In this document: piece after piece, positions 1 to 51,238 of the stretch | Numbering within the stretch: position 1 is the stretch's first letter | Layout of the letters: each line of letters begins with the position of its first letter | From: Bacteroidota bacterium | GTDB lineage: Bacteria > Bacteroidota > Bacteroidia > UKL13-3 | Reading direction: 5' to 3' | Length of the DNA stretch: 51,238 nucleotides | Assembly (NCBI GenBank): GCA_947507965.1 | Contig: CANNQU010000017.1 | Location: 1-51,238, forward strand | Notes under the pieces: model-generated | The model's input: only the letters and a program-made list of their open reading frames with translations | Databases searched by the model: none | Told to the model about the DNA's origin: nothing | Program-made: the position numbers and the translations under genes

Positions 1-365
1 AGCGTTGGGGTAAACTGTAAAGTGTTAAATACTTTGATCTTTACAGATGCGCTATCATTTTTGATGGTACAATAATCCGTTATTACTACTGTATATATTT
101 CATTACTGTTTGCTACGATATTAAAACTGCCTGTGGTATTGCTCTGCTGAGCGATATTGTTTTTCTTCAGAAGGTATTCATAGCTGCCATTGCCTCCTGC
201 ACCTGAGGCTAAAAACAAGTATATTAAGTTAAAGAATTTGTCTAAATAGGGATAAGGAATATATCTGTATTGTAATTGATTATTTTTGTATTCGTGAGAG
301 GAATTAAAAAAACACCTACAACTTAACTTATGGGTCGGAATTTGAAAAGTATACAAACCCTGCAT
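1..365 (-). CDS. Partial secreted/surface protein fragment with PKD/Ig-like segment (runs off left edge)
   Basis: The minus strand is open from an ATG at 365 to the window edge with no stop. Only the part from about 209 down to 1 looks like protein: it reads A-S-G-A-G-G-N-G-S-Y-E-Y, then a stretch ending E-I-Y-T-V-V-I-T-D-Y-C. This is typical of the repeated PKD/Ig-like modules of large Bacteroidota surface proteins. The upstream 50 or so codons are rich in Asn, Tyr and Phe, lack a signal peptide, and look like intergenic DNA read through. The piece may therefore be a remnant of a larger gene cut at its 5' end, or the true start may differ. The function cannot be named. Confidence 0.35.
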   Translation of the reverse strand, partial: MQGLYTFQIPTHKLSCRCFFNSSHEYKNNQLQYRYIPYPYLDKFFNLIYLFLASGAGGNGSYEYLLKKNNIAQQSNTTGSFNIVANSNEIYTVVITDYCTIKNDSASVKIKVFNTLQFTPT

Positions 366-439
366 AATGCATGTTCACGGGTATACTTCCTTATAATATA
401 ATTATGATTTTAGTCATACTATATCGATGCAATAAATGC

Positions 440-447
440 TAACTTTG
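440..447 (+). promoter_or_regulatory. Bacteroidota -7 box (TAACTTTG) for the mbnP-like gene
   Basis: TAACTTTG matches the TAnnTTTG core recognised by the primary sigma factor of Bacteroidota. It lies 26 nt before the ATG at 474, a normal distance for a short leader. No clear TTG-type -33 box was identified. Confidence 0.5.
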
Positions 448-473
448 CTATAGTTTATTTAAGAAACTATTTT

Positions 474-1205
474 ATGAAATATCTATTAGTATTGATTTCC
501 CCCTTTTTGTTTTTCGTCTCGTGCACAAAAGATGGCCATGAAAAACCTCCCGTAATTATTCCTGATCAAAGTGTTGATTTAAATATTACCTACACAGTAG
601 ATAATGCGGCGCTCGTGTTGAATTCATTCAACTATCAAAATCAAGCAGGCAATACATATAGTTTAAGCTCGCTGGTTTATTATTTGTCGAAAATAAGTTT
701 AATGAAAGCAGATAGTAGCCTGGTGCTGCTCAAAGAATACCAGTATATTGATGCATTTACTACTGCCACAAATAAGTTAAGCATCAAGGGAATACCCGTA
801 GGCAATTATATTGGAATAAAATTCAATATTGGTTTGGACCCCTTGCAAAACAAGTCGTTTCAATTACCGGCAACCACCGAGAATATAAATATGCAGTGGC
901 CCGATATGATGGGTGGTGGTTATCATGTGATGAAAATGGAGGGGAGTTACAAAGACCTCTCCGCAACCTATGGATATGCTATGCACCTGGGAACCGACAG
1001 CTGTTTAATTCCAATTAAGCTCTTGAAGCCAATCAATATCACTAGCGGCAGTAATACGCCGCTAACTATGGAGATGAACATCAACGAATGGTATCGTAAT
1101 CCGTATAAATATGATTTTAATGTCGATGGTAATTATATTATGGGTAACATGATGGCCATGAAAAAAATTGTACTCAATGGTAACGACGTTTTTAGTATCA
1201 AATAA
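474..1205 (+). CDS. MbnP-like lipoprotein (partner of a MauG/MbnH-type di-heme enzyme)
   Basis: A 243-residue exported lipoprotein with a short hydrophobic leader and Cys17 as the lipid attachment site (F-V-S-C). The body matches my memory of the MbnP family: a beta-sandwich with a block around residues 140-160 that contains Trp142, a Gly-rich turn, G-Y-H and M-E-G. In methanotrophs MbnP is a periplasmic copper-binding protein, and MbnH oxidises one of its Trp residues to kynurenine. Here the next gene encodes exactly that kind of di-heme enzyme and starts 1 bp after the stop, so the two are almost certainly co-translated partners. Copper binding and Trp modification are inferred from the family, not visible. 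Many Bacteroidota encode such pairs without a methanobactin operon. Confidence 0.75.
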   Translation: MKYLLVLISPFLFFVSCTKDGHEKPPVIIPDQSVDLNITYTVDNAALVLNSFNYQNQAGNTYSLSSLVYYLSKISLMKADSSLVLLKEYQYIDAFTTATNKLSIKGIPVGNYIGIKFNIGLDPLQNKSFQLPATTENINMQWPDMMGGGYHVMKMEGSYKDLSATYGYAMHLGTDSCLIPIKLLKPINITSGSNTPLTMEMNINEWYRNPYKYDFNVDGNYIMGNMMAMKKIVLNGNDVFSIK

Positions 1206-1206
1206 T

Positions 1207-2265
1207 ATGAGAAAATCTGCTTTTGTAATATTAGTAACATTGATAGTAGTCATCAGCTGTCAGAAGAATGTTTCTTTGCCGGGTAAATACACTGCAACCC
1301 CGTATGAATTGAAAGTCCCCAAAGGATTTCCAACACCTGTAATTCCGGTCGAAAATCCAATGACAGTAGAAGGTGTTAATTTAGGACATATGCTCTATTT
1401 TGATCCCATCCTGTCGAGCAATGGAAAATCTTGTAATACTTGCCACACTAAAGAGAGGTCCTTTTCTTCCCCCTTATTTGTAAGTAAAACAGGAATCAAA
1501 ACAAGTGTTCCGCCACATCTGAACCTCGCCTGGAATCCTGAATACAATTGGGATGGCTCGGCACCCAAATTAGATCTGCTTCCACTGGCTGATTTTGGAC
1601 CTGATTTTTTTAATACCAACATGTCTGATTTAGTTCAGAAAATTAAGAGTCACCCGAAATATCCATTCATGTTTAAGCAAGCGTTTAATGTGGATGATGT
1701 AGCGAAACTTTCGAGCGACGAATTGCAACTAAAAATTGTTTATGCCCTCTCGCAGTTCATGCGCACCATGATTTCCTCCAATTCTAAATGCGATAAGATG
1801 TTTAGACGAGAGGTGAATTTTACACCAGAGGAACTCGATGGTTTTCAAACGTTCTCTACCGAGAGAGGCGACTGCTTTCATTGTCATGGATATCCATTGT
1901 TTTCTAATAATTCTTTTAATAATAACGGATTAGATTCGGTGCATTTAGGAGCTGATGTTGGTTTGTTTGCGGTTACGAAAAACGAGTATGATAAAGGCAA
2001 ATTCAGTGCCCCAACCTTAAGAAACATCGAGCTTACGGCCCCCTACATGCACGATGGCAGGTTTCAAACTTTAGAAGAAGTGGTGGAGTTTTATAATTCA
2101 GGGGTACATTGGAACTCCCCTAATATTGACCCTTTGATGACGAAGTCGGCGAAGATCTATGGACTTAATTTATCGACCACCCAAAAGGCGAACCTGGTGA
2201 AGTTTTTGAAAACCCTTACCGATACCACCTACCTGAATAATCCTGAATTCGCGAACCCCTTATAG
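1207..2265 (+). CDS. MbnH/MauG-type di-heme cytochrome c peroxidase, lipoprotein
   Basis: A 352-residue lipoprotein starting at the ATG 1 bp after the mbnP-like stop. This start gives a clean lipoprotein leader (V-I-S-C); the upstream in-frame codons do not. Two c-type haem sites are visible: C76-N-T-C-H80 and C223-F-H-C-H227. The segment after the second haem (P-T-L-R-N, then A-P-Y-M-H-D-G-R-F around 278-285) is the conserved C-terminal block of the bacterial cytochrome c peroxidase/MauG superfamily. Tyr280 or Met281 may be a distal ligand. The family either reduces peroxide or uses a bis-Fe(IV) state to oxidise a partner protein; the neighbouring MbnP-like gene favours the second role. Haem attachment in the envelope would need the CcsBA protein encoded at 16.7-19.7 kb. 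Confidence 0.88.
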   Translation: MRKSAFVILVTLIVVISCQKNVSLPGKYTATPYELKVPKGFPTPVIPVENPMTVEGVNLGHMLYFDPILSSNGKSCNTCHTKERSFSSPLFVSKTGIKTSVPPHLNLAWNPEYNWDGSAPKLDLLPLADFGPDFFNTNMSDLVQKIKSHPKYPFMFKQAFNVDDVAKLSSDELQLKIVYALSQFMRTMISSNSKCDKMFRREVNFTPEELDGFQTFSTERGDCFHCHGYPLFSNNSFNNNGLDSVHLGADVGLFAVTKNEYDKGKFSAPTLRNIELTAPYMHDGRFQTLEEVVEFYNSGVHWNSPNIDPLMTKSAKIYGLNLSTTQKANLVKFLKTLTDTTYLNNPEFANPL

Positions 2266-2378
2266 TGAAAGCTTTCAGGGGGTATTTACGCTAATGATGG
2301 TATAATGAAATGGGGAAGAATATCAATTTTGTCGTCATGTGATCGTCACTACTTTCATGTCATTCTTTTAGAAAGGCG

Positions 2379-2386
2379 TATCTTTG
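2379..2386 (+). promoter_or_regulatory. -7 box (TATCTTTG) for the acyl-ACP desaturase gene
   Basis: TATCTTTG fits the Bacteroidota TAnnTTTG consensus and lies 16 nt before the ATG at 2403. It argues against the in-frame TTG at 2391 as start, because that would leave almost no leader. Confidence 0.55.
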
Positions 2387-2402
2387 CATTTTGCAAAGAA
2401 TA

Positions 2403-3383
2403 ATGAATCTGTCACAGCACACCACCAGAAGCGAAGTCATGTTACATTTGGGTAACGATGTAGAGAAATACTCCAACGAATTTTTAAAATCGATTGAAAC
2501 CAATTGGCAACCCGGCGAGCTGCTTCCCGATTCGACCAGCGAAAGTTTTATTGAGGATATCAAAACGATCCAAGGCCAGTCGGAAAATTTGAGTTACGAT
2601 TTATTGGCGGTACTTATTGGCGACACCATTACCGAAGAAGCACTTCCTACCTATGAATCATGGTTGGTAAGCATGGATGGGGTGCAACCGCAGCAAAATA
2701 ATAATTGGATGAAATGGATTCGTGGATGGACCTCGGAAGAGAACAGACATGGCGATGTGCTTAACCGCTATTTGTATTTGAGTGGTAGGGTGGATATGCC
2801 CAAGTTTGAAGCTTCAGTGCAATATCTGATTGCCGATGGGTTTGATATTCAAACAGGAAGTGATCCCTATCGAAGTTTTGTGTATACCAGTTTCCAAGAA
2901 ACAGCGACGAATATCTCACATCGCCGAGTAGGAACTCTTGCAAAACAGAGTGGCAACCTGGTGCTTTCCAAAATTTGTGGACTCGTTGCGAGCGATGAAG
3001 CACGCCATGCCAAAGCATATAAAACTTTTGTATCTCGGATCTTTGAAGTAGACCCCAGCGAAATGATGAAAGCCTTTGAAGATATGATGCGCAAGAAAAT
3101 TGTGATGCCTGCAATGTATATGCGTGAATTGGGCGAGAAGGTCAATACCTTTTCTAATTTCAGTGATGCTGCTCAACGATTGGGTGTTTATACTTCACTC
3201 GATTATATTGAAGTGATGCAGGATTTGATTACAGATTGGAAGATTGCTCAAATGGGTAATTTAAACGAGGAGGCAGAAAAGGCCAGAGACTATATCATGT
3301 CGTTGCCCAGCCGATTGGCAAGGTTAGCGGATCGAATGAGTAACCCTACCATTGAACACAAGTTTAGCTGGATCAAAGCGTAA
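2403..3383 (+). CDS. Acyl-[acyl-carrier-protein] desaturase (stearoyl-ACP desaturase family)
   Basis: A 326-residue soluble di-iron enzyme that introduces a cis double bond into acyl chains carried on ACP, using O2 and ferredoxin, and so adjusts membrane fluidity. The two helix motifs that hold the iron pair are intact: E-E-N-R-H (residues around 106-110) and D-E-A-R-H (around 195-199). The length is close to bacterial and plastid members, and there is no leader peptide. The ATG at 2403 is preferred over the upstream TTG because of the promoter position. It is a single-gene unit: the upstream gene is separate and the downstream gene is convergent. The electron donor could be any ferredoxin; a 2Fe-2S ferredoxin-like gene sits at 36.6 kb but nothing links them. 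Confidence 0.9.
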   Translation: MNLSQHTTRSEVMLHLGNDVEKYSNEFLKSIETNWQPGELLPDSTSESFIEDIKTIQGQSENLSYDLLAVLIGDTITEEALPTYESWLVSMDGVQPQQNNNWMKWIRGWTSEENRHGDVLNRYLYLSGRVDMPKFEASVQYLIADGFDIQTGSDPYRSFVYTSFQETATNISHRRVGTLAKQSGNLVLSKICGLVASDEARHAKAYKTFVSRIFEVDPSEMMKAFEDMMRKKIVMPAMYMRELGEKVNTFSNFSDAAQRLGVYTSLDYIEVMQDLITDWKIAQMGNLNEEAEKARDYIMSLPSRLARLADRMSNPTIEHKFSWIKA

Positions 3384-3473
3384 TTGGAAACGGTGATTCA
3401 AGCCTAAATCCTTTTTTCTGTGCTTCGGTTTGATTATTTCAGGACTGAAATTTCCCTAAAAACATTTTAAAAT

Positions 3474-3512
3474 AGCAATACCAGCGATGTTCTATACATC
3501 GTTGGTATTGCT
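3474..3512. terminator. Long hairpin between convergent genes, probable bidirectional terminator
   Basis: Two 17-nt arms (3474-3490 and 3496-3512) pair with a single G-T type mismatch around a 5-nt loop. It lies between the desaturase stop and the stop of the convergent peptidase gene. It lacks a clear T-tract, so it may act as an mRNA 3'-end stabiliser as much as an intrinsic terminator. Confidence 0.6.
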
Positions 3513-3551
3513 CTGCGATTTAATGTGATGTTTATAAACGAGGAGTTTGCA

Positions 3552-5606
3552 CTAATTCTTCACTGGCAAAAACGCATAATTCTTACCATACTCAACCATC
3601 TGTTCAAAGAAGCTTTCCGGATATTCGATTTTTATATCAGTAATATTTTCTCCGTCCATTACTGCTACCAAACGCGGCTGAATAAAGCCTCGGTATGGTT
3701 TTAATCCCATTTTAGAATAGCGTTCTTTCACTTCTTTAAGTAGCACTTGATCAACAATAACACCATAACCTTCTACCAAGGCAGAACCTGCTTTGTAGTC
3801 GCCTTGCGATTTGATGCGTTGAATTTCGCGTAGTAGTTCTCCAAAGAGGGTACGTAATTTTTCGTAATCATTTACTTTCACAAATGTTTTCCCATCGCGT
3901 TTAACCCATTCGATGACATTGTCTTTTTTGCCATGTTCGTAGGCCCATTGGGCTACCAATTGACGGTTACGCATGTGTGCTTCTTCTAAATTATTGCCAA
4001 TCTCAATACGTGTTAATTGTGTGATGAGTGCGCTGGTGATATAATTATTATACTCACATTTAGCCACATCCATGTTAGGCATTACGCCAATTTCGATGAG
4101 TTTTTGATCCATAATAAAATACAGGCCTACTAAATCGGCACGTGCTTCTTCGAGGCAAGAGGCATAGTTTTTAAGGGTCTTGTCGGTCGTTTCAACACCG
4201 GGTTCAATTTGTCCGCTGGCATGACCTATACACTCGTGCATATCGGTATGAAGGTCGCCGGCCAGGCTTCCATATTTTTTATTCAGTTCAATATATTCTT
4301 CACTGAAAGCAAATTCGCCAAAGGCTCCTTTTTTCGCAGAAGCTTCATTATAGCTATGCACAATATTGGCAAGTGAAACCGATTTAGAACCATGAGAAGC
4401 GCGAATCCAATCGGCATTCGGAAGGTTTATTCCAATGGGTGTGGCCGGTGCGCCGTCGCCACTTTCAACAATCACAGTAATGGCTTTGGCACTAATTCCT
4501 TTCACTTCTTTCTTTTTGTGTTGGGGTAGAAGCGGGGTGTGATCTTCAAACCATTGAGCATTATCTGCAATTGTTTTGATTGTTTTGGTCGCTACCTCAT
4601 CTTTAATACTCACCACACTTTCGAAGGAGCCTTTTTTTCCGATGGGGTCCATATACACCTCAATGAAACCGTTTACCACATCAATTTTGCTGTCTAAATC
4701 TTTCACCCAGGCGATGCAATAATCGTCGAAATCTTTGACGTTCCCGGTGGTGTAATATTTTATCAATTTTTGCAGTGCGTCTTTTTGTTTCGCATTTTCT
4801 GAAACAGTCACTGCTTTCTCCAGCCACATCACAATTTTTTCAATGGAAGCACCATACATACCTCCCACTTTCCAGATTTTCTCTTTTACTTTACCGTCTT
4901 CTTTTATTACTTTGCTATTGAGCCCCCAACTTGGCGCATTGCCTTTGGTGCTGAATTTTGTGTAATAATCTTCCACTTCTTTTTGTGTTACGCCTTCATA
5001 AAAATTCACGGAAGAAGCTTTTATATTATCAATATCTTTGGTTAAGTCAACCAATTTGGATTCGAATTTTTGATCAAAGATGAATGGTTGCAAGTAAGAA
5101 AGCAATTCATTTACAGAGTTGAACCCAGCCATATCAAAGCCTTTGGCGTCACTTTGTGTCATTAGGGAGGTGAAATATTCAAAGCTGCATTTAGGCACAA
5201 ATTTATCGTTGCTATAGTGGTGATGGTTGCCATTACTGAACCAGAATCGTCCACAATATTCTTTGAAGTTAAGCCAGTCGGCGGTTTTTTTGTCGCCACT
5301 ATAAGTATTGTAAATATTTTCTAAAGTCTTGCGAATGAGCAACCCGTTTTTATCTTTTTGGTCGTAAATCATATCGCGACCGCTGAGGGCAGCTTGGTAA
5401 AGATAGTAGGCTAATTTTTTCTGGTCTAGCGTTAAATTGTCGAAGCCCTCAATTTTATATTGAAGCAATTGCAAATCGGCAAATTCATTGTCGTTAAAGG
5501 TGGTCGTATCACTCGTGGCCATAGCAGGTTTAGGATTGTTAGTCGCATTATTGCAGGCGGAGAGCAAGGATGCAAAAATAAGTGTGGAATAAAAAAATTT
5601 TCTCAT
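3552..5606 (-). CDS. Dipeptidyl peptidase III (peptidase family M49), exported lipoprotein
   Basis: A 684-residue zinc peptidase that removes dipeptides from the N-terminus of short peptides. The family-defining H-E-x-x-G-H motif is present as H457-E-C-I-G-H462. The second motif E-E-A-R-A-D follows at 486-491 and supplies the third zinc ligand. The start at 5606 gives a clean lipoprotein leader with the lipobox L-S-A-C; the longer upstream reading would place 18 non-signal residues ahead of it. Human DPP III is cytosolic, but this copy is clearly exported and lipid-anchored, so it probably trims peptides in the periplasm or at the surface. It is the last gene of a minus-strand run with fabD and the FAD dehydrogenase, 69 bp after the latter. 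Confidence 0.92.
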   Translation of the reverse strand: MRKFFYSTLIFASLLSACNNATNNPKPAMATSDTTTFNDNEFADLQLLQYKIEGFDNLTLDQKKLAYYLYQAALSGRDMIYDQKDKNGLLIRKTLENIYNTYSGDKKTADWLNFKEYCGRFWFSNGNHHHYSNDKFVPKCSFEYFTSLMTQSDAKGFDMAGFNSVNELLSYLQPFIFDQKFESKLVDLTKDIDNIKASSVNFYEGVTQKEVEDYYTKFSTKGNAPSWGLNSKVIKEDGKVKEKIWKVGGMYGASIEKIVMWLEKAVTVSENAKQKDALQKLIKYYTTGNVKDFDDYCIAWVKDLDSKIDVVNGFIEVYMDPIGKKGSFESVVSIKDEVATKTIKTIADNAQWFEDHTPLLPQHKKKEVKGISAKAITVIVESGDGAPATPIGINLPNADWIRASHGSKSVSLANIVHSYNEASAKKGAFGEFAFSEEYIELNKKYGSLAGDLHTDMHECIGHASGQIEPGVETTDKTLKNYASCLEEARADLVGLYFIMDQKLIEIGVMPNMDVAKCEYNNYITSALITQLTRIEIGNNLEEAHMRNRQLVAQWAYEHGKKDNVIEWVKRDGKTFVKVNDYEKLRTLFGELLREIQRIKSQGDYKAGSALVEGYGVIVDQVLLKEVKERYSKMGLKPYRGFIQPRLVAVMDGENITDIKIEYPESFFEQMVEYGKNYAFLPVKN

Positions 5607-5675
5607 GGGTGATGAATAATAAATTAGGACAGCAAATGAAACGAAAATTACTTGTAACAAAAAGGGGTAGTTTTT

Positions 5676-7220
5676 TTAATTCGATATCGCTTCGGCTACA
5701 CGTTGTCCGTCGATGGCGGCACTTACAATTCCACCGGCATAACCAGCTCCTTCGGCACAGGGGAAGAGTCCTTTTACTTGCACGTGCTGTAGGGTTTGAG
5801 GGTCGCGTGTGATACGAACCGGGCTGCTCGTGCGGCTTTCAGTGGCTACCATAATGGCATTGGCAGAAGTATAACCTTTTATTTTATTACTAAAATCGTG
5901 TAAGGCAGTTTTGAGTTTCACCGATATTTCGGGTGGAAGAACGTGGCCTAGATTCGCCGAAACGAGTCCGGGTTGATAACTGCAGGAGGGTAGTGTGGAA
6001 GAGCATTTGTTGTTTAGGAAGTCGCTGATTCGTTGTGCAGGCGCCTGAATGGAGTTATTGCCGGCGATGAAGCAATCGTTTTCTATCTTCCTCTGATATT
6101 GTAATGAGGCGAGGGCTCCGTATTTTTGGTATTTCTGATATTCTTTTTCGTTGATGCTTACCACCAAGCCACTATTGGCAAATACACCATTACGTTTGCT
6201 TGGACTCCAGCCATTAACTACCACCTCACCATCGGATGTTGCTGCCGGCGCAATAATGCCACCAGGGCACATGCAAAAACTAAAGACTCCAGTTTGCTCC
6301 ACCTGAGTAACTAAACTATAAGATGCTGGGGGCAAATAATCGGGACGGACTTTGCATTTATACTGTGCTTCATCGATGATATGCTGTGGATGCTCAACAC
6401 GAACGCCAATGGCTAAAGGTTTTGCTTCCAAGTAAATATTTTTTCGGTGGAGAAGCTCAAAAACATCTCTGGCGCTATGTCCGGTAGCTAATATTAATTT
6501 ATTGGTAACCACCTTCATCGTCTCATTAATGGTAATCGATTTTACTTCGTCAAACTGAGTTTCGATATCGGTGAGTTTACTGTTGAAATGCACCTCTCCT
6601 CCATAATGTTCAATACTTTCACGCATGGCAGTCACAATTTGAGGAAGTTTGTTGGTGCCAATATGTGGGTGGGCTTCATAAAGTATGTTAGGGTCGGCTC
6701 CGTGCATCACAAAGAGTTGCAGTATCTCTTGTAAGTTACCTCTTTTATTGCTTCGGGTATATAATTTACCATCGCTATAAGTGCCGGCACCACCTTCGCC
6801 AAAACAGTAATTACTATCGGGGTTAATTTGCAGGTTACGATGAATCGCGGCTAAATCGCGTCGTCGACTTCTCACATCCTTTCCGCGTTCAAAAATGATG
6901 GGTTTAATACCCAACGTGATCAGTTTTAGAGCCGCAAAAATGCCGGCAGGGCCAAAGCCTATGATATGCACCGGGCGTGCATTTGTAACATTTCTTAAGG
7001 CGTAGGTGAATGGTGTTGATACATGAGGCTCATCAATGGTAAGCTTGGCTACAAATCGAAATTTAATGGAACGGCTGCGTGCATCGATGGATTTTTTTTG
7101 GAGTTCGAACCCTGTAATCTGAGATTCGTGAATACCCAAGTGCCTGGCAAATGCTTGTTTTAGTAAGGCATCGGTAGCGCAGTGTTCAGGTGCAAGTATG
7201 AGTTCGAGTTGTTGAATCAT
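5676..7220 (-). CDS. NAD(P)/FAD-dependent dehydrogenase of the COG2509 type
   Basis: A 514-residue flavoprotein with an N-terminal extension of about 85 residues and then a Rossmann dinucleotide site, I-G-F-G-P-A-G-I-F-A (residues about 89-98), for the FAD ADP moiety. It is followed by F-E-R-G-K and a conserved F-G-E-G-G-A-G-T-Y-S-D-G-K-L block. A C-terminal stretch containing F-P-C-A-E-G-A-G-Y-A-G-G-I is the second FAD contact seen in this family. The family is widespread and annotated only as uncharacterised FAD-dependent dehydrogenase; its substrate is unknown. It lies 47 bp downstream of fabD on the same strand and 69 bp upstream of the DPP III gene, so these may be co-transcribed, but no shared pathway is obvious. 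Confidence 0.88.
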   Translation of the reverse strand: MIQQLELILAPEHCATDALLKQAFARHLGIHESQITGFELQKKSIDARSRSIKFRFVAKLTIDEPHVSTPFTYALRNVTNARPVHIIGFGPAGIFAALKLITLGIKPIIFERGKDVRSRRRDLAAIHRNLQINPDSNYCFGEGGAGTYSDGKLYTRSNKRGNLQEILQLFVMHGADPNILYEAHPHIGTNKLPQIVTAMRESIEHYGGEVHFNSKLTDIETQFDEVKSITINETMKVVTNKLILATGHSARDVFELLHRKNIYLEAKPLAIGVRVEHPQHIIDEAQYKCKVRPDYLPPASYSLVTQVEQTGVFSFCMCPGGIIAPAATSDGEVVVNGWSPSKRNGVFANSGLVVSINEKEYQKYQKYGALASLQYQRKIENDCFIAGNNSIQAPAQRISDFLNNKCSSTLPSCSYQPGLVSANLGHVLPPEISVKLKTALHDFSNKIKGYTSANAIMVATESRTSSPVRITRDPQTLQHVQVKGLFPCAEGAGYAGGIVSAAIDGQRVAEAISN

Positions 7221-7267
7221 CAGCAGGTAGGCTAAGGCGGAGTTTCTCTAAATGCCAGCGGCATCTA

Positions 7268-8140
7268 TTATACAATTACTGCGGTAGGTTCAATCTTTTT
7301 AATAAGGCCTTGCAACACGGTTCCAGGACCATATTCGCTAAATTGTGTGGCACCGTCGGCTACCATGGCACGCACACATTGCGACCATTTCACTGGGGCG
7401 GTAAGCTGGATAATCAAATTTTTCTTTATTTCAATGGAGCTTCTTACACCGATGGCTACTGCATTTTGGTATACGGAGCAAATGGGTTCATGGAAGGTGG
7501 TGGCTTCAATGGCTTTCGCTAGTTCTTCTTCAGCAGGTTTCATGAGTGGTGAATGGAAGGCACCTCCCACTTGCAATACCAAGGCTCGTTTTGCACCTGC
7601 CGCTTTTAAGGCTTCGCAGGCTTTTTGAACACCTGCTATACTTCCCGAAATCACAAGCTGCCCAGGGCAATTATAATTGGCTGCTACCACCACTTCATCG
7701 GTAATTGATTTGCATATTTCTTCCACTTTTGAATCGTCAAGTCCTAAAATGGCGGCCATCGTAGAGGGTGTAAGGTCACACGCTTTTTGCATGGCTTGAG
7801 CACGTAAACTAACGAGTTTAAGGGCATCCTGGAAGTTCAAAGTTCTGTTGGCTACCAAGGCGCTAAATTCGCCCAAAGAGTGACCCGCCACCATGTCGGG
7901 CACAGCATGTTGCTTCACCAGATAGCTAATCACCGAATGTATAAATACGGCAGGCTGCGTGACGTTGGTTTGTTTTAGCTCTTCGTCGGTACCCCCAAAC
8001 ATGATATCACTGATACGAAAACCAAGGATATCATTGGCATCTTCAAACAATTCTTTGGCTTTATATTGACCCTCATATAAATCCTTACCCATGCCAACAA
8101 ATTGTGCGCCCTGACCCGGAAAAACAAATGCGTGTTTCAT
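7268..8140 (-). CDS. fabD: Malonyl-CoA:ACP transacylase
   Basis: A 290-residue cytosolic enzyme that moves malonyl from CoA to the acyl carrier protein to feed fatty acid synthesis. The N-terminal F-P-G-Q-G-A-Q block forms the oxyanion region. Ser88 in G-H-S-L-G is the nucleophile, and the catalytic His is in the A-F-H-S-P-L-M segment near residue 195. Length and motif order are those of ordinary FabD. It is the first gene of a minus-strand run with the FAD dehydrogenase and DPP III. No other fab genes are adjacent, which is common in this phylum. Confidence 0.95.
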   Translation of the reverse strand: MKHAFVFPGQGAQFVGMGKDLYEGQYKAKELFEDANDILGFRISDIMFGGTDEELKQTNVTQPAVFIHSVISYLVKQHAVPDMVAGHSLGEFSALVANRTLNFQDALKLVSLRAQAMQKACDLTPSTMAAILGLDDSKVEEICKSITDEVVVAANYNCPGQLVISGSIAGVQKACEALKAAGAKRALVLQVGGAFHSPLMKPAEEELAKAIEATTFHEPICSVYQNAVAIGVRSSIEIKKNLIIQLTAPVKWSQCVRAMVADGATQFSEYGPGTVLQGLIKKIEPTAVIV

Positions 8141-8267
8141 TGATGAAATATTATTTGCGGTAAAAATAAGAAAAAGTGAGGAGATGCTTTGGGGATTCTA
8201 ATGGAAGCACAAAATCTGAACGGCGTAAGGTACGGGTCATTGTCACGCTTCAAATGTGAATTTGTTT

Positions 8268-9083
8268 TTATTTCTGTGTTAACACCTTCATTATTGCCTC
8301 AAGTAATTTTGGCTTTAGGATAAGAAGGTGATCATCATCGATTTTATGGAGCACCTTTTCTCCAAACGCTTTCGTAAGTGTAGCCGTAAGCATAACAGGC
8401 ATAATGAGGTCGTGGGTGCCGTAAAACAAGTGAAGGCGGATATTGTTTCTGCGAATTTTAAGGGTTAACTCTTCCTTGGGCATCAGCAAGTTTTTGCAGA
8501 GCAGGATTCGTTTCATCAACAGGGCACGTTTTTCTTTCGTCGCATTTTTTTCAAGATAAAATGTCATCGCTTCTTTGTCGATCATACCCAAATAGTACCC
8601 CATTTTTATGCCTCCAAAAACCAGGTTCGGGTGTTCGATAAAGTAGCCTATGATTTTATTCGTCTGTTTTAATTTAGAGAGAATATCAACGATGGTGAGC
8701 TCTTGAAGGCCATCAGCGGCAATCAGATAAAGTTCCTTTGTGTGTATGTCAAACTGATGGAGTAAGGTCGTTGCCCATCGTCCACCCAGGCTATAGCCCA
8801 GCACAGAAAACGTAATGATAGAATTGGATTGGAAGAACTGGTTAAAAATATTTTTAAAATCATCGAGACTCAATTCATGATTTTCGTTCCACTCACTTTC
8901 GCCATGTGCAAAGAGGTCGAAGCTATAAACGGTATACTTCGTAAGGAGTGCTGGCATGATGTAATCGAAGTTATAACAGTTCCAGCCATAGCCATGAAAA
9001 CAAAGTATTACCTCTTGCGCATCGCCTTCTTTTTTGTAATGAAGTCGTGAGTTTTTATAAGTGATAAAATGATGTTCAATCAT
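8268..9083 (-). CDS. Alpha/beta hydrolase
   Basis: A 271-residue cytosolic protein of the alpha/beta hydrolase fold. The H-G-Y-G-W oxyanion segment is at residues 30-34. The nucleophile elbow is G-Y-S98-L-G-G. D-L-F-A-H-G-E-S follows the third strand. G-T-H-D-L-I with Asp, and later D-D-H, fit the acid and the His of the triad. There is no signal peptide. The substrate cannot be told; esterase, lipase or C-C hydrolase are all possible. Its start lies 44 bp from the divergently read secreted esterase-like gene, so the two promoters are back to back. Confidence 0.8.
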   Translation of the reverse strand: MIEHHFITYKNSRLHYKKEGDAQEVILCFHGYGWNCYNFDYIMPALLTKYTVYSFDLFAHGESEWNENHELSLDDFKNIFNQFFQSNSIITFSVLGYSLGGRWATTLLHQFDIHTKELYLIAADGLQELTIVDILSKLKQTNKIIGYFIEHPNLVFGGIKMGYYLGMIDKEAMTFYLEKNATKEKRALLMKRILLCKNLLMPKEELTLKIRRNNIRLHLFYGTHDLIMPVMLTATLTKAFGEKVLHKIDDDHLLILKPKLLEAIMKVLTQK

Positions 9084-9097
9084 GAATTTATAAATTC

Positions 9098-9105
9098 TAT
9101 ATTTG
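9098..9105 (+). promoter_or_regulatory. -7 box (TATATTTG) for the T9SS-secreted hydrolase
   Basis: TATATTTG matches the Bacteroidota -7 consensus and sits 22 nt before the ATG at 9128, inside the 44-bp gap between two divergent genes. Confidence 0.5.
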
Positions 9106-9127
9106 TAAAAATACTTTTTTGTAACGT

Positions 9128-10432
9128 ATGAAACGTTTTCTTTTCACTGCTTTTTTTTCAACACTCGTCATTTTTGTGAGCGCACAAAATTATTGTATCA
9201 AGAACAGGTTCTCTTCGAGCTCGATGTTTACCGATTCGCAGATTGAGAAGGATACCAATATTGTGTATGCTGTGGCGAAGCATTGGAATAGTAATGTGAT
9301 GGATAGTTTACGCTTGGATATTTATTATCCCGGCGCTGCTGCCGAAACTTTATCCAAACGTCCGCTTATCGTGTTCGCTTTTGGGGGAGGATTTCTTGAT
9401 GGAAGTCGAAATGACTTCACTTTTTTCTGCAAGGAGTTCGCCAAGCGGGGTTATGTAGCCGCTACGATTGATTATAGGGTAGGATGGAATTGTGTAAATG
9501 GCACTGCTGCCTTACTTTGTTTGTGCAATGATTATATAAGTATGTACAATGCCGCTTATCGAGCTACTCAGGATTTTAATGCCGCGCTACGATTCCTGAG
9601 TTTCAGAAATACACAATATAAAATCGACACCAATTATTTTTTTGTTGGAGGTGGCAGTTCAGGAAGTATTACCGCGATGAATGCAGCCTTTACAAGCCAG
9701 CGTGAGATTGATTTGAAATTAAACTGGGCGCATACCCAACTAGGGGCACTCGACTCTTCTGGAAACACCTACCCCAAAAATTATAAGATTAGAGGGGTGC
9801 TCGATTTCTGCGGGGCTGTGTTCGACACTACGATCATGACCGACAACGCTGGTATTCCTATTGTGAGCTTTCACGATTCGCTTGATTGTGTTGTGCCAGC
9901 GTATCATGGTTATGTAATTAATTGTACCGGTAATTGTTATAACCTCTTTCCTGTTGATGGCTCTGGATTGATTTACAAAAAGGCTTTAAAAGAGGGCACT
10001 TGTGCTGAGCTGCATATCAATCCAGGCACTGCACATTGCGGGTCGAACCAAAATTATGTACTCACCCACGGCAGCTGTTTCTTAAAACGGGTGATGTGTA
10101 ATACCTGCAGTTCAACTCGTTACAGCAACCAGAGTCATATCGCCAGTTGCGACTCCTTGGTGGCAGGCAGTGGCATAAGCTCGGAGTATGGGAAAATTGA
10201 TTTTAGTGTTTCTCCGAATCCAGCGAGCACCGTTTTAAACTTTAAATTTGGTGAATCAGCAGGGTCATCGGTCGTTACTATTTATGATGCCCAAGGAAGG
10301 GAAGTGCTGAGTCAAGTGATGCTGGTAGGGTCTTTCGATTTACCCATCATTAATTTTAAGACAGGGATCTATTTTCTCCGTATACAATCGCTGAGCAGCA
10401 TCAGCTTGAGCAAGATTATGATTCAGCGATGA
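9128..10432 (+). CDS. Secreted alpha/beta hydrolase with type IX secretion sorting domain
   Basis: A 434-residue protein with an N-terminal signal peptide ending near S-A-Q (residue 20). The esterase/peptidase-like alpha/beta domain (about 45-340) has an F-G-G-G-F oxyanion motif at 85-89 and a nucleophile elbow G-G-S177-S-G in V-G-G-G-S-S-G-S. Many cysteines (for example C-L-C and C-N-T-C) suggest disulphides after export. The last 75 or so residues form a type A T9SS C-terminal domain: S-P-N-P, then V-T-I-Y-D-A-Q-G-R-E, then G-I-Y-F-L-R-I and a final K-I-M-I-Q-R. The protein is thus predicted to cross the outer membrane and be attached to the surface or released. The carbohydrate- or lipid-ester substrate is unknown. 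Confidence 0.87.
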   Translation: MKRFLFTAFFSTLVIFVSAQNYCIKNRFSSSSMFTDSQIEKDTNIVYAVAKHWNSNVMDSLRLDIYYPGAAAETLSKRPLIVFAFGGGFLDGSRNDFTFFCKEFAKRGYVAATIDYRVGWNCVNGTAALLCLCNDYISMYNAAYRATQDFNAALRFLSFRNTQYKIDTNYFFVGGGSSGSITAMNAAFTSQREIDLKLNWAHTQLGALDSSGNTYPKNYKIRGVLDFCGAVFDTTIMTDNAGIPIVSFHDSLDCVVPAYHGYVINCTGNCYNLFPVDGSGLIYKKALKEGTCAELHINPGTAHCGSNQNYVLTHGSCFLKRVMCNTCSSTRYSNQSHIASCDSLVAGSGISSEYGKIDFSVSPNPASTVLNFKFGESAGSSVVTIYDAQGREVLSQVMLVGSFDLPIINFKTGIYFLRIQSLSSISLSKIMIQR

Positions 10433-10480
10433 GAGGCTAGAGCATCGGGAATGCGCTTCATCTTCCCAAAAAAAGTACAT

Positions 10481-10517
10481 AAAAAAAGCCCCTCCAAATT
10501 GGAGAGGCTTTTTTTAT
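10481..10517. terminator. Bidirectional terminator between convergent genes
   Basis: An A-tract, a G+C-rich stem (GCCCCTCC with GGAGAGGC, one mismatch) around a 5-nt loop, and a T-tract. It works in both directions for the T9SS hydrolase (+) and the small Cys-rich gene (-). Confidence 0.85.
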
Positions 10518-10532
10518 GTTGACTGAGTCGAC

Positions 10533-10772
10533 TTATTTCGTTGTTTGAGATGGAGTCGTAGTAGATTGTTCTGGCTTTGTTGTTGAAGTCGATGCAGCTG
10601 ATTTTTTTTCACCACATGATTTTTTGTCTTTACTGCAACATGATTTCTTCGAAGCACATTCTTTTTTTGTGTTCGATTCGGTGCTTGCAGGTTTTGTTGT
10701 TGTTGGTCCCTGAGCCAAAGCCATAGAAGCAACAAATAAAGTTACTGTGGCGAATGATAATAATTTTTTCAT
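10533..10772 (-). CDS. Small secreted Cys/Lys-rich peptide, function unknown
   Basis: A 79-residue protein with a standard signal peptide (K-K-L-L start, cleavage after A-L-A or A-Q near residue 20). The mature part is low-complexity: Thr/Ser/Pro/Gln-rich ends flank a basic core in which K-K-[ES]-C occurs three times (C-x5-C-C-x6-C spacing). No known domain is recognised. Four cysteines in a Lys-rich core could bind a metal or form disulphides, but this is a guess. It has its own -7 box upstream and a terminator downstream, so it is a single-gene unit. The signal peptide, promoter and terminator support a real gene despite its size. Confidence 0.65.
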   Translation of the reverse strand: MKKLLSFATVTLFVASMALAQGPTTTKPASTESNTKKECASKKSCCSKDKKSCGEKKSAASTSTTKPEQSTTTPSQTTK

Positions 10773-10816
10773 GATAAAATATGAATGATTTAGAATGGTA
10801 TAATATTATTGTAAAG

Positions 10817-10824
10817 CAAATATA
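10817..10824 (-). promoter_or_regulatory. -7 box (TATATTTG) for the small Cys-rich gene
   Basis: On the minus strand TATATTTG lies 44 nt before the ATG at 10772 and matches the Bacteroidota TAnnTTTG consensus. It supports independent transcription of the short gene. Confidence 0.45.
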
Positions 10825-10897
10825 CGCAAAGTGCTGAGCATCTTGGATGATATTTCGGATATATTAACAAGTGCGGTGATTAATTTGATGGCCTTGA

Positions 10898-11548
10898 TTA
10901 AACCAAATCGGCAATAATCGTTTCGCCCCCTCTCACCACCTCTTGCATTGAAACATTTATTTTAGTACCCAAAGGCAAAAACAAATCGACCCTTGAACCA
11001 AACTTGATGAAGCCCATTTCACCTCCAGCGATGGCTTTATCACCTGTTTTGCTATACATAACTATCCGACGAGCTAAGGCGCCTGCAATTTGCCTAAAAA
11101 GCACCGCTTTGCCATTGTTTTTTACAACGATGGTGGTGCGTTCATTTTCTGTTGACGATTTGGGATGCCAGGCCACCAGGTATTTTCCAGGATGATATTT
11201 CGCATAGTCCACGTCGCCTCCAATGGGGTAACGGTTTACATGCACGTTGAAAGGCGACATAAAAATCGATACTTGGATTCGTTTGTCTTTAAAGTATTCG
11301 GTTTCTTCTACTTCTTCAATCACCACGACTTTACCATCAGCGGGTGCAATAATTTGATTTGCTGTGGATTGGGTAGATCGAAGCGGATTGCGGAAAAACT
11401 GCAGCACAATCACAAAGAGTGCGATACTGATGAGTACAACCGCTTTAAAGAGCCATTCGGGGGCCACGAGGTGAGTGCCATAGCAGAGCAAGGTTAAGGT
11501 GCCGATGCTAATTAATATGGTAGGGTATCCTTCTTTGTGTAAAAACAT
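10898..11548 (-). CDS. psd: Phosphatidylserine decarboxylase, short form
   Basis: A 216-residue inner-membrane-associated enzyme that makes phosphatidylethanolamine from phosphatidylserine. Two hydrophobic segments lie in the first 60 residues. The pyruvoyl-forming cleavage site is the G-S of K-F-G-S-R-V-D near the C-terminus, as in the short (archaeal-type) PSD family. P-A-D-G-K-V and F-M-S-P-F-N-V-H-V-N-R are further family blocks. I chose the ATG at 11548: it gives the normal family length and leaves a 58-bp gap to the upstream gene. A longer reading to 11653 would add 35 unrelated residues and overlap that gene. It is last in a lepA - tyrS - B12-domain - psd run. Confidence 0.92.
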   Translation of the reverse strand: MFLHKEGYPTILISIGTLTLLCYGTHLVAPEWLFKAVVLISIALFVIVLQFFRNPLRSTQSTANQIIAPADGKVVVIEEVEETEYFKDKRIQVSIFMSPFNVHVNRYPIGGDVDYAKYHPGKYLVAWHPKSSTENERTTIVVKNNGKAVLFRQIAGALARRIVMYSKTGDKAIAGGEMGFIKFGSRVDLFLPLGTKINVSMQEVVRGGETIIADLV

Positions 11549-11606
11549 AAATAGTTGCGAAAATAAAAAGTTAGAGGAATTAAATCGTTGGTTAATGATT
11601 CTTGGA

Positions 11607-12014
11607 TTAGAAGCTACGGTGCTCTTTCGTCCATTCTTGAATATAATGGGCAATCTCGTGCATAGGGGTTCCAGGAGGGAAAAGACGGCCTACACCAAGG
11701 GCACTCAGTTTTTTCATATCATCGTCAGGGATGATACCGCCACCCGTGAGTAACACATCATCCATTTTTTTTTCATGCATGAGTTGTAATATTTTCGGGA
11801 ATACGGTGTTGTGCGCGCCACTTAAAATGCTGATTCCGATGGCATCTACATCTTCTTGTAAGGCTGTATTTACCACCATCTCTGCCGTTTGTCGTAAGCC
11901 AGTATAAATTACTTCCATTCCTGCATCCCTCAAAGAGGTCGCAATCACTTTGGCTCCACGATCATGGCCATCAAGGCCTACTTTGGCAACGAGAACTCGG
12001 ATAGGACGTTTCAT
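11607..12014 (-). CDS. Stand-alone cobalamin (B12)-binding domain protein, acyl-CoA mutase small-subunit type
   Basis: A 135-residue protein consisting only of a B12-binding Rossmann-like domain. The signature D15-x-H17-x-x-G20, where His replaces the lower cobalt ligand, is intact. It is followed by the S-I-L-S-G-A-H motif and G-G-G-I-I-P-D-D-D, the parts that hold the nucleotide tail of cobalamin. The sequence resembles the C-terminal domain of methylmalonyl-CoA mutase and the small subunits of two-chain mutases. A catalytic large subunit must be encoded elsewhere, since none is in the window. It sits 31 bp after tyrS on the same strand, which gives no hint of function. Confidence 0.88.
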
Positions 12015-12045
12015 TGGGGTATATGGGGTTGATTATGAATAGGTA

Positions 12046-13332
12046 TTAAGGTTTTATTTTTAATGCAAAGTAGTTTTTCTTACCACTTTGAACAAGAATG
12101 AACTTATCCTTTATGATATAAGTAGCGTTGATCGTCAAATTGATATCGGCAATTTTTGTTTTATTAATACTTATTCCTCCTTGCTCGATGGCTCTTTTTG
12201 CTTCCCCTTTCGATTTTGAGATTGTAGAAGAGGTGGCTAATAGGTCCATAATTCCAACTCCTAAATCGAGCGTTGTTTTCTCTATTTCGAACTGCGTAAT
12301 GCTTCCCATCACCTCTGCGAAAGTATCATCATTCAAAGCCAGCAATCCGTCGATGGTGTTTCCAAATAGTGCTTCGGAAGCCGCTTTCGCTTGTTGTAGC
12401 GCATCGAGGCTATGTACTCGAATAGTGATTTCATCGGCCAATGTTTTTTGCAACAAACGCAGATGTGGGGCGGTGGTATGCTCTGCTTCTAGGACTTCTA
12501 TTTCTTCTTTCGTAAGGATGGAGAAAATACGAATATAGCTAGCGATATCGGCATCGGCGGCATTGAGCCAAAACTGATAAAACTGGTAAGGAGAAGTACG
12601 TATAGGATCGAGCCAAATATTTCCACCTTCTGTTTTGCCGAATTTTGTGCCATCGGCTTTTTTAATCAATGGGGTGGTTAGCGCGAAAGCTTCACCTCCA
12701 TCTTTGCGACGAATTAACTCGGTACCAGTAACAATATTTCCCCATTGGTCGCTGCCACCCATTTGCAGCATCACCCCATGGTTTTTCCACAAGTAATAAA
12801 AGTCATATCCTTGTATGAGTTGATAACTAAACTCGGTAAAACTCATCCCTGTTTCCAATCGCGACTTCACCGAATCTTTAGCCATCATATAGTTTACACT
12901 AAGGTGTTTTCCTACATCACGTATAAAATCGAGAAATGAAATTTCTTTAAACCAGTCGTAATTATTTACAATCTCGGCCGCATTGGCACCTTTGAAATCG
13001 AGAAACTTTTCAAGCTGTGCTTTCTGGCAATTCAGGTTATGATTCAGGGTCTTTTCGTCCAATAAATTACGTTCAGCACTTTTGCCACTCGGGTCGCCTA
13101 CCATGCCGGTAGCTCCGCCAACCAGGGCGATGGGTTTATGTCCACATCTTTGAAAATGGAGCAGCGACATAATTTGAACTAAATTCCCTACCCCTAAAGA
13201 ATCGGCGGTAGGGTCGAAGCCGATATAGCCCAGGGCCATTCCTTTATTCAATTGCGCTTCGGTGCCCGGCATGATATCTTGCAACATGCCTCTCCATTTT
13301 AATTCTTCAATATAATTTTTCTGGGTACTCAT
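12046..13332 (-). CDS. tyrS: Tyrosyl-tRNA synthetase
   Basis: A 428-residue class I aminoacyl-tRNA synthetase charging tRNA-Tyr. The N-terminal catalytic domain has a degenerate HIGH region (D-S-L-G-V-G-N-L) after G-F-D-P-T-A, and the bacterial G-D-P-S-G-K block. Q-G-Y-D-F and G-G-S-D-Q-W-G-N line the Tyr pocket. K-F-G-K-T is the KMSKS-like loop. The last 65 or so residues form an S4 RNA-binding domain (S-K-G-E-A-K-R-A-I-E-Q-G-G-I). Length and order are normal. A -7 box lies just upstream. Confidence 0.97.
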   Translation of the reverse strand: MSTQKNYIEELKWRGMLQDIMPGTEAQLNKGMALGYIGFDPTADSLGVGNLVQIMSLLHFQRCGHKPIALVGGATGMVGDPSGKSAERNLLDEKTLNHNLNCQKAQLEKFLDFKGANAAEIVNNYDWFKEISFLDFIRDVGKHLSVNYMMAKDSVKSRLETGMSFTEFSYQLIQGYDFYYLWKNHGVMLQMGGSDQWGNIVTGTELIRRKDGGEAFALTTPLIKKADGTKFGKTEGGNIWLDPIRTSPYQFYQFWLNAADADIASYIRIFSILTKEEIEVLEAEHTTAPHLRLLQKTLADEITIRVHSLDALQQAKAASEALFGNTIDGLLALNDDTFAEVMGSITQFEIEKTTLDLGVGIMDLLATSSTISKSKGEAKRAIEQGGISINKTKIADINLTINATYIIKDKFILVQSGKKNYFALKIKP

Positions 13333-13346
13333 CTCTTTAATTGAGG

Positions 13347-13354
13347 CAAATATA
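13347..13354 (-). promoter_or_regulatory. -7 box (TATATTTG) for tyrS
   Basis: Minus-strand TATATTTG, 14 nt before the tyrS ATG and within the 59-bp gap after lepA. It suggests tyrS can be transcribed separately from lepA. Confidence 0.45.
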
Positions 13355-13391
13355 ATTGCATTTCAAGATTTGATTTTGTTTTTATTATGAT

Positions 13392-15179
13392 TTAATCCAG
13401 CTTCAACACCGCCATGAATGCCGACTGAGGTATTTCTACATTACCCACTTGTTTCATTCTTTTCTTGCCCGCTTTTTGTTTTTCAAGCAATTTGCGTTTT
13501 CTTGAGATATCGCCACCATAACATTTTGCAGTCACGTCTTTACGCATAGCACTGATGGTTTCTCTAGAAATGATTTTCGAACCGATGGCAGCTTGAATGG
13601 CAATCTCGAATTGTTGACGAGGGATAAGCTCTTTCAGTTTCTCACATATTTTTTTCCCCCAGTCATAGGCTTTGTCGCGATGAATCACCGCACTTAAGGC
13701 ATCTACAGGCTCTTTGTTGAGCATAATATCTAATTTTACCAGATGGCTTTCACGGTAGCCAATAGGATGGTAATCTAAAGAGGCATAACCTCTGGAAATG
13801 GATTTCAATTTATCGAAGAAGTCGAACACGATTTCACCCATGGGCATCTCAAAATTGAGCTCTACACGGTCGGTAGTCAGGAAATGCTGATTGCCAATGA
13901 CACCTCGTTTCTGAATACATAACGAGATAATATTACCCATGTATTCGCTTTTGGTAATGATCTGTGCTTTGATATAGGGTTCCTCTACATAATCGGTCTT
14001 GGAGGGGTCGGGCAAATCGCTTGGATTATTCACCGTAACCTCCTCGCCATTGGTTAAAAATGCTTTGTAACTTACGTTGGGTACAGTGGTAATAACGGTC
14101 ATATTAAACTCGCGTTCGAGTCGTTCCTGAATAATTTCCATATGAAGCATTCCTAAGAAGCCACAACGAAAACCGAATCCCAACGCGGCCGATGATTCCG
14201 GTTCAAAAACAAGAGAGGCATCATTGAGTTGCAGTTTATACATACTCTCGCGCAGTTCTTCAAAATCGTCGGTATCCACCGGATAAATTCCTGCAAAAAC
14301 CATCGGCTTTACATCTTCAAATCCTTGAATCGATTCAGCGCAAGGGGCAGCCACATTGGTAATGGTATCGCCTACTTTTACCTCTTTCGCTGCTTTTATT
14401 CCTGATATGATATAGCCCACATCGCCTGTCTTTACTACATCACGTGGTTCTTTCTCAATACGTAAGACTCCGATTTCTTCGGCAAAGTACTCTTTCTCTG
14501 TGTTCACAAATTTAACCCGATCGCCTTTACGCATTTCACCATCAACAATTTTAAAGTAAGCGATGATGCCGCGAAAGGAATTAAAAACAGAGTCGAAAAT
14601 GAGGGCTTTCAAGGGAGCTTTCTCATTGCCTTTAGGAGCAGGCACACGCTCAATAATAGCGTCGATGATATCGTATACCCCTTCGCCCGTTTTTCCACTG
14701 GCGCGAAGAATATCTTCATATTTACAGCCAATTAAAGCCACTATCTGATCGCTTACTTCTTCGGGCATGGCGCCGGGCAAATCAATTTTATTGAGTACCG
14801 GAATAATCTCGAGGTTGTTTTCTAAGGCCAAATATAAATTAGAAATTGTTTGAGCCTGGATGCCTTGAGTTGAATCAACGATGAGCAAGGCTCCTTCGCA
14901 AGCAGCGATGCTTCTCGATACCTCATAAGCAAAATCGACATGGCCAGGAGTATCAATTAAGTTAAGAACGTAATCTTGATTTTTGTATTTGTAATCCATC
15001 TGAATGGCATGGCTCTTAATGGTGATACCACGCTCACGTTCGATATCCATATCGTCCAAGATCTGGGCTTTTTGGTCGCGCTGGCTAACCGTTTTAGTAT
15101 ATTCTAAAAGACGGTCGGCTAAAGTGCTTTTACCATGGTCGATATGGGCTATAATACAAAAGTTACGTATATTCTGCAT
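13392..15179 (-). CDS. lepA: Elongation factor 4 (back-translocating GTPase LepA)
   Basis: A 595-residue translational GTPase. The G1 box A-H-I-D-H-G-K-S-T, the R-G-I-T-I switch, D-T-P-G-H and N-K-I-D are all present. The protein then shows the EF-G-like domains II, III and V and the LepA-specific C-terminal domain (R-K-R-K-L-L-E-K-Q, Lys-rich, near residue 565). EF4 binds ribosomes stalled under stress and can shift them back one codon. The length matches the family exactly. On the minus strand TATCTTCG at 15209-15216 resembles a -7 box for this gene, one base away from consensus. Confidence 0.97.
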
Positions 15180-15324
15180 GAACTAATTCTAATGGGTAAA
15201 TTAAAACGCGAAGATACGAAAAAGCCGTTATCAACAGGACTATAATAAGGGGTCGTGACTTGCAGCTTCCGTGACTTCTTTGCACAGAGTCTTGAGAGGA
15301 GAAGGAAACTGATATAAACGGATG

Positions 15325-15894
15325 CTATTTTGTTATCGGGCTTTTATCCGGAACAAAATCGAGCACAACCGAATTCATACAAAATCTTTTATGGGAAGGT
15401 GCAGGCCCATCGTCGAACAGATGGCCCAGATGTCCGTTGCACCTGCCGCAGATGACTTCGATTCTTTCCATATTGTAGGAGTGGTCTTTTTTGTAACGCA
15501 CACTAGAGTCGCCGGCCTGCTCGAAAAAGCTGGGCCAGCCGCAAGAACTTGCAAATTTACCAGTAGAACGAAAGAGCAAATTTCCACAAGGAGCACAATA
15601 GTAGGTTCCTTTCTCGTCGCTGTCCCAGTATTTGCCAGTAAAAGGCCGTTCTGTTTGTCCGAGTCGAGAAACTTCATACATGGTCTGGGGCAATACTCTT
15701 TTCCACTCTTCATCGAGCACGAACAATTTGGTGGTATCGGTGTTGGAATAATATGGATTCATTGGTTGGTTGGTTATGCTGTTAATGGCGGTCTTTTTTT
15801 TTGGATTTTGAAATTGCACACAGGCAGCAGTAATCGACACCAAGAATGCAAGGAGCAGGCCAGATAACAGCGTTGAACGATTCAGTATTAACAT
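15325..15894 (-). CDS. msrB: Peptide-methionine (R)-S-oxide reductase, exported
   Basis: A 189-residue enzyme that reduces methionine-R-sulfoxide in proteins. A leader of about 25 residues ends in an S-I-T-A-A-C lipobox, so the protein is probably a lipoprotein acting in the envelope. Two CxxC pairs (C-A-P-C and C-G-R-C) bind structural zinc. The S-S-C-G-W-P-S-F substrate pocket and the catalytic Cys in R-F-C-M-N-S are present, in the usual order. An exported MsrB repairs oxidised surface and periplasmic proteins. It is not fused to MsrA, and no msrA is nearby. A -7 box TAACTTTG lies upstream at 15920-15927 on the minus strand. Confidence 0.93.
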   Translation of the reverse strand: MLILNRSTLLSGLLLAFLVSITAACVQFQNPKKKTAINSITNQPMNPYYSNTDTTKLFVLDEEWKRVLPQTMYEVSRLGQTERPFTGKYWDSDEKGTYYCAPCGNLLFRSTGKFASSCGWPSFFEQAGDSSVRYKKDHSYNMERIEVICGRCNGHLGHLFDDGPAPSHKRFCMNSVVLDFVPDKSPITK

Positions 15895-15919
15895 TTTTGC
15901 GAGGCTGTGTTTGCCTGTG

Positions 15920-15927
15920 CAAAGTTA
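15920..15927 (-). promoter_or_regulatory. -7 box (TAACTTTG) for msrB
   Basis: Minus-strand TAACTTTG, 25 nt before the msrB start; fits TAnnTTTG. Confidence 0.45.
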
Positions 15928-16091
15928 AATCAAATACCCCAATTAACTTTGAAACATAAGAAAAAGGAGGCGGAGAATCGTTCGACAGCAGTTTTAGTTA
16001 TTTTCAACCATGCAGAACCAAGCATGCAAGCACAAGGAAACAGCCAGCACCTAGGCCAAGATTCACACAATAATATAACTTATTTTGTTGG

Positions 16092-16508
16092 CTAGGAGTC
16101 CGAGTTGTTTATAGCTTTCATCCACCGCCAATGGGTGAAAAACAAAATGGAACAAATTAAAATCAAGAGACTACATACGATGATGGAGCCATTGGCATCA
16201 TGTTTAACCATTTGAATCTTATCCGATTTGGCGGCCTCATACATGGCACGGAGAGTTTGGTCGTCGGGCATATACGTTGTTTTCGACATCTCATCCCCTT
16301 TTTGAGTTGTTTTCAGGATGTCCATCTTGTAATTCTCATAAGACGCTAGGCTAGGTGCACCAGAAGCATTCCATCCAGAATGCAGAGGATCTCCAAGATT
16401 AAGCAAAGCGTTCACCAGATTACTGATGGCGATGAGAAAAGTGATGATGGATACCAAGCAAACGGTATATCCATAAATTTGAGCTCCGGTTTTTTTTGAT
16501 TTCTCCAT
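16092..16508 (-). CDS. Small membrane protein with two transmembrane segments, unknown function
   Basis: A 138-residue protein with one hydrophobic helix at about 14-36 and a second at about 105-127. Between them is a hydrophilic loop of roughly 70 residues with G-W-N-A-S-G-A-P-S and M-P-D-D-Q-T. The ATG at 16508 is preferred over one 27 nt upstream because it begins a typical Lys-rich N-terminus. No family is recognised. Similar two-helix proteins with a single extracytoplasmic loop are common and uncharacterised in Bacteroidota. The upstream region holds an ATGACA-TT-TGTCAT palindrome, which may be an operator. Downstream is the msrB gene, 197 bp away. Confidence 0.7.
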   Translation of the reverse strand: MEKSKKTGAQIYGYTVCLVSIITFLIAISNLVNALLNLGDPLHSGWNASGAPSLASYENYKMDILKTTQKGDEMSKTTYMPDDQTLRAMYEAAKSDKIQMVKHDANGSIIVCSLLILICSILFFTHWRWMKAINNSDS

Positions 16509-16562
16509 GATATGATGATTTTGTTTGTGAAACAAAAATGATAAATTTATTTTTGTTAAAAA

Positions 16563-16576
16563 ATGACATTTGTCAT
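16563..16576. promoter_or_regulatory. Inverted repeat ATGACA-TT-TGTCAT, possible operator
   Basis: Two perfect 6-bp arms around a 2-bp centre, 55 bp upstream of the small membrane protein start. The size and symmetry fit a site for a dimeric regulator. No regulator gene is adjacent and no second copy was noticed. Confidence 0.3.
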
Positions 16577-16653
16577 ATGTCTATTTCTACAGAAAGTATT
16601 GATGTCAGAAAACAGCCTGATGGCGCAAGCGCTAATAATAGGAATGGCTTAGC

Positions 16654-19600
16654 TCATATGTTGAGTTTCTTTTTCCTTTGATACGCTCCAATGGATGTCA
16701 TTATAAGGCCAGCTAAGATTATATATACCCAAGCAGGCACAGGCATCGGGTCGCCGGCAGCAAAGGAGTGCAAACCTGAAAGATAATAGTTCACACCGCA
16801 GTAGGTCATGATTACCGACGACAATCCAAAAAGTGCCGCTACATTATAACTAAATAATCCGCTCAGTTTTGGAATGAGGTGCAGTTGAAGAATGAAGGCA
16901 TAAACCAAAATGGTTATGAGTGCCCAAGATTCCTTGGCGTCCCATCCCCAGTATCTTCCCCAAGATTCATTGGCCCAAACACCACCCAGATAAGTGCCTA
17001 TACTTAGCAAGGCAATACCACCCATGAGTGCCCTCTCACTGAGATAAGATAGTTCGGTAATGATGGCCATGATACGTTTCTTATTGTACTCTTTTAACAG
17101 CAGCATCAGCAATAAATTAATGAAGCCTAGGATGGCGCCTAGTAATAAAAAGCCATAACTACCCGCTATTATTGATACATGGATAATGAGCCATTTAGAA
17201 TTTAAAGCGGGTATTAGAGGTATTATTTCAGGATCAAGATAGCTAAGTTTCGCTATCCATAAAATAATGGCAGTTAATACCATCGTGGCCCCCATACCCC
17301 CGATTGAGTTCCTTGCAAATAGAAGTCCTGCCAAGGTGGTAGCCCAGGCAATATAGATGAGCGATTCGTAGCCATTCGTCCAAGGTGCATTTCCTGAGAT
17401 ATACCAACGTAATATCAAACCAGCACTGTGAAACAAAAACCCGAAAATGACGCCCGTCAATAGTAAATTGTAGCTTATCGTGAATCTCAGGGTGTGATCA
17501 ACTATGGTAAGGAACAAAATTAACAATAGGAGCAACCCAATATACAGATACCAGGAAGCCAGTCTGCCAAAGATGCGAAGATTATTAAATATAATTTCAA
17601 CCTCAATTTTAGGAGCTGTTGGCAGAATTGCAGCGCTCTTTTGTCGTTGAAAATCTTTAAGGTCTGAAATAAGTCTATCGGGCAGTGTATAATCTTTGCA
17701 AAAGGCTGCTTGGTGCAAGGCCGATTGATACATGACAGAAAAACTTCCTGCCATTTGGTTGGAATATGAAAGTTCTTTAACACGGTAATCACGTTCAGGA
17801 GCTCCTGTCCATACGTTCATGGTATCATCATTAAGTGGGAATGTGCTAATCGCTGTTCCGTTTAAAATCGATGCTAAGAGGTTTACCCGTTCATCTACTC
17901 GGAGCAGTTCTATTTCTAACGTACCACGGTCCATGGGTTTGGTATGATAGGCTGCATTTACTTCTTGCTTTATTTTATAGGAGCCGTCAGAATTAAAAAA
18001 GTCTTTAAAGGAGGCACGTTTCAATTCTGTATTTAAGAGTAGTCGGGTGTGTGAGCCTAATTTTATAAGAGGTATCGTGTCCCAAGCTTGGTTGGACGAA
18101 TAAATGCCGAGAACAACCTGGTCTGCATTTAAATCATCATAGGATTCCTTGCCTGATATTTTTCTTAGTATTTCTCTGTCTAAGGTATGCATCGGTTTCA
18201 TACGACCATTCACATCTTGCATCACGAGATAACTAAAAAGTTTTGCGTGTTCTATAGATAGGGGTGGATCCTTGGGCTTTATTTCTGGCTGAGCAGGGCT
18301 AACGATACTGAGTGCTAGAAGTAGGAGGATGTAAAAAGAACGACTCGCCCTCATTAATAAAATCTTTCTCGACAGTTGATTGAAGCGGCTTTTTCTATTC
18401 AAAAAAGTTAGGACGAAGCTCAAAGTTAAAAGGCCATAACCGATATAAGAAACCCAAGTACCCCAATAGTCGTGGGTAACAATGAAGTAGGTGCCTTTTT
18501 CGTCCATATCAAAAGTCGATTGTAAGAACCGGTAACGATCGTATTGAAGAAAATTATTCATGAATATTTTAAAATTCATGGTGGCATTGCTTCTCTCATC
18601 AATCACTTGCACCTCACTCGCAAAAAATGAAGCACTGTTGGTGCTCGGATATCGGTCTATGCTAAAATCTTTAAGCGTAATTTTAAAGGGGAGAATAACC
18701 GGTTTCGCCCCATACGACACCGACAATTTTAGATGGTTTTCCTCTACCGTTATGGGAATGCCTTGTAGGCCTGATTGTCCGTACACGGATTGTTCACTTA
18801 GTTTTCCATTGATGGTCAGTTCACAGCGTAACTCTACGATGCTTTCACTCTCTATTTTACGGTCGCCACTAACCACCGAAAGCTGCCCCCCGCTAAAATA
18901 ATCTGCCACCATAAAACTGTTTTCACTGTCAGCATACTGCGCTCTTAATAGCAGTGGATAAGGGTTTTGCGAAGGGATGAGCGTGTCTGTTTTTTGAGTA
19001 TCCATCGACTTCTGAGTATACACATTTTCAGAAAGGAAGCACAAAGAGTCCGCTTTCTTAATGATGTTGAAAGCACCGGGTATCAAGTTCTCTGCGAAGT
19101 TAAAAACCAGCCCATGGATGCGTAAAGACTGGCCTTCCTTCACAAAATATTCGGTGCTCCCAAAAACAATTTTAAGGGTGGGCTTACCAGAGGCTGAGGG
19201 TACAAAGGTTTGTATGGGGTTGGGGATGAATTCTTTTAGCTTTATTCGAATCAGGTTAGAGCCCACCGTGTAGGATTGATCAAAATGATTATTACCAATA
19301 GAAGCAAATAGGACCCGCTCGTCAAACTCCCAATTTTGCTCATTGGTTACCACTTTAAAATGTAAATAGTTTTCTGAAGATAAGCATACGTTGGTGGTGT
19401 TACCTTCTCTAATATGCAGGGTACCATCAAAGCTAAAATATCTGGTAATTCCAGCCCCGATGAGAATTGTAATGATGGCCAGATGAAGTATTAGCGAAGC
19501 CCATTTTTTTTGCTGAATGATTCGAGAGGTTGAAATGTTCCTGAGAAGAGTTAATGCGAATAAAACCAAGAGTAATTCGAACCAATGGCTTTTGAATATT

Positions 19601-19746
19601 ATTTTTCGAACTGCACTCGAACCGAAATCGTTTTCGATAAATGTTGCTATTCCAATCGCAGTGGCAAAAAGAAGGATGTAGATTGCAGCCGCTTTGGTAC
19701 TCAATATCTGGCGTAGGATTTTTTTTATTGTATCCAATGTTTTCAT
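16654..19746 (-). CDS. ccsBA: Fused cytochrome c biogenesis protein CcsBA (ResB-ResC type)
   Basis: A 1030-residue inner-membrane protein of the system II cytochrome c assembly pathway, which exports haem and attaches it to CxxCH motifs. The N-terminal ResB-like part starts with transmembrane helices at about 15-100, then has a large extracytoplasmic domain, and another helix near 430. A second extracytoplasmic stretch follows. The C-terminal CcsA/ResC part (about 725-1030) has many helices and the WWD haem-handling motif, W-G-R-Y-W-G-W-D-A-K-E-S-W. A conserved His is in G-L-H-S-F-A-A-G. Such fusions are normal in Bacteroidota. A likely client is the di-heme protein at 1.2 kb. The esterase gene ends 32 bp upstream, so they may share a transcript. 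Confidence 0.93.
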   Translation of the reverse strand: MKTLDTIKKILRQILSTKAAAIYILLFATAIGIATFIENDFGSSAVRKIIFKSHWFELLLVLFALTLLRNISTSRIIQQKKWASLILHLAIITILIGAGITRYFSFDGTLHIREGNTTNVCLSSENYLHFKVVTNEQNWEFDERVLFASIGNNHFDQSYTVGSNLIRIKLKEFIPNPIQTFVPSASGKPTLKIVFGSTEYFVKEGQSLRIHGLVFNFAENLIPGAFNIIKKADSLCFLSENVYTQKSMDTQKTDTLIPSQNPYPLLLRAQYADSENSFMVADYFSGGQLSVVSGDRKIESESIVELRCELTINGKLSEQSVYGQSGLQGIPITVEENHLKLSVSYGAKPVILPFKITLKDFSIDRYPSTNSASFFASEVQVIDERSNATMNFKIFMNNFLQYDRYRFLQSTFDMDEKGTYFIVTHDYWGTWVSYIGYGLLTLSFVLTFLNRKSRFNQLSRKILLMRASRSFYILLLLALSIVSPAQPEIKPKDPPLSIEHAKLFSYLVMQDVNGRMKPMHTLDREILRKISGKESYDDLNADQVVLGIYSSNQAWDTIPLIKLGSHTRLLLNTELKRASFKDFFNSDGSYKIKQEVNAAYHTKPMDRGTLEIELLRVDERVNLLASILNGTAISTFPLNDDTMNVWTGAPERDYRVKELSYSNQMAGSFSVMYQSALHQAAFCKDYTLPDRLISDLKDFQRQKSAAILPTAPKIEVEIIFNNLRIFGRLASWYLYIGLLLLLILFLTIVDHTLRFTISYNLLLTGVIFGFLFHSAGLILRWYISGNAPWTNGYESLIYIAWATTLAGLLFARNSIGGMGATMVLTAIILWIAKLSYLDPEIIPLIPALNSKWLIIHVSIIAGSYGFLLLGAILGFINLLLMLLLKEYNKKRIMAIITELSYLSERALMGGIALLSIGTYLGGVWANESWGRYWGWDAKESWALITILVYAFILQLHLIPKLSGLFSYNVAALFGLSSVIMTYCGVNYYLSGLHSFAAGDPMPVPAWVYIILAGLIMTSIGAYQRKKKLNI

Positions 19747-19778
19747 CCGTGTTTTTTTTTAAATTTACTTCAATGGAT

Positions 19779-20513
19779 TTATAAAAACCGGGTCTCCAGG
19801 TAATGAGGTAAGATGGCTCTCCAGGTAGGCCAGTCGTGTTTCCACTCTTTTCCCCAAACATCGAGCTCATAGGTGATTCCTTTATTATAGAGTACTCCTG
19901 CAAACTTTTTTGATGATTCAGAATCTTCAAAATCACCACTGCCGGTGACGATATGGATATGACTGCTTTTCTTTATGTTTTCGAGAATGGATTCATCCAT
20001 TAAATTTGGCAGGTATTGCATGGGAGAATTAAAATAAACCTGTTCATCATGATATCCTTTGGTGTATTCAGCCAAGTCGTAAACGCCGCTCATGGCAATT
20101 ACTCCATTGATTAGGTCGGGACGTTTTAAAAAAAGGTTCATGCTGTGGAGGGCACCAAACGAAGCGCCACTTAAAATTAGGGGCGTTTCTTCTGAGGTGT
20201 TTTTCCGAATGAAGGGTACTACTTCATTAAATATATAGTCATTGAACTGGTTATGCCGAATGGCTTTATGCTCGCCTGCCATCGAGCTGTTGAGCCAGCT
20301 CTCGTTATTGATACTGTTTACCGAAAAGACCTTTACTTTACCGTTGTTTATGAAGGGCGCCAAAGTGTCGATCATTTGAAAGCGCTCATATTCCAGGTAA
20401 TCGGCAGCAGCCGTAGGTACAAAAAGTAGTGCGAAGCCCGAATGGCCGTAGGTTACGATCGGCATTTCTTTTTGAAGGGCGGGGCTATGCCAGCTATTTA
20501 TTTCTCTGTGCAT
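19779..20513 (-). CDS. Esterase of the D-like/PF00756 family (alpha/beta hydrolase)
   Basis: A 244-residue cytosolic alpha/beta hydrolase similar to the putative esterases that include S-formylglutathione hydrolase and enterochelin esterase. The nucleophile is Ser118 in S-G-A-S-F-G-A-L-H-S. Asp in G-S-G-D-F-E and His in K-H-D-W-P-T-W complete the probable triad, and the latter block is typical of this family. There is no signal peptide. The ATG at 20513 is chosen over one 33 nt upstream because the upstream residues are not family-like. The substrate is unknown. It lies directly upstream of ccsBA on the same strand. Confidence 0.82.
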   Translation of the reverse strand: MHREINSWHSPALQKEMPIVTYGHSGFALLFVPTAAADYLEYERFQMIDTLAPFINNGKVKVFSVNSINNESWLNSSMAGEHKAIRHNQFNDYIFNEVVPFIRKNTSEETPLILSGASFGALHSMNLFLKRPDLINGVIAMSGVYDLAEYTKGYHDEQVYFNSPMQYLPNLMDESILENIKKSSHIHIVTGSGDFEDSESSKKFAGVLYNKGITYELDVWGKEWKHDWPTWRAILPHYLETRFL

Positions 20514-20546
20514 GATAATGTTTTTGCATTTAGTGGTATTATGCAA

Positions 20547-20947
20547 AGATGTTAAATTATTTAGAAATGGAGGAGGGGAATAAAAATCAATAAATATAAG
20601 TGATCAAATTAGGTTGTTCCCTATTTGATGTGCTGAAACGAATCACCAAGGTTTCCTCCCAGCCATTTTAATGTTTTCACCATCCTTTGATCTACTTTTG
20701 TATTTAGCCCTACCGGGGCGCCCTATTTGTAGCCAAGGGAGTTAGCCTGTATTAAGCACCGTAGGTGCGACCTGAAGATATCCTCAATCATACTAACGTT
20801 GCTAACGGTCGATAAATCCGAAAAAAACATTGAGCAGTAAATCATATACTGAATATCCTATCAAATTCAGCTTTCATATTATTAATATGATTCAGCTTCG
20901 TTTGTTATACTAAAATGTATTAATTTACCCTTTTTTAGAAAAACTAA
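20547..20947. other. Gene-free stretch before the caspase operon, with a structured repeat-like block
   Basis: No convincing ORF is seen. A block at about 20704-20780 stands out as GC-richer, with small inverted repeats such as GCACC-GTA-GGTGC (20756-20768) and GGGCGCCC. It resembles the short intergenic repeats scattered through some Bacteroidota genomes, but only one copy is in this window. The last 60 bp before the operon are very AT-rich and should hold its promoter, though no clean TAnnTTTG box was found. Confidence 0.5.
20704..20780. repeat. Candidate dispersed intergenic repeat (single copy here)
   Basis: The block contains several short palindromes (GCACC-GTA-GGTGC, GGGCGCCC) in an otherwise AT-rich gap. 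The style matches dispersed intergenic repeats known in this phylum from memory. Copy number outside the window is unknown. Confidence 0.3.
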
Positions 20948-20983
20948 ATGCAAGCGAGGAAATTCGATATTCATATAATGTGC

Positions 20984-21628
20984 ATGATAAAGCGCATGCT
21001 CCCTTTTCTAAATATACGAATGGGGCTTATCGCGGGTGTGCTGCAGTTTAGCTCCGCGATGGCGCAAACACCATTTCAATTGGCACCACAGCATCCGGCT
21101 CCGTACGATAAACGTTTTATTATTCCTGATATTAAGCAAGTTAACGTGATCACACTTTCTACTTTATTCTGTGTAGATTCTAAATCGATTTATAGAGACA
21201 AAGAAGCCGGGAATGTGGATACTGGATTAAATATTGGATTTGGACTGGGATACGCCAAAGCTCTTATTAACAGCGAGTACTACGGTTTGTTTGTGGGTGT
21301 AGGATACGAATATTTCCCTTCTAAGTATCAAAGCGTGAAATGTTTTTTTGAATATAAGTCGCCCTATTTTTTCAGGCATCAGAAAATAAAATACTTTCTT
21401 AAATACAAGAAGACTTTTCTTCCACAATTCGAGTTTATTTTTCCAAAATACGAGTACCTTTATGGCTGGGATGCAATGCACCAACATTGGACACAACAGC
21501 GATTTTATTTTCTTAATATACGATCCGGCATGCTCAATTTTAATTATGGTGTTCAATTCGGCACCGCATATCACGTATCATCTAATGTTTTTGAGCTTTC
21601 ATATAATTTATTTCCGAAAAAATGGTAA
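20984..21628 (+). CDS. Exported beta-rich protein, first gene of the caspase/VWA operon
   Basis: About 214 residues with a signal peptide ending in S-A-M-A-Q. The mature part is rich in Tyr, Phe and Lys, with alternating hydrophobic residues and a Gly/aromatic stretch (G-F-G-L-G-Y-A, G-V-G-Y-E-Y-F). The C-terminus is aromatic (F-E-L-S-Y-N-L-F). This suggests a small outer-membrane beta-barrel, although no family is recognised. The start is uncertain: ATG codons at 20948, 20978 and 20984 are in frame, and 20984 gives a signal peptide of normal length. Its stop overlaps the next start (ATGGTAA), so the two are translationally coupled. It is the first of four tightly packed genes ending with a WD40-caspase protein. 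Confidence 0.65.
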   Translation: MIKRMLPFLNIRMGLIAGVLQFSSAMAQTPFQLAPQHPAPYDKRFIIPDIKQVNVITLSTLFCVDSKSIYRDKEAGNVDTGLNIGFGLGYAKALINSEYYGLFVGVGYEYFPSKYQSVKCFFEYKSPYFFRHQKIKYFLKYKKTFLPQFEFIFPKYEYLYGWDAMHQHWTQQRFYFLNIRSGMLNFNYGVQFGTAYHVSSNVFELSYNLFPKKW

Positions 21629-22353
21629 AGAAATTTCTACTTATGGTTGGCTTCTTTTTAACGATGCCTTCGATGGCTCAACGCATCAGCAGCGGAATAC
21701 ATTTCGGAACGAATATTTATGAAATTTCAACTCGAAAAGAGTACTATCTCTTTCCCGATCCACAAAACACTTATAATGTTTACTATGGTCCCAAACGAAA
21801 CCGATTTCGAGGGGGCGGTTTCTCGCCAGGAGGCTATTTACAACTTGACTATAAGGCATTCCTTAGTGGCTTAGAAGTGAATCTGGTGAACAGGAGCTAT
21901 TTTGTAAAATGTTATTATATGATGGATAAATCGTTAGGTGATCGGGCCCTTGAATTTAAGGTAACACAACAAAACACCGAAATCAATTGGTTCTCCGGCC
22001 TCAAACTCTTGAAAAGAAATCGAAATGTTATTGTATACGCAGGCTTTATTTATGCTATTGTAAATAGTAATACAGAAGTAGGAAGAGATAACGAGAACAG
22101 TAATATATTGGGAAGAGTGTTTATGGGGAACAATGAGATGTATAATGTCATGTATAACGACCTTAATTTTTGGCGTTTGATGGGTGGTGTAGGTTATACT
22201 TGGAAAAACAGTATGCTCTCTCTTCGTTATGATTATCGTATCAATTCTGCGAGGGTAAAATTAACCAATGAAATTAGCAGCTTCAATCTTCATTATAATT
22301 TAACCTTAAATTTTCAGAAACTAAAAAAAGGCCATTTTATATTTCAGAAATGA
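21622..22353 (+). CDS. Exported beta-barrel-like protein, second gene of the caspase/VWA operon
   Basis: A 243-residue protein with signal peptide M-V-K-K-F ... P-S-M-A-Q. The body has repeated amphipathic beta-type strands (for example G-G-F-S-P-G-G-Y-L-Q-L-D-Y and W-R-L-M-G-G-V-G-Y-T-W) and ends with alternating strands rich in Leu, Tyr and Asn. This matches the general look of 8- to 10-stranded outer-membrane porin-like proteins of Bacteroidota. No specific family is recognised. It overlaps the previous gene by 7 nt and the next gene by 4 nt (ATGA). Its size is like its upstream neighbour but I see no close similarity between the two. Confidence 0.7.
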   Translation: MVKKFLLMVGFFLTMPSMAQRISSGIHFGTNIYEISTRKEYYLFPDPQNTYNVYYGPKRNRFRGGGFSPGGYLQLDYKAFLSGLEVNLVNRSYFVKCYYMMDKSLGDRALEFKVTQQNTEINWFSGLKLLKRNRNVIVYAGFIYAIVNSNTEVGRDNENSNILGRVFMGNNEMYNVMYNDLNFWRLMGGVGYTWKNSMLSLRYDYRINSARVKLTNEISSFNLHYNLTLNFQKLKKGHFIFQK

Positions 22354-23381
22354 AACAGACAACTCTCCTTATTCTTGTGGCTCTTTGCTTGGGCAATTGT
22401 AAAAAAAGTACGCAACCTGTGCGCAAGGCTTTGATTGGTGCCCCTACGGCTTTTGCACTCGGTACTCAATATATTTCCCACACCGATACCACTTTAATAC
22501 TGGAAATGAAAGTCGGCGTTTTTACCAGTCGCGACCGCGAGGTTACAACCCTCAACGATAGTGCGTTTCATTCCTGGCCTACGAGTAGCTTGGGTATTAT
22601 ATTTAACAAAATTGAGCAACACGAAGCACTATCGATGAATTCATTTTCTACTATCTTGGCTTTTGATCAATCGGAATCATACGCTCAATATGATCCATTT
22701 AATCAACGATTGAGGGCGGTTAATAAAGTGCTTCTGGATATGGAAAGCGAGTCAAAGAATGAATTCGGGCTCGCCTATTATAATCGATCCGACCTGTTCA
22801 AAAACAATTTAGAAATTCGAATCCGCGACGGAGGTAGCCCCTTTCAGGTATCTCGTGAGAGCTTATTAAAATGGCAGTTTTGGATGCCTGATTATGAGAA
22901 GGGGACCGCCAATATGTATGACGCTCTGTCGATGCTTATCGATACCGTTTCAACCTATGCCAGTAATAGCAATATGTCCATCACTGTTTTCATGCATGCC
23001 ATAGACGACCGTTTGGGTATTAACTATAAAACAATCATCAATAAGGCGATGGCTAAGAGAGTGAAAATTAATATCATTTCCCTCGACCCCATCAACAAGG
23101 AACTTTCTGAAATTAGCTGTCGTACTGGGGGCTTCCTGCATCTAATAGATCGCCGTACTGTTCTGGAGGTGATGGATAAAGGAGTACCTGCACTAACAAG
23201 TATACTAAAGACCCTGAGTGGCAATTTAAATATATATACTATCAACTTCACGGTAAGAAGAAGCTCTGGCACATTCTATAGTGGATATGTAGTGAATGAT
23301 TACCTTTTGCTACAGGAACATGATGCTGATGGCGAAGAGAAAATTTATAACCCTTTAGGATTTTATGTTACCATTCCATGA
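22350..23381 (+). CDS. Von Willebrand factor A domain lipoprotein
   Basis: A 343-residue lipoprotein; the leader ends L-G-N-C (Cys17). A VWA-like fold at about 98-270 carries all parts of a metal-ion-dependent adhesion site. These are D106-x-S108-x-S110 (D-Q-S-E-S after a hydrophobic strand), Thr186 in G-T-A-N-M-Y-D-A-L, and D219-D220 after the strand I-T-V-F-M-H-A-I. The following part has I-I-S-L-D-P and a helix ending T-G-G-F-L, as in late VWA strands. VWA lipoproteins bind other proteins through a divalent cation. The position between barrel-like proteins and an exported caspase suggests a scaffold or sensor of an envelope complex; that is inference. It overlaps both neighbours by 4 nt (ATGA junctions). 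Confidence 0.75.
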   Translation: MKQTTLLILVALCLGNCKKSTQPVRKALIGAPTAFALGTQYISHTDTTLILEMKVGVFTSRDREVTTLNDSAFHSWPTSSLGIIFNKIEQHEALSMNSFSTILAFDQSESYAQYDPFNQRLRAVNKVLLDMESESKNEFGLAYYNRSDLFKNNLEIRIRDGGSPFQVSRESLLKWQFWMPDYEKGTANMYDALSMLIDTVSTYASNSNMSITVFMHAIDDRLGINYKTIINKAMAKRVKINIISLDPINKELSEISCRTGGFLHLIDRRTVLEVMDKGVPALTSILKTLSGNLNIYTINFTVRRSSGTFYSGYVVNDYLLLQEHDADGEEKIYNPLGFYVTIP

Positions 23382-26300
23382 ATAAAGCCCAGTTTATTTT
23401 TTATTTCCTCCTGTTTTGCAACATCACTTTATGGACGCAAAGAGCCGAGCTTGCCATACAAAGAGGGCATTCGAATACCATTCGATTGGTTTCGTATTCG
23501 CCATCGGGTGAGCTGTTGGCCAGTTTTGGCGATGATAAGCAATTGGTTATTTGGGATGTAAGAAAAGGGAAAGAAATAAAATCAATTTCCTTAGGACAAG
23601 ACAACATCGATCAAATTGTTTTTAGTGCCGATAATCAGGGTGTCTTCATACGCCATACAGGCACGTATAGCTATTATAATATCGGTCGTTCGATTTTCGA
23701 AACATGGCCGAGTGTTGAAATTATAGCACGTAACCGCATGCATTATATTGCTTTGGATAACTTGTTTGAGGTGGTAATAAAAAATGCGAAACTTTATAAA
23801 AAGAAACCGAAGGAGAAAAAGAAAATCTTTCAGAAGTCGGCAGAATATTTTGATGAATATTTCACCGCTGTCGACGTATCGGTAGCGAACAATCTTATTA
23901 TTGCGGGCAATGATGATGGTAAAGTTTATTTGTTTAAACTCTCTAACGGTGCCAAAGTGCCAGACGCTACAGGCACTAAAAGGCGTACCTTAACAGGACA
24001 TCTTTCCAATATCACGGATCTGTGTTTTAGCCCCGACCAAAATTATTTTGCTACGGCAAGCGCCGATCGTTCCATCATTATTTGGAACACCAAAACGCTT
24101 CGAATTGAAAGAAGGCTCTACACCCAATCGTTTCGAAACTATGCGCTAGCCTTTAGCGATGATGGCAATAAGCTGGCAGTTGGAAATGAAATTGGACAAG
24201 TGAAACTCATCGACTTAGCATCCACCAATATTGCACTCATCAACTATCCTTTGCATATTCATCCGGTGAGCAAAATACAGTTCGATGGAAACGACAAGAT
24301 AATGACTTCAGGATATGATAATACCCTACGCATCACCGATCTTAAAACGGGGGAATCCTCTTTTGATTTACATTATCTCAAAGGCCTCACGATTCCTAAT
24401 TTAATCAATGGTTTTTTCGAGAAGGGGTTAAAGTACTATCGAAATCCATACAGTATAATTAAGACTTTCGACCACTCAAGACAGGGTCAATACCTTGCTT
24501 ATTCGGGGGTCACCAAAAGTAGAGACTATCCTATACTTCGAGTAGTTGATTTGCACTCTAAGAAGGAAAAACGTGTCGTGAAACAGGTGAAGCAAATTCA
24601 ATCGATTCGGTTTGTTAGTGACAGCACTTTCATTTCCTGCGATGGAAGCGACTCGATTTGTTATTGGACACTCCTTCGCAATAAAATTATTTTTAATACT
24701 ATTGTTTTACCAATCGAAGTAACCGATGTCGAAATTATCGATGCTCGTTACCTCCTGCTTCGAAATGGAAATTCTTTTTCTGTTTATGATGGTTTAAATA
24801 AGGTTATTATTGCTCAGTTACCCATTTTAAGCACCTGCTATACTTTTGATCGTGAAAGGGGACAATTATTGTTTGCTGATGTAAATTACTTGATTCATTT
24901 ATTCGACTTACGAGAGCACTCATTTCATGAAACAAAGGTTTTTCGTGGTCATAGCGATGAAGTACGATGCATTTCATTTCATCCCTCGAAAAACGTATTC
25001 GCATCGACAGGTTTCGATGCTTCCATAAAATTGTGGGATTTAGCTACTGGCGAACTCCTGGTATCCATTGTGCCCATTGGAAAAGACGACCGTATTGTAC
25101 TCACCGAAGAAAATAAATATCTCATCTCAAAGAAAAACCTCAATTCGGTTGGCTTCAAAGTGGGCACTTCGTTTTTCCTTGCCGAACAATTTGACATGGA
25201 ATATAATCGACCCGATTTGGTGCTCGAACGACTTGGTTTCACCGAACAGAAAACCCTTGATATCTATAAAAACGCCTATGTCAAACGATGGAAACGAATG
25301 AGTTATAGTGAGAGTGATACACTCCTTGCCGTGCCTAAGATAAGCCTCCTTAATGCCGACAGAATACCTATGGTGACGAAAGAAGATAAGGTAACCATAA
25401 AAATAAAGGCCACGGATGATCGGCTACGGTTAAAGCGGCTCTTAGTGGAGGTGAATAGCATCCCTATTTATGGTACTCAAGGTGTTGATTTAACGGCTTC
25501 GCAATCCCACGCCTGGGATACACTGCTTGAAATAAAACTATCACCCGGCATGAATAAAATTTCGGTGTCATGCATTAACGAGCAGGGCATTCAGAGTTAT
25601 CGTGAAAGTTTCGAGACCGAGTTTATTGGGTCGGTAGCAAAAAGTAAAATGTATTTTATTGGGTTAGGCGTGACACATTATCAGGATACGAATTTCAATT
25701 TAAAATATGCAGCAAAAGACATCTTCGATTTAGCCTCTGGGATTAAGAAACTGTATCCCGAAGCAAAAATTATTTTGCTTACCGATTCGGAAGCGACACG
25801 AGAGAATATCCTTAAGTTAAAGGAACAACTAATGCTGACGGGCATCAACGATAAAGTCATTATTTCGTTAAGTGGTCACGGAATTTTAGGGGATAAACTT
25901 GATTTTTATTATGCAACTCATGACATTGATTTTAGGCATCCCGAAATACGTGGACTGTTGTATGACGATTTGGAAAGTTTGTTTGATGGAATACCGGCGA
26001 GGAATAAACTACTCTTAGTGGATGCCTGTCATAGTGGAGAAATAGATAAAACATTGGATCTTAAGGTTGATGAAAAATCGGGAACTACGGCAGTCGCCAA
26101 TGGCAAGGTGAGTGTGCCCCGAGGAGCGGAGCTACTTGTTGACAGTAATAGTATCGGGATGCAAAATAGTTTTGAGTTGATGAAAGAAGTTTTTGCCGAT
26201 ATCAGCCATGGAAATGGCGCTGTTGTTATAAGTGCGGCAGGAGGGTTGGAGTACGCCCTTGAAAGTAACCGCTGGAATAACGGAGTTTTTACTTATGCTG

Positions 26301-26467
26301 TTTTGCAAGCATTGCAGGGGCGCAAAGCCGATTTGAACAAAGACCATAAGACAACCATCTCTGAATTAAAAAATTATGTAAGCGAGCAAGTGCAACGGCT
26401 CACCGGGGGGCGTCAGACACCAACCTCTCGAAGAGAAAATTTTGATTCCGATTGGATTCTGTGGTAG
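23378..26467 (+). CDS. Exported WD40-repeat protein with C-terminal caspase (C14) domain
   Basis: A 1029-residue protein. A hydrophobic N-terminal leader (about 1-20) suggests export. WD40-type blades follow: S-N-T-I ... V-I-W-D-V at 31-65, L-T-G-H-L-S-N-I-T ... I-I-I-W-N near 205-245, and F-R-G-H-S-D-E-V ... I-K-L-W-D near 520-560, with degenerate blades between. After a beta-rich linker (about 650-750), residues 755-1029 form a caspase-like peptidase. The catalytic dyad is intact: H834 in S-G-H-G and C884 in D-A-C-H-S-G. The protein ends F-D-S-D-W-I-L-W, the usual tail of bacterial WD40-caspases. It is the last gene of the operon, overlapping the VWA gene by 4 nt. Cleavage target and trigger are unknown. 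Most well-known bacterial caspases act inside the cell, so export makes this one notable. Confidence 0.88.
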   Translation: MNKAQFIFYFLLFCNITLWTQRAELAIQRGHSNTIRLVSYSPSGELLASFGDDKQLVIWDVRKGKEIKSISLGQDNIDQIVFSADNQGVFIRHTGTYSYYNIGRSIFETWPSVEIIARNRMHYIALDNLFEVVIKNAKLYKKKPKEKKKIFQKSAEYFDEYFTAVDVSVANNLIIAGNDDGKVYLFKLSNGAKVPDATGTKRRTLTGHLSNITDLCFSPDQNYFATASADRSIIIWNTKTLRIERRLYTQSFRNYALAFSDDGNKLAVGNEIGQVKLIDLASTNIALINYPLHIHPVSKIQFDGNDKIMTSGYDNTLRITDLKTGESSFDLHYLKGLTIPNLINGFFEKGLKYYRNPYSIIKTFDHSRQGQYLAYSGVTKSRDYPILRVVDLHSKKEKRVVKQVKQIQSIRFVSDSTFISCDGSDSICYWTLLRNKIIFNTIVLPIEVTDVEIIDARYLLLRNGNSFSVYDGLNKVIIAQLPILSTCYTFDRERGQLLFADVNYLIHLFDLREHSFHETKVFRGHSDEVRCISFHPSKNVFASTGFDASIKLWDLATGELLVSIVPIGKDDRIVLTEENKYLISKKNLNSVGFKVGTSFFLAEQFDMEYNRPDLVLERLGFTEQKTLDIYKNAYVKRWKRMSYSESDTLLAVPKISLLNADRIPMVTKEDKVTIKIKATDDRLRLKRLLVEVNSIPIYGTQGVDLTASQSHAWDTLLEIKLSPGMNKISVSCINEQGIQSYRESFETEFIGSVAKSKMYFIGLGVTHYQDTNFNLKYAAKDIFDLASGIKKLYPEAKIILLTDSEATRENILKLKEQLMLTGINDKVIISLSGHGILGDKLDFYYATHDIDFRHPEIRGLLYDDLESLFDGIPARNKLLLVDACHSGEIDKTLDLKVDEKSGTTAVANGKVSVPRGAELLVDSNSIGMQNSFELMKEVFADISHGNGAVVISAAGGLEYALESNRWNNGVFTYAVLQALQGRKADLNKDHKTTISELKNYVSEQVQRLTGGRQTPTSRRENFDSDWILW

Positions 26468-26499
26468 TTCTGCTAGGATAAAGTTAAAGGGCGTACCTT

Positions 26500-26928
26500 T
26501 TAGTCCTCTATGGCCTCAATACCTTGTTGCTTCAGTCGTTCAAGGTTATCCTTCATGGCCTTAAGTTGTTCGGGTGCGTGATGGGACCAGGCGGTCATCT
26601 CACCCATGATTTTAAGGGGATGCAGAGAACGGAATGATTTTGTTGGATTTCCCGGATATTTCTTGTCGGTTAGGTTGGGGTCGTCTTCGATAGGGCCTGT
26701 AGGCTCCACGATATAAATTCTTTCACGTGCTTCTCCAACGGCAAGTTCAGCCCCCCAAATAGCAGCATCCAAGGTGGCTGTAAGGTAAATATATTTCGCT
26801 TTATTTCCTTGTCCGTAATTCGAATTAAAACCAGGGTTTATAAAGTCTCCCTCATTCAAATTTGCTTTGGTGCCGTGAAAGAATTGTAGGGTACTTGTGT
26901 CGGGGGGCGGTTTTATTGATTTATCCAT
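26500..26928 (-). CDS. arr: Rifampin ADP-ribosyltransferase
   Basis: A 142-residue enzyme that inactivates rifamycins by transferring ADP-ribose from NAD+ to the 23-hydroxyl. It matches the mycobacterial Arr protein closely from memory: F-H-G-T-K, Y-I-Y-L-T, L-D-A-A-I-W-G-A-E-L-A, V-E-P-T-G-P, E-D-D-P-N-L-T-D-K-K-Y-P-G-N-P-T and a final I-E-D. With the ATG at 26928 the catalytic residues fall at H18, Y48 and D83, one less than the H19, Y49, D84 of the characterised enzyme. This supports the start over the ATG at 26949. The gene is convergent with the caspase gene, with only a 32-bp gap. Arr homologues are common in environmental Bacteroidota, so resistance is a plausible but unproven phenotype. 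Confidence 0.93.
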   Translation of the reverse strand: MDKSIKPPPDTSTLQFFHGTKANLNEGDFINPGFNSNYGQGNKAKYIYLTATLDAAIWGAELAVGEARERIYIVEPTGPIEDDPNLTDKKYPGNPTKSFRSLHPLKIMGEMTAWSHHAPEQLKAMKDNLERLKQQGIEAIED

Positions 26929-27025
26929 TCGTCTTTTTTTTAATGTCATTGCTGTCCACTTGATTGTTCATGATACCATTTCCGTATTAAAAGAGGGGTG
27001 CGAAACAGCAAAGGTGCTGCATTTT

Positions 27026-27688
27026 CTAACTTGTTTGAGTAGGTCTTTTTATTTTTACGATATCAATCATTATTTTCACGATACAAAAGGCTGTAATCGA
27101 ATACAGATAAGCTGTCGATTGGTTTAACGGGATCTCAGTTTCGGTGTCACTAAATCCTCCTTTTAAATAAACAATAATAAAAGCAGTGATAATTACTGCA
27201 AGATGAATAATAATTTGTCGGTTATCAAAAATTGGAGCGTAATCGGAAGCTCGTGACTTTTTGTACTCCTCATTGAGAACAAAATTTAATAGAAACTGTA
27301 TCGCCTGATTTAAAACAAATCCAAGAAGCGCAAAATTAAATGTCGTATTCAGAAAAAACAAAATGTCTTTCACCGCTTGCTCCCCGGCTTTGCCCGACAA
27401 GGCAAAACCTAAGATAGGAACCAGGAATATGAGATAGAAGAAGAAAATAAGTGTCCGAATGCTTAAGTATGTTATTGCTTTTTTAGCTAAAGAAAGGGAA
27501 GGTATCATGGGGTCATCACCTCGGCTAAAAAGTATTTTCAAAGCGTTAAACACAGCGATGATCAATGTTTCAATCCAGTACAAGTAAAAAACCGTAAAAG
27601 GCGACCAGTTCCATTGCCAGACGCCCCAGATGGGAAGCAGATTGATGGCAATGGTAAATGCGAGTGAGGGTATTTTATCTTTATACAT
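27026..27688 (-). CDS. DUF6498-like multi-pass membrane protein
   Basis: A 220-residue inner-membrane protein with about five to six hydrophobic helices. The N-terminal pattern (I-W-G-V-W-Q-W-N-W-S-P-F-T-V-F-Y-L-Y-W-I-E-T-L-I) with a Trp-rich first loop and a Y-W-x-E motif is what I recall for the DUF6498 family. The function of that family is unknown. The ATG at 27688 is preferred to 27718, since the extra ten residues add nothing family-like. It lies 97 bp upstream of arr on the same strand and 185 bp from the TonB receptor stop. Confidence 0.72.
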   Translation of the reverse strand: MYKDKIPSLAFTIAINLLPIWGVWQWNWSPFTVFYLYWIETLIIAVFNALKILFSRGDDPMIPSLSLAKKAITYLSIRTLIFFFYLIFLVPILGFALSGKAGEQAVKDILFFLNTTFNFALLGFVLNQAIQFLLNFVLNEEYKKSRASDYAPIFDNRQIIIHLAVIITAFIIVYLKGGFSDTETEIPLNQSTAYLYSITAFCIVKIMIDIVKIKRPTQTS

Positions 27689-27815
27689 AAGATTGCAAAC
27701 ATAATACGGAAAGAGCATTATGCGCTAACATCAATGTAAATAAAATACATTCAACATCCCGGCATCGAAACAGGAAACATAAAGAGTGGAAATGTGATTT
27801 CGGAAAAATTGAAAT

Positions 27816-27853
27816 AAAAAAAAACTGCCAACATAAAGAAGGCAGTTTTTTTT
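27816..27853 (-). terminator. Intrinsic terminator of the TonB-dependent receptor gene
   Basis: An A-tract and CTGCC pair with GGCAG and a T-tract across an 11-nt loop, 20 bp downstream of the receptor stop. The A/T tracts on both sides make it usable in either direction. Confidence 0.8.
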
Positions 27854-27873
27854 ATTTAGAATGTACTTATAGT

Positions 27874-30800
27874 TTAGTTAAATGAGTAGCGTATGCCAAA
27901 TTGCATTTGCCAAACATCTTCCATGGTAAAGCGAGGCTTGGTAACAGTAACCGGTAATACCCCTGTTTGATTATCAATTTGCATTTGATAAACTGGTTGA
28001 TTGGTATTGGCGTCACGTTTTACAAATTTCAATGGCACATTATTTACCACTTGATTACCTACACCCCAACCTTTGTTTAAGAGGTTGCCCAAATTGTAAA
28101 TGTCGGCATGAATTTGCAAACTGTGTTTGGTGTTCTTCACTTTAATAGAATAATTTTGTGCATAGCTAAAATCTACGGTGGTATACATTTTTAATAATGC
28201 CCCGTTACGTTCTGCATATTTTCCACGATTGGCTTTTAAATAATCATTACTGTTGATTAAAGTTTCAAAAGCAACTTGTTGGTCAGCGATAGAATAGGTT
28301 TTAGCACCTGCTGTTAAGGCTTGGAACTGCAAATCTGTTGCTTTTGATGGGATAAACATCAAGTCGTTATTGCTAATTTGATCGCCATTAACATCACCGT
28401 TAATTGCGAATGAATAGCGTCCTTGACTTCCACTTTGGAAGAAGATTCCGATGGTTTGAGAAAATGCTTCAGTATGCTTATGTGTATAAGAAATAGCAGC
28501 AATAACACGTTGACGTTGATCGAAGTCGGAATAGGCTAAAGATGGCTTGTTATTTCCATTCACCGTTAAGTTATTTGTCCATGATGAGAAGGCGATAGAG
28601 CTTGCTGAGGTTAAATCTTTCGCCATGGCAAAATTGTAGGCGGCCATTAAATAAACACCTTCTTTGAAAGTTTTTTCCAATTTGGCAGTAATCGACATCG
28701 ACGAACCCATATTATTGCTTCTTAATACCGTGGCATCATTAATCGATTTGTTGATTTTATTGGTATCGTTTTTATTCGCAGTCACCGCAATTAGATTACC
28801 ATAGTATGGACGGTTATCAACACCGGTGTAAGTACCAACCGATGGTTTCATATTGGCATTGATATAATAAACGGCGTTCACATTCTTACTAAAGATACCT
28901 TCAAAAGTACCGATAACTCCTCCAGGCAATTTCGCATCGACAGCCACATTGGTTCTCCATAATTGTGGGAACTTGTAATCTTGATCAACCACGGCGATAT
29001 TATAGGTAGATGGCAAGGTAGGGGTTGCAGGAATGTATTTGGTAGGATCGGCACTAAACTGATAAGCCGTTGTATTGCTAATATTCATAGCCCCTGTTAA
29101 AACACCATTATTACCCACTTGGTTAGAAACATAAACAAATGGAGGAGTGCCACTAAATAATCCAGTACCACCTCTTACCTGTAATGAACGATCTCCTTTT
29201 ACATTCCAGTTGAATCCAATACGTGGAGAGAATAACGGATTTGATTTAGGTAATTTATCAGTATGTAATGAAAGTGGTTTTCCTGTTTCATCCATAAATG
29301 CCAAAGTGTCGACTTTTGGATTGTTTAAAGCGGTATTGCCATACATTGGGATATCGACACGAACGCCTGCTGTTAATTTAAAGCGTGAGCTTACATTATA
29401 CTCATCCTGAACATAAATACCAGGGTAGTTAACTTTGGTAGTTGCTGTAGGTAAGCCTTTGTCGGCCAATGCCGAATAAGTTAATTGATATTGACGAATA
29501 GATACTAAACCACCGGTAGTATCGCCATTAGCCGATTTGTAGAAATCGCTTAATGAATTAAACGCAAAGTTTCCATAATAGCGGGGGGTGAAAGTATTCT
29601 CAAATTTATATTGTTGGTAGTTAATCCCAGCAGTAATAGTATGTTTGTTGAAATACTTTGTGAAGTTATCTTGAAATTGAATCACATCTGTATTTAAAAT
29701 ATTGTTCGGTGTAAACAGCTCGTAACCAAAAGAGGTGTAAGTTTTCCCACCCGATAAAATATCTACAAAAGGAAACGGTGTTGCGTTATTTGACGAACGA
29801 AAATCGCGCATGGCAGTATAGCCTATCTGCACTGAGTTAGTCATGCTATTGCCAATATTGGTATTTAATTCAGCAATAACTGAAGTAAGATTATTATTGA
29901 TAATATAATTTGCATTTGAGAATCCAAGTGCGTCGGTATTATTCGAACGGTTACCACTAATAACACCACTATTACTCATAGGCACGTCACGTTTAGAATA
30001 AAGACTGTTGTAACGAACACTTACCCTGTTTTTATCGTTCACATTCCAATCAATTTTCGCTAAAAATTTATTACTCTCGGTGAGCAAAGCATAGTTTTCA
30101 TATCCTCCAGCATCATATCCATATTTATTCATCAAGAAACTATGTAATGAGTCGAGTGAAGAAGCAGTAACTCTGGTTACATTGGCTCCTGAAACACCTG
30201 ACCTGGCTGCTAAATATTGGGTTGCAGGATCGCTGCGGCGTTCAAACTCTCCGTTGACGAAGATGAACAGTTTGTTTTTTATGATTGGGGCACCCAACCG
30301 AAAGCCAGTTTGATTCACACTGAACTTGTTAGGGGTTACTGTATTGTCGCCGGCATAACGACCCACCATTGATTCGTTTCTGGAATTTCTAAAAATCGAA
30401 GCTTCGATAGTGTTGGTACCTGAACGTGTTACGGTATTAATTCCGGCACCGGTAAAGCCATTATAGCGAATATCAAATGGGGCAAGATTTACTTGAATTT
30501 CTTGTATCGCATCCAATGAAATTGGAGTTGAATTGGTTTGTCCGCCTGGTGCAGAAGCTAATCCAAAACTATTGTTAAATACAGATCCATCAATGGTTAA
30601 ATTGTTATATCGGCTATCTTGTCCAGCAAATGAAATACCTGCCCCTGCGGTAGAAGCAACTGAACTTGAACGTCCTTGTGGTGTTAAACGCAAGAAATCG
30701 TACAAGCTACGGTTAATGGTAGGTAATGTTTGCAATTGCTCCTTACTGATGGTGGTAGAAGCACCTGTACGTTTATCATTAAGAATACTATTTTTTTCTA

Positions 30801-31167
30801 CTACCACCTCTGCTGTAGCCAAATCCACCGTGTTCTCAATCAATACAAAATTAGCTTCGAAAGCTTGTCCTAAACTTAGATAAATATTCTCTAGTTTTTG
30901 GGTTTTGTATCCGATAAAGGAAATGGTCAAAGTATAAGGACCACCTATACGAACAGAGGGCAAATTAAAAGAACCATCTTTACGAGTGGTGTTGCCCGAA
31001 ATACTACCAGATGGGTTGTGTAAAGCAGCTACGGTAGCTCCTATAATTGCTTCGCCTTTAGAATCTACGACCTTCCCCATGATTGATGAAGAAGTCGCAT
31101 TTTGTGCCATTCCATGAATCGACACCATCGAAATTAGTAAAAAAATTAAATGTTTAAAATGGATCAT
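27874..31167 (-). CDS. TonB-dependent receptor, Oar-like, with N-terminal carboxypeptidase-regulatory-like domain
   Basis: A 1097-residue outer-membrane transporter. A signal peptide (ending G-M-A-Q near residue 22) is followed by a CarboxypepD_reg-like Ig domain (about 25-110; G-K-V-V-D-S-K-G-E-A-I-I-G-A-T-V). The plug domain is at about 120-255. The remaining residues form a 22-stranded barrel ending in alternating aromatic residues (M-Q-F-G-I-R-Y-S-F-N). This layout matches the Oar/OmpA-related TonB receptors that carry large substrates such as peptides or polysaccharides, sometimes working with secreted proteases. No SusD partner is adjacent, so it is unlikely to be a classical SusC. The substrate is unknown. 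A terminator follows the gene. Confidence 0.9.
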   Translation of the reverse strand: MIHFKHLIFLLISMVSIHGMAQNATSSSIMGKVVDSKGEAIIGATVAALHNPSGSISGNTTRKDGSFNLPSVRIGGPYTLTISFIGYKTQKLENIYLSLGQAFEANFVLIENTVDLATAEVVVEKNSILNDKRTGASTTISKEQLQTLPTINRSLYDFLRLTPQGRSSSVASTAGAGISFAGQDSRYNNLTIDGSVFNNSFGLASAPGGQTNSTPISLDAIQEIQVNLAPFDIRYNGFTGAGINTVTRSGTNTIEASIFRNSRNESMVGRYAGDNTVTPNKFSVNQTGFRLGAPIIKNKLFIFVNGEFERRSDPATQYLAARSGVSGANVTRVTASSLDSLHSFLMNKYGYDAGGYENYALLTESNKFLAKIDWNVNDKNRVSVRYNSLYSKRDVPMSNSGVISGNRSNNTDALGFSNANYIINNNLTSVIAELNTNIGNSMTNSVQIGYTAMRDFRSSNNATPFPFVDILSGGKTYTSFGYELFTPNNILNTDVIQFQDNFTKYFNKHTITAGINYQQYKFENTFTPRYYGNFAFNSLSDFYKSANGDTTGGLVSIRQYQLTYSALADKGLPTATTKVNYPGIYVQDEYNVSSRFKLTAGVRVDIPMYGNTALNNPKVDTLAFMDETGKPLSLHTDKLPKSNPLFSPRIGFNWNVKGDRSLQVRGGTGLFSGTPPFVYVSNQVGNNGVLTGAMNISNTTAYQFSADPTKYIPATPTLPSTYNIAVVDQDYKFPQLWRTNVAVDAKLPGGVIGTFEGIFSKNVNAVYYINANMKPSVGTYTGVDNRPYYGNLIAVTANKNDTNKINKSINDATVLRSNNMGSSMSITAKLEKTFKEGVYLMAAYNFAMAKDLTSASSIAFSSWTNNLTVNGNNKPSLAYSDFDQRQRVIAAISYTHKHTEAFSQTIGIFFQSGSQGRYSFAINGDVNGDQISNNDLMFIPSKATDLQFQALTAGAKTYSIADQQVAFETLINSNDYLKANRGKYAERNGALLKMYTTVDFSYAQNYSIKVKNTKHSLQIHADIYNLGNLLNKGWGVGNQVVNNVPLKFVKRDANTNQPVYQMQIDNQTGVLPVTVTKPRFTMEDVWQMQFGIRYSFN

Positions 31168-31531
31168 ATAATATTGATTAGGTTAAAAAAAATAAGCCAA
31201 TTAGAATCAATTCCAAATTGTATTAAACTTCTATATGTATCTGTACCTTGTGTGATAGTACAATTTCAGAATCTTGATTCTTGGGCAAATCTAATTTTCT
31301 TGAGTTTAGGTAGTGTTAATTGAATATTAACATATTGCAAACAAAGAGTTCCATTTCGCTGTTCTGAATAACTATGATGAATTCATTATTGATTTCTTTA
31401 GGACCCGTTTTTAATGGTCATTCAAAAATATATAAACAGCCGATTTGTTTGTTGAACCAATAATTTTAAACTCGCTTCACATTCTGGTCACACATTTAGA
31501 ATTATTTGCCGACAAAATAATTTCCTTCATC
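31168..31531. other. Divergent promoter region, no gene seen
   Basis: This 364-bp AT-rich gap separates the TonB receptor (-) from the phosphoesterase (+). It must hold promoters for both, but I found no clean TAnnTTTG box. An in-frame TTG at 31445 could extend the phosphoesterase by 29 residues, but those do not resemble the family. Confidence 0.45.
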
Positions 31532-32371
31532 ATGCATAAAAGAGAAATTGAGATCGCCGTTGTTTCAGATGTTCATTTGGGTACTTACGGTTGCCATGCT
31601 GACGAACTAAATCAGTATCTAAGTTCTATTAAACCTCGAACCCTCATTTTAAATGGCGACATCATTGACATGTGGCAATTCAGCAAATCCTATTTTCCTG
31701 AGTCACATATAAAAGTCATCAGAACTATTCTGAAATTTATTGAAGATGGGGTTAAGGTATACTATATCACCGGCAACCATGATGAGAAACTGCGAAGTTT
31801 TACCAATTTATACTTAGGGAAATTAACCGTCACCGATAAGCTGATTATGACTATTGACGGTAAACAAACTTGGTTCTTTCATGGCGATATCTTTGATGTA
31901 AGCATGAAGCATGCGAAGTGGTTGGCAAAACTCGGAGGCAAAGGGTATGATTTGCTAATTGTGCTCAATAAAACCATCAACAATATTTTATTTCGGTTGG
32001 GCTACGGAAGAATTTCGCTCTCCAAGAAAATTAAGGACAGTGTAAAAAAAGCAGTCTCTTTTATTTCCGACTTCGAGAGCACGGTGATCGAATTAGCAGC
32101 ATGTCAAAATTACGACACTGTGGTATGTGGGCATATTCATTCACCGATCATCAAGACGGTGGTAGAAGGTGGGCGTGATATTAATTATATGAATTCGGGC
32201 GATTGGGTTGAGAATCTATCCTCTTTAGAATATAATAATAACAGCTGGAAGGTATATAAATTTCATGAGCAAACAACACTAAGTAGTGCTCTGGCTATGC
32301 CCCAAAGAAACAAGATTAAATTGACTCGAAAAGATTTGGAACTCTCCTTACAAGAGCTTACTATTTTATAA
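31532..32371 (+). CDS. Metallophosphoesterase similar to UDP-2,3-diacylglucosamine diphosphatase (LpxH-like)
   Basis: A 279-residue calcineurin-like phosphoesterase. The metal-binding motifs are in order: D-V-H-L-G (near residue 12-16), N-G-D-I-I-D (near 42-47), G-N-H-D-E-K, and the late C-G-H-I-H-S-P with a final G-D-W-V-E. The overall pattern (H-L-G then N-G-D-I-I-D-M-W, then G-N-H-D) resembles the LpxH/YbbF group acting on UDP-diacylglucosamine, but other glycolipid or nucleotide diphosphates are possible. The ATG at 31532 is used because the upstream residues begin only with a TTG. The next gene, a glycosyltransferase, starts 8 bp after the stop, so they form an operon, probably for a cell-envelope glycolipid. 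Confidence 0.85.
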   Translation: MHKREIEIAVVSDVHLGTYGCHADELNQYLSSIKPRTLILNGDIIDMWQFSKSYFPESHIKVIRTILKFIEDGVKVYYITGNHDEKLRSFTNLYLGKLTVTDKLIMTIDGKQTWFFHGDIFDVSMKHAKWLAKLGGKGYDLLIVLNKTINNILFRLGYGRISLSKKIKDSVKKAVSFISDFESTVIELAACQNYDTVVCGHIHSPIIKTVVEGGRDINYMNSGDWVENLSSLEYNNNSWKVYKFHEQTTLSSALAMPQRNKIKLTRKDLELSLQELTIL

Positions 32372-32379
32372 TTCTTGAT

Positions 32380-33405
32380 ATGAAAATATTATTCGCAATT
32401 CAAGGCACAGGCAATGGTCATTTGAGCAGAGCCAAAGAGATAATCCCTTTCTTACTTAAATATGCTGATGTCGATCTCTTAGTGAGTGGGACTCAGTCTC
32501 AGATTGAACTTCCTTATATTGTAAAATACAAAAAAAGAGGTATTAGTTTTACTCCTGGTGTCGATGGCAAGATAGACTACCGGCATACGATTAAAAATTT
32601 AAAGCCATGGGAGTGTATGAAAGATATTTATCAGCTTCCTGTGGCAGATTACGATTTGGTTCTAAACGATTTTGAGCCCATCACTGCCTGGGCTTGTAAA
32701 TTAAAAGGCAAAGAGTGTGTTTCCTTAAGTCATCAGGCCTCTTTCTTATCGACCCAAACTCCAAGGCCAGATAAAAAAAGTGTTTGGTGTGAGAAGTTGT
32801 TTCGCCATTATGCTCCTTGTTCTCATCATATTGGTTTTCATTTCAAAAATTATGATCAGTTTATTAAAACACCGATCATACGAAATGATGTGAGAGTATT
32901 GGAACCTACCCAATTGAATCATATCACCGTATATCTTCCAGCCTACAGCTTGGATTTCCTAGCGCCTTTTTTAGAGAAGGTGGAAGATGTAGAATGGCAT
33001 GTGTTCACCAAGAACCATCTCACCGATTTTCATCATCGAAATATCAAACTCATGCCGATTACCAATGAAGGCTATTTAAAAAGCTTGGCAAGCAGCCTTG
33101 GCTTGCTTACTGGCGGTGGCTTTGAAGCTCCTGCAGAAGCAACCTTTCTCAACAAAAAAGTTTTAATGATTCCGATTCAAGGGCATTATGAGCAGTTATG
33201 TAATTCTGTAGCATTCAAAAATTTAGGAGGGTCCTATGTGAAAAATATCAATTTAGATTTTAAGGTGAAATTAAATCAATGGCTTAATTTCTATGCCCCC
33301 ATAAAGATAAACTTCCCTGATATAACTCGAGATATCGTAGAAGAAGTAATCAACTTAAAGGAGCGCTTCGCTTCTAATACACATGATCCAGCACCTTCTT
33401 TCTAA
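32380..33405 (+). CDS. Glycosyltransferase of the MJ1255/VC2487 (TIGR00661) type
   Basis: A 341-residue GT-B-like enzyme. It starts with the glycosyltransferase P-loop-like G-T-G-N-G-H-L-S-R-A. The C-terminal half has L-L-T-G-G-G-F-E-A-P-A-E-A and I-P-I-Q-G-H-Y-E-Q, both hallmarks of this family and of MurG-like UDP-sugar sites. No signal peptide or helices are seen, so it works at the cytosolic face of the membrane. It follows the LpxH-like phosphoesterase by 8 bp. As far as I recall, members of this family are found beside phosphoesterases in other phyla too, which suggests a conserved two-step lipid-sugar pathway. The acceptor and donor are unknown. A strong terminator follows at 33527. 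Confidence 0.82.
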   Translation: MKILFAIQGTGNGHLSRAKEIIPFLLKYADVDLLVSGTQSQIELPYIVKYKKRGISFTPGVDGKIDYRHTIKNLKPWECMKDIYQLPVADYDLVLNDFEPITAWACKLKGKECVSLSHQASFLSTQTPRPDKKSVWCEKLFRHYAPCSHHIGFHFKNYDQFIKTPIIRNDVRVLEPTQLNHITVYLPAYSLDFLAPFLEKVEDVEWHVFTKNHLTDFHHRNIKLMPITNEGYLKSLASSLGLLTGGGFEAPAEATFLNKKVLMIPIQGHYEQLCNSVAFKNLGGSYVKNINLDFKVKLNQWLNFYAPIKINFPDITRDIVEEVINLKERFASNTHDPAPSF

Positions 33406-33526
33406 TTTTCCTAACAGACATTGACTTTAATCCATAGGGGGCATACCCCTTTTATAACGATGTAACCGTGGTAATAAATCTTAAGTAGTTTTTAACGCTA
33501 ATTCAACCAGGAATTCAAGAAAAAAC

Positions 33527-33556
33527 AAAAACCCCTGAATGTCTTCAGGGGTTTTT
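33527..33556. terminator. Strong bidirectional terminator
   Basis: Perfect 13-bp arms, AAAAACCCCTGAA (33527-33539) and TTCAGGGGTTTTT (33544-33556), with a 4-nt loop. It ends the phosphoesterase/glycosyltransferase operon. On the minus strand it also lies just beyond the decayed tRNA-Glu end, as expected for the original tRNA terminator. Confidence 0.85.
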
Positions 33557-33567
33557 CGGTTTAGGAT

Positions 33568-33581
33568 AGTAGCCCGTAGGG
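33568..33581. other. Candidate attachment-site copy (tRNA-Glu 3' end remnant)
   Basis: Fourteen bases here are identical to 35252-35265, the 3' end of the intact tRNA-Glu gene. The next 20 bases still match it at about half of positions, as if the rest of the tRNA arm had decayed. With the intact tRNA as the other copy, the pair brackets the ATPase gene like attL and attR of an integrated element. Confidence 0.5.
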
Positions 33582-33940
33582 TGGTTGAAATCTCTTTTCA
33601 AATCGCGGTTTATTAGAATCAATAAAACCCATAAAACTCAATGTTTATAGTAGTTTTACAAATATTACTGTTTAGATAATCCCCGATTTCGCCCAATAAA
33701 GTCATAGGTAAAAATCCACCTGTTTGAGAAAAACGCCACCTGTTTTTCCACCAAAATAGTTTTTTTATAGGATAATTCTTTGCGAATTTAAAAGGAATAT
33801 TTTTCTAATTTATTCAATGGATCTGAACTCCATCAAATCTTAGTATTTTATTAGCATACCATTTCGAACTGCTTATGTTTTTATTCCCGATATCGAAAAA
33901 CCTGTTTTTTAAAACCCTAAAATTATAAGAAACCATTTCA

Positions 33941-33981
33941 ATATGGAATTATTTGGAATCTCATTCCATATAATTCCATAT
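33941..33981. promoter_or_regulatory. 41-bp palindrome over the ATPase promoter
   Basis: Outer arms ATATGGAATTAT (33941-33952) and ATAATTCCATAT (33970-33981) are a perfect 12-bp inverted repeat. Inside them TTGGAAT and ATTCCAT pair again with one mismatch around a CTC centre. The result is four GGAAT half-sites about one helical turn apart. It runs into the -7 box TATCTTTG at 33979-33986, 4 nt before the ATG, so a bound dimer or tetramer would block transcription. It could instead act as an mRNA hairpin or a recombination site. Confidence 0.6.
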
Positions 33982-33986
33982 CTTTG
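33979..33986 (+). promoter_or_regulatory. -7 box (TATCTTTG) of the ATPase gene
   Basis: Fits TAnnTTTG; a TTTG at 33952-33955 could be the -33 element, though the 23-nt spacing is slightly long. The box is 4 nt from the start codon, implying a nearly leaderless mRNA if used. Confidence 0.45.
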
Positions 33987-33990
33987 TTTC

Positions 33991-35151
33991 ATGATTCAAC
34001 GCATTGCTAAAGTTAAGTTAATGGACCTAGCCACCAAATTTAAAGCAGTGGCAGTTACCGGTGCCAGGCAAACAGGTAAAACAACTTTAGTAAAACAAGT
34101 ATTTAAGGGTAAACCATATGTTTCATTAGAAAACCCTGACACACGTAACTTTGCCTTGGATGACCCTAGGGGCTTTTTACAGTCATACCCTCATGGTGCA
34201 ATTTTTGATGAAGTGCAACGTGCTCCGATATTGTTTTCCTATTTGCAGGAAATTTTGGACAATTCTAAAATAAAAGGATTATTTATTCTCTCAGGTTCAA
34301 ACAACTTTTTATTGCAGCAATCGATTTCTCAGACACTTGCTGGGAGAGTAGGGTATATAAATTTACTGCCCTTTTCCATTACTGAATTAATCAAGGCTAA
34401 ATTATTGCCGATGGATGATGATCGCTTAATGGTTAAAGGTTTTTATCCGCCAATTTATGACCAGCATATTCCACCCGAAGATTGGTGCCCCAATTATATC
34501 CGAACCTATATAGAAAAGGATGTAAGACAAATAAAAAACATAACAGATCTAATTGTTTTTGAAAGGTTCATAAAATTACTTGCCGGTCGCTCCGGCCAGG
34601 AATTAAATAATAGTGCATTAGCGGTAGAAACGGGTGTTGATGTTAAAACCATTCAATCATGGATAGGAATTCTGGAGAGTAGTTTCATTATATATCTTCT
34701 GAAGCCACATTTTAAGAATTTCAATAAAACGATTGTTAAAAGGCCTAAAGTATATTTTTATGATACGGCTTTGGTTTGTTACCTGCTAGGAATTCGAGAA
34801 ACTTCACAACTCATCACACATCCATTAAGAGGTTCAATTTTTGAAGGCATGGTTGTAACGGAATTAATTAAAAAAAGAACGAATGCGGGCTTGCCAATTA
34901 ATTTATATTATTGGAGGGATAAAACAGGGCATGAGATTGATCTCATCGTCGATAACGGAAGGACTTTATTACCCATTGAAATTAAATCGGGAAAGACGTT
35001 CAACACTGAATTTTTTAAGAATATTGACTATTGGTGCAGGTTAAGTGGAAGCGAACAATCCATTTTGCTGTATGCCGGTGACCAAAATCAGAAAAGAAGT
35101 AGCGGCAAAGAGATATTGAATTGGAAAAAAATTATGACTAGAGAGCTATGA
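33991..35151 (+). CDS. AAA+ ATPase with C-terminal DUF4143 domain
   Basis: A 386-residue protein of the AAA_14/DUF4143 family. The Walker A motif is G-A-R-Q-T-G-K-T-T (near residue 26-34) and Walker B is A-I-F-D-E-V-Q-R-A (near 71-79). L-S-G-S-N-N is the sensor region. The DUF4143 part (about 170-386) has the PD-(D/E)xK-like block Y-Y-W-R-D-K-T-G-H-E-I-D-L-I-V followed by L-P-I-E-I-K-S-G-K, so a nuclease-like fold is likely. Biological roles of the family are unknown. I chose 33991 over the ATG at 33943, which would lie inside the promoter palindrome. The gene stands alone between a tRNA-Glu and a decayed copy of its 3' end, as if brought in by integration. Such ATPases are often mobile and multicopy. 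Confidence 0.88.
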   Translation: MIQRIAKVKLMDLATKFKAVAVTGARQTGKTTLVKQVFKGKPYVSLENPDTRNFALDDPRGFLQSYPHGAIFDEVQRAPILFSYLQEILDNSKIKGLFILSGSNNFLLQQSISQTLAGRVGYINLLPFSITELIKAKLLPMDDDRLMVKGFYPPIYDQHIPPEDWCPNYIRTYIEKDVRQIKNITDLIVFERFIKLLAGRSGQELNNSALAVETGVDVKTIQSWIGILESSFIIYLLKPHFKNFNKTIVKRPKVYFYDTALVCYLLGIRETSQLITHPLRGSIFEGMVVTELIKKRTNAGLPINLYYWRDKTGHEIDLIVDNGRTLLPIEIKSGKTFNTEFFKNIDYWCRLSGSEQSILLYAGDQNQKRSSGKEILNWKKIMTREL

Positions 35152-35221
35152 AAGCCAGAAATTTGGGATTCTGGTCAAACGATCTATTTGCACTAAATAC
35201 CTATAAACTTGTTATAAACAA

Positions 35222-35249
35222 AGAAACACAGCATAATTGCTGTGTTTCT
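35222..35249 (-). terminator. Hairpin terminator downstream of tRNA-Glu
   Basis: Perfect 12-bp arms AGAAACACAGCA and TGCTGTGTTTCT around a 4-nt loop, 4 nt beyond the tRNA 3' end on the minus strand. Confidence 0.7.
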
Positions 35250-35251
35250 GA

Positions 35252-35265
35252 AGTAGCCCGTAGGG
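35252..35265. other. Candidate attachment-site copy in the intact tRNA-Glu 3' end
   Basis: This 14-bp sequence is identical to 33568-33581 and covers the acceptor-stem end of tRNA-Glu. Tyrosine recombinases usually integrate at tRNA 3' ends and leave such a direct repeat at both borders. Confidence 0.5.
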
Positions 35266-35325
35266 GAGTCGAACCCCTCTTTCCAGGATGAAAACCTAAC
35301 GGCCTAACCGATAGCCGAACGGGCC
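35254..35325 (-). tRNA. tRNA-Glu (anticodon TTC)
   Basis: A 72-nt cloverleaf on the minus strand. The acceptor stem is GGCCCGT with ACGGGCT (G1-U72 wobble) and A73 as discriminator. The D-arm has GGC and GCC with the TATCGGTTAGG loop. The anticodon loop is TTTTCAT, giving TTC. The T-arm is GGGG-TTCGACT-CCCC. CCA is not encoded. It is followed by a hairpin terminator. The 3' end is duplicated at 33568. Confidence 0.95.
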
Positions 35326-35378
35326 CTCTTTTTTAAAGGAGTGCAAAGGTATAATAATACCTCTAAATTGCAAATATA

Positions 35379-35411
35379 TTTGGAATATTACTATTTTAAA
35401 ATTTAACTTTG
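35379..35411 (+). promoter_or_regulatory. Promoter of gap: TTTG ... TAACTTTG
   Basis: TTTG at 35379-35382 and TAACTTTG at 35404-35411 are 21 nt apart, close to the Bacteroidota -33/-7 arrangement, 63 nt before the gap start codon. Confidence 0.65.
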
Positions 35412-35450
35412 CACCGTTTTAATACATTTCTTATTTTTTTTTATTCATAA

Positions 35451-36464
<1,014 letters not shown>

Positions 36465-36483
36465 TTTTTCGATATCCTAAAAC

Positions 36484-36520
36484 AAAAAGAGCCGTTAATT
36501 ATTTAAACGGCTCTTTTTTT
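36484..36520 (+). terminator. Intrinsic terminator of gap
   Basis: AAAAAGAGCCGTT pairs with AACGGCTCTTTTT and is followed by T residues, 20 bp after the gap stop. Confidence 0.85.
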
Positions 36521-36594
36521 ATTGAAAATCTTCCGAATATAAGTTTTTAATCAAACAAGATAATTGCTTTTCCAACTTAATACTAAATACCCTC

Positions 36595-36900
36595 ATGCGT
36601 TACGCTCAACATATATTCATTTGCACCAATCAGAAGCCGGAAGGTACTAAATGCTGTGGAGAGGAGCGAGGCATGGAACTTGTAAAAGAGTTTCGCAGGC
36701 AACTCGCCGAACGTGGTTTGAAAGGTACGGTAAGGGCGCAGCGCTCGGGGTGTCTGGATGCCTGTGCCTTGGGCCCATCACTGGTTATTTATCCGGAAGG
36801 AATCTATTATGGACATGTAACCATTAAAGAGGTAACCCGAATTATTGACGAACACATTATTACGAATAAAGTGGTGGAAGACTTAGAACTGAAATTCTAG
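36595..36900 (+). CDS. Thioredoxin-like [2Fe-2S] ferredoxin domain protein
   Basis: A 101-residue protein of the thioredoxin-like ferredoxin family (as in NuoE-type and Clostridium pasteurianum Fd). The likely cluster ligands are Cys10 and Cys20 or Cys21 in the first half, and Cys53 and Cys57 in S-G-C-L-D-A-C-A-L-G-P. These match the C-x(10-12)-C and C-x3-C spacing. Y-P-E-G-I-Y-Y-G-H-V is the conserved strand near the C-terminus. It is probably an electron carrier, with partners unknown. It is a single-gene unit after the gap terminator. Confidence 0.85.
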   Translation: MRYAQHIFICTNQKPEGTKCCGEERGMELVKEFRRQLAERGLKGTVRAQRSGCLDACALGPSLVIYPEGIYYGHVTIKEVTRIIDEHIITNKVVEDLELKF

Positions 36901-36973
36901 TTGACCGTATTACCTTGACCGTCTTGCTCTTGGGTTGGATGCCTAGCAAATTATTTATGGTGTGCTTTTGAAG

Positions 36974-37010
36974 TAAGGGAGTTCCTAATTCTGGTGTCGT
37001 ACCTCCCTTT
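36974..37010. terminator. Weak inverted repeat between convergent genes
   Basis: AAGGGAG and CTCCCTT form 7-bp arms across a 21-nt loop, between the ferredoxin and scoB stops. The large loop makes it a weak terminator candidate. Confidence 0.3.
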
Positions 37011-37017
37011 AGCTTCG

Positions 37018-37671
37018 TCAAAAAACCATCTCCTTCACGTCGTCGGCAATAACCAAACGGCCGGCAACATTTTTCTTGACGTCATCCACCGTTACGCCCG
37101 GGGCGAGCTCTACGAGCTTGAAACCTTCAGATGTGATATCATACATCCCAAATTCGGTTACCACTTTTTTAACACATGCCAAGCCGGTGATGGGCAATTC
37201 ACATTTTGAAAGCATCTTACTTACTCCGGCTTTATTTACTTGCTGCATCGCAACAATAATGTTTTTGGCCGAAGCTACCAAGTCCATCGCACCGCCCATA
37301 CCTTTTACCATCTTCCCCGGTATTTTCCAGTTGGCAATATCGCCGGTATCGGAAACTTCCATGGCACCCAGCACGGTCAAATCTACTTTTCCTGCCCGTA
37401 TCATGCCAAAACTCATGGCACTATCGAAGAAGGCAGAGCCCGGTAAGGTAGTGATGGTTTGTTTTCCTGCATTAATTAAATCGGCGTCCATTTTATCCTC
37501 AGTAGGGAATGGGCCCATTCCAAGCAACCCGTTTTCCGATTGCAGCACAACCTCCACACCATCGGGAATATAGTTAGCTACCAAGGTAGGGATGCCTATG
37601 CCGAGGTTGACATAGAAGCCATTCTGAAGTTCTTTTGCGATACGCTGGGCAATTTGTTCTTTGGTGAGCAT
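37018..37671 (-). CDS. scoB: 3-oxoacid (succinyl/acetoacetyl) CoA-transferase subunit B
   Basis: A 217-residue beta subunit of a class I CoA-transferase that moves CoA between succinyl-CoA (or acetyl-CoA) and a 3-oxoacid. N-L-G-I-G-I-P-T-L is the conserved start. The catalytic Glu46 in Q-S-E-N-G forms the glutamyl-CoA intermediate. P-G-K-M-V-K-G-M-G-G-A-M-D-L-V follows. I chose the ATG at 37671; residues upstream of it come from a low-complexity repeat array. The A subunit normally lies just upstream in an operon, but here the upstream DNA holds repeat arrays and a four-helix-bundle gene, so scoA must be elsewhere. Confidence 0.92.
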   Translation of the reverse strand: MLTKEQIAQRIAKELQNGFYVNLGIGIPTLVANYIPDGVEVVLQSENGLLGMGPFPTEDKMDADLINAGKQTITTLPGSAFFDSAMSFGMIRAGKVDLTVLGAMEVSDTGDIANWKIPGKMVKGMGGAMDLVASAKNIIVAMQQVNKAGVSKMLSKCELPITGLACVKKVVTEFGMYDITSEGFKLVELAPGVTVDDVKKNVAGRLVIADDVKEMVF

Positions 37672-37680
37672 GGTTGTGGG

Positions 37681-37735
37681 AGTATTTAGTTTAGAGTATT
37701 TAGTAGGTAGTACAGCGTATTTAGTAGAGAGTATA
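37681..37735. repeat. Short repeat array, GTATTTAGTA type (inverted relative to the other two)
   Basis: Several imperfect copies of AGTATTTAGT occur here. They are the reverse complement of the ACTAAATACT units at 37805-37860 and 38306-38338. The array forms the leader region of scoB. Confidence 0.7.
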
Positions 37736-37804
37736 AAAAAGAAAACACACAAGGTAAGCTTGTAAGCTATATTCTATCCATTAGGTTGGTACACCACATC
37801 ATTC

Positions 37805-37860
37805 AGTACTAAATACTAAATACTTAATACTATGCACTAAATACTATGTACAAAATACCA
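37805..37860. repeat. Short repeat array, TACTAAATAC type, at the 3' side of the four-helix-bundle gene
   Basis: Four or five imperfect copies of TACTAAATAC with slight length variants run up to 10 bp from the stop of the four-helix-bundle gene. It is in the same orientation as the array at 38306. Confidence 0.7.
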
Positions 37861-37869
37861 ATTACTCCA

Positions 37870-38208
37870 TTAAGCCCCAAGACGCCTTGCCAAATTCACA
37901 TTCATCCTCTTGATATAGGCAAGCCTTTCAAACAAAGAACCTGACTCGTCATTTTTAATGTAGCCTAAGCGTTCTGCTATTATTAATTGGGTTTCTAGCT
38001 CGCAACATGAACCAGCCGAAATACTTAGAAAATTAATAAATTCTTTATTCCCTTTCCTGCCAGCGCCTTCTGCGATATTTGACGGAATTGAAACGCTACA
38101 TCTTCTTATTTGTGAAGTAAGAGAGTATAGCTCTTCTTTAGGAAAATTCCTTGTCAATCGATAAACATCTCCTACTAATTCAATTGATTCTTTCCAAATT
38201 TCTAACAT
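37870..38208 (-). CDS. Four-helix-bundle protein, 23S rRNA intervening-sequence (IVP/S23) type
   Basis: A 112-residue all-helical protein. The centre has the family motif S-I-P-S-N-I-A-E-G-A-G-R-K (about 40-52), followed by E-F-I-N-F-L-S-I-S-A-G-S and E-L-E-T-Q-L. This is the TIGR02436 four-helix bundle, first seen encoded in intervening sequences of spirochete 23S rRNA and related to the Avd protein of diversity-generating retroelements. The biochemical role is unknown; related proteins bind nucleic acid. The gene sits alone between scoB and floA, bracketed by TACTAAATAC arrays, so it looks like a small inserted unit. No reverse transcriptase or variable-repeat gene is near. Confidence 0.9.
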   Translation of the reverse strand: MLEIWKESIELVGDVYRLTRNFPKEELYSLTSQIRRCSVSIPSNIAEGAGRKGNKEFINFLSISAGSCCELETQLIIAERLGYIKNDESGSLFERLAYIKRMNVNLARRLGA

Positions 38209-38305
38209 TTAGTAATTATTCATAAGTAAATATCGCTTGTTTTTATTAAGCCTTTTAAGTTTCCATCACACTCACCAATAATCACTATCAAATCCAAATA
38301 CTTCG

Positions 38306-38338
38306 CACCATGTACTCTGTACTAAATACTAAATACTC
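38306..38338. repeat. Short repeat array, TACTAAATAC type, at the 5' side of the four-helix-bundle gene
   Basis: Direct copies of TACTAAATAC with one TACTCTG variant. The block matches that at 37805-37860 in sequence and orientation, so the two arrays bracket the four-helix-bundle gene as direct repeats. Confidence 0.7.
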
Positions 38339-38350
38339 CACTTCGCTCCC

Positions 38351-39316
38351 CTATTTCTTCGGCGGGTTCACGATATTCTCCCGCATGGTGGTATCGGCTT
38401 TAATATTTTGCATTTTGTAATAATCCATGATGCCGAGGTTGCCACTTCTAAAAGCGTCGGCGATGGCCATCGGTATCTGTGCTTCTGCTTCAATTACTTT
38501 AGCACGGGCTTCCTGAGCCAGCGCTTTCATTTCCTGCTCCGAAGCCACGGCTGCAGCACGGCGTTCTTCCGCTCTGGCATTGGCCACTTTTAAATCAGCT
38601 TCGGCCTGATCGGCTTGTAATTTCGCACCTATATTTTCACCGATATCGATATCGGCGATGTCGATACTTAATATTTCAAAGGCAGTACCTTGGTCGAGAC
38701 CTTTGGCTAATACCGTTTTTGATATTTTATCAGGGTTTTCCAATACTTCTTTATGGTCATGCGCTGAACCAATGGTGGTAACAATACCCTCGCCAACACG
38801 CGCCAGAATGGTTTCTTCGCCTGCTCCACCAATCAGCTGATTGATGTTGGCACGAACCGTAACACGAGCTTTCGCTACCAATTGAATGCCGTTCTTTGCT
38901 ACTGCCGCCACCGGGGGTGTATCGATAACTCTTGGATTTACCGATAGTTGAACTGCATCGCTTACATCACGGCCAGCCAAGTCGATGGCTGTGGCGAGTT
39001 TGAAGTCGAGAGGGATGCTTGCCTTATCGGCGCTAATGAGGGCACGTATTACATTATTTACATTTCCTCCAGCCATAAAATGGGTCTCTAAATCGCTGCG
39101 GGTGATATTCAGACCGGCTTTAGTTGAGGTGATTAAGGCATTAACAATCAATGTAGGTGGTACTTTACGTAATCGCATCGCGAAAAGCTGACCAATGCTC
39201 ACACGAACGCCGGAAACCAAGGCGGTAATCCATAGTCCTACCGGGATATAATAAAGGAAAAGGGCAATAAAAATGATTCCTATTGCAATAATAAAGAGGT
39301 AAAATGGCTGTTCCAT
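38351..39316 (-). CDS. floA: Flotillin-like protein FloA
   Basis: A 321-residue membrane protein of functional microdomains. One hydrophobic helix at about 5-30 anchors it. The SPFH-type core follows ([20 protein letters not shown]), then a long Ala/Glu-rich coiled coil (about 230-295; [16 protein letters not shown]). The sequence and length are those of Bacillus FloA (YqfA). In the family it gathers signalling and transport proteins into lipid domains. No nfeD-like partner gene is adjacent. The gene ends only 13 bp beyond a TACTAAATAC array, so the array lies in its 3' region. Confidence 0.95.
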
Positions 39317-39534
39317 GATGGGATAATTTTATTTTAAATTATAAGGTGTAAAATTAATAAAAAATGCACTATGAAATACGGAAATAAATAGCAGACAAAG
39401 AAATACGCAGAGCGAATACCCCTTTTCAAAATTGCAGGTTTTTTAAATGAGTTGACGAAGCTTCTATTGAATGACCGTTCTATAATTATCCATTAAAAGC
39501 ATCGATTAGATGAGGGTTGGGTTGAAAAATAATT

Positions 39535-39542
39535 TATATTTG
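39535..39542 (+). promoter_or_regulatory. -7 box (TATATTTG) for the panD operon
   Basis: Fits TAnnTTTG and lies 8 nt before the panD ATG, implying a very short leader. Confidence 0.5.
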
Positions 39543-39550
39543 TAACTTCT

Positions 39551-39919
39551 ATGCAAATACAGGTTTTAAAATCAAAAATTCATCGGGCACGTGTAACGCA
39601 AGCCGACTTGAATTATGCCGGCAGCATAACCATTGACGAAGATTTAATGGATGCCGCCAATTTAATTGCCAATGAGCGTGTTCAAGTGGTCAATAATAAT
39701 AACGGTGAGCGGCTGGAAACCTATGTTATTAAAGGCATGCGGGGCAGTGGGGTGATTTGTTTGAATGGGGCTGCGGCACGTCGTGTTCAGGTCGGCGATA
39801 TTTTAATTGTGATGTCGTATGCTTTTATGACGCCTGAAGAAGCCCGAATTCATTTACCACTATCCGTTCATCTGGAAGAGAGAAAAAATGTAATAAGTTT
39901 CGAAAAGAATGAAGATTAA
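39551..39919 (+). CDS. panD: Aspartate 1-decarboxylase
   Basis: A 122-residue pyruvoyl enzyme that makes beta-alanine for pantothenate and CoA synthesis. Self-cleavage occurs between Gly24 and Ser25 in Y-A-G-S-I-T-I-D, and the downstream N-G-A-A-A-R block holds active-site residues. Length is normal. It is first in an operon with a flippase-like protein (11-nt overlap) and rfaE2. As I recall, this panD - lysylphosphatidylglycerol-synthase-like - rfaE2 order recurs in Bacteroidota. Confidence 0.95.
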
Positions 39920-40928
39920 AAAAAGTTTCGCTTATGTTCTATTCTTTGGTATAAGTGTTTTCTTGCTTTATCTTACTTTTAAAAATACGGAGTTCTCTAA
40001 AATACAAGCGAGCGTTGGTTCGCTGCATTGGGAATTTGTTTTTGCGTGTTTCGCGATTACCCTAGGGGCTCACTTTTTACGTGCATGGCGATGGAAACTT
40101 TTGCTTGAGCCGATGGGGTATAACGCCCGCCTGCGCACTAGCTTCTACGCTGTTTTAATTGGTTATTTAACGAATTATGCGATTCCTCGTGGAGGAGAGT
40201 TGGCCCGCTGTGGCGTTATGTTTGGCACCGATAAAATTCCGGTAGATAAGTTATTGGGAACGGTGGTTACCGAGCGTATCATCGACCTGTTGCTGTTGTT
40301 TGTGATTTTTATGGTGACGCTGTTTTTAGAATTCTCTACGATCAATGACTTTCTAAAATTGGATCAATTATGGTTGCTTCATCATTATTTTATTTATGTT
40401 TTACTTGCTGCCGGGTTCTCTCTTCTAGCGTTTTCTTTGGTTTTTAGAAAAACGATCGCACAATTCAAATGGGTTAGAAAAATTATTGATTTTCTAAAGG
40501 GCTTTAATGAAGGCTTACTCAGTGTGTTTAAAGTTAAGAATCAGCCTCTATTTTGGATTCAGTCAATTGGTATTTGGGTTGGATTCTTTTTTATTAATTA
40601 CACTTTTATGCATGCAATGCCGATGACCGAGAATTTACCGGCAAAAGTTGTTTTAGTGGTGTTGGCTATGGGAGCGGTTGGCTTTGCTATTCCAACACCA
40701 GGTGGTGCGGGGTCCTATCATTACATTATAAAAATGACCTTGGTATTTTATTTTATTAAAGCCGGGGTATCCGATGCCGATGCGGAGTCTAATGCGGTGG
40801 CGTATGCACTCGTCTCACATACTGCCCAAGCCGCCTTCATTGCGTTGGCAGGTAGCATAAGCCTTTACCTTGCCTTTATTGAGCGTAAAAAAGTTTCCTA
40901 TGAATCATCAACAACAGTTACAAAATAA
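39909..40928 (+). CDS. Lysylphosphatidylglycerol synthase transmembrane/flippase-like domain protein
   Basis: A 339-residue inner-membrane protein with about eight transmembrane helices. The family motifs are visible: F-L-R-A-W-R-W in the first loop, [11 protein letters not shown], and the late [14 protein letters not shown]. It matches the membrane half of MprF (UPF0104), without the cytosolic aminoacyl-transfer domain. Stand-alone members are thought to move lipids across the bilayer; the substrate is unknown. It overlaps panD by 11 nt and rfaE2 by 29 nt, a sign of tight translational coupling. Confidence 0.88.
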
Positions 40929-41391
40929 AATTTATTCTCTTGAGTCATTACTCCCTGTTGTATTGCAATGGAAGCAAATGGGGCATAAAATTATATTTAC
41001 GAATGGCTGTTTCGATTTATTACATCCCGGCCATATCGATTACCTTTCCAAAGCCTCCGACCTGGGTGATCAGCTTATTGTAGCATTAAATACCGATGCC
41101 TCTGTGAAGAAATTAAAAGGGGCGCACCGACCCATTCAAAAGGAGCAGTCGCGTTTATATCTAATGGCAGCATTGGAATGTGTGAGTGCGGTGTTTTTAT
41201 TTGATGAAGAAACACCACTCGATGTGATTTCAAAGATTCTTCCCAACGTACTGGTTAAAGGGGGCGATTATACGTTGGATAACATTGTTGGAGCGAAGGT
41301 GGTTATTGAAAATGGGGGAGAAGTGACCGTTATTCCGTTTCTCGAAGGTTATAGCACCAGTATCCTAGAGAAAAAAATAAAAGAAGGATAA
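40900..41391 (+). CDS. rfaE2: D-glycero-beta-D-manno-heptose 1-phosphate adenylyltransferase
   Basis: A 163-residue nucleotidyltransferase corresponding to the C-terminal domain of HldE. F-T-N-G-C-F-D-L-L-H-P-G-H contains the HxGH ATP-binding motif. V-K-G-G-D-Y and E-G-Y-S-T-S are the later family motifs. It makes ADP-heptose for lipopolysaccharide or S-layer glycans; the kinase domain would be a separate gene elsewhere. The start at 40900 overlaps the previous gene by 29 nt and matches the family N-terminus better than the ATG 30 nt upstream. Confidence 0.92.
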   Translation: MNHQQQLQNKIYSLESLLPVVLQWKQMGHKIIFTNGCFDLLHPGHIDYLSKASDLGDQLIVALNTDASVKKLKGAHRPIQKEQSRLYLMAALECVSAVFLFDEETPLDVISKILPNVLVKGGDYTLDNIVGAKVVIENGGEVTVIPFLEGYSTSILEKKIKEG

Positions 41392-41572
41392 TCTGAAATT
41401 GGAGTTTTGCTCTACCGCATTTTTATCTCTTCATTATTCTAAATAGTAAAGATAAGATTAATGCCATCCAAAGAGCAAAAAACGTTTAATGAAGATCGCT
41501 AGGCGAGAAAAACATTTTTTTTATTCTTGATCTTTTCCTTTAACTTTCCGTTTTAAATCCAATCCATCTACC

Positions 41573-44500
41573 ATGAAAAAATCGTTTATCCTTATTCATG
41601 TTTTGCTTTTTTCACTTTTTGTGCAAGCGCAAAACAAAAATCCGTTTGATGCCCGAACTACTCGCGATGCAAGCCGAGCTGCTAGCTCGATACTGAAAAA
41701 TGCTGAATTGATTGATGGGAGAAGCGTAGCATCGACACAAGAATTCATTTACAAGCCGGAATTGTTTTATAAACCATCGGCACAAAACCCATATCTCTTT
41801 ATTTTGCCCCCTGGCCAAATCACACCGACGGTAATCTATCGAAATCCGGAATCGGTGTCACTCCATTTCTCCGCAAGTGCCGAACGAAGTGCCTTTTCTT
41901 TTTTACATGATGTGAAGGGCATGATGCAAATTGAAAATCCGGAGGAGGAATTTACTTTAAATAAAGTGGAAAATGATAATATCGGCATGACCCATGTTCG
42001 TTTACAACAGCAATACAAAAACATCCCTGTTTATGGAGCAGAGGTTGTATTTCACGGTCGACACCAAACGATGGATTATATGAATGGGAATTATGTTCCT
42101 ACTCCGATACTTTCTTCAGTGACACCCCAAAAATCGGCGTCAGAAGCTGTTTCTAGTATGTCGGCACATCTTTCAAAACAAACGATTATAACGGATTTAA
42201 CAGCGCAACAGAAACAAATATTGAAGTATAATGCAGCCACGGTAACGTTAATCATTCTTCCGGTGGTGAATGCCAAACAGATTGACTATAAATTGGCCTA
42301 TCAAATTATGGTACGACCTAATTTCATTGAGGTATGGTATTATTTTATAGATGCCAACAGCCTTAAGGTTTTGGAGTTTTATAATGGCACCTGCCATGTG
42401 AACGGGCCTAAAACTGCCAATGCCAACGATTTGAATGGCATAAGCAGAACGATTAACACGTATGAATATAACAGTAAATTTTATTGTGTAGACGCTACGA
42501 AAGCCATGTTCAAATTAGCCAACAGCACTTTTCCCGATCAAGGGGTAGGTGTTATTGAAACTTTTAATGCCAATAATACCAGTGGTGCGTCACTCTATAA
42601 TATTAGCACCACCACAAATTCAGGTTGGACGGCATTATCTGTTTCAGCTCATTTCACCGCAGGGCTTGCCTTCGATTATTATAAAAATACGTTCAATCGA
42701 AATTCTATCAATGGCTTAGGAGGTACGGTTACCAGCATTATTAATGTAACAGAGCCCAATGGACAGGCCATGGATAATGCGTATTGGAATGGCTCGGCCA
42801 TGTTTTATGGTAATGGCAGTGTTGCATTTAAACCTTTGGCCGGTGCCATCGACGTAGGCGGACATGAGATGACCCATGGTGTTATAGGAGCTTCGGCGAA
42901 CCTGGAGTATAAAGCACAATCGGGTGCTATTAACGAATCGATGGCCGATGTTTTTGGTTGCATGATGGATAAGAATGACTGGCAAATGGGAGAAGACATT
43001 ACCAAAACAAGCTATATTGCTACGGGTTGCCTGCGCGATTTATCGAATCCACATAACGGCAATGGCAATGGGTATCAGCCGGCTAAAATGTCGGAATACA
43101 AAAACACCTCTCTCGATCAGGCAGGTGATTTTGGTGGTGTTCATGCCAATAGTGGCATTGCTAATTTTGCCTACTATTTATATGCAACAGCGATAACAAA
43201 AGTAAAGGCAGAGCAGGTTTATTACCGTGCATTGACGTTGTATTTAACCAAGACATCACAGTTTTTAGATCTACGTTATGCTGTTGTAAAATCGGCTACC
43301 GATCTTTATGGTGCAGGTGCGGCAGAAATTACCGCCGCTAAATCAGCCTTCGATCAGGTAGAAATTTTTGATCCAAATGGCAATACCGGCGGTGGCACAG
43401 GTGGCGGCGGCACAACGCAAACAACACCCAATGATTTACCAACAAACCCAGGAGCTGATTTTATACTAAGCTATAATTTGCTCAATGGCGATCCCCAAAA
43501 ACTTTATCGTTCTTCAACCACAGGAATTAACTTTGTAGCGCTTACCACTACCGATCAAAACCGCAGGGTAACAATCCCTGATAATGGAGCGTATTGTTTA
43601 TTTCCTGATTTAAATGGGAATATCATTAAAATAGATTTGACGGCTTCACCATATACACAAACAACCATTTACACCGGAGGTGATATGGAGAACATCTCCA
43701 TATCAAAAGATGGTAAGCTACTCGCAGGCGTTTCAAAAAGTATTGATACCGCCATTTATATCTATAATTTTGCTTTGTCGCAATGGAAAAAAATTCATCT
43801 CTATAATCCAACGTATTCGGGAGTAAATGCTGGTGGAGTTAATTATGCCGACGCTCTGGAATGGGATAATACAGGCCAATATGTAATTTACGATGCACAT
43901 AATGTAATAAAAAACAACTCGGGTCCCGATTTAACCTATTGGGATGTGGGTATCGTAAAAGTTTGGGATTTGAAGAGTAATAACTGGGGTGATGGAAAAA
44001 TTGAGAAGCTTTTTACCAATTTACCTGAAGGGGTGAGTATCGGAAATCCGGTATTCTCTAAAAACTCTTCTTATATTATTGCCTTTGATGAGATCGACAA
44101 TAGTGGCGCAACGGCTACTTACGGTGTGTTGGGAACGAATATCTTAACGAATAAAACAACCTTAATAGCGAGTAATACCAAGTTAGGATTTCCTAATTAT
44201 TCAAAAACCGATTCGAAGTTATTGATTGATGGATACGATGGCGCTAATGTTGAAAATATTTATGTGATTAACTTAGGTACCGATAAAATTAGTGCTTCCG
44301 GTAGCGCGTCATTGGTAATTGATCAGGGCAAATGGGGTTATTGGTACGCCACGGGCACACGCTCATTACTGTCGGCCGCAAAAGACGTTTTGGCTTTTTC
44401 GATTAATAACACAACACCGGCGGTTACCGCTACCATTAATGGAACATCGATTACCGCGGTAGTTCCGAGCACCGCCAATTTAAATACGCTAATTGCTACT

Positions 44501-44908
44501 TTTAATCTCTCTTACGACGCCTCCGCTAAGGTTTCGTCGGTGGCACAAATTAGTGGCCTTAGTTCAAACAATTTTTCAAGCCCGGTTACTTATACCATTT
44601 CGGCTCAGGATGGCACCACAAAGAACTATACGGTAACGATCACCAAGGGGGTTGTAGGTGTCAGTTCGAATGGCTTAGCGGCAGAATTTACGTTGTTTCC
44701 AAACCCGTTTACCGACGAAATAAGTATATGCTATGCCGGTGAATTTAGCTATGAGGTTTTTGATGTTACGGGCAAAAGTATATTCCCGACGCGTGCTCTT
44801 CAAACGAATAGTACCGTATTAAATACCCAAGACCTTTCGCCGGGCATCTATTTCATCCAATTAATTAATGCCGTCGGAACGAAAACAATGAAGGTGGTAA
44901 AGCAATAG
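41573..44908 (+). CDS. Secreted M4 (thermolysin-like) metalloprotease with propeller-like and T9SS C-terminal domains
   Basis: A 1111-residue secreted protease. The signal peptide ends V-Q-A-Q near residue 20. A fungalysin/thermolysin-type propeptide is at about 100-270. The catalytic domain (about 280-600) has H431-E-M-T-H435 and the third zinc ligand Glu455 in N-E-S-M-A-D. A Gly/Thr-rich linker near 605-620 leads to a beta-propeller-like region (about 625-935; S-I-S-K-D-G-K-L-L-A-G-V). A DUF5018-like Ig domain follows (about 940-1025), then a type A T9SS sorting domain (F-P-N-P-F, then G-I-Y-F-I-Q-L). It is likely processed and attached to the surface, and digests proteins for nutrition. 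A terminator whose loop contains the next promoter follows. Confidence 0.92.
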   Translation: MKKSFILIHVLLFSLFVQAQNKNPFDARTTRDASRAASSILKNAELIDGRSVASTQEFIYKPELFYKPSAQNPYLFILPPGQITPTVIYRNPESVSLHFSASAERSAFSFLHDVKGMMQIENPEEEFTLNKVENDNIGMTHVRLQQQYKNIPVYGAEVVFHGRHQTMDYMNGNYVPTPILSSVTPQKSASEAVSSMSAHLSKQTIITDLTAQQKQILKYNAATVTLIILPVVNAKQIDYKLAYQIMVRPNFIEVWYYFIDANSLKVLEFYNGTCHVNGPKTANANDLNGISRTINTYEYNSKFYCVDATKAMFKLANSTFPDQGVGVIETFNANNTSGASLYNISTTTNSGWTALSVSAHFTAGLAFDYYKNTFNRNSINGLGGTVTSIINVTEPNGQAMDNAYWNGSAMFYGNGSVAFKPLAGAIDVGGHEMTHGVIGASANLEYKAQSGAINESMADVFGCMMDKNDWQMGEDITKTSYIATGCLRDLSNPHNGNGNGYQPAKMSEYKNTSLDQAGDFGGVHANSGIANFAYYLYATAITKVKAEQVYYRALTLYLTKTSQFLDLRYAVVKSATDLYGAGAAEITAAKSAFDQVEIFDPNGNTGGGTGGGGTTQTTPNDLPTNPGADFILSYNLLNGDPQKLYRSSTTGINFVALTTTDQNRRVTIPDNGAYCLFPDLNGNIIKIDLTASPYTQTTIYTGGDMENISISKDGKLLAGVSKSIDTAIYIYNFALSQWKKIHLYNPTYSGVNAGGVNYADALEWDNTGQYVIYDAHNVIKNNSGPDLTYWDVGIVKVWDLKSNNWGDGKIEKLFTNLPEGVSIGNPVFSKNSSYIIAFDEIDNSGATATYGVLGTNILTNKTTLIASNTKLGFPNYSKTDSKLLIDGYDGANVENIYVINLGTDKISASGSASLVIDQGKWGYWYATGTRSLLSAAKDVLAFSINNTTPAVTATINGTSITAVVPSTANLNTLIATFNLSYDASAKVSSVAQISGLSSNNFSSPVTYTISAQDGTTKNYTVTITKGVVGVSSNGLAAEFTLFPNPFTDEISICYAGEFSYEVFDVTGKSIFPTRALQTNSTVLNTQDLSPGIYFIQLINAVGTKTMKVVKQ

Positions 44909-44926
44909 GAAAGTAAATTTTAATTT

Positions 44927-44966
44927 CAAAAGCGTTGTCACTGAGTTATCTTTGGCAACGCTTTTT
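44927..44966 (+). terminator. Terminator of the M4 protease gene with a promoter box in its loop
   Basis: Arms CAAAAGCGTTG (44927-44937) and CAACGCTTTTT (44956-44966) pair over 10-11 bp with a T-tract. The 18-nt loop holds TATCTTTG (44947-44954), a -7 box for the downstream GNAT gene. Confidence 0.75.
44947..44954 (+). promoter_or_regulatory. -7 box (TATCTTTG) for the GNAT gene
   Basis: Fits TAnnTTTG and lies 24 nt before the ATG at 44979. The box lies inside the terminator loop of the preceding gene. Confidence 0.6.
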
Positions 44967-44978
44967 AATTCATAACCC

Positions 44979-45416
44979 ATGCATATTACCGAGATTTTAT
45001 ATGACACACCAGAGTATCAGCAAATGCTTCAATTACGCGACGAGGTACTGCGCAAGCCTTTAGGCTTAGACTTAGATTTGTCGAAGCTAGGCCATGATGA
45101 TACTGATTTTTTAATCGGGTGCTTTGAAGAGGAAACCATCATCGGATGCGTTATCCTTTCACCATTGAGCACGGAGGATTTAAAGCTACGTCAGATGGCC
45201 GTTCATGAAGATTACCAAGGTTTTGGCATAGGACGTGAAATTGCAATTTGGGCAGAAGACTACGCAATTTTTAAAGGCTATAAAAAAATTCAGATGAATG
45301 CACGTAAATATGCCATTCCATTTTATGAAAAACTAGGATATATGGTTTCGGGAGAGGAATTTATGGAGGTAACGATTCCACATTTTTTGATGAGTAAATT
45401 ACTCGTAAGGATTTAG
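44979..45416 (+). CDS. GNAT family N-acetyltransferase
   Basis: A 145-residue enzyme of the GNAT fold. L-R-Q-M-A-V followed by Y-Q-G-F-G-I-G-R-E-I is the acetyl-CoA pyrophosphate loop (Q-x-x-G-x-G/A). N-A-R-K-Y-A-I-P-F-Y-E-K-L-G-Y is the C-terminal motif B. The layout is like ElaA-type small acetyltransferases. The acceptor is unknown. It is a single-gene unit. Confidence 0.87.
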   Translation: MHITEILYDTPEYQQMLQLRDEVLRKPLGLDLDLSKLGHDDTDFLIGCFEEETIIGCVILSPLSTEDLKLRQMAVHEDYQGFGIGREIAIWAEDYAIFKGYKKIQMNARKYAIPFYEKLGYMVSGEEFMEVTIPHFLMSKLLVRI

Positions 45417-45536
45417 CCTTTACTTCTCTTAAAGGAACGATAACCTTAAAGCCGATTATAATTATGAAGTAGCATTACACATAAGATTCAATTAAACCGT
45501 TAATTTGCAGATGTATTTTACCTATTCTTTTACTAA

Positions 45537-47483
45537 ATGATTCCACGTTCCACGGTTGATACCATTAACAACACCGTTCGTATCGACGAGGTGATTGGCG
45601 ATTTTGTGGTGCTTAAGAAAAGAGGTGTCAATCTTATGGCCTGCTGCCCTTTTCATGGCGAAAAAACGCCATCTTTTTCTGTTTCGGTAACCAAAGGTAT
45701 TTATAAATGTTTTGGATGTGGACGTGCCGGCAATGCGGTGAATTTTGTGATGGAGCATGAGAGTATGACCTATGTTGAGGCACTGCGGTTTTTGGCCAAA
45801 AAATACAATATTGAAATTATCGAAGAGCATGTTAATGCTGAAGAAGCGAAAGCCCTCAACACCGAACGGGATAGTATTTTTATTGCTTTAAATTACGCTG
45901 CGAAATATTTTAATGAGCAATTGCTTGAAAGTGATGAAGGTAAAAATATTGGCCTGAGTTATTTCCTTGAGAGAGGATTCAGAGAAGAAACGATTACAAA
46001 ATTTCAATTGGGCTACAGTCATGAGAACAGAACCTCTTTTTATCATCACGCGCTAAAAAATGGCCTCACCGAGGAGTTCCTGCTAAAGGCAGGGCTTATA
46101 AGCAAGCTTGAAACCGGAGAAGTAATGGATCGCTATCGTGGAAGGGTTGTTTTTCCGATCTACAATTTATCAGGAAAAATCATCGCTTTTGCCGGTCGTA
46201 TTTTAAAAGCCAACGATAAGGTTGCAAAATATGTAAACAGCCCGGAAACCATGGTGTATCATAAAAGTGAACACCTTTATGGATTGCACCTGGCCAAGAC
46301 GGCGATTAAAAAATCCGATTTAGTATATCTTGTAGAAGGATATACCGATGTGATTACCTTAGTACAAAGCGGGGTGGAAAATGTGGTGGCATCGTCGGGT
46401 ACATCACTCACCGAAGGGCAGATTCGGTTAGTAACTCGTTTCACGAAGAATATTATTGTATTGTATGATGGCGATACGGCCGGAATTAAGGCAGCGCTGC
46501 GTGGCATCGATATGCTGCTGGCCGAAGGAATGAATGTGAAGGTGGTTTTATTTCCCGATAATAATGATCCCGACAGCTATTGCAGGAAAGTGGGAGGTAC
46601 GGCTTTCGAAGAATATATTGAGGGTAATGCAAAAGATTTTATTCTGTTCAAATCGCAGCTTCTACTCGACGAAGTAAAACAGGATATTGCGCAGCGAAGT
46701 CACGCAATTCACAATATTGTGGAGAGCATTAGTAAAATACCGGATCCGATTACCAGAAGTTTATATGCTTCGGAGAGCAGTAAGATATTACAAGTTGAAG
46801 AGCAACTTATTTTAACCGAAATAAATAAGCAACGGGGCATAAAAGCCAGAGAGCTTATATATCCGATAAATGAGCAACTTAAGCAAGCACAAGATATAAT
46901 TGAACAAGCAGCGCAACTTGATAAGGAAACGGGTAAATCTGATTTTGAAACGGGGGTGATGCGTTTGCTGCTCAAGTACGGAACTTTTGAATTTGATGCG
47001 ACTCAAAATGTGATGCAGTATATGGTAAATGACATCATAGAAAATAAATTTGCATTGGAGAACCCGGCGCACACGAAAATATTAAATGAATATGTAATTC
47101 ATCTGGAGGATGCGAAATTTGAAGCAGAGCATTTTTTTAAAAGTGAAGATGCTGAGATAAGCAAAGCCAGCATCAATTTAATTTTCGACTTCGACAAGCA
47201 TGAGGTTAGTAAAAACTGGCTTGATATGCATGAAATATTAGTTCCCAAACCGGAGGATAACTATAAGTTGAGTGTGGAAAAAACCTATTCACAGTTTAAG
47301 ATTAATCGCATCGCTAAGATTTATGATGAAATTGATAAACAATTATTGGAATTACGTGATGATACCGAATTGAGTGAGAAAGAGAAAAGTGAAAAGGAAA
47401 CTGATTTACAATCGATGCACATGACCGTAAAAAAGGCCGAACGTCTTATTGCGGAGAAGACAGGAACCATTGTATCAAAATAA
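45537..47483 (+). CDS. dnaG: DNA primase
   Basis: A 648-residue primase that synthesises RNA primers at the replication fork. The N-terminal zinc ribbon has C-C-P-F-H and C-F-G-C-G. The catalytic core contains the toprim block V-E-G-Y-T-D-V near residue 263, followed by L-Y-D-G-D-T-A-G. The C-terminal helicase-binding region is Glu/Lys-rich and less conserved, as usual. Length is normal. A terminator between convergent dnaG and dnaN lies at 47601. Confidence 0.96.
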   Translation: MIPRSTVDTINNTVRIDEVIGDFVVLKKRGVNLMACCPFHGEKTPSFSVSVTKGIYKCFGCGRAGNAVNFVMEHESMTYVEALRFLAKKYNIEIIEEHVNAEEAKALNTERDSIFIALNYAAKYFNEQLLESDEGKNIGLSYFLERGFREETITKFQLGYSHENRTSFYHHALKNGLTEEFLLKAGLISKLETGEVMDRYRGRVVFPIYNLSGKIIAFAGRILKANDKVAKYVNSPETMVYHKSEHLYGLHLAKTAIKKSDLVYLVEGYTDVITLVQSGVENVVASSGTSLTEGQIRLVTRFTKNIIVLYDGDTAGIKAALRGIDMLLAEGMNVKVVLFPDNNDPDSYCRKVGGTAFEEYIEGNAKDFILFKSQLLLDEVKQDIAQRSHAIHNIVESISKIPDPITRSLYASESSKILQVEEQLILTEINKQRGIKARELIYPINEQLKQAQDIIEQAAQLDKETGKSDFETGVMRLLLKYGTFEFDATQNVMQYMVNDIIENKFALENPAHTKILNEYVIHLEDAKFEAEHFFKSEDAEISKASINLIFDFDKHEVSKNWLDMHEILVPKPEDNYKLSVEKTYSQFKINRIAKIYDEIDKQLLELRDDTELSEKEKSEKETDLQSMHMTVKKAERLIAEKTGTIVSK

Positions 47484-47600
47484 TTACGTTTGTTGTTTTT
47501 GGAATTAACCATTGATTACCCTGTTTTTTTTGTCATTGATGATTTCGCAAAAGATCAACTCGAAGTGTAATTTTCCGACTGATGATGAATGACTAAAATA

Positions 47601-47635
47601 CAAAGCCCCCTCGTTTTATAAACGAAGGGGCTTTG
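47601..47635. terminator. Bidirectional terminator between dnaG and dnaN
   Basis: CAAAGCCCCCTCGTTT pairs with AAACGAAGGGGCTTTG with one mismatch, loop of 3-4 nt. It lies between two convergent stops. Confidence 0.8.
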
Positions 47636-47654
47636 AAAAGTTATAACCTCAAAA

Positions 47655-48782
47655 TTAATTGTAGGTATTAAGCATCAGTGGCATCACCAACATCGTTATT
47701 TCTTCGCCTTCATTTTGCGATGAAGGAACGAGCACACCGGCACGGTTTGCGGTACTCATATTTAAAATCACGTCATCGCTTTGCAAGGTAGCAAGCATGT
47801 CGCTTAAAAAGCGAGCGTTGAAACCTATTTCCATATCCACCCCATCATAAGTACAACCTAATTCTTCTTTCGCCTCATTGCTAAAATCTAAATCTTCCGC
47901 GCTTACGGTAAGGCTGCTGCCCGCCATTTTCAAACGAACCTGATGGGTGCTTTTGTTGCTAAAGATAGAAATACGGCGTATGGAACCTAAAAATTCCAAT
48001 CGATTGATTAATAATTTATTCGGGTTTTCTAATGGGATGACGGCTTTATAATCAGGGAATTTCTCATCGATTAAACGACATATTAAGTTCACTTCTCCAA
48101 AAGAGAAAAATGCATTGGATTTGTTATAATCAATTTTTGCGATGGCGTCTTCCGAATTCGGTAATGATGCTTTAAGCAGGTTGAGTGCTTTTTTAGGGAT
48201 CACGAAACTTATCTCTTCGGTAGGCTTCACAGCGGTATTTTTGAATCGAACCAAACGGTTGGCATCGGTTGCAACAAAATTGATTCCATCTTTTTTTAGC
48301 TCAAATAAAACGCCGGTGAGTGCTTGGCGCATCTCATCATTACCTGTAGCTACAATGGTTTTGCTTATGGCATTACCTAAAGAGGAGGCTTTCACCGAAA
48401 TGCTTGATGCGGAATCGACAATGGGCATCTTCGGAAAGTCATCAGGCTTTTGCCCCGACAGTTTATAGCGTCCGCTATCGGTTATAATTTCAATATTAAG
48501 GGTTTCGGTATCCGCATTAAACGTGATGGGTTGTTCGGGCAACGCTTTGAGTGTTTCTAATATTATTTTTGAAGGCACCGCTATTTTACCATCCGCATTG
48601 CTCTCAACATTAACAACCGTGGTCATGCTCGTCTCCAAATCGGTAGCCGAAATCGTTAAACGGCCTTTTTTCAGACTGAATAAAAAATAATCTAAGATGG
48701 GGAGAACTGATTTCGGATTGATGACACCGGCAATTTGCTCAATGGGCTTCAATAATGCGGATGAGGATACGATAAACTTCAT
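47655..48782 (-). CDS. dnaN: DNA polymerase III beta subunit (sliding clamp)
   Basis: A 375-residue clamp that tethers the replicative polymerase. It begins M-K-F-I-V-S-S-S-A-L-L, the usual N-terminus, so the ATG at 48782 is correct rather than the one 33 nt upstream. The three-domain clamp repeats are seen, and the protein ends with V-M-P-L-M-L, the conserved C-terminal block. dnaA is not next to it, as is common in Bacteroidota, so this is not evidence of an origin. Confidence 0.96.
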   Translation of the reverse strand: MKFIVSSSALLKPIEQIAGVINPKSVLPILDYFLFSLKKGRLTISATDLETSMTTVVNVESNADGKIAVPSKIILETLKALPEQPITFNADTETLNIEIITDSGRYKLSGQKPDDFPKMPIVDSASSISVKASSLGNAISKTIVATGNDEMRQALTGVLFELKKDGINFVATDANRLVRFKNTAVKPTEEISFVIPKKALNLLKASLPNSEDAIAKIDYNKSNAFFSFGEVNLICRLIDEKFPDYKAVIPLENPNKLLINRLEFLGSIRRISIFSNKSTHQVRLKMAGSSLTVSAEDLDFSNEAKEELGCTYDGVDMEIGFNARFLSDMLATLQSDDVILNMSTANRAGVLVPSSQNEGEEITMLVMPLMLNTYN

Positions 48783-48929
48783 GGTAGATAAATTACATTT
48801 TTTTACTTCATGCAAAAATATGCGTTATCGCCTTAAATACCATGGGGTGATGGTAAAAAGTGAATAACTAAATACATCCAGTAACAACCATTTCGAATGG
48901 GATTTTCAATTAAATCAAGCGTGAAAATC

Positions 48930-50153
48930 TTAAAGAGTAGGAATAAGTAATTCAATATCTTTAAATGGGATATCGAAACGGTTGGCAATATGTTTATTGG
49001 TGAGGCGTCCTTTATAAATATAGATACCTTCTCGTACGCCATTTTTTTGCCAAATATATTTTTTCAATCCACCCGAATTAGCAATTTTCAGAAGGAGCGT
49101 ACTGAAAATATTACTTAGGGCATAGCTCGCAGTACGTGCCACACGCGATGAAATGTTGGGAACACAATAGTGTATTACGTCATGCTTAGTAAAAATAGGG
49201 TTTTCATGGGTGGTCACCTCAGAAGTGTCAAAACAGCCACCTTGGTCGATACTTACATCAATAATTACGGAATTGCGTTTCATATTCTTCACCATATTTT
49301 CAGATACCACGGTAGGTGTTAAACCGTCTTCAGCGCGAAGAGCACCGATAGCAATATCGGCAGTGGTAAGGGCTTTTCCTAATATTTTTGGGTTAAGTAG
49401 AGAAGTATAAATGCGACTTCCAATATTGTTTTGCAATCGGCGTAAGCGATATAAGCTATTATCAAAAACTTTCACTTCGGCCCCTAAACCTAAAGCAGCT
49501 CTTGTAGCATATTCACCTACCGTTCCACTTCCTATAATAATTACTTCAGTGGGAGGAACGCCGGTAATGCCGCCCAGTAACTCTCCTTTACCTCCATGTA
49601 TATTACTCAAATATTCGGATCCTATAAGAATGCAGGTACTACCTGCAATCTCACTCATACTTCGTATTACCGACAAGGAGCCCCATTCGTCGCGTAGGTA
49701 TTCATAGGCGATGGCCGTAACACCCCGGTTCATTAATTCATGAATATAATGTGGTTTTAAATCGGTGGGTTGAATGGCGGAGATTAAGATCTGTCCCTGA
49801 CTCATCCAATTTATTTCTTCCATGGTAGGTGGAGATATTTTAAGAATGATTTCGCTCTTAAATAACTCTTCCGGATTATACGATATTTTCGCCCCGGCAT
49901 CACTATATTCTTTGTCACAGAAATTGGCTTTTAATCCAGCCCCACTTTCAATAATTACGTCATGTCCGTTGTTTACCAATAAATGAACTGCCGTGGGTGT
50001 TAGAGGGATCCTGTTTTCTTGGTAAGTAATTTCTCGGGGTACCGAAATCTTTAAATTATGTCCGTGTTTGCGTTCTTCTAATAACGCTTCTTGAGGTTGT
50101 AGGCCGGCCATTTTTGCCAGTTCTTTGATGTCGTTGGTGTAAACTTCCTGCAT
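48930..50153 (-). CDS. ald: Alanine dehydrogenase
   Basis: A 407-residue NAD-dependent enzyme interconverting L-alanine and pyruvate plus ammonia. V-P-R-E and N-R-I-P-L-T-P are the N-terminal family blocks. V-I-I-G-S-G-T-V-G-E-Y-A is the NAD-binding loop. D-V-S-I-D-Q-G-G and H-Y-C-V-P-N-I are late conserved blocks. Like other Bacteroidota homologues it has an N-terminal extension of some 35 residues compared with the Bacillus enzyme. It is close to the alpha subunit of proton-translocating transhydrogenase, but no beta subunit is adjacent. It lies 30 bp downstream of tsaE, on the same strand. Confidence 0.9.
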   Translation of the reverse strand: MQEVYTNDIKELAKMAGLQPQEALLEERKHGHNLKISVPREITYQENRIPLTPTAVHLLVNNGHDVIIESGAGLKANFCDKEYSDAGAKISYNPEELFKSEIILKISPPTMEEINWMSQGQILISAIQPTDLKPHYIHELMNRGVTAIAYEYLRDEWGSLSVIRSMSEIAGSTCILIGSEYLSNIHGGKGELLGGITGVPPTEVIIIGSGTVGEYATRAALGLGAEVKVFDNSLYRLRRLQNNIGSRIYTSLLNPKILGKALTTADIAIGALRAEDGLTPTVVSENMVKNMKRNSVIIDVSIDQGGCFDTSEVTTHENPIFTKHDVIHYCVPNISSRVARTASYALSNIFSTLLLKIANSGGLKKYIWQKNGVREGIYIYKGRLTNKHIANRFDIPFKDIELLIPTL

Positions 50154-50183
50154 ATGCTATTTTCTATAACTCAAGAGCCAAAA

Positions 50184-50630
50184 TTAAGAGATTTTTTCGA
50201 CATCTAAAAAATTTATTATTTCAGTGGTAAATATTCTCGTCTCACCCTGTGTTGCAATGGTAATTTTCAAGTAGGGCAACGGGAGCAGGGAAGAGGCTAT
50301 CTCAGGCCATTCCAGGAAGCAAAGGGCGTCTCTCGAAAAGTAGTCTTCTAAGGCCAGATCATAGGCTTCTTCGAGGTTTTTCAAGCGATAAAAGTCGAAA
50401 TGGAAAATTGTGTGTTCTTGGCCACGGTATTCATTAACAATGCTATACGTGGGACTGTGAATCTCATTCTCGGGTACCCCTAGAGCAATACCGATTTGTT
50501 TTATGAAGGTGGTTTTTCCAGCACCCATGGGTGCCGAGAGGCATATCATTTTATGTTCTAAAATTTGAGGTAAGAGCTGTTTTGCGATTGAAGCCAAGGC
50601 AGCATTATTTTTGCAGATATGTTTACTCAT
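50184..50630 (-). CDS. tsaE: tRNA threonylcarbamoyladenosine biosynthesis ATPase TsaE
   Basis: A 148-residue P-loop ATPase needed with TsaB and TsaD to make t6A37 in ANN-decoding tRNAs. The Walker A motif is G-A-G-K-T-T, followed by S-P-T-Y-S-I-V-N-E-Y. H-F-D-F-Y-R-L and F-L-E-W-P-E are the other signatures. The ATG at 50630 is preferred; the 15 residues upstream are not family-like. It lies 30 bp upstream of the alanine dehydrogenase gene in the same direction, a neighbour pair I recall from other Bacteroidota. Confidence 0.94.
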   Translation of the reverse strand: MSKHICKNNAALASIAKQLLPQILEHKMICLSAPMGAGKTTFIKQIGIALGVPENEIHSPTYSIVNEYRGQEHTIFHFDFYRLKNLEEAYDLALEDYFSRDALCFLEWPEIASSLLPLPYLKITIATQGETRIFTTEIINFLDVEKIS

Positions 50631-50684
50631 TCTTTTAATAAAGTATATTTTCGCCTTCGCAACTATTTTGAGCAAAGTTAACCA

Positions 50685-51238
50685 ATGAAAAATTTTTTCC
50701 AGGATAAAGTTTCTTTTGGCGTTTTTTTATTTTTTATTTTTTATGGGATATTCAATATATTCTATGGCGAGAAAACGCAGGTTCGAGGTGGCTTTTTTTA
50801 TGATGGCTCTGTGTATGCCGATATCACCATTCATTTTGAAGATTTGGTTTTTCATAAGGGAGCGGGTGCCGATGCCTATAAGCAAGATTCTGATCAATTT
50901 ACCCATGGCATTAGCGATTATTTATTGCAACGTATATTACCGTTAGGCTTAGCACATTATTCCATCCGTATTTTAGGTGCCAATTTTTCAAATGAAAATG
51001 TGGTCAGAGCATTTGAGGTGTGGAATTTGATTTATCTTCTGGTGAGTATTTTTGTCTGGCATTTAATTTTACAGAAATTAGCATTAAATAGCCTCATGAA
51101 GCTTTTGAGCTATGCCCTCATCTATATAAATTTTGCATTCTTGAAATTAAATTTTTATTATCCTGTTCTCACCGACACTCCTGCCTTTATGCTGATGATG
51201 CTTACCCTTTGGGCCTGGTTATACCATCGGCCGGTGAC
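50685..51238 (+). CDS. Multi-pass membrane protein, partial (runs off right edge)
   Basis: Starting at the ATG at 50685 the frame stays open to the window end, 184 complete codons. It begins M-K-N-F-F-Q-D-K-V-S-F-G, with a first helix at about 10-25. An extracytoplasmic loop with F-Y-D-G-S-V-Y-A-D follows, then further helices near 110-130, 140-155 and 165-180. The pattern resembles the N-terminus of polytopic glycosyltransferase-like or unknown membrane proteins, but the family cannot be named from this piece. It reads divergently from tsaE, with 54 bp between them. Confidence 0.7.
   Translation, partial: MKNFFQDKVSFGVFLFFIFYGIFNIFYGEKTQVRGGFFYDGSVYADITIHFEDLVFHKGAGADAYKQDSDQFTHGISDYLLQRILPLGLAHYSIRILGANFSNENVVRAFEVWNLIYLLVSIFVWHLILQKLALNSLMKLLSYALIYINFAFLKLNFYYPVLTDTPAFMLMMLTLWAWLYHRPV

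Follow-up and report, generated by a model that had tools for sequence, protein, structure and literature searches.

Most discussion of bacterial caspase relatives has centred on effectors of defence or cell death in the cytoplasm, and caspases serve in known bacterial defence systems. The gingipains (family C25) are secreted by the T9SS and carry a C-terminal sorting domain, with neither WD40 repeats nor an operon of barrel and VWA genes. WD40-C14 proteins, the WD40 orthocaspases and metacaspases, occur in several copies per Bacteroidota genome, some of them in operons with surface genes, according to a published survey (PMC3501461). VWA and beta-propeller parts come together in the MoxR-vWA ternary conflict systems, those of beta-propeller type included (PMC7159879), and a WD40 protein of the Bacteroidota T9SS, PG1058/PorE, is found at the outer membrane (PMC5053529).

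The locus described here lies in a contig stretch of 51,238 nucleotides from a Bacteroidota bacterium, referred to as the window. An initial annotation, made from the sequence alone, had reported four genes overlapping by 7 (g1/g2), 4 (g2/g3) and 4 nt (g3/g4), and the verified coordinates of the plus-strand ORFs agree in full:

19779..20546, minus strand: divergent esterase (Pfam Esterase), accompanying the quartet in this genus only
20948..21628, plus strand: g1, ORF of 226 aa, predicted exported protein, fold without assignment, in a slot not kept across lineages
21622..22353, plus strand: g2, 243 aa, predicted member of an outer-membrane beta-barrel-type family
22350..23381, plus strand: g3, 343 aa, VWA lipoprotein by family and PDB profile match
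23378..26467, plus strand: g4, 1029 aa, WD40-caspase (Pfam and AlphaFold2), predicted to be exported

A scan for promoters and terminators gave a result no better than shuffles. Like the WD40 orthocaspases and metacaspases, g4 has a C14 His/Cys dyad fused to WD40 repeats and an S1 of the basic-P1 type, whereas neither a cassette of barrel, VWA lipoprotein and WD40-caspase nor a conserved linker Arg/Lys is described in the portions of the survey consulted (PMC3501461). The VWA and beta-propeller parts are common to this operon and the MoxR-vWA systems (PMC7159879), but those systems have a MoxR AAA+ ATPase, while this operon has none and its products bear export-type N-termini; none of the four genes had an AAA+ match in Pfam, which places them outside that class. 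PorE (PMC5053529), a precedent in this phylum for a WD40 protein at the outer membrane, resembles g4 in combining export with a propeller of WD40 type, the location of g4 being predicted, but it carries TPR, CRD and OmpA domains, lacks a caspase and belongs to the T9SS. With the gingipains g4 shares clan CD, export, a Bacteroidota host and Arg/Lys specificity, export and specificity being predicted for g4. We found no description of the g2-g3-g4 gene set in the open literature (subscription papers fell outside the search), and the cassette is apparently undescribed so far.

Outside the genus, g2-g3-g4 or g3-g4 was present at eleven further loci (11/77 fetched loci). Leave-one-lineage-out profiles of the genes upstream of WD40-caspases recovered g3 at E values of 3e-12 to 2e-52 and g2 at 5e-6 to 5e-19, and the window's own g3 and g2 at 6.5e-42 and 6.5e-16, respectively. 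The two families thus stand directly upstream of WD40-caspases again in distant Bacteroidota lineages, more than chance would give, and the g2-g3-g4 order, with overlapping or near-overlapping ORFs, is kept between lineages whose g3 proteins are only 16–27% identical. On the g4 tree, cassette-bearing caspases fall in at least five separate branches (8 changes, 5 of them forced by supported branches). The leave-one-out profiles failed to recover g1, which is not recognisably homologous across lineages, and the conserved unit is therefore the trio g2-g3-g4 rather than the quartet. The initial annotation had treated the four genes as one unit: this holds beyond its own genome for g2-g3-g4, and g1 is not kept. 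The outcome it had named as refuting, that the four genes are seldom together, is half borne out, as most WD40-caspases lack the cassette (a VWA partner is missing from about 66 of the 77 fetched loci, which makes g3 dispensable for the caspase family), yet the cassette recurs in separated lineages.

Within the genus the operon is patchy, being present in 2/5 genomes; there are several relatives per genome. A second quartet in the same assembly (C41), whose g4 is 79% identical, was considered as a paralogous duplicate, but this is unsafe since the window contig is probably a mosaic. Window bases 70–35266 match the MAG of another species at 99.5–99.9%, with a join at 35.2 kb, near tRNA-Glu; the contig thus appears mosaic, and the two 'copies' are probably one per species. 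The esterase beside the second quartet shows 82% DNA identity, and the block of esterase and quartet lies in different surroundings in the two species.

The two upstream genes had both been called barrel-like, which is partly borne out: a barrel is probable for g2 and no more than putative for g1. Weak matches to OMP_b-brl_2 (PF13568) were returned for 5/11 g2 relatives (best E 3e-4) and none for the window's g2 in the Pfam scan, and from its relatives we predict that g2 belongs to an OMP_b-brl-type barrel family. Profiles also relate it to the single barrels adjoining other WD40-caspases; a g2-type barrel gene adjoins 24/82 WD40-caspase ORFs on the same strand. In contrast, g1 had no match in Pfam or NCBIfam and no profile match, and its AlphaFold2 model (pLDDT 41.5) gave a seven-strand meander at low confidence. 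A comparison of g1 with g2 did not show kinship between them, and a count of amphipathic strands in the two did not separate them from shuffles.

For g3, the VWA assignment comes from the family: PF00092 was matched by 3/12 members (best 1.8e-5), with no convincing Pfam match for the window's g3 alone, and the family profile matches solved VWA domains (TRAP 4hql, 1.2e-5; integrin alpha-M, 4.5e-4). The complete MIDAS claimed earlier is present in full:

22398..22400, plus strand: g3 Cys17, putative lipidated cysteine (CKKSTQP), in a Cys column conserved in relatives
22665..22679, plus strand: g3 MIDAS DxSxS (D106, S108, S110), read from the sequence and also present in the assembly's second quartet
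22905..22907, plus strand: g3 MIDAS T186, likewise
23004..23006, plus strand: g3 MIDAS D219, likewise

The MIDAS is gone in a Bacteroidales-type clade (L059, L062, L091, L094) and in L071, so metal-dependent binding by the VWA part cannot be the general mechanism. The lipobox-like site has an unusual Asn at –1, and Cys17 is not followed by the K-(D/E)2 surface-export motif (LES, as defined in PMC5080379). In a phylum search with the g3 profile the strongest match outside the genome of the window was G475 (4e-31); the surroundings of the inspected matches from other genomes, G475 included, held no WD40-caspase cassette. A plasmid collection contained no g3.

The architecture of g4 is drawn from Pfam (WD40 2.3e-37; Peptidase_C14, PF00656, 2e-10, at 41.2 bits against a curated cut-off of 21.4) and from an AlphaFold2 model (pLDDT 81.6, pTM 0.70):

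23447..25126, plus strand: g4 WD40 region (residues 24–583), forming roughly two beta-propellers by Pfam WD40, model and structural matches
25337..25669, plus strand: g4 beta-rich domain between propellers and caspase, residues 654–764 (model secondary structure)
25667..26434, plus strand: g4 Peptidase_C14 domain, residues 764–1019 (Pfam)
25718..25720, plus strand: g4 D781, putative S1-pocket Asp, invariant in 97/97 and aligned with AtMC4
25877..25879, plus strand: g4 catalytic H834, invariant in 97/97
26021..26029, plus strand: g4 D882, a putative S1 Asp, with the catalytic C884; invariant in 97/97, both lying inside one retrieval pattern (DACHSGE) that biases part of the set toward intact active sites
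26033..26206, plus strand: g4 p20/p10 linker, residues 886–943, mostly disordered in the model (pLDDT <50)
26120..26122, plus strand: g4 R915, candidate autoprocessing site, R or K in 92/96 by a single MAFFT alignment and then mostly G, S or A

The structural matches of the propeller region are WD40 propellers (Z up to 29.6); a search with the whole of g4 was filled by WD40 proteins and was uninformative on the caspase part. The top match was the WD40 part of Apaf-1 (Z 29.6, rmsd 2.6, 281 residues aligned), whose propellers are tied to caspase control; but Apaf-1 is a protein of its own in the cytosol, where it carries NB-ARC and CARD, and the match, tied with many WD40 proteins, reflects the shared fold and implies no functional kinship. 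The caspase dyad H834/C884 behind the WD40 blades, as first annotated, is invariant among the relatives. D781 and D882 align with AtMC4 and match the acidic S1 of metacaspases, where roles have been assigned to Asp95 and Asp211 of TbMCA2 (PMC4357240); D781 is likely the counterpart of Asp95, and we predict from these acidic residues that g4 cleaves after Arg or Lys (basic P1). Within the linker, [KR]G occurs in 45/55 sequences against 21 in shuffles and the remainder is variable; a basic residue conserved in a variable, disordered linker makes R915 a candidate autoprocessing site and suggests a regulated zymogen.

The export signals claimed for these products agree with what inspection reveals, namely the lipobox-like Cys17 in the g3 family and, in nearly all full-length g4 relatives, a hydrophobic N-terminus ending in an AQ/Q-type cleavage site, from which g4 is probably exported. 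No T9SS C-terminal sorting domain was matched on g4 at E up to 1, with another window protein, at 9128–10429, matched as a positive control. Given the recurring linkage, the export-type N-termini and the lack of a T9SS tail on g4, a joint role in the envelope is the simplest reading.

With moderate confidence, we propose that g2-g3-g4 is an extracytoplasmic regulated protease module, a caspase zymogen docked at the outer membrane that cuts itself at R915. Under this model, g4 would be secreted to the periplasm as a zymogen of the orthocaspase/metacaspase type, its two propellers would serve as a docking or sensing platform, the barrel protein g2 would hold it at the outer membrane, and the lipoprotein g3, as receptor or adaptor, would present a ligand or respond to one. 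On contact at the surface, damage to the envelope or arrival of a ligand at the barrel, g4 would cut its own p20/p10 linker at R915, and the active enzyme would cleave at least one envelope protein after Arg or Lys, most likely in surface or envelope remodelling. The sequence evidence suggests that a caspase switch is run in the cell envelope, not the cytoplasm, in these Bacteroidota; if true, extracytoplasmic proteolytic signalling joins the roles of bacterial caspase relatives.

It is unlikely that g4 is instead a constitutive maturation protease for exported proteins, such as surface lipoproteins or T9SS cargo, to which g2 and g3 deliver substrate without sensing. The invariant active site, the predicted basic P1, the barrel partner retained in part of the family and the T9SS cargo present in the organism would all suit such an enzyme, but the linker site points to a regulated zymogen, and several relatives per genome together with patchy presence are unlike a housekeeping role.

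We also consider an envelope defence or cell-death module unlikely. In such a module the barrel and VWA protein would detect adsorbing phage or an attack at the surface, and the caspase would respond by killing the cell or disabling the receptor. The initial annotation had named defence islands and T9SS loci as neighbourhoods to look for, and neither was found around the operon: across ten neighbouring genes PADLOC gave one strong match only (PDC-S01, 7.5 kb off and near the contig join), with no match for g1–g3 and only weak partial matches for g4 (caspase, 2e-6), so that the operon fits no defined anti-phage system. That weak match, the use of caspases in bacterial defence, presence in two of the five genus genomes and the differing surroundings of the esterase–quartet block favour the idea, but the products are of export type, no other defence gene lies alongside within those ten neighbours, and the operon has no pore-former or other killing partner.

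A loose neighbourhood, in which a common exported WD40-caspase family lies beside common exported genes without joint function, would account for the absence of g3 from most family members, the lack of g1 conservation and the relatives that g2 and g3 both have elsewhere; the identical, (near-)overlapping g2-g3-g4 order despite such divergent g3 proteins makes it very unlikely. Least probable by our reckoning is a nutritional secreted peptidase digesting external proteins as gingipains do, since, for all its clan CD membership, predicted Arg/Lys-type S1 and Bacteroidota host, g4 has a large propeller scaffold and no T9SS tail and is linked to a barrel and VWA lipoprotein, not to uptake genes.

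The reading of g4 as a docked zymogen may extend beyond this cassette. Other WD40-caspases are paired with related barrels and with different lipoproteins (BNR-repeat or 'GPEGG'), so the system looks modular, and more tentatively we suggest modular extracytoplasmic caspase signalling, in which a core of barrel and WD40-caspase zymogen would work with exchangeable lipoprotein sensors and autoprocess at the linker Arg/Lys. Handles are offered by the predicted processing site R915, the predicted P1 preference, the defined partners and Chryseosolibacter histidini, a cultured, named host in which a related cassette is present.

The four open reading frames of the quartet (g1 to g4, forward strand, 20948-26467) were confirmed where the initial annotation had placed them, with overlaps of 7, 4 and 4 nt, as were the MIDAS metal-binding residues of g3 (D106/S108/S110, T186, D219) and the g4 caspase dyad (H834/C884) in the window proteins. 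Pfam identified WD40 repeats and a Peptidase_C14 domain in g4, with no significant match for g1, g2 or g3, and NCBIfam and PADLOC searches revealed no further system for the quartet. Directly 3' of the operon on the opposite strand (26500-26949) is an Arr-ms type rifampin ADP-ribosyltransferase gene (4e-48).

Scanning a g4 C-terminal alignment against the genome_contigs collection returned 307 related stretches; Bacteroidota account for most of the best 77 loci. A g3-family gene lies directly upstream of the WD40-caspase gene in 10 of these best 77 loci (near-identical copy not counted; in L071, g2 is between the two), and genome G194 adds one more such locus. Holders of the cassette include Cytophagales (Chryseosolibacter histidini, Flammeovirgaceae, Cyclobacteriaceae) and Bacteroidales. 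Because profiles containing their own members are circular, we rebuilt them leaving out one lineage at a time; the reduced profiles still found g3 (E 3e-12 to 2e-52) and g2 (E 5e-6 to 5e-19) but did not find g1. Of the single four-gene set proposed initially, then, g2-g3-g4 stands as the conserved unit, and g1 is variable. On a tree built from the C-terminal domains of 97 g4 proteins, the cassette state changes eight times, at least five of them forced by supported branches, reflecting either an old cassette with frequent loss, or else repeated assembly or transfer. The Bacteroidales-type cassettes (L059, L062, L091, L094) are headed by an extra lipoprotein of ~150 aa (152-167 aa ORFs), conserved among these loci, variable across lineages and missing in the window; the L094 copy had no Pfam match. 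Six more WD40-caspase-type proteins are encoded in G000, the 3.4-Mb assembly to which the window belongs (contigs C49, C2, C44, C39, C111 and C31; L022-L027), that on C31 only weakly similar, and none has the cassette.

WD40-caspases also keep other company. A g2-type barrel gene adjoins 24 of 82 WD40-caspase ORFs on the same strand, a descriptive count, as the iterative search included set members and loci were chosen for holding a caspase. Among these is a single-barrel form (L069, L077, L083, L088, L115, L118 and others), whose barrel profile aligned with that of g2 over 223 columns (E 1.5e-6). Two-gene units at L069, L077, L079, L083, L084, L088, L115 and L118 pair a barrel-type protein of 250-262 aa with a WD40-caspase of ~1010 aa, and in many of them a second related gene sits on the opposite strand. 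In L101, L102 and L104 a different lipoprotein, whose sequence bears a 'GPEGGxINFYANYDND'-like motif, and a barrel-type protein (273-276 aa) precede the WD40-caspase, and in L087 the partner lipoprotein has BNR repeats. A CHASE2 gene lies upstream in L098; CHASE2-domain-like and small FecR-like genes were seen upstream in L098, L106 and L071, all but the L098 CHASE2 by eye.

Of the two barrel-like proteins initially annotated, g2 is a possible barrel, as its relatives match OMP_b-brl_2 weakly, and a g1 barrel was not established. Matches of its family members and to solved structures identify g3 as a VWA protein. The window protein and those of L021, L055, L050 and L058 keep its MIDAS DxSxS intact; L053 and L051 have an altered version, and L059, L062, L091, L094 and L071 have lost it. 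The K-(D/E)2 motif that directs surface export in Capnocytophaga (PMC5080379) is missing from the window g3 lipoprotein; because it is absent here and g3 starts CKREEE in L059, CKKQEE in L091 and CKKEEE in L094, the membrane side of g3 may differ between lineages.

The AlphaFold2 model of g4 (pLDDT 81.6, pTM 0.70) contains:
residues 24-583, propellers
residues 654-764, beta-rich domain, followed by the caspase
residues 886-943, linker, mostly disordered
The dyad and two acidic residues (D781, D882) are invariant in 97 relatives; C884 and D882, unlike H834 and D781, lie within one of the two retrieval patterns. D781 and D882 appear to correspond to the acidic residues of the metacaspase S1 pocket. 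In the linker, R915 is R/K in 92 of 96 sequences and is then mostly followed by Gly, a pattern that would be expected if a basic-specific caspase processed itself there; R915 is thus a candidate autoprocessing site.

We suggest that g4 would be a caspase zymogen of the periplasm that g2 docks at the outer membrane. The VWA lipoprotein g3 would serve as receptor or adaptor, and the propellers would provide a binding platform; cutting at R915 would activate the zymogen, and envelope proteins would then be cleaved after Arg/Lys. Gene linkage, domain content and the conserved residues are observed here; export, docking, the trigger, the substrate and the purpose are inferences. PorE/PG1058 is an earlier example of a WD40 protein that is exported and located at the outer membrane (PMC5053529), and g4 has no T9SS tail. 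Rival readings are defence or cell death, constitutive maturation, nutrition and a chance neighbourhood. The defence-island or T9SS-locus setting raised by the initial annotation was not borne out: we saw no defence island and no T9SS gene beside the operon. WD40-metacaspases are already known (73 reported in a 2012 survey; PMC3501461), as are MoxR-vWA systems with propellers (PMC7159879), but the latter need a MoxR ATPase, and there is none here. We found no description of the cassette in the open literature searched.

A second complete quartet, with the same divergent esterase, occurs on G000 contig C41 (identity to the window: g1 62%, g2 85%, g3 76%, g4 79-80%). The surroundings differ, and only esterase plus quartet (19778-26466) are common, at 77-82% DNA identity. 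Window positions 70-35266 match all of contig CAIUDH010000094 from Kiruna3_bin-3834, another MAG of the genus, at 99.5-99.9% DNA identity, whereas other loci common to the two assemblies show only 75-79%. G000 has two copies of lepA (C17, C18) versus one in each of four relatives; the orthologous lepA/tyrS block, 74-80% identical, is the one on C18. To the right of tRNA-Glu (35253-35325), dnaG is single in G000 and 82% identical to the relative's; this right part (35330-51238) is G000's own sequence. CAIUDH010000094 terminates within this tRNA. The simplest reading, and a probable one, is that the window contig is chimeric with a join near tRNA-Glu; a 35-kb transfer into the tRNA is a possible alternative. 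Since we read the contig as chimeric, the window quartet probably belongs to the Kiruna3_bin-3834 species, with the C41 quartet its G000-species counterpart. Adjoining the join and tRNA-Glu is an AAA_14/DUF4143 ATPase gene (33943-35151, forward strand) that PADLOC matches to the candidate phage-defence family PDC-S01 (5.5e-95).
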